Assembly: GCF_004011835.1 (NCBI RefSeq)
Contig: NZ_RKLN01000003.1
Span: 620,001-684,000 of the forward strand
DNA length: 64,000 nt
DNA from: Rhodococcus spongiicola
GTDB taxonomy: Bacteria > Actinomycetota > Actinomycetes > Mycobacteriales > Mycobacteriaceae
Reading direction: 5' to 3'
The first letter of the stretch is position 1; each line of letters opens with the position of its first letter. Made by a program: the position numbers and the translations under genes. The notes beneath the pieces were generated by a model. That model saw only the letters and a program-made list of their open reading frames with translations, had not been told where the DNA came from and did not search any database. Of this stretch, positions 1 through 64,000 are shown piece after piece.

Positions 1-2
1 TG

Positions 3-3000
3 GATACCGTCTCCGATTTTCCGGACGACCGAGGCTGGGGACTCGCGGACCTCTACGATCCGAAGGCCGAGCAGGCCGGCAAAACCTACACAGTCAAGGG
101 GAGCTTTCTCGACGACCCTGCGGGGTTCGATCCGGAGGTCTTCGGAATCTCGCCGCGCGAAGCGCTCGCAATGGATCCGCAGCAGCGACTCCTCCTCGAA
201 ACCAGTTGGGAGACTTTGGAGCACGCCGGCATCGATCCCCGGTCAGTGCACGGTAGACAGGTCGGAGTCTTCACCGGGCTCTCCGGTATCGACTACGCGG
301 CGAGAGTCGGCGGGCAGCCACCCGAAGACCTCGAGGGCTACTTCATCACCGGCAACGCAATGAGCGTGGCCTCCGGACGAGTGGCCTACAGCTTCGGCCT
401 GTCGGGACCTGCTATCACCGTCGACACCGCATGCTCGTCGTCGCTGGTGTCGATCCACCTCGCGATGCAGGCGCTACGCGCTGGTGAGTGTGAACTGGCA
501 CTGGCGGGCGGGGCTACCGTCATGTCCACTCCGGCGGTCTTCGTCGAGTTCAGTCGGCAGCGGGGGCTGGCCCTTGACGGGCGGTGCAAGGCATTCTCCA
601 CCGCCGCTGACGGTACGGCTTGGGGCGAGGGTGCCGGGATGGTCGCTTTGGAACGACTTTCCGACGCGCAACGCCACGGTCGCCGAATACTCGCTGTGAT
701 CAGGGGCGGGGCGGTCAACCAGGACGGCGCCAGCAACGGCCTGACCGCCCCGAACAAGCAGGCACAAGAGCGCGTGATTCGGCAGGCGCTGGCCAACGCC
801 GGGCTCGGCCCGGCCGACGTCGACGCGGTGGAGGCGCACGGCACCGGCACCAAGCTAGGCGATCCGATCGAGGCGTCCGCCCTGCTGGCCACCTACGGCC
901 GCGATCACCTCCCCGACCGACCGCTGTGGCTCGGCTCGGTGAAGTCGAATCTCGGCCATACCCAGGCAGCGGCCGGTGTCGCCGGGGTGATCAAGATGGT
1001 CCTGGCGATGCAGCACGGCGTCCTCCCGAGGACGCTGCACATCGACCAACCAACCCCGCACGTCGACTGGTCCTCCGGATCGGTGTCCCTGCTCACCGAG
1101 AATCGGGATTGGCCAGCATCCGATCGGCCCCGCCGAGCGGCGGTTTCGTCGTTCGGCATCAGCGGAACCAACGCTCACGTCATTCTGGAGCAACCCCCGC
1201 CGGTCGAGCCCCCGACGTGCGAATCGAATACTCCCCCAAATGAAGTCGTAGCGTGGTTTGTTTCGGCTCAAACCGAGACCGCGCTGCAGGCCCAAGCTGG
1301 TCGGCTACGCGGCTACGCCGCCGACCACCCCGATCTACCACCCGCGACAGTCGCCGGAGCGCTGCTCTGTGCCCGCGCCACCTTCGACCACCGCGCTGCT
1401 GTGATCGGCTCCGAGTCCGAAACCCTTTTGGCCGGCCTCGACGCGCTCAGCCGGGGCGCACCCAGCTCAGACGTGGTCACCGGGGTGGCCGTGGAGGCCG
1501 GAGACCGACCGGTGTTCGTGTTCCCGGGCCAGGGTTCGCAGTGGGTGGGGATGGCCGCCGAACTACTGGATTCGTCGCCGGCGTTCGCCGACAGTGTGCT
1601 CGAATGCTCCGACGCCCTGGCTCCGTACACCAACTTCTCGCTACTCGAGGTATTGCGCGACCGTGATCCGGACTCGCTGGACCGGATCGACGTAGTCCAA
1701 CCGGCACTGTTCGCAGTGATGGTCGGTCTGGCGCAACTGTGGCGCTCCCACGGCATCGAACCGGCGGCCGTGGTCGGACACTCCCAAGGCGAGATCGCCG
1801 CAGCCTACGTCGCCGGCGCACTGAGCCTCGCCGACGCGGCACTGGTCGTTGCCGCACGCAGCAAAGTGATCGCCGCGTCGGCCCGGCGCGGCGGCGGGAT
1901 GGCCTCAGTGGCACTACCGGAAGACGTTGCGCGGGAGAAGGTCCAGCCCTGGGAAGGCGCCATCGAGGTAGCCGTCGTCAACGGGCCGTCGGCGACGGTG
2001 CTGTCCGGCCCCGTCGACGCCCTCGACGACCTGGTCACGCAGCTGCAGGCCGACGGCATCCAGGCCAGGCGGATCGCCGTCGAGTACGCCTCGCACTGCG
2101 CTGACGTCTCCGTACTGCGCGAACCGATTCTCGACGCACTCTCCTCCATCACGCCGCGGCGGTCGCGCATCCCGTTCTACTCGACGGTGACCGGTGGCGC
2201 GTTGGACACCACCGACCTGGACGCGGACTACTGGTACCGGAACCTCCGTCGCCCGGTCAGGTTCGAGCAGGCGACGAGATCGCTCGCCGCGGACGGATAC
2301 CGATTGTTCGTCGAGTCGAGCAGTCACCCCGTCCTGACCGTGCCGTTGCAGGAAACACTCGATGCGGCAGGGATCGCGGGACGAGCCCTCGGCACCATCC
2401 GGCGTGACCGCGCCGGCCTGCGCCAGTTCACCACCGCACTCGCCGAGGCTCAGGTATCGGGAGCACGCATCGAGTGGGACCGGGTGCGGTGGGCTCGGAA
2501 CGATGATCGGCAACAGTGGGCGGACTTGCCTACGTACGCCTTCCAGCACCGGCACTTCTGGCTGGACAGTCCGGCGCCGCAGGGCGACATTGCCTCAGCG
2601 GGCATGGAAGTGGGCGGACATCCGATGCTCGCCGCCTCGGTGGAACTCGGCGACAGCCGGGGCGTGGTCTTCACGGGCCTGCTGTCGCCACAACGTCTTC
2701 CGTGGCTCAGCGATCATGCGGTGAGCGGCACCGTTCTTCTGCCCGGGACCGCCTTCGTGGAACTCGCCCTGCATGCCGGGAGCCGCGTCGGGTGCGGCAG
2801 GCTCGAAGACCTCGCGATCGAGTCGCCCCTGACGATTCCCGCCGAGGGCGAGGTCGCCGTGCAGGTGAGCGTGCTCGCCGACGGCGACACCGGCCATCTC
2901 GCGGTGGCAGTGCATTCCCGACCGGCCGATGTCCCGCCGGAAACTCCCTGGACCCGGCACGCCACCGGCACACTGACAGCGGCCGCGAACACGGCCACCC

Positions 3001-6000
3001 CCCTAGACCAGCAGTGGCCGCCGTCCGATGCCGCACCGATCGACGCCCGCAGGCTGTACGAGTTGCTCGACGAGGCCGGCTACGGGTACGGCCCGACATT
3101 CCGGGGCCTGCGGACAGCCTGGCGCCGCGGTGACGAGCTGTACGCCGAGGTTCGGCTCGGCGGTGAGGATCCGGCCGCGACGGTCGAGGGGTACGGGATC
3201 CATCCGGCGGTACTCGATGCGGCGTTGCATGCGATTGCCTTCGGAGCCGTCGAGTCCGGTGCACGCGACATCCGCTTGCCTTTCAGCTGGGACAAGGTGC
3301 AACTCCACGCAGTGGGCGCGACCGCCTTGCGAGTGCTCATCGCCCCGACCGGGCACGAGCGGTACCGGGTGGCCGCATACGACGCCGCAGGCGACCCGGT
3401 ATTGACCGCGGAGTCGCTGACACTGCGGCCACTCGGTGACACCGGCGTGCAGCCCGCCGAGGTCGGCGACAGGCTCTGTCGCGTGGAGTGGATTCCCATC
3501 GGGGCAGGGACTACGGGCGGGGCCGATCTGATCCCGCTCGAGGAGGCGCTCGACGGCGGGGATCACGAAGGTCGCGTGCTGTGGCTGTCCGCCGAACCCG
3601 GCGATGAACGGGCCACGCCTGCTCGGGCACACGCCGCCGCAGAGGCGACGTTGCAGGCGGTCCAGTCCTGGCTGCGTGACGAGCGCTTGTCCGAAACCCG
3701 GCTGTTGGTCACGACCCGGCTCGCCATGTCGGTCCGCGATGACGAACCGATCGACGACGTGTCCTCGGCGACGGTCTGGGGGCTGATCGGGGCGGTGCAG
3801 AACGAGCACCCGGACCGCATCACCCTGGTGGACCTGGACGTGCAGGCCGGCAGGCTCTCCGATCCCACGCTGCTGGCAATGGCGTTGGCCAGCAACGAAC
3901 CTCAACTGGCGATTCGAGACGGGGTACTACTGGCTCCCACGCTCACCGCAATGACGCGGCCCCGAGCCGCGTCTTCGGCGACGCCCCCCTTCGGCCCGCA
4001 CGGCACGGTCCTGATTACCGGTGGCACAGGAACCATCGGGCGGCTGATCGCGCGCCACCTTGTGGAGAGGTACGGGGTACGCCGACTGGTGCTGACTGGG
4101 CGACGGGAACTCGACGCCGACCGCGCGGCCGAACTGCAAGCAGTTTTCGCCGACTCCGGGGCCGAGGTCACCACCGCCGCCTGCGACGTCGCCGACCGCG
4201 CTGCGGTGGCCGCCCTGCTGTCGGACCTTCCCGACCTGTCGGGCGTGATCCACGCCGCCGGAGTACTCGATGACGGTATTGCCGCGACGTTGAGCATGGA
4301 CCAGTTGCACGCCGTCCTCCGCCCGAAGGTGGACGGCGCCTGGCACCTGCACGAACTCACCCGCGACCGTGATCTGTCGGCGTTCGTGCTCTTTTCCTCG
4401 GCGGCGGGCGTGCTCGGTGGCGCCGGCCAGGCCAACTATGCGGCGGCGAACATCTTCCTCGACGCACTCGCGCAGCACCGCCGCGTCCGTGGGCTGCCGG
4501 CGATCTCGATGGCCTGGGGACTGTGGGACCGCCCGAGCGGCATGACCTCCCATCTGAATGCGGCCGACCTCGACCGGTTGCAGCGCACCGGAATCGACAC
4601 CATCAGCCCCGAGTCGGGGCTGTCCCTGTTCGACGCCGCGCTTGCCGCGAACCGCCCGCTGATCGTGCCGATCCGGCTCTCCATGCGTTCGGCTCGATCC
4701 GACGACGAGTCGTCACCACCGATCCTGCGCCGAGTCCTCGGCATCCGCCGCCGCGCCGCTGCCGCCCAGTCCCCTACCGGCCTGGCCGACGAACTGCGTG
4801 CCCTCGAACCCGGAGCCCGTCACGGCCGACTGCTCGACATCGTCACCACCCACGTGGCCGCGGTGCTCGGCCACGACGGAAAGGAGGCGATCGACCCGGA
4901 ACGAGCCTTCAAGCAACTCGGGTTCGACTCGCTGACGGCGGTACAACTGCGCAACCAGCTGGCGACCGCGACCGGGGTAAGGCTGGCCGCAACGGTGGTC
5001 TTCGACCATCCCACGGCTGACGCGCTCACCGAGGAACTCTTGACTCGCCTGCTCGGCGACAACGCGACTCCGCAGCCAACCCGAGCGGCACGTTCTCGCG
5101 CAGACTCCGACCCGATCGCGATCGTGGGGATGGCCTGCAGATACCCGGGCAATGTGTACCGCCCAGAGGATCTGTGGCGGCTCGTCCACGACGGCCGCGA
5201 TGCCGTAGGCGCGTACCCCGACAACCGCGGCTGGAACCTCGACGAGGTGTACCACCCCGACCCGGACCACAACGGGACGACGTACATGAGTGCGGGTGGA
5301 TTCCTCTACGACGCAGACGAATTCGACGCCGCGTTCTTCGGCATCAGCCCGCGCGAGGCGGTCGCGATGGACCCGCAACACCGCCTTCTCCTCGAGAGCG
5401 CCTGGGAAGCGCTGGAGCAGGCCGGTATCCCACCGGATTCGCCCGGTCTCGCCGACACCGGCGTGTACGTCGGGCTGATGGGCGGCGACTACGGCTTCCA
5501 ATTGATGAACCAGCGAAGTGTCGACGCTGAGGGCTATCTGATGACCGGAACCAGCAATAGCGTGGCGTCCGGCCGGATCGCCTATTCCCTCGGCTTCACC
5601 GGTCCCGCAGTCACGGTCGACACGGCCTGCTCGTCGTCACTGGTCGCCATGCACCTGGCGGCACGGGCACTGCGCGATGGCGAATGCTCCCTCGCGTTGG
5701 CCGGTGGCGCAACGGTGATGGCTACCCCCGGTGTATTGGTCGAGTTCAGTCGTCAACGTGGGCTCGCCGCGGACGGGCGGTGCAAGCCGTTCTCGGACCG
5801 GGCAGACGGCACCGGGCTAAGCGAAGGCTCGGGAATGGTGGTGCTCGAGCGCCTCAGTGACGCGGAACGGAACGGTCACCAGGTCTTGGCGGTCATCCGC
5901 GGATCGGCAGTCAATCAGGACGGGGCCTCCAACGGGTTGACCGCCCCGAATGGACCGTCCCAGGAGAGGGTGATCCGCCAAGCGCTGGCCGACGCCCGGC

Positions 6001-9000
6001 TCGGCCCGGTCGACATCGACGCGGTGGAGGCGCACGGCACCGGCACGACGCTCGGCGACCCGATCGAGGCGCAGGCGCTGCTGGCCTCCTGTGGCCAGGA
6101 CCGGGAGGGGCGGCCGCTGTGGCTCGGTTCGGTCAAGTCGAACATCGGCCACGCCCAGGCGGCCGCCGGGGTGGCCGGGGTGATCAAGATGGTGATGGCC
6201 ATGCGGCACGGGGTGCTGCCGCCGAGCCTGCACGGCGATGCCCCGACCCGGCACGTCGATTGGACGGCGGGCGAGGTCTCACTACTCGCGGAACCAGTTC
6301 CGTGGCCTGAGACCGGGCGTCCGCGTCGCGCGGGTGTGTCGTCATTCGGGATCAGCGGCACCAACGCACACATGATCCTCGAGCAGTCGCCAACCCCCTC
6401 CGCGCCGCAAATCTTACAACCGTCGGCGGCGCCGACCGGCCAGCAACCGTCGGCGGGGCCGCTGGTCTGGGTGATCTCCGGCAAGACCCCCGACGCACTG
6501 CGCGCACAGGCCGCACGTCTGGCCGAGTTTCTCGATACCGACGAGCCCTCCGGGCAGAGCGACGCCGACCTCCCGGACCTCGCCGACCTCGCGTACTCGC
6601 TGGCGACGACCCGATCCGACTTCTCGCATCGCGCCGCGGTGATCGGAGAAACCCTGGAGGACCTGCGTGACGGACTGGCCCGCATCGCGGAGGGCCGACC
6701 GGGCGGAAACGTCGTGACCGGCACGAGCACGCGCGGGAAGACTGCGCTGATGTTCACCGGCCAAGGGGCGCAGCGAATCGGGATGGGCCGCGGCCTCTAC
6801 GACGCCTACCCCGTGTTTGCCCAAGCTCTGGACGAGGTCTGCTCGGCTTTCGACGAGCACGTGGAGAGCCCAGTGCGGCAAGTACTCTGGGGCGAACCCG
6901 GAGAAACCGAAGGCGCTGGAGACGCCGCAGAGTCCGCAGACTCGGGCGCGAGGCTCGACCGCACCGAGTACACCCAACCGGCGCTGTTCGCTGTCGAGGT
7001 CGCACTCTATCGACTGCTCAGGGATTGGGGCATCACCCCCGACTACCTGATCGGTCACTCCATCGGAGAGATCACCGCCGCGCACGTCGCCGGGGTGTTC
7101 AACTTGTCCGATGCCGTCGCCTTGGTCGGTGAACGTGGAAGGTTGATGGAATCGACCGAGCCGGGTCGGATGGTCGCCGTGCGGGCCCGTGCGGAGGACG
7201 TCTCGGAACGGATCGCCGGCCGGGTCGGTCTCGCGGCAGTCAACGGCGCTGAATCGGTAGTTCTCGCAGGCGCCGAACGCGACGTGGAGGCCGTCGCGGC
7301 CGAGTTGTCCGCCGCCGGCATGAGGACCACGAGCCTGCGGGTGGAGCGGGCGTTCCATTCCACCCTGATGGACCCGATCCTCGAACGGTTCACCACGGTC
7401 GTGTCCACACTGACACCGCAGTCACCGTCGATTCCAATCGTCTCCAACGTCACCGGCAGCCTGGCAAGTGCCGATGAGCTTATGTCCCCGAACTATTGGG
7501 CCCAGCACATCCGGCAACCGGTGCGCTTCCACGATGGCATTCGCGCCCTCGACGAACTCGGCGTCACCCGGTGCGTGGAAGTCGGTCCCGGTGCGACCCT
7601 GGCCGCCCATGCCGCCGAGATGATCCCGAACGCGATCGCTACCTTGCCCGGAAGGGGAGACGAGGCGCACGGAATCATGCAAGCAGTTGCCGCCGCCTAT
7701 GTTCAGGGCCAGACCATCGACTGGGACCAGGTGCTTCCCGGTCGGCGTCGGGTGGAGCTGCCGACCTACGCTTTCCAGCGGCGTTCCTTCTGGCCATCGT
7801 CGCCCAACCTCGGCACCGGCGACCCGGTCGAACTCGGACTCGGCTCGGCAGATCATCCGCTGCTCGGTGCGGCCGTGAGACTCGACGACGATGCAACACT
7901 GTTCACCGGACAGCTATCGCTCCAGCGGAATCCATGGCTCCTGGAACCGCCTGTGGGGGAAAGCGAATCTCCGGTGGAGGACGGCGATTCGCCGGCGCCC
8001 GATGACACACGCACGGTGTTGCCGACGGTATTGGTCGAACTCGCATTGCATGCCGCTCATCACGTCGGTCGAGACCGCATCGACGAGCTGACGTTGCACC
8101 ACCCCCTGGTCGTTCCGCCGTCGGGGCTCGCATCTGTTCGGGTGCTCGTGTCGCCGACCGACAACGACGGCGGTCGCACGGTCACCATCTCGTCGAACCT
8201 CGCTGAGGCCGACGACCAGGATGGCTGGGTTCGGAACGCGTCGGCGACGATCAACGATGTCGTCAGCCCGGCCGCTGTTGTACCACAACATGTCTCGGCT
8301 GAGTCCGACGCCGAAGTGCGCCTCGAAGAAGGTACCGACACCAGCGGCTTCGGCATCCATCCGGTACTACTGCAGGCGGCGCTCGAACCCCTTCTCGGCA
8401 GGGACGCCTGGCCGCGCACCTGGTCGGGAATCGGTCTGCATACCGTCGCAGCGGAATCGGTGTCGGTTCAGTTCGCTGCGCGCGAGGACGGGCAATACTG
8501 CGTCAGCACAGCTGATCCCGAAGGTCGGCCGGTATTGACCGTCGACGCGCTGCAGGTGGTGCCGAGGGCGACGGACGCGGACGGCCACTCGACGGGACGG
8601 CGACTGCACCGACTGGCCTGGATCGGCGTCGAGGTCGCAGGGGACGAGCGAAGCATCGGTCCTGTCGTGGTCCTGGGCGCTGATGGGTTGGGCGATGAGG
8701 GTATCGGCTCGACTTTCCCGAGGTATCCCGATATCGCGGCTCTGCGAACTGCGGTGAAGTCCGTACCGACCGAAGACGACCGGCGACCCTGGACGGTACT
8801 GGTCGGGTGTGGCACCGAGGGCGACCAAGGTCCGGAAGCGGCCCACGAGCTGTGCGCCCGTGTGCTGCGACTGCTGCAGGAGTGGCAGAGCGATGACCGT
8901 TTCGCTGACTGTCCTCTGGTGATCGTCACCCGTAACGCGATGGTCACCGACGACGGTGCCGGACAAGACGAACGCACCGACCTTGCGGCCGCGGCTGTTT

Positions 9001-10520
9001 GGGGTCTGGTGGGCTCGGCCCAGAACGAGGACCCGGATCGGTTCGTGCTGATCGACCTCGACAACGGATCGGACGCCGAAGCCGTGATCGCCTCGGCGTT
9101 GGCGAGTGGGGAACCGCAGCTGGCAGCCCGGAACGGCACGCTGCTTGCACCTCGGTTGCGGCGAATGGACCCGGATGAGGGATTGGATCCGGTTGAGGGT
9201 TCCCCGGCACCGTTCGATCCCCGCGGCACCGTTCTCGTCACCGGCGGCACCGGCACCTTGGGGTCCTTGGTGGCTCGCCACTTGCTGACCGCATACGGGG
9301 CACGGCACCTGCTGTTGACCAGCCGACGCGGACCCGACGCCGAGGGGTGCGACCAACTGCGCCGCGAACTGACCGATATGGGGGCAGAGGTGGACATCGC
9401 GGCCTGCGACACGTCGGACGAGTCGGCCGTGGCCGGGCTGCTGGCCCGCATATCGTCGGAGCACCCACTGTCGGCGGTGTTCCACGTGGCCGGGGTGATC
9501 GACGACGCCACCCTGGCCTCACTCACCCCCGAGCGGCTCGACGCGGTGCTGCGGCCGAAGGTCGACGCGGCCTGGAACCTGCACCGGCTGACCGCTAACT
9601 GCGACGTGCAGACCTTCGTGATGTTCTCGTCGCTCGCCGGCATCCTCGGTGCGCCCGGGCAGGCGAACTACGCGGCCGCGAACATGTTCCTCGACGCCCT
9701 GGCCCATCACCGCCACGCTGCCGGACTACCCGCACTCTCGATTGCGTGGGGCATGTGGGCGCCGCCGAGTGCCATGACCGACCACCTCGGCGCAATCGAT
9801 CTGGTGCGAGCGCGCCGCAGTGGAATGATTCCGCTGACCGCTGCCGACGGGCTCGACCTCTTCGACGGCGCGTTGACCGCTGATGCACCCGCTGTGGTGG
9901 CCGCACGGTTCGACTACTCGAGTTCGGCAGCACCCTACGTTCCCGCCCCCCTGCGTGGCCTGATCCGGCAGTCGCGCCCGCACGCAGGATCGGACTCGAT
10001 TGCGACCGGTTCGAGCGGGCCAACAGACTGGGCCGAGCGCCTTGCCGACCGTTCGATTCCCGAACAGCGGCATCTGATGCTCGATCTGGTGCGGGCCGGA
10101 GCGGCCGCGATACTCGGCTACACCGCCTCGGACTCGGTCGACCCCGACCAGGCGTTCAAGGAACTCGGCTTCGACTCGCTGGCCGCCGTTGCCCTCCGCA
10201 ACCATCTCGATGCCGCCACCGGGCTGCGGTTGCCGCCCACGGTGGTGTTCGATCACCCGAGTCCGCGTGCCATCGCGGAGTTCCTGCGCTCAGAACTCGT
10301 TCCGGATCCGGTCTCGGTTGCCCTCGCCGAGGTCGACCGGCTGCACGCGACGATCGGCGAGTTGAGCGATGACGGTGACGCTCGGTCGGAGATCGCACAG
10401 CGGCTGAAGAACCTGCTGGCCGAGATGGGTGCGGTCGACGGTGCGCATGTCGACGCGGTCGACAAGATTCGCTCCGCGACCAGCGAGGAAATACTCGACC
10501 TGATCGATCGCGGACTGTAG
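3..10520 (+). CDS. Modular type I polyketide synthase, two modules, 5' end outside window
   Basis: Extends polyketides by two units; the reading frame is open from base 3, so the first KS is cut by the window edge (3505 residues visible). Order and rough bases: KS1 to 1190 (active Cys codon 432), AT1 1500-2400, DH1 2617-3440, KR1 3480-4700, ACP1 4845-5055, KS2 5103-6387 (Cys codon 5628), AT2 6738-7650, DH2 7848-8565, KR2 9225-9900, ACP2 10080-10290, docking tail to the stop. AT1 carries GHSQG, IDVVQ and YASH, the methylmalonyl signature; AT2 carries GHSIG and AFHS, the malonyl signature. DH1 has H-x3-G-x4-P, YGPTF and DAALH. DH2 has lost all of these. Both KRs keep the NADPH glycine motif, Ser and Tyr, and an LDD/IDD B-type signature. 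No thioesterase or ER is present. The product is unknown. It lies where proS sits next to efpA in mycobacteria, which suggests an accessory insertion. Confidence 0.96.
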
Positions 10521-10538
10521 AGATCGCGGACTGTAGAG
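10507..10538. repeat. 16-bp perfect tandem duplication over the PKS stop codon
   Basis: The unit atcgcggactgtagag occurs at 10507-10522 and again, identically, at 10523-10538. The first copy contains the PKS stop codon TAG; the second lies just downstream. It looks like a recent slippage event in the 37-bp gap between the PKS and the convergent exporter gene, with no effect on the protein. Confidence 0.9.
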
Positions 10539-10557
10539 GCGGGCGGCAGGACGCCGG

Positions 10558-12036
10558 CTACACCTGCTGGGCGGCCTTCTCTGCGGCCTGTGCCTGCGCG
10601 ACCTGCGCCGGCGTGAACCGGATGAACAGCGCGACGACTGTCGCCAGGGCGGCGAAGATCGCGCAGCCGAGCAGCGCGAACGTGTAGCCCTGGCTGAGGG
10701 CGTCGAGCTGAGATGCGGTCATGTCGGCGGCGGGCCCGGACACCCCGCCTTCGGACAACGTCCTGGACGTCGCCATCGCGCCGACGATCGCGAGGCCGAC
10801 CGGGCCGAACAGTACCTGAGCGACCTGCGCGATCGCGGCGAGCGGCCCGATCTCGTGCGGTCCGACGCCTGCGATGGCGCACAGCGGCAACGGCACAACC
10901 GCGAGGCCGACGCCGAACCCGACTCCGACAACGAGCATGAACAGGTTCCCGACGTAGGTGGCCGACCCATCGAGCGTGGAGCCGTAGAGCAGGCCGACGA
11001 ACGTGATGAGGGTGCCGACGCCGACGAGCCAGCGCGGCGGAACCCGGACTGCGAGTTTGGACGCGACGAACGCAGCGGCACCGAGCCCGAAGGCGAACGG
11101 CACGAACGCGAGACCAGCGCGCAGCGGCGAGTAGCCGAGGATGTCCTGGACGAACAGCGCGACGAACGGCGCCAGCGAGAACATCACCATGCCGACGAGG
11201 GCGAGGGCGATGAACGTCGCGACGCGGTCGCGGTTGCGGAACAGCGAGAACGGCAGCAGTGGGTTCTCGGCGCGACGCTCGACCGCCAGGAACGCACCGA
11301 GCAGGACGAGCCCGCCGATCAGTCCGACGAGCACCACTGGGCTGTCCCAGCCCATCTCGGGGCCCTCGGTGAAACCGAACACGACGGCGGTGCAGCCGAG
11401 GGTTGCCAGGATCGCGCCCGGCACGTCGAGCTTGAGTCGCTCGGAGCTGGTCTCGGCGAGCGCAACGATCGCGAGTACCAGTATCACCAGCCCGATCGGG
11501 ACGTTGATGAGGAAGATCCATCGCCACGACACCTGGGTGAGGGCACCACCCACGATCAATCCGGTGACCGAACCGATGCCGGTCATTGCGGCGAAGATCG
11601 CAATCGCCTGGTTGCGGACCGGTCCGGGCGCGAAGGTCGTCGCCACGAGCGCGAGCGCGGTCGGCGACGCGATCGCCGCCCCGACGCCCTGAAGCGCACG
11701 GGCCGCGACGAGCGTGGCCTCGTTGTTGGCGAGCCCGCAAGCCAGCGACGCGATAGTGAACAACGCGACGCCGCCGATGAATACCCGCTTGCGACCCAGC
11801 GCATCGCCGAGGCGTCCGCCCAGCAGCATCAGTCCGCCGTACGCCAGGGCGTACGACGTGATGACCCAGTTGCGACCGGCATCGCTGAGCCCGAGGTCGT
11901 CCTGGATCTTGGCGAGCGCGAGCGAGGCGACGGTGCCGTCGAGCACCATCATCAGCTGCATGCCGCTGAGGACGATGATCGCGAGGCCGAACGCCCGCGT
12001 GGTCACGGGGTACTTCACATCGGTGGAGTCAGACAC
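10558..12036 (-). CDS. efpA: MFS drug:proton antiporter, DHA2 family, EfpA-like
   Basis: Inner-membrane, proton-driven exporter of the 14-helix DHA2 (EmrB/QacA/EfpA) family, 492 residues. Visible marks are the TM1 aspartate in VLDGTVASLAL (about residue 33), motif A GGRLGDALGRKR at 73-84, and a motif C-like Gly-rich stretch followed by SWRWIFLINVPIG near 170. It ends 37 bp from the convergent PKS stop and starts 11 bp after the cysG stop, so it looks like the last gene of the minus-strand cobalamin/siroheme run. EfpA precedes cysG in M. tuberculosis too (Rv2846c-Rv2847c, from memory). It is therefore more likely a core gene than a PKS-specific exporter, although it could handle the polyketide. 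Confidence 0.85.
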   Translation of the reverse strand: MSDSTDVKYPVTTRAFGLAIIVLSGMQLMMVLDGTVASLALAKIQDDLGLSDAGRNWVITSYALAYGGLMLLGGRLGDALGRKRVFIGGVALFTIASLACGLANNEATLVAARALQGVGAAIASPTALALVATTFAPGPVRNQAIAIFAAMTGIGSVTGLIVGGALTQVSWRWIFLINVPIGLVILVLAIVALAETSSERLKLDVPGAILATLGCTAVVFGFTEGPEMGWDSPVVLVGLIGGLVLLGAFLAVERRAENPLLPFSLFRNRDRVATFIALALVGMVMFSLAPFVALFVQDILGYSPLRAGLAFVPFAFGLGAAAFVASKLAVRVPPRWLVGVGTLITFVGLLYGSTLDGSATYVGNLFMLVVGVGFGVGLAVVPLPLCAIAGVGPHEIGPLAAIAQVAQVLFGPVGLAIVGAMATSRTLSEGGVSGPAADMTASQLDALSQGYTFALLGCAIFAALATVVALFIRFTPAQVAQAQAAEKAAQQV

Positions 12037-12047
12037 GAGAGTTCACG

Positions 12048-13274
12048 TTACCGAGGGTCGGCGGAAAACCCGGCCACGGAGCCGATGACGACGATCGCGG
12101 GCGGGCGGATGTTCTCCTCCCGCACCCGCGTAGCGACGGTCGCGAGGTCGGCCCGCAGCACCCGCTGGGTGCGTCGGGTGCCCTCCTGGATGACCGTGAC
12201 CGGGGTGTCCGCCCGGCGTCCGCCATCCACGAGGACGGTCGCGAACTGTTCGATCCGTTCGACGGCCATGAGCAGCACTATTGTCCCACGCAGCCGCGCG
12301 AGCGCAGCCCAGTCGACGAGCGAGTCCGGATGGTCCGGCGCGACGTGCCCGCTGACGACGACGAACTCGTGAGTGACGCCGCGGTGGGTAACCGGGATCC
12401 CGGCGGCCGAGGGCACCGAGATTGCGCTCGTGATGCCCGGCACAACAGTCACCGGAATCCCGGCCGCCGCACACGCCTCGAGTTCCTCGAAACCGCGGCC
12501 GAAGACGTACGGATCACCCCCTTTGAGCCGGACGACGAACTTGCCGGCCTTCGCGCCGTCGATCAGCGCCGCGTTGATCGCCTCCTGGGCCATCGCACGG
12601 CCGTACGGGATCTTCGCAGCGTCGATCACGTCGACGTGCGGGCCGAGTTCGTCGAGGAGTTCCGGCGGGGCCAGACGGTCGGCGACGACGACGTCGGCGC
12701 GGGCGAGCAGGCGACGACCCCGGACGGTGATGAGATCCGGGTCGCCCGGCCCCGCACCGACGAGAGCGACGCCCGGCGCCGGCGCTTCATCGGTGTCGGT
12801 GACCGCGCCGGACTGCAGCGCCTCTAGCAGCGCGGTGCGGACGGCAGCCGATCGTCGGTGCGCGCCGCCCGCGAGGACGCCGATGCTCAATCCGTCGTAG
12901 GTTCCGGTGGCCGGCGTGACCGCGGTTCCTTCGCGAGCGTTGTCGGCGCGGACGCAAAAGATGCGCTCGCGCTCGGCCTCGGCGACGATCGAGGCGTTGG
13001 TTTCGGGCTCGTCGGTGCACGCCATCGCGTACCAGGCACCGTCCAGATCGCCGTCGCGGTAGTCGCGCAGTTCGAGCGTGACCTCCCCGGCCGCCGCCAT
13101 GCCCTCGACTGCAGGCGTCACCTGGCGGCTGACGATATGGACACGTGCACCGGACGCGACCAGCAGGCCGAGCCGGCGCTGCGCAACTGTGCCGCCGCCG
13201 ACGACCACGACGCGACGGCCCGTCAGGTTGAGTCCGACTAGGTAGCTGGTCACGTCACCGGCGGAAGCAGACAC
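12048..13274 (-). CDS. cysG: Siroheme synthase: precorrin-2 dehydrogenase fused to uroporphyrinogen-III C-methyltransferase
   Basis: Makes precorrin-2 from uroporphyrinogen III with two SAM molecules and oxidises it to sirohydrochlorin, feeding siroheme and cobalamin. The N-terminal half has the NAD-binding VVVVGGGTVAQRR motif; the C-terminal half (from about residue 175) is a SUMT domain with LVGAGPGDPDLITVRG and the downstream VVKGGDP-type region (RLKGGDPYVFGRG). I prefer the GTG at 13274, with GGGGAG 5 bases upstream; an in-frame ATG at 13295 would add seven residues. This gives 408 residues. It lies with cobE, cobB and cobO on the same strand, with 45 bp between it and cobE. Confidence 0.92.
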   Translation of the reverse strand: MSASAGDVTSYLVGLNLTGRRVVVVGGGTVAQRRLGLLVASGARVHIVSRQVTPAVEGMAAAGEVTLELRDYRDGDLDGAWYAMACTDEPETNASIVAEAERERIFCVRADNAREGTAVTPATGTYDGLSIGVLAGGAHRRSAAVRTALLEALQSGAVTDTDEAPAPGVALVGAGPGDPDLITVRGRRLLARADVVVADRLAPPELLDELGPHVDVIDAAKIPYGRAMAQEAINAALIDGAKAGKFVVRLKGGDPYVFGRGFEELEACAAAGIPVTVVPGITSAISVPSAAGIPVTHRGVTHEFVVVSGHVAPDHPDSLVDWAALARLRGTIVLLMAVERIEQFATVLVDGGRRADTPVTVIQEGTRRTQRVLRADLATVATRVREENIRPPAIVVIGSVAGFSADPR

Positions 13275-13319
13275 TCGTCTCCCCGTTCTCCTCATCCAAT
13301 CGCATGTCCGATCGAATGT

Positions 13320-13757
13320 TCACTCGACAGATTCCGAAACACTACGGGCGCTGGCGGCGGTGCCGCCAATAGATCCCGTGGCGGTGCCGCCAATGCAGAC
13401 CGCGGCGGTCACGCCATTCGTCACTCGCTTGGTCAGAACCAGCGGGCCACCGTTCGCGGCGAGCATCGCGGCGGCCTCTGCCACGCTAGGCGTGCCGACC
13501 GCACTCTCGACACCACCTTCGGGGTTCGGCACAGTCACGGCTGCGAGCCGGTCGGCTGGGTAACCGACGAGCACAGCGCCGAGCGCCTCCGCCGCCTCCA
13601 CGAACGCCGGCGCGGACACCTTCCGGTCCAGTGTCGCCAGTACCGCGACCGGTGCACCGCCGCACACCGCCAGAACGGCGGCGACGATGTCGTCGGCGGC
13701 GACTCCGCTGCCGGCACCCACACCGACACAGAGCATATCCACGGGCGGCTTATCCAC
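13320..13757 (-). CDS. cobE: Cobalamin biosynthesis protein CobE / CbiG C-terminal-like
   Basis: A 145-residue protein of the CobE/CbiG C-terminal family, which acts in the ring-contraction stage of corrin synthesis (opening or handling the precorrin-5 lactone). Family marks are GVGAGSGV near the N-terminus, the central ATLDRKVSAPAFVEAAEALG helix, and a Gly/Ala-rich end. The GTG start at 13757 overlaps the cobB stop by 8 bp and has GGAGG 7 bases upstream; reading further upstream would only duplicate cobB bases. Its tight coupling to cobB supports the assignment. The C-terminal repeat GGTATGSIGGTA is low in complexity. Confidence 0.75.
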   Translation of the reverse strand: MDKPPVDMLCVGVGAGSGVAADDIVAAVLAVCGGAPVAVLATLDRKVSAPAFVEAAEALGAVLVGYPADRLAAVTVPNPEGGVESAVGTPSVAEAAAMLAANGGPLVLTKRVTNGVTAAVCIGGTATGSIGGTAASARSVSESVE

Positions 13758-15156
13758 GGGCGGCCTCCACGAAGCGGCGGACGGCCTGCGGGTTGCCTGC
13801 GGGATGGGTGTGCAGGTACGACGCGTGCACCCCGGCCGACGAACCCTCGGACCCACCGACGAAGCCTTCACGAGTCGCCACGGTGTCCCAGGACCGAGCG
13901 GCCCATGCCCGCCAGCCCCAGGCGGGCTGATAGCCGTACGCGGTGTCGACTGCGACCGAGGTGCGGTGGAACTCGTGACCGGTCACGCGGGCTCCGGCGT
14001 CGAACAGCACGGAGTCGGTGACGGCGACGGCCTCGCGGTAGCCGAGGGTCAGCCGCGACCCGAAGCGAGCGTCGACATCGATCACACCGGCCATGGGGTG
14101 GCCGTCCAGGCTGCGGATGAGGTACAGCAGCCCGGCGCACTCTGCGTGGATCGGCGCGCCGTCAGCGGCGAGCTTCCGGACCTGCTGCAGCAGAGCGGTG
14201 TTCGACGACAGTGCCACCGCGTGCTCCTCCGGGAACCCGCCGGGCAGCACCAAACCCGCTGTCCCGGATGGCAGTTCGTCCGCGAGCGGGTCGAAGGTCA
14301 CGACGTCTGCGCCGGCGGCCTCGAGCAGTTCCCGGTGTTCGGCGTAGCCGAAGGTGAATGCGACACCACCGGCGAGGGCGATCACCGGCCGCGAACCGGC
14401 TGGAACTGGTCCGACCTCGGCCACCGGATCCCACGCGGACTCGACGACGGACGATCGTGCCAGCGCACGGATCGCGGTCAGGTCCAGGTGCGCGGTAGCC
14501 AGTTCGGTCATCGCGGCGACGGCGTCGAGGGCGGCATGGCCGTGCTCGACGGCGGGAACGAGACCCAGGTGCCGGGACGGGACCTCGAGTTCGGCCAGGC
14601 GCGGCACCGCCCCGAGGACCGGCAACCCCACCCGCTCGCACGCCTGCCGCAGCACCGCCTCGTGGCGGACGCTGCCGACGCGGTTGAGGATCACCCCGCC
14701 GATGCGGACCGATGGGTCGTAGGTGGAGAACCCTTGAAGGACGGCGGCGAGGCTCTGGCTGTGGCCACGAGCGTCGATCACGAGCACCACCGGAGCACCG
14801 AGGGCCGCAGCGATCCGTGCGGTGGATCCCTCGGCCGACGGCTCGGCCGACCCGGGGTCGATCTTCCCGTCGAACAGACCCATCACGCCCTCGACGACCG
14901 CGATGTCGCTGCCGTCGCTGCCGTGCCGGAAGAGCGGACCGATCCGGTCCGAGCCCACCAGTACGGTGTCGAGGTTGCGCCCCGCCTGTCCGGCGGCGAG
15001 CGCGTGGTACCCGGGGTCGATGTAGTCGGGTCCGACCTTGAACGGCGCCACCCGGTCACCGGCGGCGCGCATCGCACCCACGAGACCCGTGGCGACGGTC
15101 GTCTTGCCGCTGCCCGACGCAGGGGCCGCGACGACGACGGCGGGAGCGGACTTCAC
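13750..15156 (-). CDS. cobB: Cobyrinic acid a,c-diamide synthase
   Basis: ATP- and glutamine-dependent amidation of corrin side chains a and c. It has an N-terminal dethiobiotin-synthetase-like P-loop (ASGSGKTT, residues 13-20) and a C-terminal class I glutamine amidotransferase with the nucleophile in HAECAGLLYL. The start is the GTG at 15156, which overlaps the cobO stop as GTGA; an upstream in-frame ATG lies inside cobO and would add 106 residues of antisense-like sequence. Length is 468 residues, normal for the family. It is translationally coupled to cobO upstream and cobE downstream. Confidence 0.95.
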   Translation of the reverse strand: MKSAPAVVVAAPASGSGKTTVATGLVGAMRAAGDRVAPFKVGPDYIDPGYHALAAGQAGRNLDTVLVGSDRIGPLFRHGSDGSDIAVVEGVMGLFDGKIDPGSAEPSAEGSTARIAAALGAPVVLVIDARGHSQSLAAVLQGFSTYDPSVRIGGVILNRVGSVRHEAVLRQACERVGLPVLGAVPRLAELEVPSRHLGLVPAVEHGHAALDAVAAMTELATAHLDLTAIRALARSSVVESAWDPVAEVGPVPAGSRPVIALAGGVAFTFGYAEHRELLEAAGADVVTFDPLADELPSGTAGLVLPGGFPEEHAVALSSNTALLQQVRKLAADGAPIHAECAGLLYLIRSLDGHPMAGVIDVDARFGSRLTLGYREAVAVTDSVLFDAGARVTGHEFHRTSVAVDTAYGYQPAWGWRAWAARSWDTVATREGFVGGSEGSSAGVHASYLHTHPAGNPQAVRRFVEAARG

Positions 15157-15767
15157 CACTCGATGCCGCGCTGGCCCTTGCGGCCGGCGTCCATGGGGTG
15201 CTTGATCTTCGTCATCTCGGTCACGAGGTCGGCGGCGTCGATCAGCGCCTGCGGTGCGTCCCGGCCGGTGATGACGACGTGTTGGTTCCCGGGGCGCGAT
15301 CGGAGCACCTCGACAACTTCCTCCGTGTTCACCCAACCCCACTTGAGCGGGTAGGTGAACTCGTCGAGCACATAGAAGCGATGCGTTTCGGCCTCGAGGC
15401 GTCGGGTGATCTCGCGCCAGCCCTCGAGCGCGGCGGCGGCGTGGTCCTCCTCGGTCCCGTGCTTGCGGGCCCACGACCAGCCCTCACCCATCTTGTGCCA
15501 GCTGACCGCACCTCCGACGCCGCTGGTCTCGTGCAGTTCGCCGAGCGCGCGGAAGGCGGCCTCCTCGCCGACCTTCCACTTCGCGCTCTTGACGAACTGG
15601 AAGACACCGATGTCGAAACCCTGGTTCCAGGCGCGCAGCGCCATGCCGAACGCGGCGGTCGACTTTCCCTTGCCAGGCCCCGTGTGGACCGCCAGCACCG
15701 GCTGATTGCGGCGCTGACGGGTGGTGAGCCCGTCCGCGGGCACGTTCTCGGGTACGCCCTTCGGCAT
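15153..15767 (-). CDS. cobO: Cob(I)yrinic acid a,c-diamide adenosyltransferase
   Basis: Transfers the adenosyl group from ATP to cob(I)yrinic diamide, the BtuR/CobA/CobO type. It has 204 residues with the P-loop GPGKGKST at 30-37, the family stretch GFDIGVFQFVKSAKW, and FYVLDEFTYPLKWGW, which carries the acidic residues after the second strand. The stop overlaps the cobB start by 4 bp. It follows the chelatase gene by 39 bp. The order chelatase-cobO-cobB is conserved in mycobacteria. Confidence 0.95.
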   Translation of the reverse strand: MPKGVPENVPADGLTTRQRRNQPVLAVHTGPGKGKSTAAFGMALRAWNQGFDIGVFQFVKSAKWKVGEEAAFRALGELHETSGVGGAVSWHKMGEGWSWARKHGTEEDHAAAALEGWREITRRLEAETHRFYVLDEFTYPLKWGWVNTEEVVEVLRSRPGNQHVVITGRDAPQALIDAADLVTEMTKIKHPMDAGRKGQRGIEW

Positions 15768-15806
15768 GTGCAGGTCCCTTTCTCGGACTCGACGACTGCT
15801 GGCGGG

Positions 15807-17753
15807 TCAGGCGGCGGCGCGGACGACGCCGGCCACTTGTTGCGCCGACAGTTCCGCAAGGCGCACGTAGCCGCCGCGCAGGTGGTCTGCCAGTTCGGCG
15901 GCCAGGCCGAGCCGGACCATGCCGGTTTCGCAGTCCACGACTATCGACGCGGCGCCCGTGTCGGCAAGCATGCCCGCGGCCCGCTTCGCGCGCACTACAG
16001 CATCCGTGCCGCCAGTCGCCCGCCCGTCGGTCAGCGACACCACCAGTGCCCGACGACGCGGATCCCGAACCCGCTCGCGCAGCACGACGCTGCGAGCACG
16101 CAGGAACCCCTCGGCGAGGGGGGTGCGGCCTCCGGTCCTCATCGCGCGCAGCCGTCGCACCGCGACCTCGACCGACGACGTGGGCGGAAGCACCAACTCG
16201 GCGTCACGGCCACGGACGGTGACGACGGCTACCTTGTCCCGGCGCTGGTACGCATCCCGCAGCAGCGACACGACGGCCCCGGTCACCGCGGTCAGCCGGT
16301 CGCGCGCGGCCATGGAACCCGACGCGTCCACCACGAACAACACCAGATTGCCCTCACGGCCCTCCCGCACACCACCGCGAATATCACTGGGCGCCAGGCG
16401 CATCGGACCGTTCACACGTCCGCGGGCGGACTGATGTCCGGCAGCCGCGAACAGTGTGCCGACCAAATGCAGACCGCTGCCTCGTTCGGTCGTCGAGCGG
16501 ACGGTGCGGCCGCGGGTGGAGCGGGAGCGGGAGCGACGGCCCGGGGCCCCGTCGCCGACACCAGGGATCTCGAGCAGCCGCGCCCGGAACTGCGGACCGG
16601 GCGCGCCGACCCGTCGTTCCGATCCTTGACCGTTGTCGCGTGACTCCTGTTCGCTGGAACCGTTTTTCGGTGTCTCTTTGGGGGCCTCGTTGGAGGCCTC
16701 GTTCTGGGGCTCGGAGGGGTTCTCGCCGCCACCGGGACCGTCGGGATCGGGCTCGGGATCCTCGTCGGCATCCTCGTTGGCATCCTCGTTAGCGCGGGCG
16801 TCGTTGTCTGCCTTCTCCATCGCGTCGTCGAGCTGCTCGGGGTCGAGCCCAGGCTCGTCGAACGGGTCTCGCCGACGCCGGTGCGGCAACGTCAGTTCCG
16901 CGGCCATCCGCACGTCCTCCTCGGCCACCGCGTCGGCACCCCGCCAGGCGGCGTGTGCGGTCGCGGTCCGGGCCAGGACCAGGTCAGCACGCATGCCCTC
17001 GACGTCGAACGATGCGCACACCGAGGCGATGCGCCGCAGTTCGGTGTCGGACAGTTCGACGCCGTCCACGGCAACCCGGGCGGCGGCGATCCGGCGGGCC
17101 AGGTCGGCGTCCTGCTCGGCGTAGCGTGCAGCGAACAAGTCGGGATCGCGCTCGTAGTCGAGGCGTCGACGCACCACCTCCATGCGCACGTCCACATCTC
17201 GGGACGCGGCGACGTCGACGGCCAGACCGAAGCGATCGAGCAGCTGCGGCCGCAGCTCGCCCTCCTCGGGGTTCATGGTGCCCACGAGAACGAAGCGAGC
17301 TGGGTGTGAGTGCGAGATGCCATCGCGTTCGACGTGGACGCGGCCCATGGCGGCTGCGTCGAGGAGGACGTCGACCAGGTGGTCGTGCAGGAGATTGACC
17401 TCGTCGACGTAGAGCACGCCCTGATGCGCGTCGGCGAGCAAGCCCGGTTGGAAGGCGTGCTCGCCGTCACGGAGCACCTTCTCGAGGTCGATGGAGCCGA
17501 CGACCCGGTCCTCGGTCGCGCCCACCGGCAGTTCGACCAGCCGGGCCCGGCGCCGCTCCCCCGAATGCTCGACTTCGGGTAGCAGCGCGGTGAGCGCCCG
17601 CACGACCGTGGACTTCGCGGTGCCCTTCTCCCCGCGGACCAGCACGCCACCGATGCCGGGGTGGACGGCACACAAGATCAGCGCCAACCGGAGCCGATCC
17701 TGTCCGACTATTGCACTGAATGGGAACCCTGCGGGCTCTGGGTTGTGACGCAA
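15807..17753 (-). CDS. Fused AAA+/VWA metallochelatase subunit (ChlI-ChlD type), probably for cobalt
   Basis: An ATP-driven motor subunit for metal insertion into a tetrapyrrole. Residues 10-310 are a BchI-like AAA+ ATPase with Walker [10 protein letters not shown] (41-49) and Walker [15 protein letters not shown]. Residues 330-400 are an acidic, Pro/Asn/Glu-rich linker. From about 455 there is a VWA domain with a MIDAS DASGS motif ([13 protein letters not shown]) and a later [14 protein letters not shown] and D functions are therefore in one 648-residue chain. The start is a TTG at 17753 with only a weak upstream AAGGGA, so the start is uncertain. No CobN-size partner lies in the window. Position in a cob run argues for cobaltochelatase rather than magnesium chelatase. 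Confidence 0.88.
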
Positions 17754-17801
17754 CTACCGAGTCCCTTCGCTTCTACCGGGCTTCGACGGAGGGCTCGACC
17801 G

Positions 17802-19334
17802 TCAGGCGGACGCGGACTCGACCACGCGCTCGGCCGTCGGGGGCGTCGCGTCGGCACCGTCGAGCAGGAGCGAACGGTTGCTCCAATCCCAGACCTGCTG
17901 GAAAAGGTCCGGATTGTCCGACAGTTGCACACCCAGCGACGGGACCATCTGCTCGAGCTTCGGCTTCCACGTCTCGAACTCGCGGGGGAAGCAGCGCTGC
18001 AGAACGTCGAGCATTGCGGGAACCGCCGTCGACGCACCGGGGGACGCGCCCAGCAGACCCGCCACGGTGCCGTCCGCAGCATTGACGACGGCAGTGCCGA
18101 ACTCGAGGACGCCGCCGGCGCCCTTCCTGCGGATGACCTGCACGCGCTGACCGGCGGTGATGAGCTCCCAGTCGCCGCCGGTGGCGCGGGGCACGAATTC
18201 GCGCAGAGTCTGGATGCGGTCGAACGGCGTCTGCATCAGCTCACCGATGAGGTACTTGGTCAGCCCCAACTCGGTGATGCCGACGCCGAGCATCGAAGTG
18301 AGGTTGTTCGGCTTTACCGAGCCCGGCAGGTCGGTGACCTTGCCGTTCTTGAGGAACTTGGGCGACCAGCCGGCGTACGGGCCGAAGAGCAGTCCCTCTT
18401 GGCCCCCGATGATGCGGGTGTCGAGGTGCGGCACCGACATCGGAGGTGCACCGACGGCGGCCTTGCCGTACACCTTGGCTCGGTGCTGCGCGATGAGCTC
18501 GGGGTTGGTGCAGCGCAGGAACTGACCGCTGACCGGGAAACCGCCGAAGCCCTTGGCCTCCTTGATGCCCGACTTCTGCAGCAGGTGCAGGGCTCCACCA
18601 CCGGCGCCGATGAACACGAACTTGGCGTTGACCGTCTTCTTGGCGCCAGTGCGAAGGTTCCTCACCTTCACGAGCCAGCTGCCGTCGGCCTGTTTCGTCA
18701 GGTTGCGGACCTCGTGGCCGAAGAACACCTGACCGCCGGATGCGCCGACGTAGCCGAGGAGTTGCTTGGTGAGGGCGCCGAAGTCGACGTCCGTGCCGGA
18801 CTCGGTCCAGTTGAGGCCGACGGGCTCGGAGAAGTCGCGACCCTTGGCCATGAGCGGCAGTCGCTCGGAGAAGAACTCCTCGGACTCCGAGTACTCCATG
18901 CCGGCGAACAGCGGATGGTCGGCGAGCGCGTCGTAGCGGGCGCGTAGGTACTTCACGTTGTCGGCGCCGTGCACGAAACTCACGTGCGGAATCGGGTTGA
19001 TGAACTCCTTGGGATCGGTGAGGATCCCGTTGTCGACGGCGTATGCCCAGAACTGACGAGAGACCTGGAACTGCTCGTTGACGGTGATCGCCTTGCTGAT
19101 GTCGACACCGTTACCCTTGACCGGGGTGTAGTTGAGCTCGCACAGAGCGGAGTGGCCGGTACCCGCGTTGTTCCACGGATCACTGCTCTCTGCGGCGGCG
19201 GCGTCGAGTCGCTCGAATGCTGTGATCGACCAGTCGGGCTGCACCTGACGCAGGATCGCGCCGAGGGTTGCACTCATGATGCCCGCACCCACGAGCACTA
19301 CATCGGTCTTCGCCACTACGTTCTGGTCTGACAC
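17802..19334 (-). CDS. mqo: Malate:quinone oxidoreductase
   Basis: A membrane-associated FAD enzyme that oxidises L-malate to oxaloacetate and reduces quinone, bypassing NAD-dependent malate dehydrogenase. The 510-residue length fits the Mqo family. The N-terminus has the FAD Rossmann motif [17 protein letters not shown] and the family block [35 protein letters not shown] is another Mqo hallmark. The start is GTG at 19334, preceded by AAGGAAG 11 bases upstream. It lies 48 bp upstream of the chelatase gene on the same strand and is divergent from the hydrolase across a 169-bp gap. Confidence 0.96.
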
Positions 19335-19503
19335 TGGAGAATCGACTTCCTTGTCTGTTCACACGCGACCTGCTTGGCACGCATCGCCCGCTCAGCGGGA
19401 GCCGGAACAGACCGCATTTCGGGCGCTTGTGGCGCTTAGGTTACCTGTGCGTCACCTCCCCCAATTGTGCCCCTCGCACACGGCTTCGTTCGACCAATAG
19501 AGT

Positions 19504-20538
19504 GTGATGGTGACTACGTGGGTTCCCGACGTCCTGGGTGACGGATATCAGCAGCTGACAATCCCCTTGGGTGCCGATCCGGACGGGGAGGGCGATGCCG
19601 AGGCCACCCTGGTCCGGTACCAGCCCTCCGAGATCACCGGCACCCGGGCGGTACTGTACGTCCACGGGTTCACCGACTACTTCTTCCAACAGCATCTGGC
19701 CGAGCACTTCGCCGAGCAGGGCTACTCGTTTTTCGCTCTCGACCTGCGTAAATGCGGACGTGCCCTGCGCCCCGGACAAACCCCGCACTTCGTCACCGAC
19801 CTGAGGATGTACGACGCAGAGCTGAACGAGGCGCTTCGCCTGGTGCGTGAACAGATCAGCGGTGGCCAAGTGCTGCTGGTCGCGCATTCGACCGGCGGCC
19901 TGATCTTGCCGTTGTGGCTGGACCGGCTCGAGCGCAAGCCCGGCGGATCCGCGGGCGCAGGTGTGGGCGGACTCATCCTCAACAGTCCTTGGTTCGACCT
20001 GCACGGGCCCGCAGTCTTGCGCAGCGCGGGTACCACCGCGGCGATCGACGCGCTCGGACGAGTGTCGAGCAAGAGGCCCGTCCCCCTGCAGAGGCTCGAC
20101 ACTTACGGCTCGAGCCTGCACGTCGACGCGAACGGCGAATGGGAATACGACCTCGACTGGAAGCCCCTGAAGGGCTTCCCGATCACGTTCGGCTGGCTGC
20201 GTGCGATCCGGCGCGGCCACGCGCGGCTGCACCAGGGCCTCGATGTCGGCGTCCCGTCACTGATCCTGCGGTCGAAACAGACGGTGCGCGCGCCCAGCTA
20301 CCACCCGACCGTCGACGAGGCCGACGCCATCCTCGACGTCGACCAGATCGCGCGCTGGGCCGGTTGCCTCGGCAACCGCACGACGATCGTGCCGATCGAA
20401 GGCGCCCGCCACGACGTGTTCCTGTCCACCGCGAAGCCGCTCGCCGCCGCGTTCCACGAAGTGGACCTGTGGCTGGCCTGGCTGCACGCGCACCACCTCA
20501 CGGACGCCGAGACCCGGGAGACGGAGGCTTCCGCGTGA
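19504..20538 (+). CDS. Alpha/beta hydrolase (serine aminopeptidase S33-like fold)
   Basis: A predicted cytoplasmic serine hydrolase of unknown substrate, 344 residues, with no signal peptide. The fold shows an oxyanion HGF motif ([12 protein letters not shown], about residue 60), the nucleophile elbow VAHSTGG (about 125), and a late Asp/His pair including EGARHDVFL. The start is GTG 19504 or the adjacent ATG 19507; no strong ribosome site separates them. It overlaps mtr by 4 bp, so the two are probably co-translated. The same pairing with mtr occurs in M. tuberculosis (Rv2854-Rv2855, from memory). A link to mycothiol is only suggested by that context. Confidence 0.8.
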
Positions 20539-21953
20539 CCCACTTCGACATCGCGATCATCGGCACCGGATCCGGCAACTCGATCCTCGACGAACGCTTC
20601 GACCGCAAGAAGGTCGCGATTCTCGAAGAAGGAACCTTCGGCGGCACCTGCCTCAATGTCGGCTGCATCCCGACCAAGATGTACGTCTACGCCGCAGAAG
20701 TGGCGCGGACGATCACCGAGTCGTCGAAGCTCGGCGTCGACGCAACCCTCGACGACGTGCGCTGGCACGACATCGTCAAGCGTGTCTTCGGCCGGATCGA
20801 CCCGATCTCGGCGGGCGGCGAGCGGTACCGGACCAACGACTGCGCGAACGTGACCGTGTACCGCGGGCACGCCCGGTTCGTCGGAGCGCGGACCATCGAC
20901 ACCGGCACCGGTGAGGTCATCACCGCCGACCAGGTCGTCATCGCGGCGGGCTCGCGGCCCACCATCCCAGCCGAGATCCTCGACGCCGGCGTTCGCTATC
21001 ACACCAACGACGACATCATGCGCCTGCCGGCACTGCCGGAGCGGCTGGTGATCCTCGGATCCGGGTTCATCGCGGCCGAATTCGCGCACGTGTTCTCCGC
21101 GCTGGGCGTCCAGGTATCGATCCTCGGTCGCAGCGAGCGTCTGCTGCGGCATCTGGACCGCGACATCTCGGATTGGTTCACCGAACTCGCACACCGCAAG
21201 TGGGACGTACACCTGGGCAACCCCATGGTCGCCGCCCGGGCGGCTGACCGCGGCGGTGCCGGCATCCAGATCGAACTATCGGACGGCACCGTCGTCGCCG
21301 GTGACGAACTGCTGGTTGCGGTGGGTCGGACCCCGAACGGCGACCGTCTCGACGCCGCGCTCGGTGGTGTCGCGGTCGACGAGTCCTGCCGGGTGATCGT
21401 GGACGAGTACCAGCGCACCACCGCCGAGGGGGTCTTCGCCCTCGGCGACGTCTCGTCGCCCTACCAACTCAAACACGTTGCGAACCATGAGATGCGGGTG
21501 GTCCAGCACAACCTGTTGCACGACGCCTGGAAGGACACTGACGCCTGGGACAACACTGCGGTCGACTCGGTTTCACGCTTGCGCCGCACCGATCACCGAT
21601 TCGTACCCTCGGCAGTGTTCACCGACCCGCAGATCGCCGAGGTGGGAATGACCGAGGAGCAGGCCCGCGAGGCCGGCCTGGACATCACAGTCAAGGTGCA
21701 GAACTACAGCGACGTCGCGTACGGCTGGGCGATGGAGGACGACGAGGGCTTCTGTAAGGTGATCGCCGAGCGCGGCACCGGCCGACTGCTCGGCGCGCAC
21801 GTCATCGGAGCCCAGGCCCCCACCGTGATTCAGCCACTGATCCAGGCAATGAGCTTCGGGTTGTCCGCACAGGACATGGCCACCGGCCAGTACTGGATCC
21901 ACCCGGCGTTGCCCGAAGTCGTCGAGAATGCGTTGCTCGGTCTCGATATCTGA
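20535..21953 (+). CDS. mtr: Mycothione reductase
   Basis: A FAD/NADPH disulfide reductase that regenerates mycothiol, the actinobacterial glutathione analogue. From the GTG at 20535, which overlaps the previous stop as GTGA, it is 472 residues. Residues 5-15 form the FAD motif ([11 protein letters not shown]). The redox pair is C39 and C44 in [13 protein letters not shown]. The NADPH-binding motif [18 protein letters not shown] lies mid-chain, and the C-terminal His-Glu base occurs in [12 protein letters not shown]. The N-terminal spacing GTGSGNS fits Mtr better than glutathione reductase or lipoamide dehydrogenase. Confidence 0.94.
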
Positions 21954-22037
21954 GCTGTTGCTCAGCGGCTGGGTTCCTCCCACCACCGGACCCCTCGCAC
22001 AGGGTGTCCGATAGCCTCGAGAAGGCGCCATTCCGAG

Positions 22038-22056
22038 GGCTGAGCAAGACTCAGCC
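22038..22056. terminator. Candidate stem-loop between convergent genes
   Basis: Seven-base perfect stem GGCTGAG/CTCAGCC with a 5-base loop CAAGA, lying between the ends of mtr and the convergent unknown gene at 22099. There is no T-run on either side, so it could be a weak or Rho-assisted terminator, or chance. Confidence 0.35.
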
Positions 22057-22098
22057 ACAGGCCTTGGTTGCGGTTCCGGGTTGGCCGATCGAGTCGCT

Positions 22099-23124
22099 TC
22101 AGGGCTCATCCGAGCCGCCGAAGACGAGCTGCGGTGTCCCCATAACCGGTTCGTCGGGGTGTAGTTGCTGCTGCAAAGCCGAGATCCCAGCAGCGTCCAG
22201 CGTGCCGTCACCGTGGACTTGGCACGCCCAATCGAAGCTCTCAGTAGACCAAGCGATTTGGCGCCCGTAGGTCTTCACCGTCCACGGCTCGGTCGAGCGT
22301 GGCCGTCGGATAAGCCAGCCGGTCGACCGATCCGGACCGAGCGTCGCCGAGAAGGCACCTGATTGTCGGTCGATCGAATCGATGAAGCGTGGAGTGAAAT
22401 CGGTCATGACCGGAACGTGTATCGGTTCTGCCGTGACGTTCTCGCGGAACCACTGCGTCGCCTCCATATCGGGTGTGTCACCGCGTCCGGCGCCGGCGCG
22501 GGATTCGCCGTCGGTGACGACCGGGCCATCCCATGTGAACAGCGACGGATCCAGAGGCTCACCAACGGTGACGTCGGTGTAGGCAGCGCCGTCGATACCG
22601 TCGCCGGAATGCTGTCCGAGGACGGCGCCGCTGTGGGCGTCGACTATGAGGCGTAGTGACGGTTTCGGCAGGTTGCGGCTCTCACGTGGGGCCAGATCCA
22701 CCGACCAGCAACGGCGGCCGAGGAACTCGAGATCGGTCACGGGTCCGGTCGGTCGGGCATGATGGCGACCGACCCAGTGGGTGACCGGCGGGGTGATGGC
22801 CAAGTGGCGGCCGGGACCGGGGGATCTCACGTTCCTCACCTCCGTACAACGTGGCCGGGCCGGATCAGCGGTGAAGTCCCATGCTGTGGTGCCATCGCTG
22901 ACGAACCACACTTCGCCGTCGATCGATTCGATTCGGGATCGGCGGCCCCACCGGTAAAGGCGAACCCCGTCGCGGCGCATCGGCAGGAAGATAGGTTCCT
23001 CGCCGTAAGTCGCGTAGTAGAAGTGGAATGGCTTGTCGGAGTTCCGGTACGGAAGGACAACGCCGTGGACCGGTTGTGTCGGCCCGTCGGCCATGCCCAC
23101 CAGCATCTGCACCCATTCGGTCAT
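22099..23124 (-). CDS. Unknown soluble protein, LolA/RseB-like fold suspected
   Basis: Not recognised as a named family. It has 341 residues, with no signal peptide and no membrane segment. The first two-thirds read like alternating beta strands with many aromatic residues, and the block RLIVDAHSGAVLG followed by YTDVTVGEPLDPSLFTW resembles the end of LolA/RseB-like beta sheets; that is a by-eye impression. The C-terminal third has a WTVKTYGRQIAW segment and a WACQVHGDGT turn. It starts 77 bp downstream of the end of the next unknown gene on the same strand, so the two are probably one transcript. The gene is not part of the conserved core order and is likely accessory. Confidence 0.6.
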   Translation of the reverse strand: MTEWVQMLVGMADGPTQPVHGVVLPYRNSDKPFHFYYATYGEEPIFLPMRRDGVRLYRWGRRSRIESIDGEVWFVSDGTTAWDFTADPARPRCTEVRNVRSPGPGRHLAITPPVTHWVGRHHARPTGPVTDLEFLGRRCWSVDLAPRESRNLPKPSLRLIVDAHSGAVLGQHSGDGIDGAAYTDVTVGEPLDPSLFTWDGPVVTDGESRAGAGRGDTPDMEATQWFRENVTAEPIHVPVMTDFTPRFIDSIDRQSGAFSATLGPDRSTGWLIRRPRSTEPWTVKTYGRQIAWSTESFDWACQVHGDGTLDAAGISALQQQLHPDEPVMGTPQLVFGGSDEP

Positions 23125-23201
23125 TGATACCTCCGGTTCGTGTACGTTTTCGGGGACACATCGGCCCCGGGAATGCGCGAGGGTTCAGACGTCGCCGGGG
23201 C

Positions 23202-24521
23202 TCAGACGTACAGCACTCCGCCGACGGCATCCGACGCCGGCGGATACGCGCGGGTGTCGGCCTGCTCGATCAGTAGTGGCCGCACGTGGGCGAGGAAGTT
23301 GTCCAGCCGAGCGCCTTGCTCGTCGTAGAGTCTCAGGCGCTCAACCAGGGTCAGGCCGGGGTAGTCGACGTGCCGGAACCGGACTTGGACATGGCCGTGC
23401 GGCCACTGCCCGACGTAGGTGGCGGACACCTCGTCCACGCTGTCCGAGAACCGCACTCCGTCCAGACCGCGCAGGCAGTGCGCCACGTAGGAGCCGTGGT
23501 CGAGCGGCTCGGGCCCTACCGGCCAGCACCGGTCGGTGATGTCGATGCCCTCGACCTCCACCGGATGCACCTTTCCGTCCACCCCTGCTGTGAGCACTGA
23601 GCGCCCGCGGCCGGTCCGGGTTTCCGGCGTGGTGACCATCCAGAGCCGCCCGGCCGCGGCCGCGCCGTCGGTCACTCGCATCCCGGACAGGTTGATCTCC
23701 GTCGCCGGCACCGAGGCGTCGGGACTGTACGCCCGCACGATCGAGGTGCCGGGGCGAGCCGTGACAGTGCCCCAGTGCCAACGAAGCGCAGCGTCCATGG
23801 CACGTTTGCGCCGGTGCGCCTCGTTGTACGTGGTGTCGGCGTACTCGCTGGTGTACTCGACCGGGCGGTCCTGCAGGCACGGATGCGTGTCGGGTCCGAT
23901 TCGCTCCGGGATCGTCCCGTCCAGCGGCACCTGCAGCACCGAGGAGCTGTACCGAACCTCGAACCCGGCCCCGAGGTTTCTCATCGCCGACGTCGGAACC
24001 CGCTCCCACGGATCGTGCTCGACCCCGACGAACAGCGACGACTCGTCGAACTCGAACGACACCGTCGCCGCAGCGTCAATGACAACACGGCGGGTACCGC
24101 CTTCGGGCAGTGCAACCAGCAGCGTCGGTGGCCGCGGCGAGCGGCGCGGCGGGACGTCGGGTGTGGATGCAATGTCGCGACGCCGTCGCGTACTGCTCGA
24201 GCACCATGCGCCGGTCTGCCCGGCGCAGATCAGTTGGTGGCCTTGGGTGTACTCGGCATGGATGATGCCGTCGACACCGACCCGCACCAACGGCCCGTCT
24301 CGATGGTTCTGGACCCATACACCGTCGGCCTCGATCTTTCGTTGCCTCGCACCCTGTGGGCCTGGAGGAAGATCGGTCCACGACACCAGATGCCCGAACC
24401 GCTCGGTGTATGGGTCGTACAACGCCGCGACCGGTTGGGTCTCATCGACCACCCATACGTGGCCGGAAGAGAAGAACACACTGCGTGGGCGCAGGAATCT
24501 GCGCTGAGGATCGGCGCTCAT
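23202..24521 (-). CDS. Unknown soluble protein with propeller-like repeated strands
   Basis: Not recognised. It has 439 residues from the ATG at 24521, with a GAAAGG just upstream; a longer frame to 24671 exists but has no better start. Repeated short blocks end in a hydrophobic-W-V or V-D-G turn, for example HVWVVDETQPVAALYD, GVWVQNHRDGPLVRV, RLWMVTTPET and LTAGVDGKVHPV, which suggests a beta-propeller. There is no signal peptide or transmembrane helix and no catalytic motif I can name. It probably forms a two-gene unit with the gene ending 77 bp downstream. The 5' side borders the decayed metI duplication. Confidence 0.6.
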   Translation of the reverse strand: MSADPQRRFLRPRSVFFSSGHVWVVDETQPVAALYDPYTERFGHLVSWTDLPPGPQGARQRKIEADGVWVQNHRDGPLVRVGVDGIIHAEYTQGHQLICAGQTGAWCSSSTRRRRDIASTPDVPPRRSPRPPTLLVALPEGGTRRVVIDAAATVSFEFDESSLFVGVEHDPWERVPTSAMRNLGAGFEVRYSSSVLQVPLDGTIPERIGPDTHPCLQDRPVEYTSEYADTTYNEAHRRKRAMDAALRWHWGTVTARPGTSIVRAYSPDASVPATEINLSGMRVTDGAAAAGRLWMVTTPETRTGRGRSVLTAGVDGKVHPVEVEGIDITDRCWPVGPEPLDHGSYVAHCLRGLDGVRFSDSVDEVSATYVGQWPHGHVQVRFRHVDYPGLTLVERLRLYDEQGARLDNFLAHVRPLLIEQADTRAYPPASDAVGGVLYV

Positions 24522-24572
24522 GCGCCTTTCTGCCGAGTCATGTCGGCTACCGTACCAGCCATGGCGGTTCGT

Positions 24573-24702
24573 GTATTGCCAAGGCCGCCTTCGGGTCGGG
24601 TAGCCACGCCTGCCAGCGCCGAGGAACCACTGCGGGGAGCAGACACAACCCGGCACAGATCCACGCCACAACGATCCACCCCGCCCGAATCGCGTTCAGC
24701 AT
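24573..24702 (-). pseudogene. Deleted copy of the small membrane-protein gene at 27652-28077
   Basis: The + strand reads as three patches matching 27687-27710, about 27831-27870 and about 28021-28080, with the bases between them missing. The start codon position (24702) is preserved, and the distance to the following metI-like fragment (33 bp) matches that in the intact copy (36 bp). It is a remnant with two internal deletions and no usable frame. Confidence 0.75.
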
Positions 24703-24735
24703 GTGCACGAATCCAACGCGGATCGGCGGTGTGGC

Positions 24736-25143
24736 CTACTTCCGGTGAGACAGCGCCCGCACCACGCCGTCGCCGATCGACTGCAGGACCTGCACGATCA
24801 CGATGAGCACGACGACCGCGACCAGCAGCACCGGCGTGTTGAACCGCTGGTAGCCGTAGACGATCGCGAAGTCACCGAGCCCCCCACCGCCGATGACACC
24901 GGCCATTGCCGAATACCCGACGAGCAGAACCACAGTCAGCGTTGCGCCGGCGACCAGCGCAGAAACCGATTCCGGCAGAAGCACTTTCCGCACGATCTGA
25001 TCGTTGGTCGCACCCATCGCCTGAGCGGCCTCGACGCGCCCGACGGGGACCTCGCGCAGCGCAGCTTCGACGACACGCGCGTAGAACGGGATCGCACCGA
25101 TCGTCAACGGCACGATCGCCGCGTCCGGGCCGATCGCGGTGCC
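24736..25143 (-). pseudogene. Truncated metI copy (C-terminal part only)
   Basis: About 136 codons nearly identical to the C-terminal half of the MetI permease at 28114-28782, with the same stop codon and only scattered silent or conservative changes (for example NDQ for NGQ, VLQS for ILQS). Homology stops abruptly near 25143, just after the GPDAAIVPL region, so the first roughly 85 codons, including the first helices, are missing. The in-frame GTG at 25152 could start a 138-residue peptide, but that would be an incomplete permease. It is the left half of a direct repeat around the dehydratase/peptide-transporter pair. Confidence 0.88.
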
Positions 25144-25159
25144 GGCGCTCACCGGCTCG

Positions 25160-25981
25160 TCACGGTGTCAAGGCGCTGCCCGTCCATTTCTCGCTGATCT
25201 TGGCGTACGTGCCATCATTCTCCGCTCTCGCGAGCCATTGGTTCACCCGTTGCTGCAAGCCTTGGTTGCCCTGCGGAATCAGGTACGCCTTCTGTTCAGA
25301 AGTGAACGGGTGGTCCACCGTGTCACCACCGCCGCATAGCCGGGGGTTGTTCTTGGTCTGGTATCGAATCTCGCTGGCATCGGTGATCATGACGTCCGCC
25401 TGATCGTTCGTCAGCTGCTCGAAGATTGTGTTGTTGTCCGGGTACACCAAGATCTGGGCCTGCTTGATGTTCGCCCGGTCGAAGTCATAATTCGTTCCGC
25501 CGGGGTTTACTACGACTCGCACACCTGGCTGGTCGATGGTGGCCAGGGATGTGTATTGCGAGGCGTCCTCGCAGCGCACGATCGCTGCCTTACCGTCCTC
25601 GAGCAGGGGCGCGCTGAACAGCGCCTGCTGCGCACGATCCGGGGTGATGGTGATCCCGCCCACCGCCATGTCACACTTGGCGCCCAAGTCTTGCATCAGG
25701 GTTGCCCACGTCGTCTGCACCAGATCTAGCCTGACGCCAAGGTCTTGCGACAGGGTCTGGGCCATGTCGATATCCAGGCCACTCCAATTCCCTTGTAGAT
25801 CGAGATGAGTGAAGGGAAGATAGTCGCCCGTGCTGCAGATCTGGATCGTGCCGCTTTGCACGATTTGCTGGATGTCGCGTTCGGAGCCGGCGGGCGCCGC
25901 GCTGTTGGCACCGAACACCGCGCTCGACATCGCGAGCAGCGTCGATGCGGCGCCTGCGAATGCGCGCTTCAGATGTTTCAT
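25160..25981 (-). CDS. pheC: Secreted cyclohexadienyl (prephenate/arogenate) dehydratase, PheC-like
   Basis: A periplasmic-binding-protein fold with a Sec signal peptide (MKHLKRAFAGAASTLLAMSS, cleavage near residue 27), 273 residues. Generic annotation would call it an amino-acid ABC binding protein. However, its second lobe closely follows my memory of Pseudomonas PheC: VVNPGGTN at 157-164, ILVYPDNNTIFEQL at 177-190, then TDASEIR at 200-206. Glu204 aligns with the Glu reported as the catalytic acid of that enzyme. Cys pairs (C103/C137 and others) may form disulfides outside the cell. No amino-acid ABC permease or ATPase gene is adjacent, which fits an enzyme. It would make phenylpyruvate or phenylalanine outside the membrane. 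It ends 17 bp from the broken metI copy. Confidence 0.72.
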   Translation of the reverse strand: MKHLKRAFAGAASTLLAMSSAVFGANSAAPAGSERDIQQIVQSGTIQICSTGDYLPFTHLDLQGNWSGLDIDMAQTLSQDLGVRLDLVQTTWATLMQDLGAKCDMAVGGITITPDRAQQALFSAPLLEDGKAAIVRCEDASQYTSLATIDQPGVRVVVNPGGTNYDFDRANIKQAQILVYPDNNTIFEQLTNDQADVMITDASEIRYQTKNNPRLCGGGDTVDHPFTSEQKAYLIPQGNQGLQQRVNQWLARAENDGTYAKISEKWTGSALTP

Positions 25982-26120
25982 TGGCTTTCCTCACTCCCGG
26001 GGTGATGACCCGAACCCGAATAGAGTTGGGAGAGTTGGGCGGTTTGGTGCTTTTCGCCGATCACCGACAGGACCGCAAACCGAGGTCAGCGTGCCGCGAT
26101 CAGCAACGTACTCGAGGTGG

Positions 26121-27584
26121 TCAGTGGACGCCCGACATGAGTCGACTCACCGTGGGGGCGAGTGCGAACAGGCCCACCCCAACCAAGACTGCCATCGCGC
26201 CGGTGATCCCGAAGTAGGCAAATTCACGGGAAGGATCGTAGAAACGGGCCAGGACACCCGACATCGCGGTGCCCAGACCGGTGGAGAAGAAGAACAGGGC
26301 TATCATCTGGGCCCGAAAGGCCTCCGGCGCAAGCTTCGTGGTCACCGAAAGGCCAATCGGCACGAGTGTCAGTTCGCAGATCGCGAACACCGCCAGGATG
26401 CCGACCACCGACAACACGGGCACGGTCTGACCCGTGGTGCCGGCCATAGGCAGGAACAACAGGAACGCCACACCCATACCGATCACCCCGTAGGCGAACT
26501 TGCGCGGGGTGGTCGGGGCGCGGTTGCCCAGCCGGGTCCACATGATCGCGAAAAGGGTTGAGAGTGCAATGCTCCAGACCGGTTCGACGGAGCCGATCCA
26601 GTTGGGCGGCGCGTGCCAGCCGTAGATGGACCAGTTGATCCGCTGATCGGAGTAGACAGCCAATACGGTGAAGATCTGCTGAAACAGCGAACAGAACACC
26701 ACATTGGCGATGAACAGCGGGATGAACGCCCGCACCCTAGTGCGTTCGAGGGAGCTCACCCTGGAGCTGGCCAGGATAATCGCGAAGTAGATCACCGATG
26801 CGATGGCGAGGACAATGGTGGTGACCTCGGACAGGTTGGCCAGCTTGACCAGACCGGTGGCAAACACCACCACGATCATCACCCCCACCGCCGCCACCAC
26901 ACCGATCACCCAGCCGATGGCACTTCGCGACAGAGGATTGGGCACAGTGCGGCCATGGGTGCCCAGGTTGCGCCGGAATACCACATACTGCCCGAGTCCC
27001 AGCGCCATGCCGATCGCCGCCGCTGCAAAGCCGTAGCGGAAACCGATATGCGTCTGCAGCAGCCCCATCACCAACGGTCCGGTAAAGGCGCCCAGGTTGA
27101 TGCCCAGGTAGAACAGGGTGAACCCACCGTCGGAGCGGGCGTCGCTCTTGTCATAGAGTGCGCCCAGCAACGACCATGTGTTGGCCTTGAGTGCCCCTGA
27201 GCCCAGGGCCACCAGCACCAGGCCGACACCCACGCCAGTCAGTCCCGGGATGGCGGCCAGGGAGATGTGACCGCACATGATCACGACGCCGCCATAGAGC
27301 ATCGTGCGTTCCATACCGAGCAGCCGGTCGGCGATCCAGCCGCCGAGCACCGTCGACAGGTAAACCAACCCGCCGTAGGCACCCACGATGCCGGTGGCGG
27401 TGGTTCTGGGCAGCTCCAGGCCGCCCAGGCTCACGTTGTAGTAGAGGTAGTACCCCAGGATGGTCAGCATCCCGTAGAACGAGAACCGTTCCCACATTTC
27501 CACCAGGAACAGGTTGGTCAGGCCCACCGGATGTCCGAACAACTTGCGTTCGGCCGGCTGACCCTGCGTTTCCGCCACAACCAT
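26121..27584 (-). CDS. POT/PTR-family proton-coupled oligopeptide transporter
   Basis: An inner-membrane symporter for di- and tripeptides, 487 residues, about 14 predicted helices. The hallmark E-x-x-E-R-F motif is complete at the first helix (EMWERFSFYG, about residues 29-38), and the POT signature around helix 5 (FTLFYLGINLGAF) is present. Family length is 450-520. It starts at ATG 27584 and lies 139 bp upstream of the dehydratase-like gene on the same strand. Both sit between the two copies of the metI-linked repeat, so they probably arrived together. Confidence 0.9.
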   Translation of the reverse strand: MVVAETQGQPAERKLFGHPVGLTNLFLVEMWERFSFYGMLTILGYYLYYNVSLGGLELPRTTATGIVGAYGGLVYLSTVLGGWIADRLLGMERTMLYGGVVIMCGHISLAAIPGLTGVGVGLVLVALGSGALKANTWSLLGALYDKSDARSDGGFTLFYLGINLGAFTGPLVMGLLQTHIGFRYGFAAAAIGMALGLGQYVVFRRNLGTHGRTVPNPLSRSAIGWVIGVVAAVGVMIVVVFATGLVKLANLSEVTTIVLAIASVIYFAIILASSRVSSLERTRVRAFIPLFIANVVFCSLFQQIFTVLAVYSDQRINWSIYGWHAPPNWIGSVEPVWSIALSTLFAIMWTRLGNRAPTTPRKFAYGVIGMGVAFLLFLPMAGTTGQTVPVLSVVGILAVFAICELTLVPIGLSVTTKLAPEAFRAQMIALFFFSTGLGTAMSGVLARFYDPSREFAYFGITGAMAVLVGVGLFALAPTVSRLMSGVH

Positions 27585-27651
27585 GTGGCCACTCTGGCAC
27601 AGACTTTATTGAGAGTCACTAAAGGTAGGACCAGAAGTTCGGGTCCCGAGA

Positions 27652-28077
27652 TCAGTACCAGCGCTTGGTGTGCCAGGCACCGACGGAGTCGGGCAGCCAT
27701 GCCTGCCACCCGGCCAAACCCACCGCCAACAGCGCGGCAGGGATGAAGTAGACGAACACGTTCTGCGGAGCGCCCGCGACGAACGAGCCGACAGAGCCGA
27801 GAACGAGCACAGCGGCGACGAGCCCCGCGAGCCAGCGCCGAGAAAAGACCGCGGGGAGCAAACACAGCAACGACGGAACCGCCGACGCGGCCACGATCGG
27901 CGGCCCGTAGCGGCCCGCAACCGATTCCTCGCACTCTGCGCCGGGCATGACCCCGTTGCTCGGGTAACCCAGCTCGCACGACGTGATCGAGAGCATCGGG
28001 CTCGTCGCTGCGAGCACGCCCAGCCCGGCGCAGATCCACGCCACAACGATCCACCCCGCCCGAATCGCGTTCAGCAT
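27652..28077 (-). CDS. Small four-helix membrane protein, unknown
   Basis: 141 residues with four hydrophobic segments, roughly 8-28, 58-78, 83-103 and 107-127. A short extracytoplasmic-looking loop with two cysteines (SCELGYPSNGVMPGAECEES) lies between the first two. No family recognised. It follows metI by 36 bp on the same strand and could be transcribed with the methionine transporter. The decayed repeat at 24573-24702 is a copy of it, so the metI-linked neighbour is older than the duplication. Confidence 0.6.
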   Translation of the reverse strand: MLNAIRAGWIVVAWICAGLGVLAATSPMLSITSCELGYPSNGVMPGAECEESVAGRYGPPIVAASAVPSLLCLLPAVFSRRWLAGLVAAVLVLGSVGSFVAGAPQNVFVYFIPAALLAVGLAGWQAWLPDSVGAWHTKRWY

Positions 28078-28113
28078 GTCCGCGAATCTACGTGGGCCGG
28101 CGGCGCGAACCTA

Positions 28114-28782
28114 CTACTTGCGGTGAGACAGCGCCCGCACGACGCCGTCGCCGATCGATTGCAGGATCTGCACGATCACGATGAGCACGACGACCGCGAC
28201 CAGCAGCACCGGTGTGTTGAACCGCTGGTAGCCGTAGACGATCGCGAAGTCACCGAGCCCCCCACCGCCGATGACACCGGCCATTGCCGAATATCCGACG
28301 AGCAGAACCACAGTCAGCGTTGCGCCGGCGACCAGCGCAGAAACCGATTCCGGCAGAAGCACTTTCCGCACGATCTGACCGTTGGTCGCACCCATCGCCT
28401 GAGCGGCCTCGACGCGCCCGACGGGGACCTCGCGCAGCGCAGCCTCGACGACACGCGCGTAGAACGGGATCGCACCGATCGTCAACGGCACGATCGCCGC
28501 GTCCGGGCCGATCGCGGTGCCGACGATCAACCGGGTCACCCCGATCAACGCGATCATCAGGATCAGGAACGGCAGCGAGCGGAAGACGTTGACGATCGCG
28601 CCGAGTACCGCGTTGACTACGCGCTGCGGCCACAGCCCGCTGGGCGAGGTCACGTGCAGCACCACGCCGAGGAGCACACCACCGATGACGGTGAGCACGA
28701 ACGAGATTCCCACCATGTAGAGGGTCTCTTGCGTCGCCTCCCACACCTCGGGAAGCGAGTCGTACCAGGACATCTTGTTCAT
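28114..28782 (-). CDS. metI: Methionine ABC transporter permease
   Basis: The membrane subunit of the MetNIQ D/L-methionine importer, 222 residues, five or six helices. The EAA loop that docks on MetN is visible as EAAQAMGATNGQIVRKVLLPE near residues 125-145, and the family block AMAGVIGGGGLGDFA follows. The ATG at 28782 overlaps the metN stop as ATGA, which fixes the start. Order metQ-metN-metI is the usual one. A truncated second copy of its 3' two-thirds lies at 24736-25143. Confidence 0.94.
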   Translation of the reverse strand: MNKMSWYDSLPEVWEATQETLYMVGISFVLTVIGGVLLGVVLHVTSPSGLWPQRVVNAVLGAIVNVFRSLPFLILMIALIGVTRLIVGTAIGPDAAIVPLTIGAIPFYARVVEAALREVPVGRVEAAQAMGATNGQIVRKVLLPESVSALVAGATLTVVLLVGYSAMAGVIGGGGLGDFAIVYGYQRFNTPVLLVAVVVLIVIVQILQSIGDGVVRALSHRK

Positions 28783-29828
28783 GCGACGACACCCCCGGTG
28801 GCTGTGCCGGCCCAGTTCGGTCCGTCGACCCGGGCGTCGGAGCCCCAGGACAGCGTGACGTTCGGCTGGGCGTCGACGAACGCGTCGACGTCCGCGCGGG
28901 CCACACCGGGACCGAAGCGAAGGCACAGCCGGCCGACGGTGACCCCGGCGACCTGCTCGACCCGCCCGCCGTCGACCGAGATGTCGGCGTCCAGCTTGCG
29001 GACGAGTTGCGCGAGCCATGGCCCGCGGGCCTCGTCGCCGATAGTGGTGACGACCGCGGTGTCGGTGCCGTCCCCCTCGGACGGACCGACACCGACCGGA
29101 ACGATCGCGTCTCCCAGCACCGATCCGGGTTCGCTCACCAGGTCGAGAATCCTGCCGGCTTCGGCGATCCGGCCGTCCGCCAGCCGGGCCGCCGAGGTGC
29201 AGATGCGACGCAGCACACCCAGTTCGTGTGTGATGAGCACAACGGTGACGCCGATCGACCGGTTGAGCTCGGCCAGCAGATCCAGCACTTGGTCGGTGGT
29301 GGTGGGGTCGAGAGCACTGGTCGCCTCGTCGCACAGCAGTACGTCCGGCTCGGACGCGAGAGCGCGGGCGATGCCGACCCGCTGCTGTTGTCCGCCGGAC
29401 AGCTGCGACGGGAAGGCCTTTTCCTTGCCTCCGAGGCCGACGAGATCAATCAGTTCGTCGGCGCGGGCCCGTCGCTGCTCGCGGTCGAGACCGGCCAGCT
29501 CCAGTGGGAACTCGATGTTGGCTCGCACGCTCCGCGCGTGCAGCAGGTTGAACTGCTGGAACACGGTGCCGATGCGACGGCGCGCGGCACGAAGACCCGC
29601 ACCAGTCAGCTGCGACAGATCGTCACCCCGCAACACGATTCGGCCGCTGGTGGGACGTTCGAGCAGGTTCAGGCACCGCAGCAGCGTGGACTTGCCAGCG
29701 CCCGACGGTCCCACGATCCCGAAGATCTCCCCCTCGGCGACCTCGAGATCGACCCCGCGCAGAGCCGCGACCTCCCCCGCCCCGCCGGTGGCGGGGAAGG
29801 TCTTGACCAGGTTCTCGATGTCGATCAT
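28779..29828 (-). CDS. metN: Methionine ABC transporter ATP-binding protein with C-terminal NIL domain
   Basis: The ATPase of the methionine importer, 349 residues. Walker A GPSGAGKST near residue 40, Q-loop FQQFNLL, signature LSGGQQQR near 145, Walker B VLLCDEATSALD and the switch ITHEL are all present. The C-terminal 80 residues, ending in a strand-rich segment with GRLCLRFG, fit the NIL domain that binds methionine and inhibits transport when it is plentiful. Start ATG 29828; it overlaps metI by 4 bp and follows metQ by 16 bp. Confidence 0.95.
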   Translation of the reverse strand: MIDIENLVKTFPATGGAGEVAALRGVDLEVAEGEIFGIVGPSGAGKSTLLRCLNLLERPTSGRIVLRGDDLSQLTGAGLRAARRRIGTVFQQFNLLHARSVRANIEFPLELAGLDREQRRARADELIDLVGLGGKEKAFPSQLSGGQQQRVGIARALASEPDVLLCDEATSALDPTTTDQVLDLLAELNRSIGVTVVLITHELGVLRRICTSAARLADGRIAEAGRILDLVSEPGSVLGDAIVPVGVGPSEGDGTDTAVVTTIGDEARGPWLAQLVRKLDADISVDGGRVEQVAGVTVGRLCLRFGPGVARADVDAFVDAQPNVTLSWGSDARVDGPNWAGTATGGVVA

Positions 29829-29844
29829 CAGTTAGTGGCGATCA

Positions 29845-30702
29845 TCAGTTGGTTGGGTTGACCGGGACCACGGAACCGGAGTAATTCTCCTCGATCCAGG
29901 CAGCGGTCTCCGGGGAGACGAGCGCCTCGGCGAGAGCCTCGACGCCAGGATCGTTGGCGTCGGCGGAACGGACGACGAACAGGTTCGAGAACGGGTTGCC
30001 CTCCACCTCTTCCGAGAACAGCGCGTCCTCCGCCGGGATCAGTCCTGCCTCGATCGCGTAGTTGGAGTTGATGATCGCGGCGGTGATCTGCGGGTCGTCC
30101 AGGTTGCGGGCCAGCTGCGGGCGCTCGATCTCGACGAACTTCAGATTCTTCGGGTTCGCCTCGACGTTCGCCTGGGTGATGACGGACAGGTCGGCGTCGT
30201 CGAACGGCTTGTCCATCTCGATCAGACCGGCGGACTCGAGCAGGTAGAGGCCGCGGGCGAAGTTGGTGGTGTCCTTCGGCAGCGCGATGCTCGCCCCGTC
30301 GCCGATCTGGTCGACAGCCGTGACCTTCTCCGAGTACAGACCCATCGGCTCGAGGTGGACGTCGGCGACGGAGACGAGGTCGCTCACGCCCTTCTGCTGC
30401 TGCCAGTCCGCCAGGTAGGGGGCGTGCTGGAAGAAGTTGGCCTGAACGTCGCCGGCGACGAGCAGCTCGTTCGGGTCGATCTCACCGGTGACCGGCTTGA
30501 TGTCGAGCTCGACGTCACCGAGAACACCGGAGTCGACGATGTGCTCGAGGATCTCGACGTGCGGGGTGCTCGACGCGGAGATCGTCAGCGTGTCCTCGTC
30601 GCTGCCCGTCGAGCAGGCGGCCAGGCCGACGCTGAGCAGTGCGGCGGCAGAGAGTGCGGCGGTGCGGCGTAGAAACATCGAGAAATACCTTCCGGTGGAC
30701 AT
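29845..30702 (-). CDS. metQ: Methionine-binding lipoprotein
   Basis: The NlpA/MetQ-family substrate-binding lipoprotein that delivers methionine to MetNI. It has a lipoprotein signal with lipobox LAAC (about residue 27 from the chosen start), and family blocks HVEILEHI, NELLVAGDVQANFFQHAPYL, MGLYSEKV and ALPKDTTNFARGLYLLE. I chose ATG 30702, which has AAAGGA 7 bases upstream. ATG 30678 (GGAAGG, 9 bases) gives a more typical short signal peptide and is a real alternative. It is the first gene of the metQNI operon. Confidence 0.94.
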   Translation of the reverse strand: MSTGRYFSMFLRRTAALSAAALLSVGLAACSTGSDEDTLTISASSTPHVEILEHIVDSGVLGDVELDIKPVTGEIDPNELLVAGDVQANFFQHAPYLADWQQQKGVSDLVSVADVHLEPMGLYSEKVTAVDQIGDGASIALPKDTTNFARGLYLLESAGLIEMDKPFDDADLSVITQANVEANPKNLKFVEIERPQLARNLDDPQITAAIINSNYAIEAGLIPAEDALFSEEVEGNPFSNLFVVRSADANDPGVEALAEALVSPETAAWIEENYSGSVVPVNPTN

Positions 30703-30790
30703 GAGCGGGTCCTTTCCCAACGGGCACGTAGGACAACAGGCGCTGTGACATTTGGATGCCCGATGGGAGAAAGTTCACAAAAGGATGCGG

Positions 30791-30811
30791 GACGGCCGTT
30801 GAAGTGCCGTC
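30791..30811 (-). terminator. Candidate attenuator hairpin in the metQ leader
   Basis: Six-base stem GACGGC/GCCGTC with a 9-base loop. On the metQ strand it is followed, seven bases on, by a TCCTTTTG run. It lies about 90 bases before the metQ start, where an intrinsic attenuator would act. The stem is short, so this is tentative. Confidence 0.3.
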
Positions 30812-31090
30812 GCGCGAACCTGTCTCGTCTCAGCGCCAACGCATGCAACAACAACGACCACGCATGAGCGTCGTGACGTCAGGCGTTGCAGGGCTGCGCA
30901 TTGGCGTCCTTTCCGGACGAAATCGTGTACCGACACCCCGGGGGGTGTGGCATGTCGGCGATGGAGGCTAGCGCGACGGCCACCGAGAGTTCAAGTCCGA
31001 GATTCGCCCACGGCGACGAACGACGAACGCCGTTTTGCGCCCAGCCTCGCGTGAAGGTAGCGTGCACCGCTCGGTGGCGTATGCCCTTTG

Positions 31091-31152
31091 CCCGGTACCG
31101 ATGACCGAATACACACGACCTCTTCCCGGTACCGATGACCGAACACACACGA
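31091..31152 (+). repeat. Pair of 28-bp direct repeats upstream of the SulP transporter
   Basis: Copies at 31091-31118 and 31125-31152 differ at one base and are offset by 34 bp, about three helical turns. Each begins CCCGGTACCGATGACCGAA. The second ends 33 bp before the SulP ATG, so the pair covers the likely promoter and could be a regulator-binding array or a simple tandem duplication. Confidence 0.8.
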
Positions 31153-31185
31153 TCGAGGTGTTCTGCCTCACTGGAACGGAGTTCG

Positions 31186-32709
31186 ATGACGGACGTCGCA
31201 ATGAAGGTGGATCGTGCCCGCGACGGGTCGACCCTGGCGGCGCTGCGGAGTCCGCGACGTCTCAGGACCGAGGTACTCGCGGGCCTGGTCGTGGCACTGG
31301 CGCTGATCCCGGAGGCGATCTCATTCTCGATCATCGCCGGGGTCGATCCCCGAGTGGGCCTGTTCGCCTCCTTCACGATGGCGGTGACGATCGCGATAGT
31401 CGGCGGGCGCCGGGCGATGATTTCCGCCGCGACCGGAGCCGTCGCGCTGGTAGTGGCACCGTTGGTGCACGAACACGGACTCGACTACCTGATCGCGGCG
31501 GTGATCCTGGCCGGGGTACTCCAGATCCTCCTTTCCGTGCTCGGCGTGGCGCGGCTGATGCGGTTCATACCCCGCAGCGTGATGGTCGGGTTCGTCAACG
31601 CGCTCGCGATCTTGATCTTCACAGCTCAGCTGCCATACCTGATCGATGTCCCGTGGCTGGTGTATCCCATGGTCGCGCTCGGCCTGGCCATCATGGTGTT
31701 CCTGCCCAAGATCACCGCCGCGGTGCCTGGACCCCTGGTCGCGATCGTCATGCTGACCGCGACGACCGTCGTACTCGGACTCGGCGTACCGAATGTCGGC
31801 GACGAGGGTGAGCTTCCGTCGAGCCTGCCGGCCCTGCTCTTCCCCGACGTACCCCTGACCGTTGAAACGCTACGGATCATCGCCCCGTACGCATTGGCCG
31901 TGGCGCTGGTGGGGCTGCTGGAATCGTTGATGACCGCCAAACTCGTCGACGACATCACCGACACCCACTCCGACAAGACCCGTGAGGGCTGGGGCCAGGG
32001 TGTGGCCAACGTCGTCACCGGATTCTTCGGCGGCATGGGTGGATGCGCGATGATCGGGCAGACCATGATCAACGTGAAGGTCTCCGGTGCCCGAACACGC
32101 ATCTCCACGTTCCTGGCCGGCGTCTTCTTGCTGATTCTCGTGGTCGGTCTCGGCGATGTCGTCGCGCTGATCCCGATGGCGGCGCTCGTCGCGGTCATGA
32201 TCATGGTGTCCGTCGGCACCATGAACTGGCATTCGATCTCCCCGAAGACGTTGCGGCGTATGCCCCGCAGCGAGACCGGCGTCATGCTGGCGACGGTCGC
32301 CGTCACGGTGGTCACCCACAACCTCGCGTACGGGGTGATCGTCGGTGTGATCACCGCCATGGTGCTGTTTGCGCGCCGGGTCGCTCACGTCACCTCGGTC
32401 GAGCGAGTCACCGAGATCGACATCGATGACGACGGAACGGTCGACAGCCGGACCTACCGCGTGCGCGGCGAATTGTTCTTCGCCTCGAGCAACGATCTGA
32501 TCTACCAGTTCGACTACGTCGGTGACCCAGCCCACGTGATCGTCGACTTCTCCGAAGCTCACATCTGGGACGCGTCCACCGTCGCCACACTCGATGCCAT
32601 CGAGGCGAAGTACGCCACGCACGGCAAGTCCGTTGAGTTCCGCGGACTAAACGTGGGCTCGGCAGACCGTCACGCCAGGCTCTCCGGTCACCTCGGCGAG
32701 GGCCACTGA
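31186..32709 (+). CDS. SulP-family anion (sulfate or bicarbonate) transporter with STAS domain
   Basis: An inner-membrane anion symporter, 507 residues from ATG 31186 (GGAG, 4 bases upstream). The first 420 residues hold 12-14 helices with the family blocks ALALIPEAISFSIIAGVDP and GFFGGMGGCAMIGQTMINVK. A C-terminal STAS domain starts near 430 (FFASSNDLIYQFDY, then VIVDFSEAHIWDASTVATL). Short bacterial SulP proteins of this type include sulfate and bicarbonate carriers; the sequence does not decide which. It is divergent from metQNI, so sulfur supply is a reasonable guess. It converges with the next gene, with 2 bp between their stops. Confidence 0.88.
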   Translation: MTDVAMKVDRARDGSTLAALRSPRRLRTEVLAGLVVALALIPEAISFSIIAGVDPRVGLFASFTMAVTIAIVGGRRAMISAATGAVALVVAPLVHEHGLDYLIAAVILAGVLQILLSVLGVARLMRFIPRSVMVGFVNALAILIFTAQLPYLIDVPWLVYPMVALGLAIMVFLPKITAAVPGPLVAIVMLTATTVVLGLGVPNVGDEGELPSSLPALLFPDVPLTVETLRIIAPYALAVALVGLLESLMTAKLVDDITDTHSDKTREGWGQGVANVVTGFFGGMGGCAMIGQTMINVKVSGARTRISTFLAGVFLLILVVGLGDVVALIPMAALVAVMIMVSVGTMNWHSISPKTLRRMPRSETGVMLATVAVTVVTHNLAYGVIVGVITAMVLFARRVAHVTSVERVTEIDIDDDGTVDSRTYRVRGELFFASSNDLIYQFDYVGDPAHVIVDFSEAHIWDASTVATLDAIEAKYATHGKSVEFRGLNVGSADRHARLSGHLGEGH

Positions 32710-32711
32710 GG

Positions 32712-33302
32712 TCACCAGGACCCGGTCCTGAGCACGATCTCGCTCGCCAACTCGGCGGCCGCCTTCGCGGGGACGTTCTCGATACCGTCGAGTTGGACGA
32801 TCCGGAACTCCGAGTAGGCGTACCGACCGCTGGCTTCGGCGCACGGCCGACCGAGCGTGCTGCCGACGACGACGGTGGTCGGTAGCTCGACGGCGGGGCA
32901 CACCGCGTCGAGCACGGCCCCGTCCACATCGGGAACGGCCGGATGTCCACGGTCCGCGACGACAAGGCTCGCAAACCGCCCGAACGTCTTCGCGGCCAAC
33001 CGCCACGCGAGTTCCGCCCCCGCGCCGGCACCGACGAGATTGACCCACGGCAACTTCAGTTTGTCGAGCAGCGCGATAACCGACGCCTCGTCGAGTCCGT
33101 AGATGCTCTCGATGGCGACGGTCCGCAGGTCCGAATCATGCAGTCGCGCACAGACGGCGTCGAACACGTCGACCGGGTCGCCGGCGTCGGGCAGCAACAA
33201 CACCGCGTGCCGACTCTCGGGACCCCCGACACGGACCCTCACGGTCCCGCTCCCCACGGCAACGCTCGTCGACTCCATGCCTGGAAACGGTACGCGCTCC
33301 AT
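32712..33302 (-). CDS. Small alpha/beta-hydrolase-fold protein, possibly inactive
   Basis: About 196 residues with an alternating alpha/beta pattern (HAVLLLPDAGDPVDVFDAVCARL, then LPWVNLVGAGAGAELAWRLA). The position where a nucleophile elbow G-x-S-x-G would lie reads GAGAGAE, so the serine is missing. That suggests a non-catalytic fold or a different chemistry. The start is uncertain: ATG 33302 or ATG 33278. It ends 2 bp from the convergent SulP stop and starts 17 bp after the serine hydrolase stop, so those two are probably co-transcribed. Confidence 0.65.
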   Translation of the reverse strand: MERVPFPGMESTSVAVGSGTVRVRVGGPESRHAVLLLPDAGDPVDVFDAVCARLHDSDLRTVAIESIYGLDEASVIALLDKLKLPWVNLVGAGAGAELAWRLAAKTFGRFASLVVADRGHPAVPDVDGAVLDAVCPAVELPTTVVVGSTLGRPCAEASGRYAYSEFRIVQLDGIENVPAKAAAELASEIVLRTGSW

Positions 33303-33319
33303 GTCACGAAATCGGCCGC

Positions 33320-34558
33320 TTAGGAGGGATAGATCCTGTCGATGATCGCCCGCGCCATGGTGGTCGCCGGGCCCTGCCCGTTCGCGGCCCGCGCCAGGTT
33401 GGTCCACACCACCAGCGTCACGTTGTTGTCGGGATCGTGCCCCATGAACGAGTTGAATCCCGAAATCTCGCCGGCGTGCCCGTATAGCGGGCCGACTTTG
33501 GCAATCCCCCAACCATATTCGGCAGCATCACTATCCGGGCTGGTGGGCTGCACGCTACCCAGACGATCGGCCTGCAGGTCCGCGTTGAGCAACTGGCCGC
33601 CCACCAAATCCTGCACCCACGTGACGAGGTCGTTCGCGGTGGAGATGGCGGCGCCGGCTGCCCACCCCCATGACGGGTTGGTGTCGGTGACGTCGGTGGG
33701 CGCGAGTGTGCCCGCTTCGACGGCGTCCTGCACGTCCTCGGGTAGCGCCGGGTCGGTCATGGTCTGCATGTTCGTCCCGTACATGTAGCCCTGCGGGTAG
33801 GGCGCCGGGATCGAACTGTCGGCGATGTCGGGAAACGAGGTTTGGCTGAGTCCCAGCGGGCCGAACAGTCGCGACTGCAAGATCTGCGGCAGCGGCTTGT
33901 CGTCCAAGCTCTCAGCGATGAGGCCGAGGAGCACGGTGTTGGTGTTGGAGTACTGATAGCGCTCGCCCGGCGGAAAGTACGGTGGATTAGCGAACGCGAG
34001 TGCCAACAGTTCCTCGGGCTTCCACTGCCTCTGCGGGTCGTTGTCGAGCGCCTCGTTCAATTCCGGGGTCTCTGTGTAGTTGAAGAGCCCGCTGCGCATG
34101 TCGAGCAGTTGCTCGATCGTGATGTTGTCGCCGTTCGGGACGTCCGTGCGGTACTTCGACACCGGATCCGTCAACGCGATCTTGCCTTCCTGCACGAGCT
34201 GCAGGATCACCGTGCCGATCATGGTCTTGGTGTTGGACCCGATGCGAACATGGTCGACGGCGTCCACCGGGATGTCCTCATCTCGGGTCCCGGTGCCGTA
34301 CTGCACAGTATGGGCGCCGTCGGGCGTCCTGAGGATCACGACAGCCCCGGGCACTTGAAACTCTCGCGCCACGTCTTCAACCAGCCCGTTCAGGGTCTCG
34401 GTGTCGATGTCCCGCAGCGCGGTTGTCGGAGACGTCTCCGTCGCGGGTGTGGTCTCCTCACTCGACTCGGTCGACGTACATCCCGCGATCACGAGCGCGG
34501 ACAGCGCCACTGCGCCGATCAGTCGGACGGTCGAAGCTCTCCTCAAGGCAGCACGCAT
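33320..34558 (-). CDS. Secreted lipoprotein serine hydrolase, beta-lactamase class C / D-Ala-D-Ala carboxypeptidase fold
   Basis: 412 residues. The N-terminus is a lipoprotein signal (lipobox VIAGC, Cys about 27) followed by a Ser/Thr/Glu-rich linker to residue 50. The penicillin-binding triad is visible: S-x-x-K as SNTK (about residue 108), Y-x-N as YSN (about 195), and a late HAG (YGHAGEISGF) in place of KTG. This pattern fits the Beta-lactamase family (DD-carboxypeptidases and esterases such as EstB). The substrate is unknown: peptidoglycan or an ester. ATG 34558 gives a good signal peptide. Confidence 0.88.
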   Translation of the reverse strand: MRAALRRASTVRLIGAVALSALVIAGCTSTESSEETTPATETSPTTALRDIDTETLNGLVEDVAREFQVPGAVVILRTPDGAHTVQYGTGTRDEDIPVDAVDHVRIGSNTKTMIGTVILQLVQEGKIALTDPVSKYRTDVPNGDNITIEQLLDMRSGLFNYTETPELNEALDNDPQRQWKPEELLALAFANPPYFPPGERYQYSNTNTVLLGLIAESLDDKPLPQILQSRLFGPLGLSQTSFPDIADSSIPAPYPQGYMYGTNMQTMTDPALPEDVQDAVEAGTLAPTDVTDTNPSWGWAAGAAISTANDLVTWVQDLVGGQLLNADLQADRLGSVQPTSPDSDAAEYGWGIAKVGPLYGHAGEISGFNSFMGHDPDNNVTLVVWTNLARAANGQGPATTMARAIIDRIYPS

Positions 34559-34646
34559 GTCGCTTCCTCCTTGTCGGCGCGGTCGCCGGTGACGTAAGGG
34601 ATCCTAGGGCGGATGCCTCGTACGCGCGCGAAAGCGGCGAAACGCC

Positions 34647-36260
34647 CTACGGACCATCACTTTCGGTTGACCCGCGTTTGATCGTCTCGTGCCTCGAGCC
34701 CAGCGAGGACGCGATGGTCGGCAGACCCGGACGTGCGCCGGCCTCGAGAATCGAGAGGACGGCGGCGACGTCGAGGTGCTGTTCGACGAGGTCCGCCAAC
34801 AGGTCCAGCTGGGCCTCCCGGATCCGCGCGACATCGGTGTCGGGGGCGACGACGAATCCGTGCCGACCGGCGTCCTCCGCAACGTCGGCGAGGAAGCGGC
34901 GTCGGTAGCGGTCGTTTTCGAGCAACCCATGCCAGTGCGTTCCCCGGACGCTTCCCCGGACGCTGCCCTCCTTGCTGCCATCGGCCGCGCACAGTAGCGG
35001 GGCGTCACCGTTGCGCCGGACGCGCCCGTGGTGAATCTCATAGCCACACAACGGGATTCCATCTGAGTCACCATCGACCCGCGCAAGCACTTTGTCAGCC
35101 GCGAACTCGATCTCGAGGTCGAGCAGGCCCAACCCCGGCACCGCACCCGCGTCGGATTCGACAGTGTCGTCGATCACCGCGCCGAGCATCTGGTAGCCGC
35201 CACAGATACCGAGGATGGCGCCGCCGTTCGCGGCGCGCCGGACAAGTGCGTCGGCGATTCCGCTGCGCCGCAACCACTCCAGGTCGGTGACGGTGGACTT
35301 GCTACCAGGAACGACGACGAGGTCGACGTCGATCAGGCGCGAGGGTTCATTGACCCAGTGCACCGAGACACCAGGCTCGCACGCGAGCGCCTCGACGTCG
35401 GTGGAATTGGAGATGCGCGGTAGCCGGATTGCCGCGACCCGCAGCCACTCCTCGCCGACCGGCGGCTCGGGCCGGCCGACGGGGGCGTCGCCGACTACAC
35501 CCAGCGAGTCCTCGGCGTCGAGCCACAGGCCGTCGGCGAACGGGATCACACCGAGGGTAGGGCGACCGGTGAGCGCCTCGAGTTGGTCGAGTCCCGGCCC
35601 GAGGAGGCTCACGTCCCCGCGGAACTTGTTGACTACGAATCCGGAGATCAGGGCCTGGTCCTGCGGCGAGAGAACTGCGACGGTGCCGAAGAGGTGGGCC
35701 AGAACTCCCCCGCGGTCGATGTCTCCGACGACGATCACCGGTAACCGTGCGGCCTGCGCGAGCCCCATGTTCGCCAGGTCGGTGGCCCGCAGGTTGATCT
35801 CGGCGGGTGAGCCTGCACCCTCGCAGATCACGACGTCGAACTCGTCACGCAGCGCCTCGAGCTCGTCGGCGACCACACCGCGCAGCCATTCGCGGTGGGT
35901 CATGTAGTCGCGGGCACCGACCGTGGTGACCGCCTTCCCCCGGACCACCAGCTGCGATGTGCGGTCACCGCCGGGTTTGAGGAGCACCGGGTTGAACCGC
36001 ACGCTCGGCTCGAGCCCACACGCCCGCGCCTGCAAGGCCTGGGCCCGGCCGATCTCCCCGCCGTCGAGGGTGACGACGGAATTGTTCGACATGTTCTGCG
36101 CCTTGAACGGTGCCACCCGCACACCGCGTCGTGCCAGCATTCGGCACAGCCCTGCGACAAGGACGCTCTTGCCGGCATCGGAGGTGGTGCCCGCGACCAG
36201 CAGTGCCCCGCTCACGCCCGGGGCAGGTCCCGAACTCATGGCAGCGGCGGGCCCCGGCAT
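34647..36260 (-). CDS. cobQ: Cobyric acid synthase
   Basis: Amidates side chains b, d, e and g of adenosylcobyrinic diamide, using glutamine and ATP. P-loop-like GTTSDAGKS is near residue 25, the family block [10 protein letters not shown] follows, and a C-terminal glutamine amidotransferase carries [11 protein letters not shown] (nucleophile Cys) and YEIHHG. ATG 36260 shares one base with the map stop (TAATG), giving 537 residues; ATG 36239 would give 530. Reading further upstream runs antisense-like through map. It is the only cob gene away from the 12-16 kb cluster in this window, and is apparently coupled to map. Confidence 0.93.
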
Positions 36261-37117
36261 TACGGGAGCGTGAGGATCTCGGCGCCCTCGTCGGTCACGA
36301 CGATGGTGTGCTCGAACTGGGCGGTCCACTTGCGATCCTTGGTCACGACCGTCCAGCCGTCCTCCCAGATGTCGTAGTCGACGGTGCCGAGGTTGATCAT
36401 CGGTTCGATCGTGAACACCATGCCCGGTTCGATGACGGTATCGACATTGGGCTGGTCGTAGTGCAGGATCACCAGGCCGTTGTGGAAGGTCTCGCCGATG
36501 CCGTGGCCGGTGAAGTCCCGCACGACGCCGTAGCCGAAACGGTTGGCATAGGACTCGATGACGCGGCCGATCACGTTGAGCTCGCGGCCCGGTTTGACCG
36601 CCTTGATCGCACGCATCGTGGCCTCGCGGGTGCGCTCGACCAGCAGGCGGTTCTCCTCGGAGACGCCGCCGGCGAGGAAGGTCGCGTTGGTGTCGCCGTG
36701 GACGCCGCCGATGTAGGCGGTGACGTCGATGTTTACGATGTCGCCGTCCTGGATCACGGTCGAGTCGGGGATGCCGTGGCAGATGACTTCGTTGAGCGAC
36801 GTGCAGCACGATTTCGGGAAGCCCCGGTATCCGAGCGTCGACGGGTAGGCGCCGTGGTCGCACATGTACTCGTGCGCGATACGGTCCAGCTCGTCGGTGG
36901 TCACGCCGGGCGCGACCGCCTTGCCGGCCTCCTGCAGAGCCTGTGCGGCGATCTTCGCGGCCACTCGCATCTTCTCGATGGTCTCGGGCGTCTGCACCCA
37001 CGGCTCGTTGCCCTCGCGGGCCGTCGCCTTCCATGCGTACTCGGGCCGCTCGATCCCCTTGGGCACCGTGAGGGTCGGCGAGACGGTTCCGGGAACGAGG
37101 GCGGTGCGAACAGACAT
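36260..37117 (-). CDS. map: Methionine aminopeptidase, type I with N-terminal extension (MapB-like)
   Basis: Removes the initiator methionine in the cytoplasm using two metal ions. All five ligands are visible: two Asp in [18 protein letters not shown], His in [11 protein letters not shown], Glu in FTIEPM and Glu in FEHT. From ATG 37117 it is 285 residues, the length of mycobacterial MapB, with the 40-residue N-terminal extension ([11 protein letters not shown]). An upstream in-frame extension to 37360 has no support. It is divergent from the prepilin peptidase and overlaps cobQ by one base. Confidence 0.95.
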
Positions 37118-37363
37118 GGGTCCAGGGTAGACCGGCACCCTGACGGGGCGACGACGTGTCTGCTTGGTGGTGATCCCAGGCAGTTTGGTTAACAGATCCC
37201 GCACCTGCCCCGCACTAGGTGGTGTTCGGCCAGGCTCGAGGCCGGCCTTCAGTGGGCCCGTGTCACACGACGGCTTTTGTGCACCAAGGGCTTTCGCAAC
37301 ACTCTCGGTCTGAGCGCCCATTCTTCGCTCCGATCGGCACAATTCAGGAGAAACAGGCAAGAA

Positions 37364-38227
37364 ATGGGCGCTCAGGAAGAGGCCCCAGAGGCTCTAGGCG
37401 GTAGCTTGACGATGGTGACCACCATCGCTCCACTGCTCGCGGTCGGCGCGGCAGGCATCGTCGCCGGCACGCTCGCCAACCGCGCGATCGATCGGATGCA
37501 ACGCGAGACAGCGCAACCGGATGCCGATCCACGCTGCCGATGCCAACTGGATCCACCCTCCCCACTCGTCACGGACAGGCGCATCCCGGTCGCAGTGGTC
37601 GATACCTTTCTGCACCGCGGGACGTGCGCGTGTTGCGGGCGACGCCAGCGCCTGCGTCCGTTGGTGGTGGAACTGTCGACCGCGGCATTGTTCGTCGTCC
37701 TGACGGTGCGTTTGGTGTCTCTCGACCTGCTCCCGGCGCTGCCGGCCTACTTGTACTTCGCTACCGTCGCTGTCGCACTCACCGTGATCGACATCGACTG
37801 CAAACGTCTGCCGAATTTCCTTGTGTTGCCGTCGTATCCTGCGGTCTTCACTCTCCTGGCGTTCGCGGCGGCCGTACAGGGTGACTGGCCGGCACTGCTG
37901 CGGGCCGCTGTCGGGGCGGCTGCGCTCTTCGGGTTCTACCTCGTCCTTGCGCTCGTGCACCCCGCCGGCATGGGTTTGGGCGACGTCAAGCTCGCGGGTG
38001 TCATCGGGGCTGTTCTCGCCTTCGTTTCGTACGGCGCCTTCGTGCTCGGTGCACTGCTCGCGTTCGTGTTCGCGGCGATCGCCGGAGCCGTGCTGTTGAT
38101 CACCCGACGCGCGCTCGTCGGGACAACAATCCCCTTCGGGCCCTACATGATCGCGGCAGCACTCGTCGGCGTGGTCGCAGCAGAACCACTCGGGCGTGCC
38201 TACCTGAGCTGGCGGACCGGAGCCTGA
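37364..38227 (+). CDS. Prepilin peptidase, A24 family
   Basis: A membrane aspartyl protease that cleaves, and in some members methylates, type IV or Tad-type prepilins. 287 residues from ATG 37364. The two catalytic aspartates lie in [12 protein letters not shown] (about residue 145) and [11 protein letters not shown] (about 208), the family G-x-G-D motif. Two Cys clusters before the first motif (CRCQ and CACCGRRQ) resemble the zinc-like motif of larger PilD enzymes. Six or seven helices are visible. No pilin genes are in the window, so the substrate is elsewhere. It is divergent from map. Confidence 0.85.
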
Positions 38228-38233
38228 AACGAC

Positions 38234-39070
38234 TCAGTCGAGCAGGACGGTGGCGAACGTCGCGACCTGGGTGAATCCCACCCGCGCGTAGGCTCGTCGC
38301 GCCCGCTCGTTGTAGCTGTTGACATAGAGGCTCGCCACCCGCCCCCGTGCCATGACGGCCTGTGCCACGGCCGCCGTTCCGGCAGCACCCAATCCCTCAC
38401 CCCGACGGGCCGGATCGACCCAGACCCCCTGGATCTGCCCGACAGCGGCCGACATGGAACCGACCTCGGCTTTGTAGACCACTCGGCCGTCCTCGAACCG
38501 TGCCCACGCCCGTCCGGACGAGATCAGGTTCGCCACCCGCCGGCGGTAGCTGTGCCCACCGTCGCCGGCTCGCGGATCGACCCCGACCTCTTCGATGAAC
38601 ATTGCGATCGCGGCGGGCAGGTACGCGTCGATCTCCCCCATCCGGACCTGGCGCACATGCGGATCGGGCCGCACCCTGGGACGGGCATCGAGCGCGAGCA
38701 ATGGTTGCTCCGAACGGATCTCGCGCGGCGAACCCCATTCCGACTCGAGGACGTCCCACAGCGGCAGCGTCAACTCGGCGCGGCCGACGAGGGAAGAGCA
38801 CATTCGAGGGAACCTGCTGGCACGGTCGGCGAATGCACGAAGGTCGTCGGTGCCACCGAGCAGTGGAATCAGGTTTGCCCCAGCGAAACACAGCGACTCC
38901 GCGGGTCCCCCGCGGCTCCACATCTCGCCCTGCAGCACACGCGGGTCCAGGCCGGACTGCTGAACACGGGCGGCTACCATGCACGCCGCGACGGGGTCGG
39001 TTTCGAGCACCCGCAAGACCTGGGAGATGTCCCGACCTCCCAGCTGCCTCGCTCCGAGGAGTTTGAGCAC
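38234..39070 (-). CDS. GNAT-family acetyltransferase with DUF4081-type N-terminal domain
   Basis: A two-part protein: an N-terminal helical/strand domain (to about residue 130) and a C-terminal GNAT fold with the acetyl-CoA loop DPARRGEGLGAAG near 225 and YNERARRAYARVGF near 260. The acceptor is unknown. I prefer the GTG at 39070, with GAAAGGGG 7 bases upstream (278 residues); GTG 39109 would add 13 residues. It lies just downstream of ispG, as its mycobacterial counterpart (Rv2867c, from memory) does. Confidence 0.85.
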   Translation of the reverse strand: MLKLLGARQLGGRDISQVLRVLETDPVAACMVAARVQQSGLDPRVLQGEMWSRGGPAESLCFAGANLIPLLGGTDDLRAFADRASRFPRMCSSLVGRAELTLPLWDVLESEWGSPREIRSEQPLLALDARPRVRPDPHVRQVRMGEIDAYLPAAIAMFIEEVGVDPRAGDGGHSYRRRVANLISSGRAWARFEDGRVVYKAEVGSMSAAVGQIQGVWVDPARRGEGLGAAGTAAVAQAVMARGRVASLYVNSYNERARRAYARVGFTQVATFATVLLD

Positions 39071-39210
39071 TTGCGCACCCCTTTCGCCCCCGTGCCCGTC
39101 CGTTGACACCGCTCTGCGTGCTGGCCCGTCAGCGTAGGCCTGTCAGCGGATCCGCACCTCGCCCGATCCGGGAACCACACTGCCACGAAGGGCCCCGAGG
39201 TGGGGAGATT

Positions 39211-40365
39211 TCAGCTGACGGTGACAACCGGTGCTCCGCTCGCCTCCCCACCTTCCATCTCCTCCGCTATCCGCATTGCCTCCTCGATGAGCGTCTCGAC
39301 GATCTGGGCTTCCGGGACGGTCTTGATGACCTTGCCCTTGACGAAGATCTGGCCCTTCCCGTTGCCGGACGCCACACCGAGGTCCGCCTCCCGCGCCTCA
39401 CCGGGACCGTTGACGACGCAGCCCATGACGGCAACCCGCAGCGGGACCTCCATGCCCTCGAGGCCCGCGGTGACCTCGTTCGCGAGCGTGTAGACATCGA
39501 CCTGCGCGCGCCCGCACGAAGGGCACGAGACGATCTCGAGCTTTCGTGGGCGCAGGTTCAGGGATTGCAGGATCTGCGTGCCGACCTTGATCTCCTCGGC
39601 GGGCGGCGCCGACAGCGAGACCCGGATCGTGTCGCCGATCCCCTCGGACAGCAACGCTCCGAACGCGACTGCCGACTTGATCGTCCCCTGGAACGCCGGG
39701 CCCGCCTCGGTCACACCGAGGTGCAAGGGGTAGTCGCACTGGGCCGCGAGCTGCCGGTACGCCTCGACCATGACGACGGGATCGTTGTGCTTGACCGAGA
39801 TCTTGATGTCGCCGAAGCCGTGTTCCTCGAACAGGCTCGCCTCCCAGAGCGCGGACTCGACGAGCGCCTCCGGGGTGGCCTTGCCGTATTTCTGCATCAG
39901 GCGCGGATCGAGCGAACCGGCGTTGACGCCGATGCGAATCGGGATACCGGCATCACCGGCCGCTTTCGCGACCTCCTTGACGCGGCCGTCGAACTCCTTG
40001 ATGTTGCCGGGGTTTACGCGGACCGCAGCGCACCCGGCGTCGATCGCAGCGAATATGTACCGCGGCTGGAAGTGGATGTCGGCGATCACCGGAATCTGAC
40101 TCTTCTTCGCAATCGTCGCGAGCGCGTCCGCGTCCTCTTGACGTGGGCAGGCGACCCGGACGATGTCGCATCCGGATGCCGTCAGCTCGGCGATCTGTTG
40201 CAGTGTCGCGTTCACGTCGTGCGTCTTGGTGGTGCACATCGACTGCACCGATACCGGGTAGTCGCTGCCGACGCCGACGCCCCCGACCATCAACTGACGC
40301 GTCTTGCGTCGCGGCGCAAGAACCGCGGGGACTTCGGGCATCCCCAAACCGACCGGGCTGGTCAC
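39211..40365 (-). CDS. ispG: 4-hydroxy-3-methylbut-2-en-1-yl diphosphate synthase (flavodoxin/ferredoxin)
   Basis: The iron-sulfur enzyme for the seventh step of the MEP isoprenoid pathway, converting MEcPP to HMBPP. Cluster ligands are visible in [12 protein letters not shown] and [12 protein letters not shown]; the TIM-barrel blocks [11 protein letters not shown] and [13 protein letters not shown] are typical. GTG 40365 with AGAAGG 6 bases upstream gives 384 residues; the upstream ATG at 40395 is less likely. It is part of the conserved dxr-rip1-ispG run, all on one strand, which places two MEP-pathway steps on either side of a protease gene. Confidence 0.96.
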
Positions 40366-40426
40366 GTTTCGCCTTCTTTCGTTGGTACGGAGCAAGTCTA
40401 TCGTTCGAGCACTTGCCGGAGCCGCG

Positions 40427-41659
40427 TCACGGGAACAGCTGGATCGGGTTCACGATGTCAGCGGTGAGGGCCAGGATCATGTATGCGCCACCGAGGACGA
40501 CGAACACATAGGTGAGCGGCATCAGCTTCATGTAGTCGACAGGAGCACCGGCCGCCAGGCCTCGTACCTTCCGGATCGAGTTGCGGAACTTCTCATAGAC
40601 CGTGACCGCGATGTGGCCCCCGTCGAGCGGCAACAGCGGCAGCAGGTTGAACATGCCGAGGAAGAAGTTGAGCGTCGCCAGCAGCAGGACGAACGCTTCC
40701 CAGATCCCCCGCTCGGCGAACTCACCACCGATGACGGAGGCACCCACCACGCTGACCGGGGTGTCGATCGCGCGCTCGCCCCCGGTCACCGCGGTCCACA
40801 GATCGGCAACCTTGCCGGGCATCTGGGTCAGCGCGTGCGCGGTCTGGACGAACAGGTCACCGGTGTAGGAAAGGCTCGCCGGGACAGCCGGCAAAAACGC
40901 GTACTGCACGGTCCGCGGCGGACCCCCGACCCCGATTGCGCCCACCTCCGCAGACACCGGCGGCAGCGGATCCTCCACGGTGGACCCTGGAGGATTCACC
41001 CAGCGCTGCGCCTGCTGGATCTGTACCGGGATCACCAGCGTCTGCCCGTCTCGGTCGACGGTGAAGTCGGCCGTCCCCGACAGCGGCTGTGTCGCGTCCA
41101 CGAGGTCGCCGAACGTCGCCGTCTCCTGGCCATTGACTGCGGTGATCACGTCACCGACGCGGATACCGGCCTCGGCGGCCGGTCCGACTCCCGAGCACTC
41201 GGAGAGCGCGTAGTCGTCGTCCCTGCCCGCCTGTGTCGGAGACACACACGTCGTGCTCTCCACCACGGCGCGGGTCTCCGTGTTCGGCAGACCCCAGCCG
41301 ACGGCCAATACGACGATCAGCATGAACCCGAGGGCGAAGTTCATCGCGATGCCCGCCGACATCACGACGATGCGCTTCCACGCCTTCTGCTTGTACATCG
41401 CGCGGTCGACCTCGTCGGGCGCGAGTTCGTCGATCGCGGTCATGCCGGCGATGTCGCAGAAGCCGCCCGCCGGAATGGCCTTGAGGCCGTACTCGGTCTC
41501 GCCGCGGCGGAACGAGAAGATCTTCGGGCCGAATCCGATGTAGTAGCGGCGCACCTTCATGCCGAGCGCCTTGGCGCTCCACATGTGACCGGCCTCGTGC
41601 AGCGCGATCGACAAGCCGATGCCGAGGGCGAACAGCGTGACCCCGAGAGCGAAGACCAT
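40427..41659 (-). CDS. rip1: Site-2 protease, Rip1-like, with PDZ domain
   Basis: An intramembrane zinc metalloprotease of family M50 that cuts anti-sigma factors and other membrane proteins. 410 residues. Zinc motif HEAGH at 21-25 is inside the first helix; the third ligand is in LLPLDGGH (about residue 345). A PDZ domain lies between about 145 and 225 ([21 protein letters not shown]). It starts 6 bp after the dxr stop and is followed by ispG, as in M. tuberculosis Rv2868c-Rv2870c (from memory). Confidence 0.94.
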
Positions 41660-41665
41660 CGCGTT

Positions 41666-42823
41666 CTAGCCCTCCTGCTTCACGAGTTCACGCGCCCGTG
41701 CTCGAGCCCATCCGTCGGCTGCCAATACGTCGTCCACGTTAGCGGGAGGCGCCGACCATTCCCCGCCCGTCGCGAGAACCCGTTCGACGGTACGGACGAT
41801 CGAGGGGAAGCGCAGTGCCCCGTCGAGGAATGCCTCTGCGGCGACCTCGTTGGCGGCGTTGTAGACCGCGGGCATGCAGCCGCCCGCCTTACCTGCCTGC
41901 CGGGCCAGGTCGACGGCCGGGAACACGGCTGCGTCGACCGGCTCGAAGGTCCACGTAGACGCCGTGGAGAAGTCACAGGCGGGGGCAGCCCCCGGAACCC
42001 GGTTCGGCCAACCGAGTGCGAGCGCGATCGGCAGCTTCATGTCCGGCGGGCTGGCCTGCGCCAACGTCGAGCCGTCGACGAACGTGACCATCGAGTGCAC
42101 GATCGACTGCGGGTGCACTGTCACGTCGATCCGGTCGTAGTCGATCCCGTACAGCAGATGTGCCTCGATCAGCTCGAGCCCCTTGTTCACCAGCGACGCC
42201 GAGTTCAGTGTGTTCATCGGCCCCATGGACCATGTCGGGTGCGCGCCGGCCTGTTCGGGTGTGACGTCCTCGAGTGCCTCGGCCGTCCATCCGCGGAACG
42301 GTCCACCAGACGCGGTGAGGATCAACCGTTCGACCTCCTCGGCGCGTCCACCGAGCAAGCATTGCGCGAGCGCCGAGTGCTCGGAGTCCACCGGCACGAT
42401 CTGGCCCGGTGCGGCGGCCGCAGTGACCAACGGACCGCCCGCGACGAGTGACTCCTTGTTCGCCAGCGCGAGTCGGGCGCCCGATTCGAGTGAAGCGAGC
42501 GTCGGTTCGAGACCGAGGGAACCAACGAGCGCGTTGAGCACGACGTCGGCCTCGGTCTCGCGAACCAGTTCGGTGACCGCACCGGAACCGGACAGCACGC
42601 CCGGCAGATCCAGCTGGGCGGCGGCGGCCGCATCGGACACGGCGACCCGGGTCACCCCGGTCTCGCGGATCTGGCGAGCGAGCAGGTCGACGTTCCTTCC
42701 ACCCGCCGCGAGCCCGACCACTTCGAACCTGTCGGGATTGGCGGCGATGATCTCGAGGGCCTGGGTGCCGATGGAACCGGTACTGCCCAAGAGCAGGACG
42801 CGAGTCGGTTGAGTGTCTGCCAC
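41666..42823 (-). CDS. dxr: 1-deoxy-D-xylulose 5-phosphate reductoisomerase
   Basis: An NADPH enzyme for the committed MEP-pathway step from DXP to MEP. N-terminal Rossmann motif [17 protein letters not shown], the metal/substrate blocks NKESLVAGG and [11 protein letters not shown], and the ligand-rich SGGPFRGW loop are all present. From GTG 42823 it has 385 residues; a longer form from 42859 would have 397, and neither has a clean ribosome site (AGGAG is only one base from the GTG). It is first in the dxr-rip1-ispG run and divergent from the DUF2631 gene. Confidence 0.95.
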
Positions 42824-42965
42824 GCTCCTATTGTTCCTGATGGAACCTGAGAGAATCACAGCAGAGCGGGTACGCGACGACGCTGGGACCCCGCTTCGTA
42901 CGACGCGCGGTCGTATGCCACGATATGCGGAGATAGCGCATTCGCAAGATCAGGAGGATCGAACC

Positions 42966-43235
42966 GTGGCCGGTACCGAGCTGGACCCCACCTCGTACGA
43001 CCCCGTCGTTGCCGGGCACGTCGACACCGCCGAGGTGCCCTCGGCCGCATGGGGCTGGAGCGGCGAGGCCCCGCGGCTGTTCCGTTTCGCCGGCTGGTTC
43101 TTCGCGGGCTTCCTGCTGCTGATGATCATCGGCAACCATGAGGGTCGGGTCGAGGACTGGTTCCTCGTCGGCTTCGCCGGCCTGATGGTCTTGGTGCTGG
43201 TGCGTGACATGATCCTGCGGCGCAAGCCCCGGTAG
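42966..43235 (+). CDS. Small two-helix membrane protein, DUF2631 family
   Basis: 89 residues from GTG 42966, which has a perfect AGGAGG 8 bases upstream; the frame is open further upstream to 42813 but that part overlaps the dxr promoter side. Two membrane segments are visible (AGWFFAGFLLLMIIGN and WFLVGFAGLMVLVLVRDMI) with a short basic C-terminus. Function unknown; the family is confined to actinobacteria as far as I recall, and it sits next to dxr and rlmN there too. Confidence 0.8.
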   Translation: MAGTELDPTSYDPVVAGHVDTAEVPSAAWGWSGEAPRLFRFAGWFFAGFLLLMIIGNHEGRVEDWFLVGFAGLMVLVLVRDMILRRKPR

Positions 43236-43295
43236 TCTTTCCGACCTACAGATCCGGCGCCGACACCGCCCATACGTCGCGTCGACACTTCCGGC

Positions 43296-43330
43296 GAAGG
43301 CCCCGCACCATCGAAAGGTGCGGGGCCTTC
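43296..43330. terminator. Strong bidirectional stem-loop terminator
   Basis: A perfect 14-base stem, GAAGGCCCCGCACC paired with its complement at 43317-43330, and a 7-base loop. It lies between the convergent ends of the DUF2631 gene and rlmN. Stem ends of AAGG/CCTT give short T-runs on both strands, so it can stop transcription from either side. Confidence 0.9.
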
Positions 43331-43348
43331 GTCGCTGCGGGCATCCGG

Positions 43349-44467
43349 TCAGTTCTCCGCGGCCAACTGCCCACAGGCCGCGGCGATCTCCTGACCCCGG
43401 GTGTCTCGGACGGTGCACGAGACGCCCTGCGCCTGGACGCGGCGCACGAACTCACGCTCGACCGGCTTGGGGCTGGCGTCCCACTTGCTGCCCGGCGTGG
43501 GGTTGAGCGGAATCAGGTTGACGTGCACCAGTGGCCCGAGCGCCTTGTGCAGCTTCTTGCCGAGCATGTCGGCACGCCACGGCTGATCGTTGACGTCACG
43601 GATCAGCGCGTACTCGATCGACACGCGACGGCCCGACTTGTCGGCGTAGTAGCGCGCGGCGTCGAGGACCTCGGCCACGGGCCAACGGTTGTTGACCGGG
43701 ACCAGGGTGTCGCGCAGCTCATCGTCCGGGGTGTGCAGCGACACCGCCAGGCGCACCGAGAGTTCCTCGTCGGCGAGCTTGCGGATCGCCGGTGCGAGTC
43801 CGACCGTCGAGACCGTCACCGCACGCTGCGAGATACCCAGCCCGTCCGGCGTTGCAGACGTGATCCGCCGCACCGCCGCGACGACCCGCTTGTAGTTCGC
43901 GAGCGGCTCCCCCATGCCCATGAAGACGATGTTCGACAGGCGTCCGGGGCCGCCCTCCACCTCGCCGTCACGCAGCGCCGCCGCTGCGGCGCGCACCTGG
44001 TCGACGATCTCGGCGGTCGAGAGGTTGCGGGTGAGCCCAGCCTGGCCGGTCGCGCAGAACGGGCAGGCCATGCCGCAACCCGCCTGGCTGGAGATGCACA
44101 GGGTCGCCCGATCCGGGTAGCGCATCAGGACGCTCTCGAGCAACGTGCTGTCGTTCGCCCTCCAGAGGGTCTTGCGGGTCTGTCCGGCATCGCAGACGAC
44201 ATGCCTCACGACGGTAAGCAGCTGCGGGAACAGGGCAGATCCGACCTGATCGCGCATCGCGGCGGGAAGGTCGGTCATCTTCTCCGGATCGGACTCGAGC
44301 CGACCGTAGTATTGGCGGGCCAGCTGGTCGGCACGGAATCCGGGCAGACCCAACTCCTTGACCGCCTCCTTGCGCGCTTCGGCGTCGAGGTCAGCGAGGT
44401 GGCGCGGCGGCATTCCGCGGCGCGGCGCGTTGAAGACGAGGGGAAGGGAACCGGAGATCGCAGCCAT
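43349..44467 (-). CDS. rlmN: Dual-specificity 23S rRNA/tRNA adenine-C2 methyltransferase
   Basis: A radical-SAM enzyme that methylates C2 of A2503 in 23S rRNA and A37 in some tRNAs. The cluster motif C-x3-C-x2-C is present as CGMACPFC, the radical-SAM GEP block as [10 protein letters not shown], and the catalytic Cys near the C-terminus in [14 protein letters not shown] 44467 gives 372 residues, normal for the family; longer upstream frames cross the promoter region of the divergent lyase gene. It ends 18 bp from a strong bidirectional terminator. Confidence 0.94.
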
Positions 44468-44654
44468 AGTGCCGGGATTCTCCCATTTGCCTTTTTCATC
44501 CCTCCGGTCGCACTGGCAGCACGGACGCACCGATGCGCGCACGCTGTGCGCAAGTGCGCAACCAACCACTTGCAACGCGGGTGGCTGCGCCACGCCGGCC
44601 GGGGCAGGATGGAAGTCACGACACGCGTATGCCTTCGAGATGAGGAGCTGCCCC

Positions 44655-45497
44655 GTGACGACAAGCGCACAGCGATCAGCTGGTTCCGAGGTCCACGCGG
44701 ATCTGGCCCGGTCCTGGCTCCTGATCCCGGCCACGAAACCCGACAACTTTCGACGCCCCACCGAGGTAGATGCGACGATCATCGACCTCGAGGACGGCGT
44801 CACACCTGACGACAAACCCGGTGCGCGTCAGGCGGTGGTCGAGTGGCTGAGCGGAGAGGGCACCGCCTGGGTCCGGATCAACGACGCAACGACGCCGCAC
44901 TGGACCGACGACCTCGAGGCGATCTCCACGCTGCCGGGGCTGGCCGGGGTGATGCTTGCCAAGACCGAGAGCGGAGGCCAGATCGAGTCGACCAGCGAAC
45001 GGCTCGAGGAGGGGACTCCGATCATCCCGCTGATCGAGTCGGCGATGGGACTCGAGGCGGCCCCCGAGATCGCACGGGCGGAGGGCACCTTCCGAATGGC
45101 GTTCGGCAGCGGGGACTTCCGCCGCGACACCGGCATGAGCGACGACGCCATGTCCATGGCCTACCCACGGGCTCGGCTAGTGATCACCAGCCGAGCGGCG
45201 CGACTTGCCGGCGGCCCGATAGACGGACCGACCATTTCCGCGAACGACACTATCCTGCAACGGGATTGCGAGACGACCGTCTCGCTCGGACTCACTGGCA
45301 AACTCTGCCTGCACCCCGATCAGGCAAAGACCGTCAACAAGGTACTCAGCCCGAGTACCCACGAGATCACCTGGGCTCAGGAAGTGATCGACGACCTCGG
45401 CGCCGACGGCGAACGAGTGCGCGATGGCAGTGACCTCCCCCGGCTCGCGAAGGCGAAGAAACTCACCCATCTGGCCAAGGTGTTCGGCCTGCGCTGA
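44655..45497 (+). CDS. CitE-like CoA ester lyase (HpcH/HpaI aldolase family)
   Basis: A TIM-barrel lyase of the CitE-like family, whose members split or make malyl-, citramalyl- or related CoA esters with Mg2+. 280 residues from GTG 44655, with GAGGAG 7 bases upstream. Visible marks are the N-terminal [13 protein letters not shown], the acidic metal site IDLEDGV, and [11 protein letters not shown] with a second Glu ligand. The chain is within the 270-320 range of stand-alone CitE-like enzymes, and there is no citrate lyase operon, so it is not a classical citrate lyase subunit. It converges with the first lipase gene, 3 bp apart. Confidence 0.85.
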
Positions 45498-45500
45498 GCG

Positions 45501-46823
45501 TCACACGTTGCAGGTCGACGGCGCCGGAACCCCTGCGAATCGATCGGTCATCCAGTTGAGCGCGTACGGCAGCACGGTGCCCGCCGGCAGCACGTGCCCG
45601 ACGGCGAGTCCGGGCGCGATCGGTGGGATCTCCTGGATGCTGAACTCGACCGTCGCACCGAGTCGGCACCAGTCGTCGGCGAGCGTCCGAGCCTGCGCGT
45701 AGGGAACCAGATCGTCATTGCGGCCCTGCGCGATCAGGACCGGACTGCGAGGCGTCAAACGCCCGATGCGCTGCTCGTCGACGACTGCACGCACGTTCGG
45801 CAGCGCGTCGATGAGTTCGGCGATGGAGCGGCCGTCGCGCGTCCACTCCGAGGACCGGTGCAGTCCGTAGCGTGCGATCGTCTCGGTGACGCACTGGGTC
45901 GCGATGTCGTCGAGTACCTCACGCCCGTAAGGGCTCGTTACGCCGTCGATCTCGCCGCGGGTTTCCGGGTAACCGGCGTAGATGGCGTTGACCGCATATC
46001 CGAGAAAACCTGTGCCCAGCCCACCGTCCAGAGTTACCGCCTCGGCCCGCAGGTCTGCGGGCACACCGCCCGCGTACGTGCCGCGGATGTTCAGCTCGGG
46101 TGCGTACGAATCCTGCAACTCGGCCGCGGAGGCCGCCGCTCCCCCGCCCTGCGAGTACCCCCACAGTCCGATCGGGCTGTCGCCGCCGATCCGGCTACCG
46201 GGCAACCTGGTCACCGCCCGCGCCGCATCGAGTACGGCGTATCCCTCCGCGCGCCGGTCGCCGTACGAGTGCACCCCGGGCGTGCCGAGCCCCTCGTAGT
46301 CGGTGACGACGACGTCCATACCGCGAGAGAGCAGCGCATACGCCTGAATGGTCTCGTACTCCACCGAAAAATCGAGCGGCGGGGTGTAATGGACGACCTC
46401 GGCGAACAACTTCGACGGTGCACACTGGTCGCCCTGGCCCTGCGTCCCGGGCGCGAGGACCACCAGCGGCCGGGGACCGCCGCCGCTCCACGGCACACTC
46501 GCATCGAAGTAGGTTCCGGTCACCGCGACGGCCTGCCCGTAGGCGTCCGTGCTGCGGTACATGATTCGCTGTGCACCCGACGGCCACGGGCCGACCTGGT
46601 CGGGCACGGCCAGCGCGGGCGGATACGACTCGGACTTCAGTACGTCACCCGGCGCGCCCGCAGGAAGAGGCGTCGGCACGGCATAGAAGTCGGTCGGTGT
46701 GGAATTGGCCGGCGCGGCCGGTGCGGACTCAGCCGACGCGGCCGGCGCGGTGCCGACGGTCACGACCGCAAGGCAGACGCCCAAAACTAGAGCGGCTCCC
46801 TGACCCCATCGCGGAATAGCCAT
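45501..46823 (-). CDS. Secreted lipase/esterase, LIP family, copy A
   Basis: A 440-residue secreted serine hydrolase of the 'secretory lipase' (LIP) family, common in rhodococci and mycobacteria. A Sec signal peptide (residues 1 to about 31, ending in the Ala-rich APAASAES) precedes the mature enzyme. The nucleophile elbow is GYSQGG (about 215); the Asp is in the QGRNDDLVPY block and the His in VGHVLPAG near the end. An even number of cysteines fits export. ATG 46823 is preferred over the GTG 9 bases upstream because a promoter-like TTGACA/TGTGAT pair ends just 9 bases before it, suggesting a near-leaderless mRNA. The next gene, 157 bp upstream, is a near-identical copy. Confidence 0.88.
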   Translation of the reverse strand: MAIPRWGQGAALVLGVCLAVVTVGTAPAASAESAPAAPANSTPTDFYAVPTPLPAGAPGDVLKSESYPPALAVPDQVGPWPSGAQRIMYRSTDAYGQAVAVTGTYFDASVPWSGGGPRPLVVLAPGTQGQGDQCAPSKLFAEVVHYTPPLDFSVEYETIQAYALLSRGMDVVVTDYEGLGTPGVHSYGDRRAEGYAVLDAARAVTRLPGSRIGGDSPIGLWGYSQGGGAAASAAELQDSYAPELNIRGTYAGGVPADLRAEAVTLDGGLGTGFLGYAVNAIYAGYPETRGEIDGVTSPYGREVLDDIATQCVTETIARYGLHRSSEWTRDGRSIAELIDALPNVRAVVDEQRIGRLTPRSPVLIAQGRNDDLVPYAQARTLADDWCRLGATVEFSIQEIPPIAPGLAVGHVLPAGTVLPYALNWMTDRFAGVPAPSTCNV

Positions 46824-46832
46824 GTGGCTCAC

Positions 46833-46860
46833 ATCACATGACGGGGAGACCTGTTGTCAA
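46833..46860 (-). promoter_or_regulatory. Putative promoter of lipase copy A
   Basis: On the minus strand a consensus TTGACA (46860-46855) is followed after 16 bases by TGTGAT (46838-46833), matching four of six consensus -10 bases. The same arrangement, with the same spacing, precedes the second lipase copy. Confidence 0.5.
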
Positions 46861-46911
46861 TACCGCGGGTATCACGAACCCGCCAAGGGATGTGTCCGGT
46901 GGGCACGGGCG

Positions 46912-46976
46912 CACTGGCAAACTCTGCCTGCACCCCGATCAGGCGAAGACCGTTGACAAAGTTCGGCCTGCACTGA
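46912..46976 (+). pseudogene. Remnant of the CitE-like gene 3' end at the duplication junction
   Basis: Bases 46912-46959 match 45293-45340 and bases 46961-46976 match 45482-45497 (including the stop codon), with about 140 bp between those parts lost. Both deletion ends lie in a CAAGGT-like word, which suggests slippage. It marks the left edge of duplicated unit B. Confidence 0.88.
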
Positions 46977-46979
46977 GCG

Positions 46980-48293
46980 TCACACGTTGCAGGTCGACGG
47001 CGCCGGAACCCCTGCGAATCGATCGGTCATCCAGTTGAGCGCGTACGGCAGCACGGTGCCCGCTGGCAGCACGTGCCCGATGACGAATCCGGGCGCGATC
47101 GGTGGGATCTCCTGGATGCTGAACTCGACCGTCGCACCGAGTCGGCACCAGTCGTCGGCGAGCGTCCGAGCCTGCGCGTAGGGAACCAGATCGTCATTGC
47201 GGCCCTGCGCGATCAGGACCGGACTGCGAGGCGTCAAACGCCCGATGCGCTGCTCGTCGACGACAGCCCCCACGTTCGGCAACGTGTCGATGAGTTCGGC
47301 GAAGCTGCGACCGTCGCGCGTCCACTCCGAGGTCCGGTGCAGTCCGTAGCGTGCGATCGTCTCGGAGGTGCACTGGGTCGCGATGTCATCGAGTACCTCA
47401 CGCCCGTACGGGCTGAGGATTTCGTCGATTTCGGCGCGAGTTTGCGGGTAACCGGCGTAGATGGAGTTGACCGAATATCCGAGAAATCCTGTGCCCAGCG
47501 AGCCGTCTATTGTCTGCGCCACGGCGCGCAGGTCTGCGGGCGGACCGCCCGCGTATGTGCCGAGGATGTTCAGCTCGGGTGCGTACGAATCCTGCAACTC
47601 GGCCGCGGAGGCGGCCGCTCCCCCGCCCTGCGAGTACCCCCACAGTCCGATCGGGTTGTCGCCGCCGATCCGGCTACCGGGCAACCTGGTCACCGCCCGC
47701 GCCGCATCGAGTACGGCGTATCCCTCCGCGCGCCGGTCGATGTACGAGTGCACCCCGGGGGTGCCGAGCCCCTCGTAGTCGGTGACGACGACGTCCATAC
47801 CGCGAGAGAGCAGCGCATACGCCTGAATGGTCTCGTACTCCACCGAAAAATCGAGCGGCGGGGTGTAATGGACGACCTCGGCGAACAACTTCGACGGTGC
47901 ACACTGGTCGCCCTGGCCCTGCGTCCCGGGCGCGAGGACCACCAGCGGCCGGGGACCGCCGCCGCTCCACGGCACACTCGCATCGAAGTAGGTTCCGGTC
48001 ACCGCGACGGCCTGCCCGTGGGCATTCGTGCTGCGGTACATGATTCGCTGTGCACCCGACGGCCACGGGCCGACCTGGTCGGGCACGGCCAGCGCGGGCG
48101 GATACGACTCGGACTTCAGTACGTCACCCGGCGCGCCCGCAGGAAGGGGGGTCGGCACGGCGTAGAAGTCGGCCGGTGTGGAATTGGCCGGCGCGGCCGG
48201 CGCGGACTCAGCCGACGCGGTGCCGGCGGTCACGACCGCAAGGCAGACGCCCAAAACTAGAGCGGCTCCCTGACCCCATCGCGGAATAGCCAT
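46980..48293 (-). CDS. Secreted lipase/esterase, LIP family, copy B
   Basis: 437 residues, a tandem paralogue of copy A with the same signal peptide, GYSQGG elbow and catalytic neighbourhood. The N-terminal 240 and C-terminal 90 residues are nearly identical between copies, while the stretch from LGTYAGGPPADLR to LIDTLPNVG carries most of the roughly 25 differences. That stretch follows the nucleophile and probably forms part of the lid or acyl pocket, so the copies may differ in substrate range. Start ATG 48293 with its own TTGACA/TGTGAT promoter-like pair. It ends 3 bp after the citE remnant. Confidence 0.88.
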   Translation of the reverse strand: MAIPRWGQGAALVLGVCLAVVTAGTASAESAPAAPANSTPADFYAVPTPLPAGAPGDVLKSESYPPALAVPDQVGPWPSGAQRIMYRSTNAHGQAVAVTGTYFDASVPWSGGGPRPLVVLAPGTQGQGDQCAPSKLFAEVVHYTPPLDFSVEYETIQAYALLSRGMDVVVTDYEGLGTPGVHSYIDRRAEGYAVLDAARAVTRLPGSRIGGDNPIGLWGYSQGGGAAASAAELQDSYAPELNILGTYAGGPPADLRAVAQTIDGSLGTGFLGYSVNSIYAGYPQTRAEIDEILSPYGREVLDDIATQCTSETIARYGLHRTSEWTRDGRSFAELIDTLPNVGAVVDEQRIGRLTPRSPVLIAQGRNDDLVPYAQARTLADDWCRLGATVEFSIQEIPPIAPGFVIGHVLPAGTVLPYALNWMTDRFAGVPAPSTCNV

Positions 48294-48302
48294 GTGACAC
48301 AC

Positions 48303-48330
48303 ATCACACGACGGGCACGGCTGTTGTCAA
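48303..48330 (-). promoter_or_regulatory. Putative promoter of lipase copy B
   Basis: Minus-strand TTGACA (48330-48325) and TGTGAT (48308-48303) at 16-base spacing, duplicated from or with copy A. It ends 9 bases before the preferred start codon, so the transcript would have almost no leader. Confidence 0.5.
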
Positions 48331-48352
48331 TACCGCGGGTATCACGAACCCG

Positions 48353-49081
48353 TCAAAGGATGAGCCCGTTGGGCGCCGATCTGGTGTGGATGCGATATCC
48401 GACCTCCAGACCGAGCCCTGTGACCTCTGTGAACGCCCGAGTTGCCGTTCGCGCCGAGAACTCGATCCCGAGCACCGATCGCAGCGCCTCGCGGTCCTCG
48501 AACTCCCAGCGGGTCCGAGCTCGCTGCATCGCAAAACCCTGAGCAGCGAAGAACGACTCGACAGCGACGGGATCGTAGTGCGGTAGGTCGGCCCGCATCC
48601 ACGTCCCGTACGGTGCGACGGTGGCATCGAGGTCGACGATCGCGAGCACCCCGCCGGGCCTCAGCACTCTCATCGCCTCGCGAATGCCGGGTCCACAGCC
48701 CGGACCGAAGAAGTACGCGGTACGCGCATGAACCACGTCGATGCTGCCATCAGGTAGCGGAACTGCCTCGGCCGAGCCGGGCAGGACGCTGACAGAGGCC
48801 CAGCCTTCCACCCGTTCGCGAGCGGCAGCGACGAGCGGAAGATGCGGTTCGACCCCGACGACCGATCGCGCCGCCTCAGCGAACCGGGGAAGGTGGAACC
48901 CCGCACCGCACCCGACGTCGAGCACGTCCCGTCCGCGCCAGTCCACCAATTCAGCGAGGGTGTCGAAGACGACGCCGTCGACGTCCTGCGCCCGGTTCTC
49001 GATCTCGTACAGGTGGGGCCAGTACCAGATGTTCGGGCTCGGGATCGGTCCGGCGAGCCCGTCTCGCTTCGTCGACCTCAC
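48353..49081 (-). CDS. Class I SAM-dependent methyltransferase
   Basis: 242 residues with a standard methyltransferase fold: motif I VLDVGCGAGFHLP (about residue 53), acidic loop VVGVEPH, motif II-like GSIDVVHARTAYF and post-motif LRPGGVLAIVDLD. The substrate is unknown. The GTG start at 49081 directly follows the cdsA stop, so it is probably translated with cdsA. Its 3' end (48353-48373) was carried into the lipase duplication, where a short degenerate copy remains near 46880-46905. Confidence 0.85.
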   Translation of the reverse strand: MRSTKRDGLAGPIPSPNIWYWPHLYEIENRAQDVDGVVFDTLAELVDWRGRDVLDVGCGAGFHLPRFAEAARSVVGVEPHLPLVAAARERVEGWASVSVLPGSAEAVPLPDGSIDVVHARTAYFFGPGCGPGIREAMRVLRPGGVLAIVDLDATVAPYGTWMRADLPHYDPVAVESFFAAQGFAMQRARTRWEFEDREALRSVLGIEFSARTATRAFTEVTGLGLEVGYRIHTRSAPNGLIL

Positions 49082-49942
49082 TCAGGCCAGGACGGTCAGG
49101 ACGAGCCAGGTGACGAAGGCCGACGGCAGCAGCGAATCGAGCCGGTCCATGATGCCGCCGTGACCGGGCAACAGGGTTCCCATGTCCTTGATCCCCAGTT
49201 CACGCTTGACCTGGGACTCGATCAGATCGCCCAGGGTGGCGGTGAGCACCAACACGACACCTAGCAGTACGCCGACGAGCGGGTTCGCACCCACGATGAA
49301 CGTGACGGACAGAACACCACCGATCACGCAGAACAGCAGTGAGCCGGTGAAGCCCTCCCAGGTCTTTTTGGGGCTGATCGCCGGCACCATCGGGTGCTTG
49401 CCGAAGAACACCCCGGCGGCATAACCACCGACGTCCGAACACACCACGACGATCAAGAAGCTGAGCACCCGGCCCGCCCCGCCGTCCTGCAGGACCATCA
49501 ACGTAGCGAATGACGCGAGCAGCGGGATCCAGGCCGCCACGAACACCGCGATCGCGGTGTCGCGCAGGAAGTTGCGCGGGGTGGCCTTGAGCCCGTGTTC
49601 GAACAGACGCCATACCATCGTCACCAGGGCAGTGCCCGCGAATGCGGCAAGCACGCCCTGTGGACCGTACGGCCAGCTGAGCCAGATGATGGCCTGTCCG
49701 CCCAGCAGAAGCGGAATCAGCGGGATGCTGATATCGGCCTCGCGTAGACGCTTGGTGACCTCCCAGGTCGCGATCGCCATCGCGGCCGCGACGACCCCGA
49801 TCCAGACCAGCGGCACATAGACCAGTATCAGAACCAGCGCCGCGCCGAGACCACCACCGACGGCGATCGCTGCAGGAAGGTTGCGGCCCGCTTTGGGGGC
49901 CGGAGTGGCGGTCGCCGCAGAAGCGCCGTCAGCTTTCCCCAC
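49082..49942 (-). CDS. cdsA: Phosphatidate cytidylyltransferase
   Basis: A membrane enzyme that makes CDP-diacylglycerol from phosphatidic acid and CTP, the branch point of phospholipid synthesis. 286 residues with seven or eight helices; the C-terminal CDS signature SPKKTWEGFTGS...GDLIESQVKR...PGHGGIMDRLDS is intact. GTG 49942 has GGAGG 7 bases upstream, inside the end of frr, 2 bp away. It belongs to the rpsB-tsf-pyrH-frr-cdsA run. Confidence 0.95.
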   Translation of the reverse strand: MGKADGASAATATPAPKAGRNLPAAIAVGGGLGAALVLILVYVPLVWIGVVAAAMAIATWEVTKRLREADISIPLIPLLLGGQAIIWLSWPYGPQGVLAAFAGTALVTMVWRLFEHGLKATPRNFLRDTAIAVFVAAWIPLLASFATLMVLQDGGAGRVLSFLIVVVCSDVGGYAAGVFFGKHPMVPAISPKKTWEGFTGSLLFCVIGGVLSVTFIVGANPLVGVLLGVVLVLTATLGDLIESQVKRELGIKDMGTLLPGHGGIMDRLDSLLPSAFVTWLVLTVLA

Positions 49943-49944
49943 CG

Positions 49945-50502
49945 CTAAACCTCCATCAATTCTGCTTCCTTGTGCTTGACCAACTCGTCGACCTGGCCGA
50001 CATACCGCGAGGTGGTCTTGTCGAGCTCTTTCTCCGCCCGCACGACCTCGTCCTCCCCGGCCTCGCCCTCCTTCTGGATCCGCGAGAGCTCGTCCATCGT
50101 CTTGCGGCGCACGTTGCGGATGGAGACCTTGGCGTCCTCGCCCTTGCCCTTGGCTTGCTTGACGAACTCGCGGCGGCGCTCCTCGGTCAGCTGCGGAACC
50201 GAGATGCGGATGAGCGAGCCGTCGTTGGTCGGGTTGACGCCCAGATCGGAGTTGCGGATCGCGTTCTCGATCGGACCGAGCTGCGATGCCTCGTACGGCT
50301 TGACCACGACAAGCCGCGCCTCGGGCACGTTGATGCTCGCGAGCTGTGTGATCGGAGTCGGCGCACCGTAGTACTCGACGACGATCCGGTTGAACATGGC
50401 CGGGTTCGCACGGCCGGTCCGGATCGTGCTGAGGTCGTCCTTCGCAACCGTGATGGCCTTCTCCATCTTCTCCTCGGCCTCGAAGAGAGCTTCATCAATC
50501 AC
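49945..50502 (-). CDS. frr: Ribosome recycling factor
   Basis: Splits post-termination ribosomes together with EF-G. 185 residues; the RRF signature [13 protein letters not shown] lies near residue 28 and the rest is two long coiled-coil helices with a small beta domain. GTG 50502 has GGAGG 7 bases upstream. Standard position between pyrH and cdsA. Confidence 0.97.
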
Positions 50503-50569
50503 GGCTGTTCCTCCGTCTCATTCCAGTCAAGCTCGAATACGTCCCACATAATGATCGTCCTGCACGACA

Positions 50570-51298
50570 TCATGATTTGACCAATGTCCCGATCTTCTCA
50601 CCGGAGACTGCCCTCGCGATGTTGCCCTCGGACAGGAGGTTGAAGACCATGATCGGCATCTGGTTGTCCATGCAGAGGCTGAACGCCGTGGCATCGGCAA
50701 CCTTGAGCCCCTTCTCGATGACCTCGCGGTGGGTGATCTCGGTGAACAACGTGGCATCTGGATTGACGCGCGGATCCGCGGAGTAGACACCGTCGACGGC
50801 CTTCGCCATGAGGACCACTTCGGCGCCGATCTCGAGGGCGCGCTGTGCGGCGGTGGTGTCGGTGGAGAAGTAGGGCATTCCCATGCCCGCACCGAAGATG
50901 ACGACCCGGCCCTTCTCGAGGTGCCGACGGGCCCGCAACGGAATGTACGGCTCGGCGACCTGTCCCATGGTGATGGCGGTCTGCACCCGGGTGTCGACAC
51001 CCTGCTTCTCCAGGAAGTCCTGCAGTGCAAGGGAGTTCATAACCGTTCCGAGCATGCCCATGTAGTCGGAGCGCGCACGCTCGAGACCTCGCTGCTGCAG
51101 TTCGGCTCCACGGAAGAAGTTGCCGCCACCGATCACGACGGCGACCTGCACCCCTGAGCGGACCACCTCGGCGATCTGCTCCGCAACCGTCGTCACGACG
51201 TCCGGATCGAGACCGACCTTGCCGCCGCCGAACATTTCACCGCCGAGCTTGAGGAGCACGCGTCGGAATCCTGGGCGTTCGTCGGCCGCTGCGGTCAT
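50570..51298 (-). CDS. pyrH: UMP kinase
   Basis: A hexameric amino-acid-kinase-fold enzyme that phosphorylates UMP. 242 residues from ATG 51298 (GGGAG, 5 bases upstream). Blocks [41 protein letters not shown] and [14 protein letters not shown] are typical. The frame is open upstream to 51406 but lacks conservation. The 266-bp gap to tsf shows no gene or clear terminator; it probably holds the pyrH promoter. Confidence 0.97.
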
Positions 51299-51564
51299 GG
51301 CTCTCCCTCGGTTCTGCGATCGTTCGGTTCTAGAAGTACTACAGCTCGGCGAGCGAGTCCCCGGGTCCGCGGCCGCTTCAGCAGGACGGCGAGGCGCCCG
51401 GAGCACGCACTGTCATCCTGCCTCATCCGACGGTGGTCGACCCACGTGCCCCACCCGCCGCAGAGGTCGGCCCCGCACGGAACGGAACGGGCGGACTGCC
51501 GGTTCGGGAGACCCGGAATCGACTGCACCCATCCGGCCGGCGGGGCCGATGTGTCAGACCGTGA

Positions 51565-52389
51565 CTAGCTGGCGCCGACCTCGAACCGCACGAAGCGGGT
51601 GATCGTGGCACCGGCGTCGCTCAGGAGTGCCTTGACGGTCTTCTTGGAGTCGGTGACCGAGGACTGCTCGACCAGGACGACATCCTTGTAGAAGCCGTTG
51701 ACGCGACCCTCGACGATCTTCGGAAGCGCAGCCTCGGGCTTGCCCTCCTCCTTGGCCGTCTGCTCGGCGATACGACGCTCGTTCTCCACGATGTCCGCGG
51801 GGACGTCGTCGCGGGTCAGGTACTTGGCCTTCAGAGCCGCGACCTGCATGGCAGCGCCACGGGCAGCCTCGGCAGCGGCCTCGCCCTCGCCCGAGTATTC
51901 GACGAGCACGCCGACGCCCGGCGGCAGGTCGGAAGCACGCTTGTGCAGGTAGGTCGCGACAGCACCATCGAACGAGACGACGCGACGCAACTCGAGCTTC
52001 TCACCGATCTTGGCGGAAAGCTCCTGGACCAGGGTGTCGACGGTCTTGCCGTCGACCTCGAGAGCCTTGAGCGCCTCGAGGTCGCCGGGCTTGGCGGCAG
52101 CAGCCGCGGTGACGATCTTGTCGGCCAGCTCCTGGAACTCCGCGTTCTTGGCGACGAAGTCGGTCTCGGCGTTGATCTCGATCATGACGCCGTCCTTGGC
52201 GGCGACAAGGCCCTCGGCCGTGGTGCGCTCGGCGCGCTTACCCACGTCCTTGGCGCCCTTGATGCGCAGGAGCTCGACGGCCTTGTCGAAATCGCCCTCG
52301 GTCTCGGTGAGCGCGTTCTTGCAGTCCATCATTCCGGAGCCGGTGAGCTCGCGGAGCCGCTTGACATCAGCGGCGGTGTAGTTCGCCAT
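51565..52389 (-). CDS. tsf: Translation elongation factor Ts
   Basis: The nucleotide exchange factor for EF-Tu. 274 residues from ATG 52389, with GAGGAGG 10 bases upstream. N-terminal UBA-like helices contain [16 protein letters not shown]; the catalytic TDFVAKN block, which inserts into EF-Tu, is at about residue 77. It follows rpsB by 114 bp, a gap that holds a hairpin. Confidence 0.97.
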
Positions 52390-52470
52390 TGGGGGCGATC
52401 CTCCTCGGATGAGTTTCGATGCCAGCCTCGAGCGGATCCCGTCGGAGCCTGGCGAAACAGGTGAGTGAAA

Positions 52471-52497
52471 CGGCCCCGATCGAGATGGTCGGGGCCG
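52471..52497 (-). terminator. Stem-loop just after rpsB
   Basis: Nine-base perfect stem CGGCCCCGA/TCGGGGCCG with a 9-base loop. On the minus strand it begins 6 bases after the rpsB stop and is followed by GTTTCAC, a short T-run. It probably acts as a partial terminator that lowers tsf relative to rpsB expression, or as an RNA-stability element. Confidence 0.65.
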
Positions 52498-52503
52498 CAT
52501 CGA

Positions 52504-53325
52504 CTAGGACTGCTGAGCGTCCGCGGCAGTCTCGGCCTCGGCGGCCGGTGCGGCCTGAGCGAGGAGCTCCTGCTCCCACTCCGCGAGCGGCTCACCCGTG
52601 CCGGCTTCCGGCTTGGCGTCCTTGTCGGCGCTCACACCGGCACGGGCCTGCAGGCCCTCGGCGACGGCGGAGGCGACGACCTTGGTCAGCAGCGCGGCGC
52701 TGCGGATCGCGTCGTCGTTGCCCGGGATCGGGTAGTTGACGACGTCGGGGTCGCAGTTGGTGTCCAGGATCGCGATGACCGGGATGTTCAGCTTGCGCGC
52801 CTCGCCGACGGCGATGTGCTCCTTGTTGGTGTCGACCACCCAGATGGCCGACGGAACCTTGGCCATGTCGCGGATGCCGCCGAGGGTGCGCTCGAGCTTG
52901 GTCCTCTCACGCGTGAGCATGAGGATTTCCTTCTTGGTACGACCCTCGAAGCCACCGGTCTGCTCCATCGACTCGAGTTCCTTCAAGCGCTGCAGGCGCT
53001 TGTGGACGGTCGAGAAGTTGGTGAGCATGCCGCCGAGCCAACGCTGATTGACGTAGGGCATCCCGACGCGGGTGGCCTCGGCCGCAATGGACTCCTGGGC
53101 CTGCTTCTTGGTGCCGACGAACAGAACGGTGCCGCCGTGCGCGACCGTCTCCTTGACGAACTCGTACGCCTTGTCGATGTAGGTCAGCGTCTGCTGCAGG
53201 TCGATGATGTAGATACCGTTGCGGTCGGCGAAGATGAACCGCTTCATCTTCGGGTTCCAACGGCGGGTCTGATGCCCGAAGTGTGCGCCGCTGTCGAGCA
53301 GCTGCCGCATGGTCACAACAGCCAT
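52504..53325 (-). CDS. rpsB: 30S ribosomal protein S2
   Basis: 273 residues from ATG 53325 (GAGG, 9 bases upstream). Typical S2 blocks are [22 protein letters not shown] near the start, [15 protein letters not shown] and FVGTKKQAQ, and the [14 protein letters not shown] region. The C-terminal 45 residues are an Ala/Glu-rich, acidic extension seen in actinobacterial S2. First gene of the rpsB-tsf unit, divergent from the M23 gene. Confidence 0.97.
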
Positions 53326-53670
53326 GGCTGTGTACCTCGTCTTTCGTGTGCCGGTTGTCGTGGGAATCGGTGATCCCCACCCTGGCGCCCGCCCGGTGTC
53401 GGACCCGCATGAGGACGGGACCAGCCGACGACCGGTTCTATGCGCGGACGCGCGAAGTCGGACTGTGCATGCACAGACCGCCCGACAAGTGTACGGCCTC
53501 GACGTGCCCGCACCTAACCCGCCGCCTGCCGGACTCGACGCCCGCAGCCGCAGATACACAGGTGCACCGACACCGCGGCGCGAACCGGGCCTGTGTGGAC
53601 AGAGCGCTATCCGGTCCACAGGTCGGGTCACCACCGGCTACGTCCGACCGGGATGCGGGAGGGTCCGCTC
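53326..53670. other. 345-bp divergent gap between rpsB and the M23-like gene
   Basis: It must hold the rpsB promoter on one strand and the M23-gene promoter on the other. I see no coding signal, no strong hairpin and no clear -35/-10 pair in it. Open frames here are extensions of the two neighbours and are not conserved-looking. Confidence 0.5.
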
Positions 53671-54240
53671 ATGGGGTCTGCTTCTCGCATCATCACCCGG
53701 ATCGGCGTCGTGCTGACGGCCGTCGTCGTCAGCTCCTCGCCTGCCGCCGCCGGGCCGGCCCGCGCGCCTGCTCCCCCGCAAGTCGTCGCGTTTCCCGGTG
53801 ACGCTGTCCGTGCGACGTATGACTGGCCCCTACACCCGCGACCGCGGGTCGTACGGTCCTTCGACAAGCCCGCACAGAACTGGTTGCCCGGACATCGCGG
53901 AGTCGACCTGGCTGCCGCGCCGGGGCAGCGCGTGCTGGCAGCCGGCGCCGGTACCGTCGTGTTCGCTGGAGCGGTCGCCGGCAGACCCGTCGTCTCAGTC
54001 GATCACCCCGGCGGGCTGCGGACAACGTACGAGCCTGTCGAGCCGAGCGTGACCGCGGGGCGCCGAGTCGGCCGCGGTGACCTGCTCGGCACCGTGATTG
54101 TCGGTCATCCCGAATGCGCCGCGACCGCTTGCCTGCACTGGGGGCTTCGCCGGGATCGCGAGTACCTCGATCCCCTGCCCCTGGTTCGGGCCGTTCCCAT
54201 TCGCCTGCTTCCGACCGGTACCGGTCAGGCTCGCGGATGA
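53671..54240 (+). CDS. Secreted M23-family (LytM-like) peptidase with altered HxH motif
   Basis: A predicted cell-wall protein, 189 residues from ATG 53671, with GGGAGG 8 bases upstream and a Sec signal peptide ending near residue 30 ([10 protein letters not shown]). The single LytM domain has the first zinc motif H-x3-D in GHRGVDLAA and Gly-rich strands with GTVVFAG. The usual H-x-H is C-L-H in ATACLHWGL: the metal-binding last His is kept but the first, catalytic His is Cys. The mycobacterial neighbour of rpsB (Rv2891, from memory) shares this feature, so it may be a subfamily trait. Activity as an endopeptidase is uncertain; it may bind or regulate. The 3' end overlaps xerC by 16 bp, tail to tail. 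Confidence 0.85.
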
Positions 54241-55163
54241 GCCTGGTCGTGCGCCGCCCGCAATCGCGCCACCGATACGTGCGTATACAGCTGCGTCGTG
54301 GCCAGGCTCGCGTGTCCGAGTACCTCCTGCACCACCCTCAAGTCGGCACCACCTTCGACAAGGTGGGTCGCGGCCGAGTGCCGCAACCCGTGAGGCGCGA
54401 GGTCCGGCAGACCCGGCACCGCGCGAACGACCTCGTGAACCACCCTGCGTGCCTGACGCTGATCGAGGCGACCTCCACGCCGTCCGAGGAGCAGAGCGTC
54501 ACCAGACCGTTCGTTCGCGAGCGCTTGGCGCCCCTTCCGCATCCACGCGGTGATCGCGTCCTCCGCGGGACGCCCGTAGGGGACGACGCGCTCCTTGTTC
54601 CCCTTGCCCAGCACCCGCAGGACGCGCCGACAGCCGTCGACATCCCCGACGTCGAGGCCACACAGTTCACCGACTCGTATCCCGGTCGAGTACAGCACTT
54701 CGACGATCAGGCGGTCCCGCAGCGCCACGGGATCCTCTTGTGCAGCACCGGATTCTGCGGCTGCCATCGCATCTGCAGCCTGTTCCTGCCGCAACACCGG
54801 CGGCAGCGTGCGGTGCGCCTTCGGGGCCACCAACCGGATCCCCGGGTCGACTGCAATCCGACCGGTCCGCTGGGCCCAGGCGGTGAATCCCTTGGCCGAC
54901 GATGTCCTCCGTGCGAGTGTGGTTCGGGCGACCCCTGCGGTGGCCTGCCCGCCGAGCCAACTGCGCAACGTCCGCAGGTCGAGTTCCTCGAGAGTCGCGC
55001 CGGGACAGTCGGTGCAGAGGTATTCGAGCAGACTCGTCACGTCCGCGAGGTACGCGCGCACGGTGTGCACCGAACGGTCCCGTTCGAGGCGAAGATACTC
55101 GGCGTAATCGTCGAGGTGCGCCCGCAATGCGGACGTCAGCTCGGGGCTCGGGGCGGCACTCAC
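54225..55163 (-). CDS. xerC: Tyrosine recombinase XerC
   Basis: Resolves chromosome dimers at dif together with XerD. 312 residues from GTG 55163; an upstream frame start at 55232 lies inside the preceding gene. Catalytic residues are Arg in STGIRVGEL, His-x-x-Arg in [11 protein letters not shown], His in GHASLATTQ and Tyr in QLYTH. An N-terminal SAM-like DNA-binding domain spans about 15-95. It starts 11 bp after the GIY-YIG gene's stop. Position between rpsB and dprA marks it as the housekeeping recombinase, not a phage integrase. Confidence 0.93.
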
Positions 55164-55174
55164 GACATTCGCCG

Positions 55175-56308
55175 TCAGCGCCCGTGCGGACGTGCCAGCG
55201 TCAGGCGCTGGACCCAGCCGTGCGCGGGCCACGCTTTCAGCCCTGCCCGGTCAGGAGTGACGCGGGTTCCGACGAAGCGGCCCTCGAGCTCCGGGTCGAC
55301 GGCGCCCGTGAAGCGCCACTCCTGCTCTCCCGCAGCACCCACCGCTTCCCATGAACTGGCGCGATAGACCGCGCGAACGATGTTGTCCGCGAAAACGATC
55401 ACCGGCAGGTCGGCGACGTTTCGCGCCGCGGCCCCGGCGCGCCAGGGCCCTCGGGCGAGGGCGTACAGTTCCTCTGCTGTCAGCCCTCGGCCGGCGGCGG
55501 CCGGCACGCGGATCAACGCGCCCGGGACCGGGAGGTCCGGCGCCTCCTGCGCGGAGTACTGGGCCGACAACTCCATGACCGACATGGCCCTGTTCTCGCG
55601 GTCGTCCGGTTCGCCGGCGAGGTTGGTGAGTACCGGATGGCCCGGGTGGTGTTCGAGTAGACGCAGCGCGTCGACCACAACGTGCGTGAGCTCCTTTGCG
55701 GCGGGCTCGGCACCGTGAACGGCGTCGATTCGGTGCCGAAGCACGATGTGGTCGACCGAGTGTCCGGCCGCGTAGATGTCTCGGATGCGCTGGATCCAGG
55801 CGGCACGTGTCTCGTCGCGATCAGTGTCACCCACCCCCTCCCCGTCGAGAGTTCCCGCCTCACCCAAGGCATCCCAATCGAGCGAGTAGATCTTGTTCCC
55901 TCGCCCGACCCCGACGTAGAAGATCGAACGATCGCGCGGATCCCGCAGGGCATATACGTACAGACCGAGATTCTCGACCACGCGAGGGGACAGCGGGTTC
56001 GGTGCGGGCTTGCGTTCGCGCGACTCTGCGGTGATCACGCGCATCACCGCCAGACGCAAGGCGTCGGAGACGACGACGCTACCGATCGCGGGGCCATCGA
56101 ACAACACCGCTGCCGCGTCCCGCACGGACGTGAATGTCCGGCCCGCGTTCAAATGCAGGGAGTTGACCACCGCGGTGAACTCCACGAGGCGGACCTTGGG
56201 ATCGCTCGCCGCTCCGCGACCCTCGTCGTTCGTGAGGAAGTCACGGATACCAGGAGCGGCCAGGAGCACACGGGTGATGTCTTCGGGAACGGTCCAGACG
56301 GTAGCCAT
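55175..56308 (-). CDS. Protein with LEM-3-like GIY-YIG nuclease domain
   Basis: 377 residues from ATG 56308 (a weak ribosome site; the frame is open to 56401). Residues about 115-240 match the GIY-YIG pattern of the LEM-3-like group: [24 protein letters not shown], a basic/aromatic helix ending in WIQRIRDIY, and a Glu-containing [17 protein letters not shown] block. GIY-YIG domains cut or nick DNA. The N-terminal 110 residues and the C-terminal 120 (an alpha/beta domain with [21 protein letters not shown]) are unrecognised. It lies 11 bp before xerC on the same strand, so a DNA-processing role is plausible but not shown. Confidence 0.7.
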
Positions 56309-56372
56309 GACGCGACTGTAAGCGATCACAGGATCACATGCGGGACGCCTTGCTGACCGATGGACAACCAAG

Positions 56373-56399
56373 CGTTTCCAATCGGAAACGATTGTTTCC
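56373..56399. promoter_or_regulatory. Triple half-site operator candidate
   Basis: Three 6-base half-sites occur at exact 10-bp steps: GTTTCC at 56374, GGAAAC at 56384 and GTTTCC at 56394. They form two overlapping dyads, cgtttccaatcggaaacg (56373-56390) and ggaaacgattgtttcc (56384-56399). It lies in the divergent gap, 65 bp before the GIY-YIG start and 60 bp before the HadA-like start, and looks like a binding site for two repressor dimers on one face of the helix. Confidence 0.7.
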
Positions 56400-56459
56400 A
56401 CTGAATCGTTCTCTACCCGATATCGGCCGCTGAAGCCGATCTTCCGTCACACTCGACTC

Positions 56460-56993
56460 GTGACGCGATCTGTGGAATCGACGGAAGACCGGGCGAGTCG
56501 CGCCCGGCGGTTGGTCGGCTTCAGCTACCGCATGCCCGATTACTACGAGGTGGGCAGAGAAAAAGTGCGAGAGTTCGCCGCCGCCATACAGAACGATCAC
56601 CCGGCGCACTACGATGAAGAGGCTGCCCACGCTCTGGGCTATCCCACGCTGCTCGTACCCCCCACTTTCATCTCGGTCATCGGCGCAATCGCCCAGAAAT
56701 ACCTGCTCGAGCAGATCATCACCGGGTTCGATCTGAGCCAGATCCTCCAGACCGACCAGAAACTGATCTTCCACCGGCCGCTGTTCGCCGGCGACCGCCT
56801 GACGGTCGACGTCTCCCTCGAATCATTCCGGCAGACTGCCGGCACCGACATCTTCGTGACGAAGAACTTCGTCACCGACGAAGCCGGTGAACCTGTAGTG
56901 ACATCATTGACCACACTCGTCGGACGGGCGGGAACCGACCAGGATCCGGACCGCATCCGACGGATCAAGGACGTGATGATGCGAGAGGCGTGA
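56460..56993 (+). CDS. HadA-like (UPF0336) hot-dog dehydratase
   Basis: A MaoC-N-terminal/hot-dog fold protein related to mycobacterial HadA and HadC, the substrate-binding subunits of the FAS-II 3-hydroxyacyl-ACP dehydratase. 177 residues from GTG 56460. The UPF0336 pattern YYEVGREKVREFAAAIQNDH is at about residue 28, PPTFISVIG and FHRPLFAGDRLTV follow. HadA/C-type subunits lack the catalytic Asp/His pair held by HadB, and I see no HadB gene here, so a partner elsewhere is needed. The start has no ribosome site; a TTG inside could instead be used. It may be controlled by the operator at 56373-56399. Confidence 0.8.
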   Translation: MTRSVESTEDRASRARRLVGFSYRMPDYYEVGREKVREFAAAIQNDHPAHYDEEAAHALGYPTLLVPPTFISVIGAIAQKYLLEQIITGFDLSQILQTDQKLIFHRPLFAGDRLTVDVSLESFRQTAGTDIFVTKNFVTDEAGEPVVTSLTTLVGRAGTDQDPDRIRRIKDVMMREA

Positions 56994-57000
56994 GGCGTGA

Positions 57001-57078
57001 GACCCGAACAGATCACCTCGCTCGAAATTAACCCGTCTCGTCCGAGCCGACGAATCCGTCCAGTCCCATGACCGGAAG
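57001..57078 (-). pseudogene. Copy of the dprA 3' end
   Basis: 78 bases matching 61099-61176, the last codons of dprA and the bases after its stop, with nine mismatches (88% identity). Read on the minus strand it gives LPVMGLDGFVGSDETG, then a stop in place of Trp, then FRAR. It begins 7 bp after the HadA-like stop, and weak homology reaches back to about 56991. Its upstream side joins a frameshifted ArsR-like gene instead of dprA. Confidence 0.88.
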
Positions 57079-57084
57079 GGGTAG

Positions 57085-57215
57085 CGGTGGCGATCGCGTC
57101 GACCGTGCGCTCGCCTTGACCAGAAGATCGAGGATCTGCAATCGGCGCCGTGGCCGAGCGCCGTCCCGACCCGTGCGATCTGGTCGTAGAGGGCTGTCGC
57201 TTTGCGATCGGGCAT
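57085..57215 (-). pseudogene. Frameshifted, truncated ArsR-family regulator
   Basis: On the minus strand an ATG at 57215 starts MPDRKATALYDQIARVGTAL, the usual N-terminus of ArsR regulators. The homology then needs a frame change to read RLQILDLLVK and another for GERTVDAIATAT, which together are the start of the winged helix. The rest is replaced by the dprA tail. It was probably the regulator of the sulfur genes on its right. Confidence 0.72.
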
Positions 57216-57348
57216 GTCACCCACCTTGCTTATCCAATACTTCATGGACTAACGTATCGGTGTCGCCGAGGGCACGCGACTGGCTGCCAGCCTGTTCAGT
57301 CGCTGCTTGCGATCACCGGACCACAGACGTCGGCTACCAGGGGAACTG

Positions 57349-57702
57349 GTGAAGTACCTCTTCGTTTTGAACGATCCACCCTACGGAACCGAACGCACAT
57401 TCAACGGGATCAGATGGGCCCGTCAGATGCTCGAGAGCGATCCGGGCAACGAGGTTCGGGTATTCAACTTCGCTGACGCGGTGATATCGGTCAGTGCCGG
57501 GCAGAAGGTTCCCACCGGCTACTACAACCTGGCCAAGATGACGTCGGCGCTGGTTGAGAAGGGTGGGGTCATCGGCAACTGCAGCGCCTGCATGGACGCC
57601 CGCGGCCTGACCGACGACCGCCTGATCGACGGGGTGCATAGATCATCCATGGCAGAGTTGGCGCAGTGGACGGCCTGGGCCGACCAAGTCATCACGCTGT
57701 GA
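57349..57702 (+). CDS. DsrE/DsrF-like sulfur-relay protein
   Basis: 117 residues from GTG 57349, with AGGGG 5 bases upstream. It has the DsrE/YchN fold pattern: YLFVLNDPPYGTERTFNGIRWA at the N-terminus and the cysteine motif IGNCSACMDARGL near residue 80, where one Cys would carry persulfide sulfur. Soluble, no signal peptide. Intact, in contrast to the wrecked genes around it. Its neighbours (ArsR remnant, oxidoreductase remnant, cysteine desulfurase) fit a sulfide or persulfide handling cassette. Confidence 0.8.
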   Translation: MKYLFVLNDPPYGTERTFNGIRWARQMLESDPGNEVRVFNFADAVISVSAGQKVPTGYYNLAKMTSALVEKGGVIGNCSACMDARGLTDDRLIDGVHRSSMAELAQWTAWADQVITL

Positions 57703-57721
57703 GGCCGAGGAAGCGAATGTG

Positions 57722-57914
57722 ATGACTAGAACCGTTGTGGTGCTCGGCTCGGGTGTCGGCGGTTCGACTGCAGCCCCAGAACGTCGTGCGAGCCTTCCCG
57801 GCATCGATACCGGCACCCGCACCGTGTGGTTTGACAGCGGGCCGATCCGACTGCCAGACCGAGAAAGAACTGCAGGAACGTGAGTGGCTCGCGCGCTGGA
57901 ACGCGCGCACCTGA
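57722..57914 (+). pseudogene. Remnant of an FAD-dependent oxidoreductase, sulfide:quinone reductase-like
   Basis: The start reads MTRTVVVLGSGVGGSTAA, a classic FAD Rossmann N-terminus. After about 18 codons the homology is lost. A tail in another frame, EKELQEREWLARWNART and a stop at 57912-57914, looks like the end of the same gene. The middle, over 1 kb in intact relatives, is deleted. The sulfide:quinone assignment rests mainly on the DsrE and ArsR neighbours. Confidence 0.55.
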
Positions 57915-57930
57915 TCGGCGAGGCCGTCCT

Positions 57931-58252
57931 GTGGAGGTGCATCGCTTCGCTTGCCACCTCTCGCGTGGATGTACGGCCGCCGTCTCCATCTCGCGTCGTT
58001 GCATGCTGATCGATACCGGACGTGAGCTGGTGCTCGTGGGCACCGATCCTCCAGATCGTGTTCCCACCGAGGAGTCCGTCGGAGACGGCGGAGTACCACG
58101 TACGCCGGCTCGGCTACTGGCCGCACGCGGTAGCCCATATCCTGGTCTCCAGTGGTCACCTCGCGCAGGTCGGCGACCTGGGAGACTTTCGCCGGGCAGC
58201 TGTCCACGTCTGTGCAGAAGAGCTTGTGGACGGCATGTTCACCGGACGCCCG
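57931..58252 (+). pseudogene. Broken metallo-beta-lactamase-fold hydrolase
   Basis: From GTG 57931 one frame gives VEVHRFACHL...CMLIDTGRELVLVGTD, the N-terminal strand pair of an MBL hydrolase. After a frameshift near 58060 another frame gives YHVRRLGYWPHAVAHILV, then SSGHLAQVGDLGDF where the zinc motif T-H-x-H-x-D-H should be, then AAVHVCAEELVDGM. The metal ligands are lost and the C-terminal half is missing. It could have been a lactonase or a persulfide dioxygenase. Confidence 0.65.
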
Positions 58253-58400
58253 CCACCCGACAATCGGCTCTCGGCGCTGGCACTCGCCATCATGGCGGCC
58301 ACACCCCGAGACACTGCGACCCTGACATCGATACCTGCTGGCCGGCTCTCCGATGGCAGCCGATCGGCCCGATCCGAACCTGCAACGCCGAAGGATGACC

Positions 58401-59585
58401 ATGCCCCACCCGGTAACCAATCAGAGGACACCTTCCGCAGCACCTCCGGACGATCGACCCGTCTACCTCGACTATCAGGCCACCACCCCCATTGATCCGC
58501 GTGTCATCGACGCGATGCTGCCCTACCTGACAACGCATTTCGGCAACCCGTCGAGTGATCACGCCTATGGCGCCAAGGCCAAAGCCGCCGTCGAGAGTGC
58601 ACGATCGCAAGTTGCGGGTCTCATTGGTGCCCAGCCTCATGAGATCGTCTTCACAGCATCGGGAACAGAAAGCAACCATCTTGCACTGACCGGGACCGCA
58701 CACACCTTGAGGTCCAGCGGCTGCGGACATCACATCATCATCAGCGCGATCGAACACCCCACCACCCAAGCCACGTGCGACCAACTCGAGCATGATGGCT
58801 TCGAGATCACTCGGCTCCCCGTCCGTCCAGACGGTCTGGTCGACCCCGAAGTTTTCGCCGAAGCTGCACGCCCGGACACCGTCTTGGCGTCGATCATGCT
58901 GGCCAACAACGAAATAGGAACCATCCAGCCGATATCAGCCATCTCTCGAATCGCGCATGAGCGTGGAATAGTGATGCACACCGACGCAGCACAGGGCCCT
59001 GCCACCATCCCAGTCGATGTCGAGGCACTCGGCGTCGATCTGCTCACCCTCGTCGGTCACAAGATGTATGCGCCGAAAGGAGTGGCAGCACTGTACATCC
59101 GTGATGGGTGCCCGGCACCGCAGCCTCAGCTCGTCGGAGGCGGCCAGGAGCGCGGACTGCGCGCGTCGACGGAGAATGTGGCCGGCATCGTCGGTCTCGG
59201 TGCGGCTGCCAACATCGCGCGGACAGCCCAGCCGAGTGATTCCGCACGCATCCTTAGCTTTCGGGATCGGTTGCTCGATCGTCTCACCACGGCGTTGCCG
59301 GAGCTGATTGTGAACGGATCGCTCACGCATCGCTTGCCTGGAAACCTCAGCCTCACCATCCCGACGGTGACTGCATCCGAGCTGATGTCCAGAACCCCAG
59401 CGCTGGCCTTTTCCGCGGGGAGCGCATGCCATACCGCAGACCCGGCCCCATCACCGGTTCTCGTGGCGATCGGACTCGACGGCGACAAAGCAGCCCGAAC
59501 CGTTCGGCTCGGAATCGGCCGCTATACGACTATCTCCGACATCGCCAATGCCGCCGACCGAATGATCGCGGCCACGCAGCGTTGA
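58401..59585 (+). CDS. Cysteine desulfurase (class V aminotransferase, NifS/IscS type)
   Basis: A PLP enzyme that takes sulfur from L-cysteine as an enzyme-bound persulfide. 394 residues from ATG 58401 (AAGG, 6 bases upstream). Marks are YLDYQATTPIDPRV at the start, His/Asp of the PLP pocket in HTDAAQGPATI, the Schiff-base Lys in LVGHKMYAPKG, the RAST block (LRASTENVAG), and the catalytic Cys in FSAGSACHT. No iscU, iscA or suf gene is adjacent, so it is an accessory desulfurase rather than the main Fe-S supplier; DsrE upstream could accept its sulfur. Confidence 0.92.
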   Translation: MPHPVTNQRTPSAAPPDDRPVYLDYQATTPIDPRVIDAMLPYLTTHFGNPSSDHAYGAKAKAAVESARSQVAGLIGAQPHEIVFTASGTESNHLALTGTAHTLRSSGCGHHIIISAIEHPTTQATCDQLEHDGFEITRLPVRPDGLVDPEVFAEAARPDTVLASIMLANNEIGTIQPISAISRIAHERGIVMHTDAAQGPATIPVDVEALGVDLLTLVGHKMYAPKGVAALYIRDGCPAPQPQLVGGGQERGLRASTENVAGIVGLGAAANIARTAQPSDSARILSFRDRLLDRLTTALPELIVNGSLTHRLPGNLSLTIPTVTASELMSRTPALAFSAGSACHTADPAPSPVLVAIGLDGDKAARTVRLGIGRYTTISDIANAADRMIAATQR

Positions 59586-59614
59586 GGAATTCGCCCGACC
59601 ACAGAGGAGTTCCT

Positions 59615-59686
59615 GTGAGTGCATTCAGTGCGACCGCGGTGTCGATGTCAGGGCCGTGGACGAAGGCGCCGTCGAGTGGCGCGTGA
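59615..59686 (+). CDS. Possible 23-residue peptide between the desulfurase and MFS genes
   Basis: GTG 59615 has GAGGAG 5 bases upstream, a better ribosome site than those of many genes here, and the frame closes at 59684-59686, 19 bp before the MFS start. The peptide (VSAFSATAVSMSGPW...) has no recognisable feature. It could be a leader peptide, the remnant of a longer gene, or chance. Confidence 0.25.
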   Translation: MSAFSATAVSMSGPWTKAPSSGA

Positions 59687-59705
59687 GCAAGGGAGGTCGA
59701 TCTCG

Positions 59706-60974
59706 GTGTCACGTGATGACGCACAGGTCGCGGACGTGATCGTGCCCGATGAAGCCGAGCGCCGCCGAGTACAGAAGCGCACCCTGATCGTTGTCGTCGT
59801 CAGTCAGGTCCTCAGTGGTGCCGGTCTGACGGCGGGAGTCACGGTCGGTGCGCTCCTGGCGCAGCAGATGCTCGGTTCGGACACCCTCGCGGGTCTGCCG
59901 ACCGCGTTGTTCACTCTCGGTTCTGCGCTGGCGGCGTTCCTGATCGGTCGCTTCTCCCAGACACACGGCCGAAGGATCGGACTCGGGCTCGGATTCGGCG
60001 CCGGCGGTGTCGGTTCCATCGGGGTGGTCTTGGCCGCGATCAGTGAGAGCGTGCCCCTGCTGTTCATTTCGCTCTTCGTGTACGGCGCCGGGTTCGCAGC
60101 CAATCTCCAGGCGCGCTATGCCGGAACCGATCTCGCGCCTCCCGAACGGCGAGGCACCGCGATCAGTATCTCGCTGGTATCCACGACCGTCGGCGCCGTC
60201 GCAGGGCCGAATCTCGTGGAGCCGCTCGGCGACCTCGCGACCTGGCTCGGTCTGCCGGCGTTGTCAGGACCGTTCCTCCTAGCGGCGGTCGCCTATCTGG
60301 GCGCCGGCGCTGCTTTGGTCACCCTGCTGCGCCCGGACCCGCTCCTACTGGCCCGCCGAATCGAAGTCGGTGCCCCGACCACGACCTCCGTGGGCGCTGT
60401 CGCCGCGAAAGTCGGAGTGGGTGCGTACGTCGGCGCCACCGTCATGTTCCTCACACAGGTGGCGATGATCGCGATCATGACGATGACCCCTGTGCACATG
60501 GCGGCCCACCATCACGGACTCGGGGACGTCGGGCTGGTGATCGGCATCCATGTCGGGGCAATGTATCTGCCCTCACTGATTACGGGTGTCCTCGTCGACA
60601 AGCTGGGACGTCTACCCATGGCGGCCGCTTCGGGATTGACTCTGCTGCTCGCCGGCATCGTCGCTGCGCTTGCGCCTGGTGAGTCGCTCATCCTGATGAT
60701 CGTGGCGCTGGCTCTACTCGGTATCGGCTGGAACTTCGGCCTCATCGCCGGTACTGCCCTCATCGTCGATGCCACGGTCCCCGAGAACCGGGCCCGAACT
60801 CAGGGAAAGATCGACGTTCTCATCGCACTCGCCGGTGCTGGGGGAGGAGCCCTGTCCGGTGTGGTGGTGTCGGCGGCCAACTACGAAACCCTCTCCCTCA
60901 GTGGCGGAATCCTGGCGTTGGTTCTCATACCTGTCCTTTTCTGGGCCCGCAGCGGCCGAACCGCGCGTTCCTGA
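59706..60974 (+). CDS. MFS transporter, 12 helices
   Basis: 422 residues from GTG 59706, with GGGAGG 9 bases upstream. About 12 hydrophobic segments; a motif A-like RFSQTHGRRIGLG loop lies after helix 2 and DKLGRLPMAAASG after helix 8. The N-terminal 25 residues are charged and cytoplasmic. Substrate unknown; the family includes drug and small-molecule exporters. It is the last gene of the island and ends 115 bp before the dprA tail repeat at 61099. Confidence 0.82.
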   Translation: MSRDDAQVADVIVPDEAERRRVQKRTLIVVVVSQVLSGAGLTAGVTVGALLAQQMLGSDTLAGLPTALFTLGSALAAFLIGRFSQTHGRRIGLGLGFGAGGVGSIGVVLAAISESVPLLFISLFVYGAGFAANLQARYAGTDLAPPERRGTAISISLVSTTVGAVAGPNLVEPLGDLATWLGLPALSGPFLLAAVAYLGAGAALVTLLRPDPLLLARRIEVGAPTTTSVGAVAAKVGVGAYVGATVMFLTQVAMIAIMTMTPVHMAAHHHGLGDVGLVIGIHVGAMYLPSLITGVLVDKLGRLPMAAASGLTLLLAGIVAALAPGESLILMIVALALLGIGWNFGLIAGTALIVDATVPENRARTQGKIDVLIALAGAGGGALSGVVVSAANYETLSLSGGILALVLIPVLFWARSGRTARS

Positions 60975-61110
60975 AACGGCTCCCACCTACGAGAACCGGG
61001 GCCTCGCCTTGCCGCGCCCGTACGACGGTCAATCGAGCTACGCCTTCCACCGCATCGGCTACCCACACGGCGTACCGCACCCTGGGTGTGAGCCGTGAGA
61101 CCCGACGGGA

Positions 61111-62232
61111 TCACCTCGCTCGAAACCAACCCGTCTCATCCGAGTCGACGAATCCCTCCAGTTCCATGACCGGAAGTACGGCCCGTACCCGCTCGATCGG
61201 AACACCGGAATCCACCGACAACTCCCGGGTGCCGCGCGTGCCGTTGGCCGGCAACGCCTCGTAAACCGCGGCGGCGTCACCAGTGAGAACGTCGAGATCT
61301 CGGGCCAGATCACCGCTGTCGCCATCCACCCCCATCGGTCCTGCTTCCTGCACTACATCCGCCGCGCTCGCCGCCAACAGCGCCTCACCCTCCCGGATCA
61401 TTCGGTGGCACCCAGTAGAGGCAGCAGATGTGACCGGCCCCGGTACCGCCAGCACCGGGCGCCCCAGGCGACGCCCCCACGCGGCGGTGTTCCGTGCCCC
61501 GCTGCGCCAGCCCGCTTCCACAACCACGACACCGCCCGACAACCCCGCCACCAACCTGTTCCGGGCCAGGAAGCGGTACCTCGCCGGCGTCGTTCCGGGC
61601 GGATACTCGCTGACTACGGCTCCGTCTGCCGCGATCTGCTGCAGCAACCGACCGTGCCCCGCCGGATACGCACGATCCACTCCGCACGCGAGAACCGCGA
61701 CAGTGAGCCCGCCCGTCCCGAGAGCGGCCCGGTGCGCGGCCGCATCGATACCGAACGCCGCACCGGACACGATCGTCCAACCGGAGGCTGCCAGGTCGCC
61801 GGCGATCTCGGCTGTCACGTGCTCGCCGTAGGAACTCGCGGCGCGGGTGCCGACCACCGCCACCGACCGAGACACCAGTTCGTCTACCGAACGACTGCCG
61901 AGCACCCACAGCGCCACCGGGCCGCCGTCGTCGCGGGCCTCGCCGAGAGCATCGAACGCCAGCAACCGCCAGCGTGGCCACTCCTCGTCGTCCGGTGTCA
62001 CCAGTCGCCCTCCCATCGACGCCAACAGGTCCAAGTCGCGGGCGGAGGTGTCGAGGTGCGCCCTTGCTGACGTTCGCCGGTCGAGGAAACTCGACAGATC
62101 TCGCTCCCGGACGGCACGCGCGGTCTCCTCCGGCCCTACGGCCGAGACCAACTGCGACAGCGGTGGGCACGGTCCCTGCACCACCTTCGACAGATAGGCC
62201 CACGCCAACAGTCGCGGGTCGTACCCGGTCAC
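61111..62232 (-). CDS. dprA: DNA-processing protein DprA
   Basis: Binds incoming single-stranded DNA and loads RecA during transformation; widespread even in species not known to be competent. 373 residues from GTG 62232, which overlaps the comM stop as GTGA. The Rossmann-like DprA core is intact: TIVSGAAFGIDAAAHRAAL, GVDRAYPAGH, and NRLVAGLSGGVVVVEAG with SGARNTAAWG. A C-terminal winged-helix-like segment ends in LEGFVDSDETGWFRAR. A 78-bp copy of its 3' end lies 4.1 kb away at 57001-57078. Confidence 0.94.
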   Translation of the reverse strand: MTGYDPRLLAWAYLSKVVQGPCPPLSQLVSAVGPEETARAVRERDLSSFLDRRTSARAHLDTSARDLDLLASMGGRLVTPDDEEWPRWRLLAFDALGEARDDGGPVALWVLGSRSVDELVSRSVAVVGTRAASSYGEHVTAEIAGDLAASGWTIVSGAAFGIDAAAHRAALGTGGLTVAVLACGVDRAYPAGHGRLLQQIAADGAVVSEYPPGTTPARYRFLARNRLVAGLSGGVVVVEAGWRSGARNTAAWGRRLGRPVLAVPGPVTSAASTGCHRMIREGEALLAASAADVVQEAGPMGVDGDSGDLARDLDVLTGDAAAVYEALPANGTRGTRELSVDSGVPIERVRAVLPVMELEGFVDSDETGWFRAR

Positions 62233-63737
62233 GGGGCACCGCGGTCGCGAAACCCGAGCGCGGCCCCTACCTGGCCGGAACCCGGGGAGCTCAGGCCGGC
62301 CAGGTCTGCGAGGGACCACGCGACCCGGAGCGCGCGGTCGGCTCCCCTCGCAGTGACGGACCCCCGGCGGAGGGCACGTTCGAGCGGGGCCAGAGCATCA
62401 CGGGAGAGCCGGAAGCGTTGGCGCAGTGCCGGACCCGGAACCTCCGCATTGGTGTGCCAACCGAACGGCCGCCAGCGCTCGGCCGCGGCAGCACGCGCGG
62501 CCGCCACCCGACACCGCACCTCCTCGGTACTCTCCCCCACCCCGTCCATGAACACACCCGTCGCGACTGCTCGCATCCGGATCCGCAGGTCGACGCGATC
62601 CAGCAAGGGCCCGGACAGACGCCCGAGATAGCGGCGCCGGACGGCCGGCGCGCACACGCAGTCGGCCTCACGCGCCGGCGCGCACGGGCACGGGTTGGCC
62701 GCCAGTACCAACTGGAAGCGTGCCGGGTACCGCGCGACGCCGTCCCGACGGGCAATACGCACCTCGCCGTCCTCGAGCGGAGTCCGCAACGCCTCGAGCG
62801 CCTTCGTACCCATCTCGGCACACTCGTCGAGGAAGAGAATCCCGCGATGCGCCCGGCTCACCGCCCCGGGTTTGGCCAATCCACTACCGCCACCGACCAG
62901 GGCGCTCACCGACGACGTGTGGTGCGGCGCGATGAAAGGGGGTTCGGTGATAAGGGGACGGTCCGACGTGAGCAGTCCCGCGACCGAGTGAATTGCCGTG
63001 ACCTCCAACGCCTCCGACTCGGACAGTGCCGGGAGGATCCCCGGCAGTCGCTGTGCCAGCATTGTCTTCCCGATGCCGGGCGGTCCGGTGAACATGAGGT
63101 GGTGGGCACCGGCTGCCGCGACCTCGATCGCCCAGCGTGCGTCCGATTGTCCGACTACCTCACTGAGATCAGCTCGCGTCGTGGCACTCTCGGGGTTGAA
63201 GAGTTCCGGACTCGGGAGCTGGCCACTGCCCTGCAGCCATTCGACGACCGCGGCGAGCCGATCCGCGCCGAGTACCTCGATGCCGTCGACGAGGCCTGCC
63301 TCGGCGAGCGCATGCATCGGCACGACCGCCGTCGCCCAACCGGCCTTCTTCGCGGCGAGCACCGCCGGCAGCACACCGCGCACCGTCCGCAATCGGCCGT
63401 CGAGCGCCAGTTCCCCCAGCAGGACGGTCTTCTCGAGCCGCCCGCGCGGAACCTGACGGGCCGCGTCGAGCACCGCGCAGGCGAGCGCGAGATCGTAGAC
63501 ACTGCCGACCTTGGGTAGTGTCGCCGGCGACAGCGCCAGCGTCACCCGCGAGTCAGGCCACTTGGCACCCGAGTTGGTCACCGCCGCGCGCACGCGATCC
63601 CTCGACTCCTGGAGCGCCGTGTCCGGCAACCCCACCAGGTGCACACCCGGCAACCCCCGCCCGATATCCGCCTCAATCTCGACGATCTGCCCGTCAACCC
63701 CGCTGACCGCCACCGAATGGGCGCGCCCGAGCGCCAT
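62229..63737 (-). CDS. comM: ComM/YifB-family AAA+ protein (Mg-chelatase-like)
   Basis: A hexameric helicase-like ATPase that promotes branch migration during natural transformation. 502 residues. An N-terminal Lon-substrate-like domain (SVAVSGVDGQIVEIEADIGRGLP) precedes the AAA+ core with Walker A GPPGIGKTM (about residue 220) and Walker B ILFLDECAEM; a C-terminal Mg_chelatase_C segment follows with four cysteines (CPCAPAREADCVC). ATG 63737 shares one base with the yraN stop (TGATG). yraN-comM-dprA form a coupled unit. Confidence 0.94.
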   Translation of the reverse strand: MALGRAHSVAVSGVDGQIVEIEADIGRGLPGVHLVGLPDTALQESRDRVRAAVTNSGAKWPDSRVTLALSPATLPKVGSVYDLALACAVLDAARQVPRGRLEKTVLLGELALDGRLRTVRGVLPAVLAAKKAGWATAVVPMHALAEAGLVDGIEVLGADRLAAVVEWLQGSGQLPSPELFNPESATTRADLSEVVGQSDARWAIEVAAAGAHHLMFTGPPGIGKTMLAQRLPGILPALSESEALEVTAIHSVAGLLTSDRPLITEPPFIAPHHTSSVSALVGGGSGLAKPGAVSRAHRGILFLDECAEMGTKALEALRTPLEDGEVRIARRDGVARYPARFQLVLAANPCPCAPAREADCVCAPAVRRRYLGRLSGPLLDRVDLRIRMRAVATGVFMDGVGESTEEVRCRVAAARAAAAERWRPFGWHTNAEVPGPALRQRFRLSRDALAPLERALRRGSVTARGADRALRVAWSLADLAGLSSPGSGQVGAALGFRDRGAP

Positions 63738-64000
63738 CAAAATACCGCCGGCAGGTGGGTGACCTGCGGGTCTCGCCCTCGATCGACGAGCACCGACACG
63801 ACGTCGAACCGCACATGCGGCCAGTGTCGTTCAGACTCGGACAGCCACCGCTGCGCCAGCATCCGGATGCGGCGCTGCTTTGCGTACGTCACCGACTCGG
63901 CCGGGCTCCCGTACCCCAGCCCGGAGCGGGTCTTCACCTCCACGAACACGACGGTGTCACCGTCAACGGCAACCAGATCCAGCTCGCCGTGCCGACACCG
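63737..64000 (-). CDS. yraN: YraN/UPF0102 nuclease-fold protein, 5' end outside window
   Basis: The C-terminal 87 residues of a UPF0102 protein; the frame is open to the window edge with no start. The conserved GELDLVAVDGDTVVFVEVKTR carries the acidic E-x-K pattern of restriction-endonuclease/Holliday-junction-resolvase folds. The stop overlaps the comM start by one base. Same order as in mycobacteria (Rv2898c-Rv2897c-Rv2896c, from memory). Confidence 0.93.
   Translation of the reverse strand, partial: RCRHGELDLVAVDGDTVVFVEVKTRSGLGYGSPAESVTYAKQRRIRMLAQRWLSESERHWPHVRFDVVSVLVDRGRDPQVTHLPAVF

Follow-up and report, generated by a model that had tools for sequence, protein, structure and literature searches.

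Genomic islands and prophages can occupy the 3′ ends of protein-coding genes, as e14 and phage 21 do in icd. Transposons duplicate their targets as well, although such target-site duplications are usually 2-14 bp long. Competence genes, comM among them, also host mobile elements (PMC4774983), and in the parts of that article considered here, dprA appears in the reference list only. Among titles and the opening lines of abstracts, we found no paper on insertions at the 3′ end of dprA, which is not proof of absence in print.

The window analyzed here is a stretch of 64,000 nucleotides from Rhodococcus spongiicola (contig NZ_RKLN01000003.1, positions 620,001 to 684,000), in which an island carrying sulfur genes lies at the 3′ end of dprA. 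Like the islands in icd, this insert has a direct repeat of the gene tail on both sides, leaves the host gene whole, and is accompanied by a displaced tail that decays. However, no recombinase was found, the repeat spans the end of a convergent neighbor, and the insert ends inside a gene. A further difference is that in R. xishaensis, R. coprophilus, and two additional lineages (G106 and G300), the copies resemble the tail of the host itself. Like comM, dprA belongs to the competence genes; it also acts in recombination, and elements lie inside it in two genomes (G010 and G020). The window, however, retains an intact dprA, and its insert revealed no mobility gene. The duplication of a target on both sides recalls transposition, which we rejected because the duplication is too long (92 to ~127 bp) and no transposase was found among the six island ORFs with Pfam. 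Finally, a local tandem duplication followed by later insertion or deletion, as in G300, also yields two dprA tails that point the same way, but the unit duplicated in the window is short, and other DNA occupies the interval.

Results

The genes around the island belong to a conserved neighborhood. The xerC gene (54225-55232, minus strand; Pfam Phage_integrase and Phage_int_SAM_1) keeps its place in the gene order in all 13 other genus genomes examined. A core gene that is GIY-YIG-like by eye and has no match in Pfam or NCBIfam (55175-56305, minus strand) sits between xerC and the HadA-like gene in the same 13 genomes, although it is split in two in G009. The HadA-like dehydratase (56460-56993, plus strand; NF040624 HadA, 219.9 bits against a cut-off of 180) is convergent with dprA (61111-62319, minus strand; PF02481 and TIGR00732 above cut-off). 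The next core gene (62229-63740, minus strand), which we take to be comM, lies beside dprA in the compared loci.

The HadA-like gene adjoins dprA at a distance of 8-76 bases, with neither island nor second tail, in 12 of the 12 other genus genomes examined. Because the site is empty in these genomes, the interval in the window is an insertion, as the preliminary description had proposed, and the HadA-like gene is part of the core. The island and a second dprA tail were found only in the window genome and in R. xishaensis among the 14 genus genomes examined. None of the 14 was found to have the island with a single tail or the repeat without the island, the two patterns that the preliminary description had set against its reading. 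The window genome and R. xishaensis are closely related Rhodococcus.

Enclosing 4,006 bp, the flanking direct repeat (56987-57078 and 61085-61176) is 92 nt long and 88% identical in the window repeat search, with 4098 nt from start to start. BLAST aligns the two copies with 11 mismatches and zero gaps (E 4.85e-28), and the sequence occurs at two places in the 3.97-Mb assembly. An earlier report of a 78-bp copy of the dprA tail was correct in orientation and identity and underestimated the length. The copy beside the HadA-like gene includes the displaced tail (57013-57078, minus strand), a decayed stretch of 22 codons with an internal in-frame TAA. The other copy (61085-61176) is at dprA.

In R. 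xishaensis, the repeat pair covers 128 columns with 4 mismatches and 8 gap columns, and its dprA-side copy additionally holds ~41 bp of the HadA-like end. Because the repeat of this sister genome includes the HadA-like end, the target spans two gene ends. From the R. xishaensis copies we infer a duplicated segment of ~127 bp (56953-57078 in the window) that comprises the HadA-like end, intergenic bases, and the dprA tail; of this, 92 bp (56987-57078) can still be recognized on both sides. The repeat is therefore probably a duplicated target across two convergent gene ends rather than an attachment site belonging to dprA only. Sequence comparison indicates that the copies in both genomes derive from the host's own target. 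The displaced tails (that of R. xishaensis compared by eye) have a derived GAA to GGA change in common, and the junction between the ArsR gene and the repeat is identical in the two genomes; hence, these tails share an origin.

The insert is composite: its sulfur genes, some of them broken, are accompanied by an MFS gene of the genus type. At the repeat junction lies a frameshifted N-terminal remnant of an ArsR gene (57079-57216, minus strand), whose two pieces, in different frames, match an intact L199 paralogue over residues 17-72 (tblastn). The gene is truncated at 57079 in the window genome and R. xishaensis alike, and thus the insert ends inside a gene. An intact ORF for a DsrE family protein follows (57349-57702, plus strand; PF02635); at E ≤ 1e-15, two of 301 genomes of the family have a match. 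Only the two ends of a sulfide-reductase-like FAD oxidoreductase remain (57722-57911, plus strand), one matching residues 373-391 (E 2e-6) and the other weakly matching residues 1-35 (E 0.19) by tblastn. A possible metallo-beta-lactamase-fold remnant (57930-58340, plus strand) was recognized by eye only, and its two ORFs have no Pfam match. The ORF for a NifS/IscS-like cysteine desulfurase (58398-59585, plus strand; PF00266) is intact and scores below the cut-offs of the NifS and IscS models. The last gene encodes an MFS transporter (59706-60974, plus strand; PF07690 on 59619-60974).

These assignments modify the earlier gene list, in which DsrE, desulfurase, and MFS hold by Pfam, ArsR and oxidoreductase are reduced to remnants, and the metallo-beta-lactamase depends on inspection. 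Nor is all of the cargo foreign, as had been claimed, since the MFS gene has homologues with 76-77% DNA identity elsewhere in three genus genomes (G002, G003, and G009). The GC content of the interval, which had been suggested as a check, is 64.2% against 67.1% for the window, with 61.2% in the HadA-like gene and 70.0% in dprA; it hardly discriminates and is too weak as an island marker.

The gene set presumably corresponds to an ArsR-controlled sulfide/persulfide operon. In G524 and L193, an ArsR-rhodanese gene and DsrE point away from each other, an oxidoreductase gene comes after DsrE, and a desulfurase-like ORF adjoins ArsR. In contrast, ArsR and the oxidoreductase are broken in the island, where tblastn finds remnants rather than an intact regulator and oxidoreductase. 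Between the window genome and R. xishaensis, dS is 0.050 for the desulfurase (dN 0.0115) and 0.078 for DsrE, compared with 0.138 for the MFS gene and 0.215-0.294 for five core genes. Because its dS is lower than that of the MFS and core genes, the sulfur block may have been exchanged by the two species since their separation.

A Pfam search of six island ORFs found neither a recombinase nor a transposase, in agreement with the earlier remark that the interval lacks an integrase. We also scanned up to 12 kb downstream of dprA for a tyrosine-recombinase motif, passing over loci without a dprA end. The 120 listed loci gave one match, 9 kb away in L071, and none was reported for the R. xishaensis loci L044 and L124. 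In two genomes, dprA itself contains a large serine recombinase element, near codon 238 (G010) and codon 219 (G020). None of the 14 inverted pairs (≥20 nt) in the window lies at both island ends as terminal inverted repeats would.

Searches for a donor gave partial matches at most. Among 72,556 plasmids, no record covers 80% of 56400-61400, and 30 match in part. Two Streptomyces plasmids match both the desulfurase and the MFS gene at 66%, and DsrE has matches in 35 plasmid records, all below 60%. No match to 56900-61250 was found among 50,697 phage records. The C-terminal part of dprA itself matches 36 phage records (all below 60%), 229 plasmid records that we take to be the plasmids' own dprA genes, and nine loci in viral contigs (38-80%).

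A self-repeat scan of 80 dprA loci (1.61 Mb), selected independently of repeats, returned three separated direct-repeat pairs, all at the dprA tail (R. xishaensis, R. oryzae, and R. coprophilus). A targeted search added two more lineages (G106 and G300), for a total of five. Hence, insertions seem to recur at the 3′ end of dprA in the family, and these data hint at a hot spot. Relative to the dprA stop, the repeats run from -65 to +26 in the window, -66 to +53 in R. xishaensis, -97 to -7 in R. oryzae, -160 to +31 in G106, -428 to +14 in R. coprophilus, and -132 to +164 in G300. The stretch from -65 to -7 is common to every one of them, with outer limits that range from -428 to +164. That the same tail is repeated around other cargo had been anticipated, and the DNA between repeated dprA tails differs from case to case, with sulfur genes, iron uptake genes, or small unknown genes.

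As a control, the tails of 1,164 ORFs in the 80 loci were tested for repeats. This returned dprA of L044 and L078, together with the HadA-like gene of L044 and one L086 gene that are part of the same dprA events, and also short-range repeats that start 61-135 bp after a gene in L100, L105, and L109. The self-repeat scan is preferred because dprA of L086 is missing among the called ORFs. The repeated-tail counts leave out matches of 18-48 bp, local non-coding repeats (L045/L126, L085, L097, L110; L221, L226, L227, L237), and second matches that are far off or on other contigs.

Comparison with relatives indicates that the copies in G106 and R. coprophilus are the host's own target. Those of G106 are 98.4% identical (192 bp, 3 mismatches) versus 79-81% to relatives, and those of R. 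coprophilus are 95.1% identical versus 92.5-92.7% to L084, with 19 gap columns set aside. A foreign tail attached to dprA had been considered for R. coprophilus, whose displaced tail plus flank is 97.5% identical to L084; this was dropped because, for the tail alone, the two copies are closer to each other than either is to L084. The case of G300 is a plain segmental duplication that runs on into downstream genes, and its copies (99.0% identical) are judged host-derived by identity alone. In R. oryzae, the tail may be foreign because its two tails are 85.7% alike, no more than the 87.7% shared by the dprA stretches of R. oryzae and R. maanshanensis.

Discussion

The best explanation, to which we give about an even chance of being right, is an illegitimate insertion of ~4 kb with target duplication at a recurrent site, the junction of the HadA-like gene and dprA. 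A DNA fragment would have been joined at this 3′-to-3′ junction in the lineage to which the window genome and R. xishaensis belong. The joining would have placed on both sides a segment of ~127 bp that reaches from the end of the HadA-like gene to a point 66 bp within dprA. The dprA-side copy completes dprA, and the copy on the HadA-like side has decayed. The fragment would have brought the genus-type MFS gene and some genes of an operon with a presumed role in the sulfide/persulfide response (ArsR, now truncated, DsrE, the broken oxidoreductase, and cysteine desulfurase). Perhaps the joining occurred through repair of a staggered break, tandem duplication, or template switching.

Recurrence at one gene end is, however, the pattern expected of a site-specific system, given that three of three pairs are at dprA and that all dprA-tail repeats contain -65 to -7. 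The insert could thus be an eroded integrative element that has lost its integrase and that once attached at the 3′ end of dprA or at the junction of the two genes. The earlier reading of the flanks as old attachment sites is of this kind; we regard it as possible and not the best reading, and on balance rather unlikely. It would account for direct repeats at the 3′ end of a gene that is kept intact, for the use of the dprA tail in five lineages, and for the presence of serine recombinase elements in dprA. Yet these elements lie away from the tail, the six island ORFs searched with Pfam include no recombinase, and the tyrosine-recombinase motif occurs in a single one of the 120 listed loci. 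Moreover, the lineages differ in their repeat limits, the R. xishaensis repeat takes in the HadA-like end, and the cut in ArsR at the junction is unexpected for an attachment site, although this truncation could reflect later decay at an old element end.

It is less probable still that a circle or linear fragment already bearing the HadA-dprA junction, such as an island excised in a close relative, entered by homologous recombination. In R. xishaensis and G106 the copies nearly match the tail of the host itself, which is consistent with this route, as is the low divergence of the sulfur block, but a prior event would be required to place the junction beside the cargo, and the plasmid and phage searches yielded no such donor. 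Chance resemblance or an assembly artefact can be dismissed given the BLAST E value and a second assembly with the same structure; we found no point in its support.

Gene-end repeats that flank an island are commonly taken as sites where an integrase, since lost, once acted. In this case, the sister genome reveals a duplicated two-gene target instead, and a scan of loci selected without regard to repeats reveals recurrent use of the dprA end. We tentatively suggest, with rather less than even confidence, that the dprA 3′ end is a preferred place in Mycobacteriaceae for the capture of foreign DNA without a recombinase, where target duplication leaves this recombination mediator whole and the cargo varies. 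Should the hot spot prove genuine, very young events, such as that in G106, could be caught at the 3′ ends of dprA genes and could offer a route to learning how actinobacterial chromosomes acquire island-like DNA when no recombinase is involved.

Insertion of the island beside dprA

A repeat search and pairwise comparison of the window, which belongs to a 3.97-Mb assembly, revealed a 92-bp direct repeat (88% identity, E = 4.85e-28) at 56987-57078 and 61085-61176, with 4,006 bp separating both copies. The dprA gene at 61111-62319 is complete, and the displaced copy, which adjoins the stop codon of the HadA-like gene, corresponds to the tail of dprA and contains a TAA codon in frame. In R. xishaensis, the closest relative among the searched genomes (dprA 95% identical), the dprA-side copy extends across intergenic bases and takes in ~41 bp from the end of the HadA-like gene, with a sequence identical to that of the genuine gene end. 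Because of this extension, the duplicated unit is most probably ~127 bp long and straddles two gene ends. The HadA-like part of the dprA-side copy in the window is recognizable for no more than ~7 bp. The displaced tails of the two genomes have one derived change in common and meet ArsR at an identical junction, and thus have one origin. The two tails of the window differ at 6/66, and the true tail of R. xishaensis is 4/66 from either of them. Tails of other genus members are on average 19-22/66 away (n = 12 tails); these averages are inflated by the tails of G013 and G008, which are shifted by one codon.

The genus comparison set comprised 14 genomes, including that of the window, from a genus whose members also include R. 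hoagii, Prescottella equi, and other Prescottella species. Setting aside R. xishaensis and the window genome, all 12 remaining members have dprA and the HadA-like gene as convergent neighbors, with match ends 8-76 bases apart; the gap of 76 comes from a frameshifted assembly (G009) whose HadA-like match ends early. One of the 12 (G010) has a dprA gene interrupted further up, and its tail still adjoins the HadA-like gene. Neither a search with a limit of E 10 nor the tail scan detected a second dprA tail in any of the 12 genomes; the dprA pieces of G009 and G010 represent one broken gene each. Among the 14 genomes, the whole island is confined to the window genome and R. xishaensis (95% over 3,978 of 4,006 bases). 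Eight others match only the MFS part or stretches of 24-36 bases beside it, and four match nothing. These alignments identify the island as an insertion. Because the HadA-like gene neighbors dprA convergently in 12/12 island-free genomes, it belongs to the local core and lies outside the island.

Several other features of this neighborhood were observed. The HadA-like protein (56460-56993) exceeds the NCBIfam HadA cut-off, and a 57% relative on another contig is perhaps the usual HadA. A conserved gene at 55175-56305, GIY-YIG-like by eye and lacking a Pfam or NCBIfam match, is present in 14/14 genus genomes. This unnamed gene and xerC touch (~55178-55232) in the window and R. xishaensis and lie ~1.3-2.2 kb apart in the 12 other genomes, a further local feature in which this lineage differs. 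In Rhodococcus sp. CH91, comM is split by ~1.9 kb (locus L080, 11134-14633).

Cargo of the island

Open frames with Pfam matches encode DsrE (PF02635), a cysteine desulfurase (PF00266), and an MFS protein (PF07690). What is left of the ArsR gene is an N-terminal stub that is truncated at the start of the repeat and, in the window, carries a frameshift, and only the ends of the oxidoreductase remain, of which the N-terminal one is weakly supported. Elsewhere on the same contig (126.3-128.3 kb; locus L199, 7329-9316), paralogs of both broken genes form an ArsR-rhodanese and oxidoreductase pair of full length.

DsrE occurs in 2/301 family genomes (E 1e-15) and in 8/394 class genomes, counting that of the window, with the best outside matches in G524 (64%) and G567 (62%). 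In G524, DsrE adjoins a divergent ArsR-rhodanese gene, an oxidoreductase, and a desulfurase-like candidate ORF. This oxidoreductase has a sulfide-dehydrogenase domain match, and its best NCBIfam model is sulfide quinone reductase, below cut-off. The island desulfurase is 47% identical to its best relative beyond the two island genomes (61 genomes). In contrast to these remote relatives of the sulfur genes, the MFS gene resembles genes at a different location in three members of its own genus (G002, G003, and G009; 76-77% DNA identity), and therefore the island is composite. Among the matches listed, none places an MFS gene at that different location in the window genome or R. xishaensis.

Divergence between the two island genomes

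Between the window genome and R. xishaensis, dS is 0.050 for the desulfurase, 0.078 for DsrE, and 0.138 for MFS, compared with 0.215-0.294 for xerC, the unnamed gene, the HadA-like gene, dprA, and comM, but 0.093 for rpsB. The sulfur block is thus less diverged than most of its surroundings. Exchange between species after their split is the favored explanation, and constraint on the block is the alternative. Differences amount to 1.6-5.2% in non-coding and remnant parts and to 7.1 and 9.6% in two intergenic stretches of the core. The 260 bp at the right end differ by 6.9%, and the stretch after MFS by 19%. In 300-bp windows, the difference is 1.7-5.7% across 57101-59800 and 17% at 61001-61300, with 5.7-12% to the left of the island region and 7.3-10.7% to its right. 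The mostly coding stretch 50000-52400 likewise differs by just 5.1%.

Recurrence at the dprA tail

When 100 dprA loci and the window were scanned for copies of the dprA tail, long ones turned up in R. xishaensis (two loci of one genome, L044 and L124), R. oryzae (L078), and R. coprophilus (L086). Self-comparison of 80 named loci, the best dprA matches (1,609,704 bases; thresholds: length 80 bp, identity 80%, separation 400 bp, E 1e-15), gave three pairs, all at the dprA tail; the loci were centered on dprA, which somewhat favors this gene. One of the three, that of R. xishaensis, had already been known, which leaves two pairs as independent confirmation.

Of 401 family genomes taken from a larger group, 392 gave a match in an HMM search. 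The search was repeated on the 55 genomes with at least two matches, leaving out R. xishaensis, G009, and R. coprophilus as known. In this round, R. oryzae, G106 (192-bp copies, 98.4%), and G300 (297-bp copies, 99.0%) each had a further match no more than 10 kb from dprA. This search misses short tails, as the window genome itself gives one match. With the window genome, R. xishaensis, and R. coprophilus added, dprA-tail duplication is seen in six genomes and five lineages. R. oryzae and G106 belong to one genus and count separately because their inserts and repeat limits differ.

The R. coprophilus interval (L086, 11126-17612) encodes FecCD, an ABC protein with an FhuF C-terminal match, a periplasmic binding protein, and DUF7676, and the first three form an iron-uptake set; locus L084 provides its empty site. 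An ImmA-like remnant was noted by eye at 11354-11815, where Pfam gave no match. The R. oryzae interval encodes a DUF2510 protein, pieces of the 944-bp interval of G106 match separate sites in other genomes and in plasmids, and the duplication in G300 runs on into downstream genes. Pfam detected no recombinase among the interval ORFs of R. coprophilus (five), R. oryzae (one), and G106 (two), nor was a tyrosine recombinase motif found in these intervals. In G192 (locus L226), a 103-bp stretch located 47-149 bp past the dprA stop is repeated at +570 and +1092 (97 and 100%).

Two unrelated elements interrupt dprA itself. One is a ~10-kb prophage near codon 238 in G010 (L135, ~2719-12766) that encodes a 571-aa large serine recombinase and carries capsid and Gp19-type genes. 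The other is a ~17-kb element near codon 219 in G020 (L143, ~935-18028) that encodes RepSA, an FtsK-like protein, and a 476-aa large serine recombinase.

Mechanism of insertion

Insertion with target duplication is demonstrated. The island might be an eroded site-specific element, an origin supported mainly by the repeated events at a single gene end, although it is less favored than illegitimate joining. Homologous integration of a circle is also possible. We prefer illegitimate joining as the probable mechanism, given that the insert terminates within a gene, that the repeat spans two gene ends, that the repeat limits vary, and that the duplicated tails are host-like wherever this can be judged, with the exception of R. 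oryzae.
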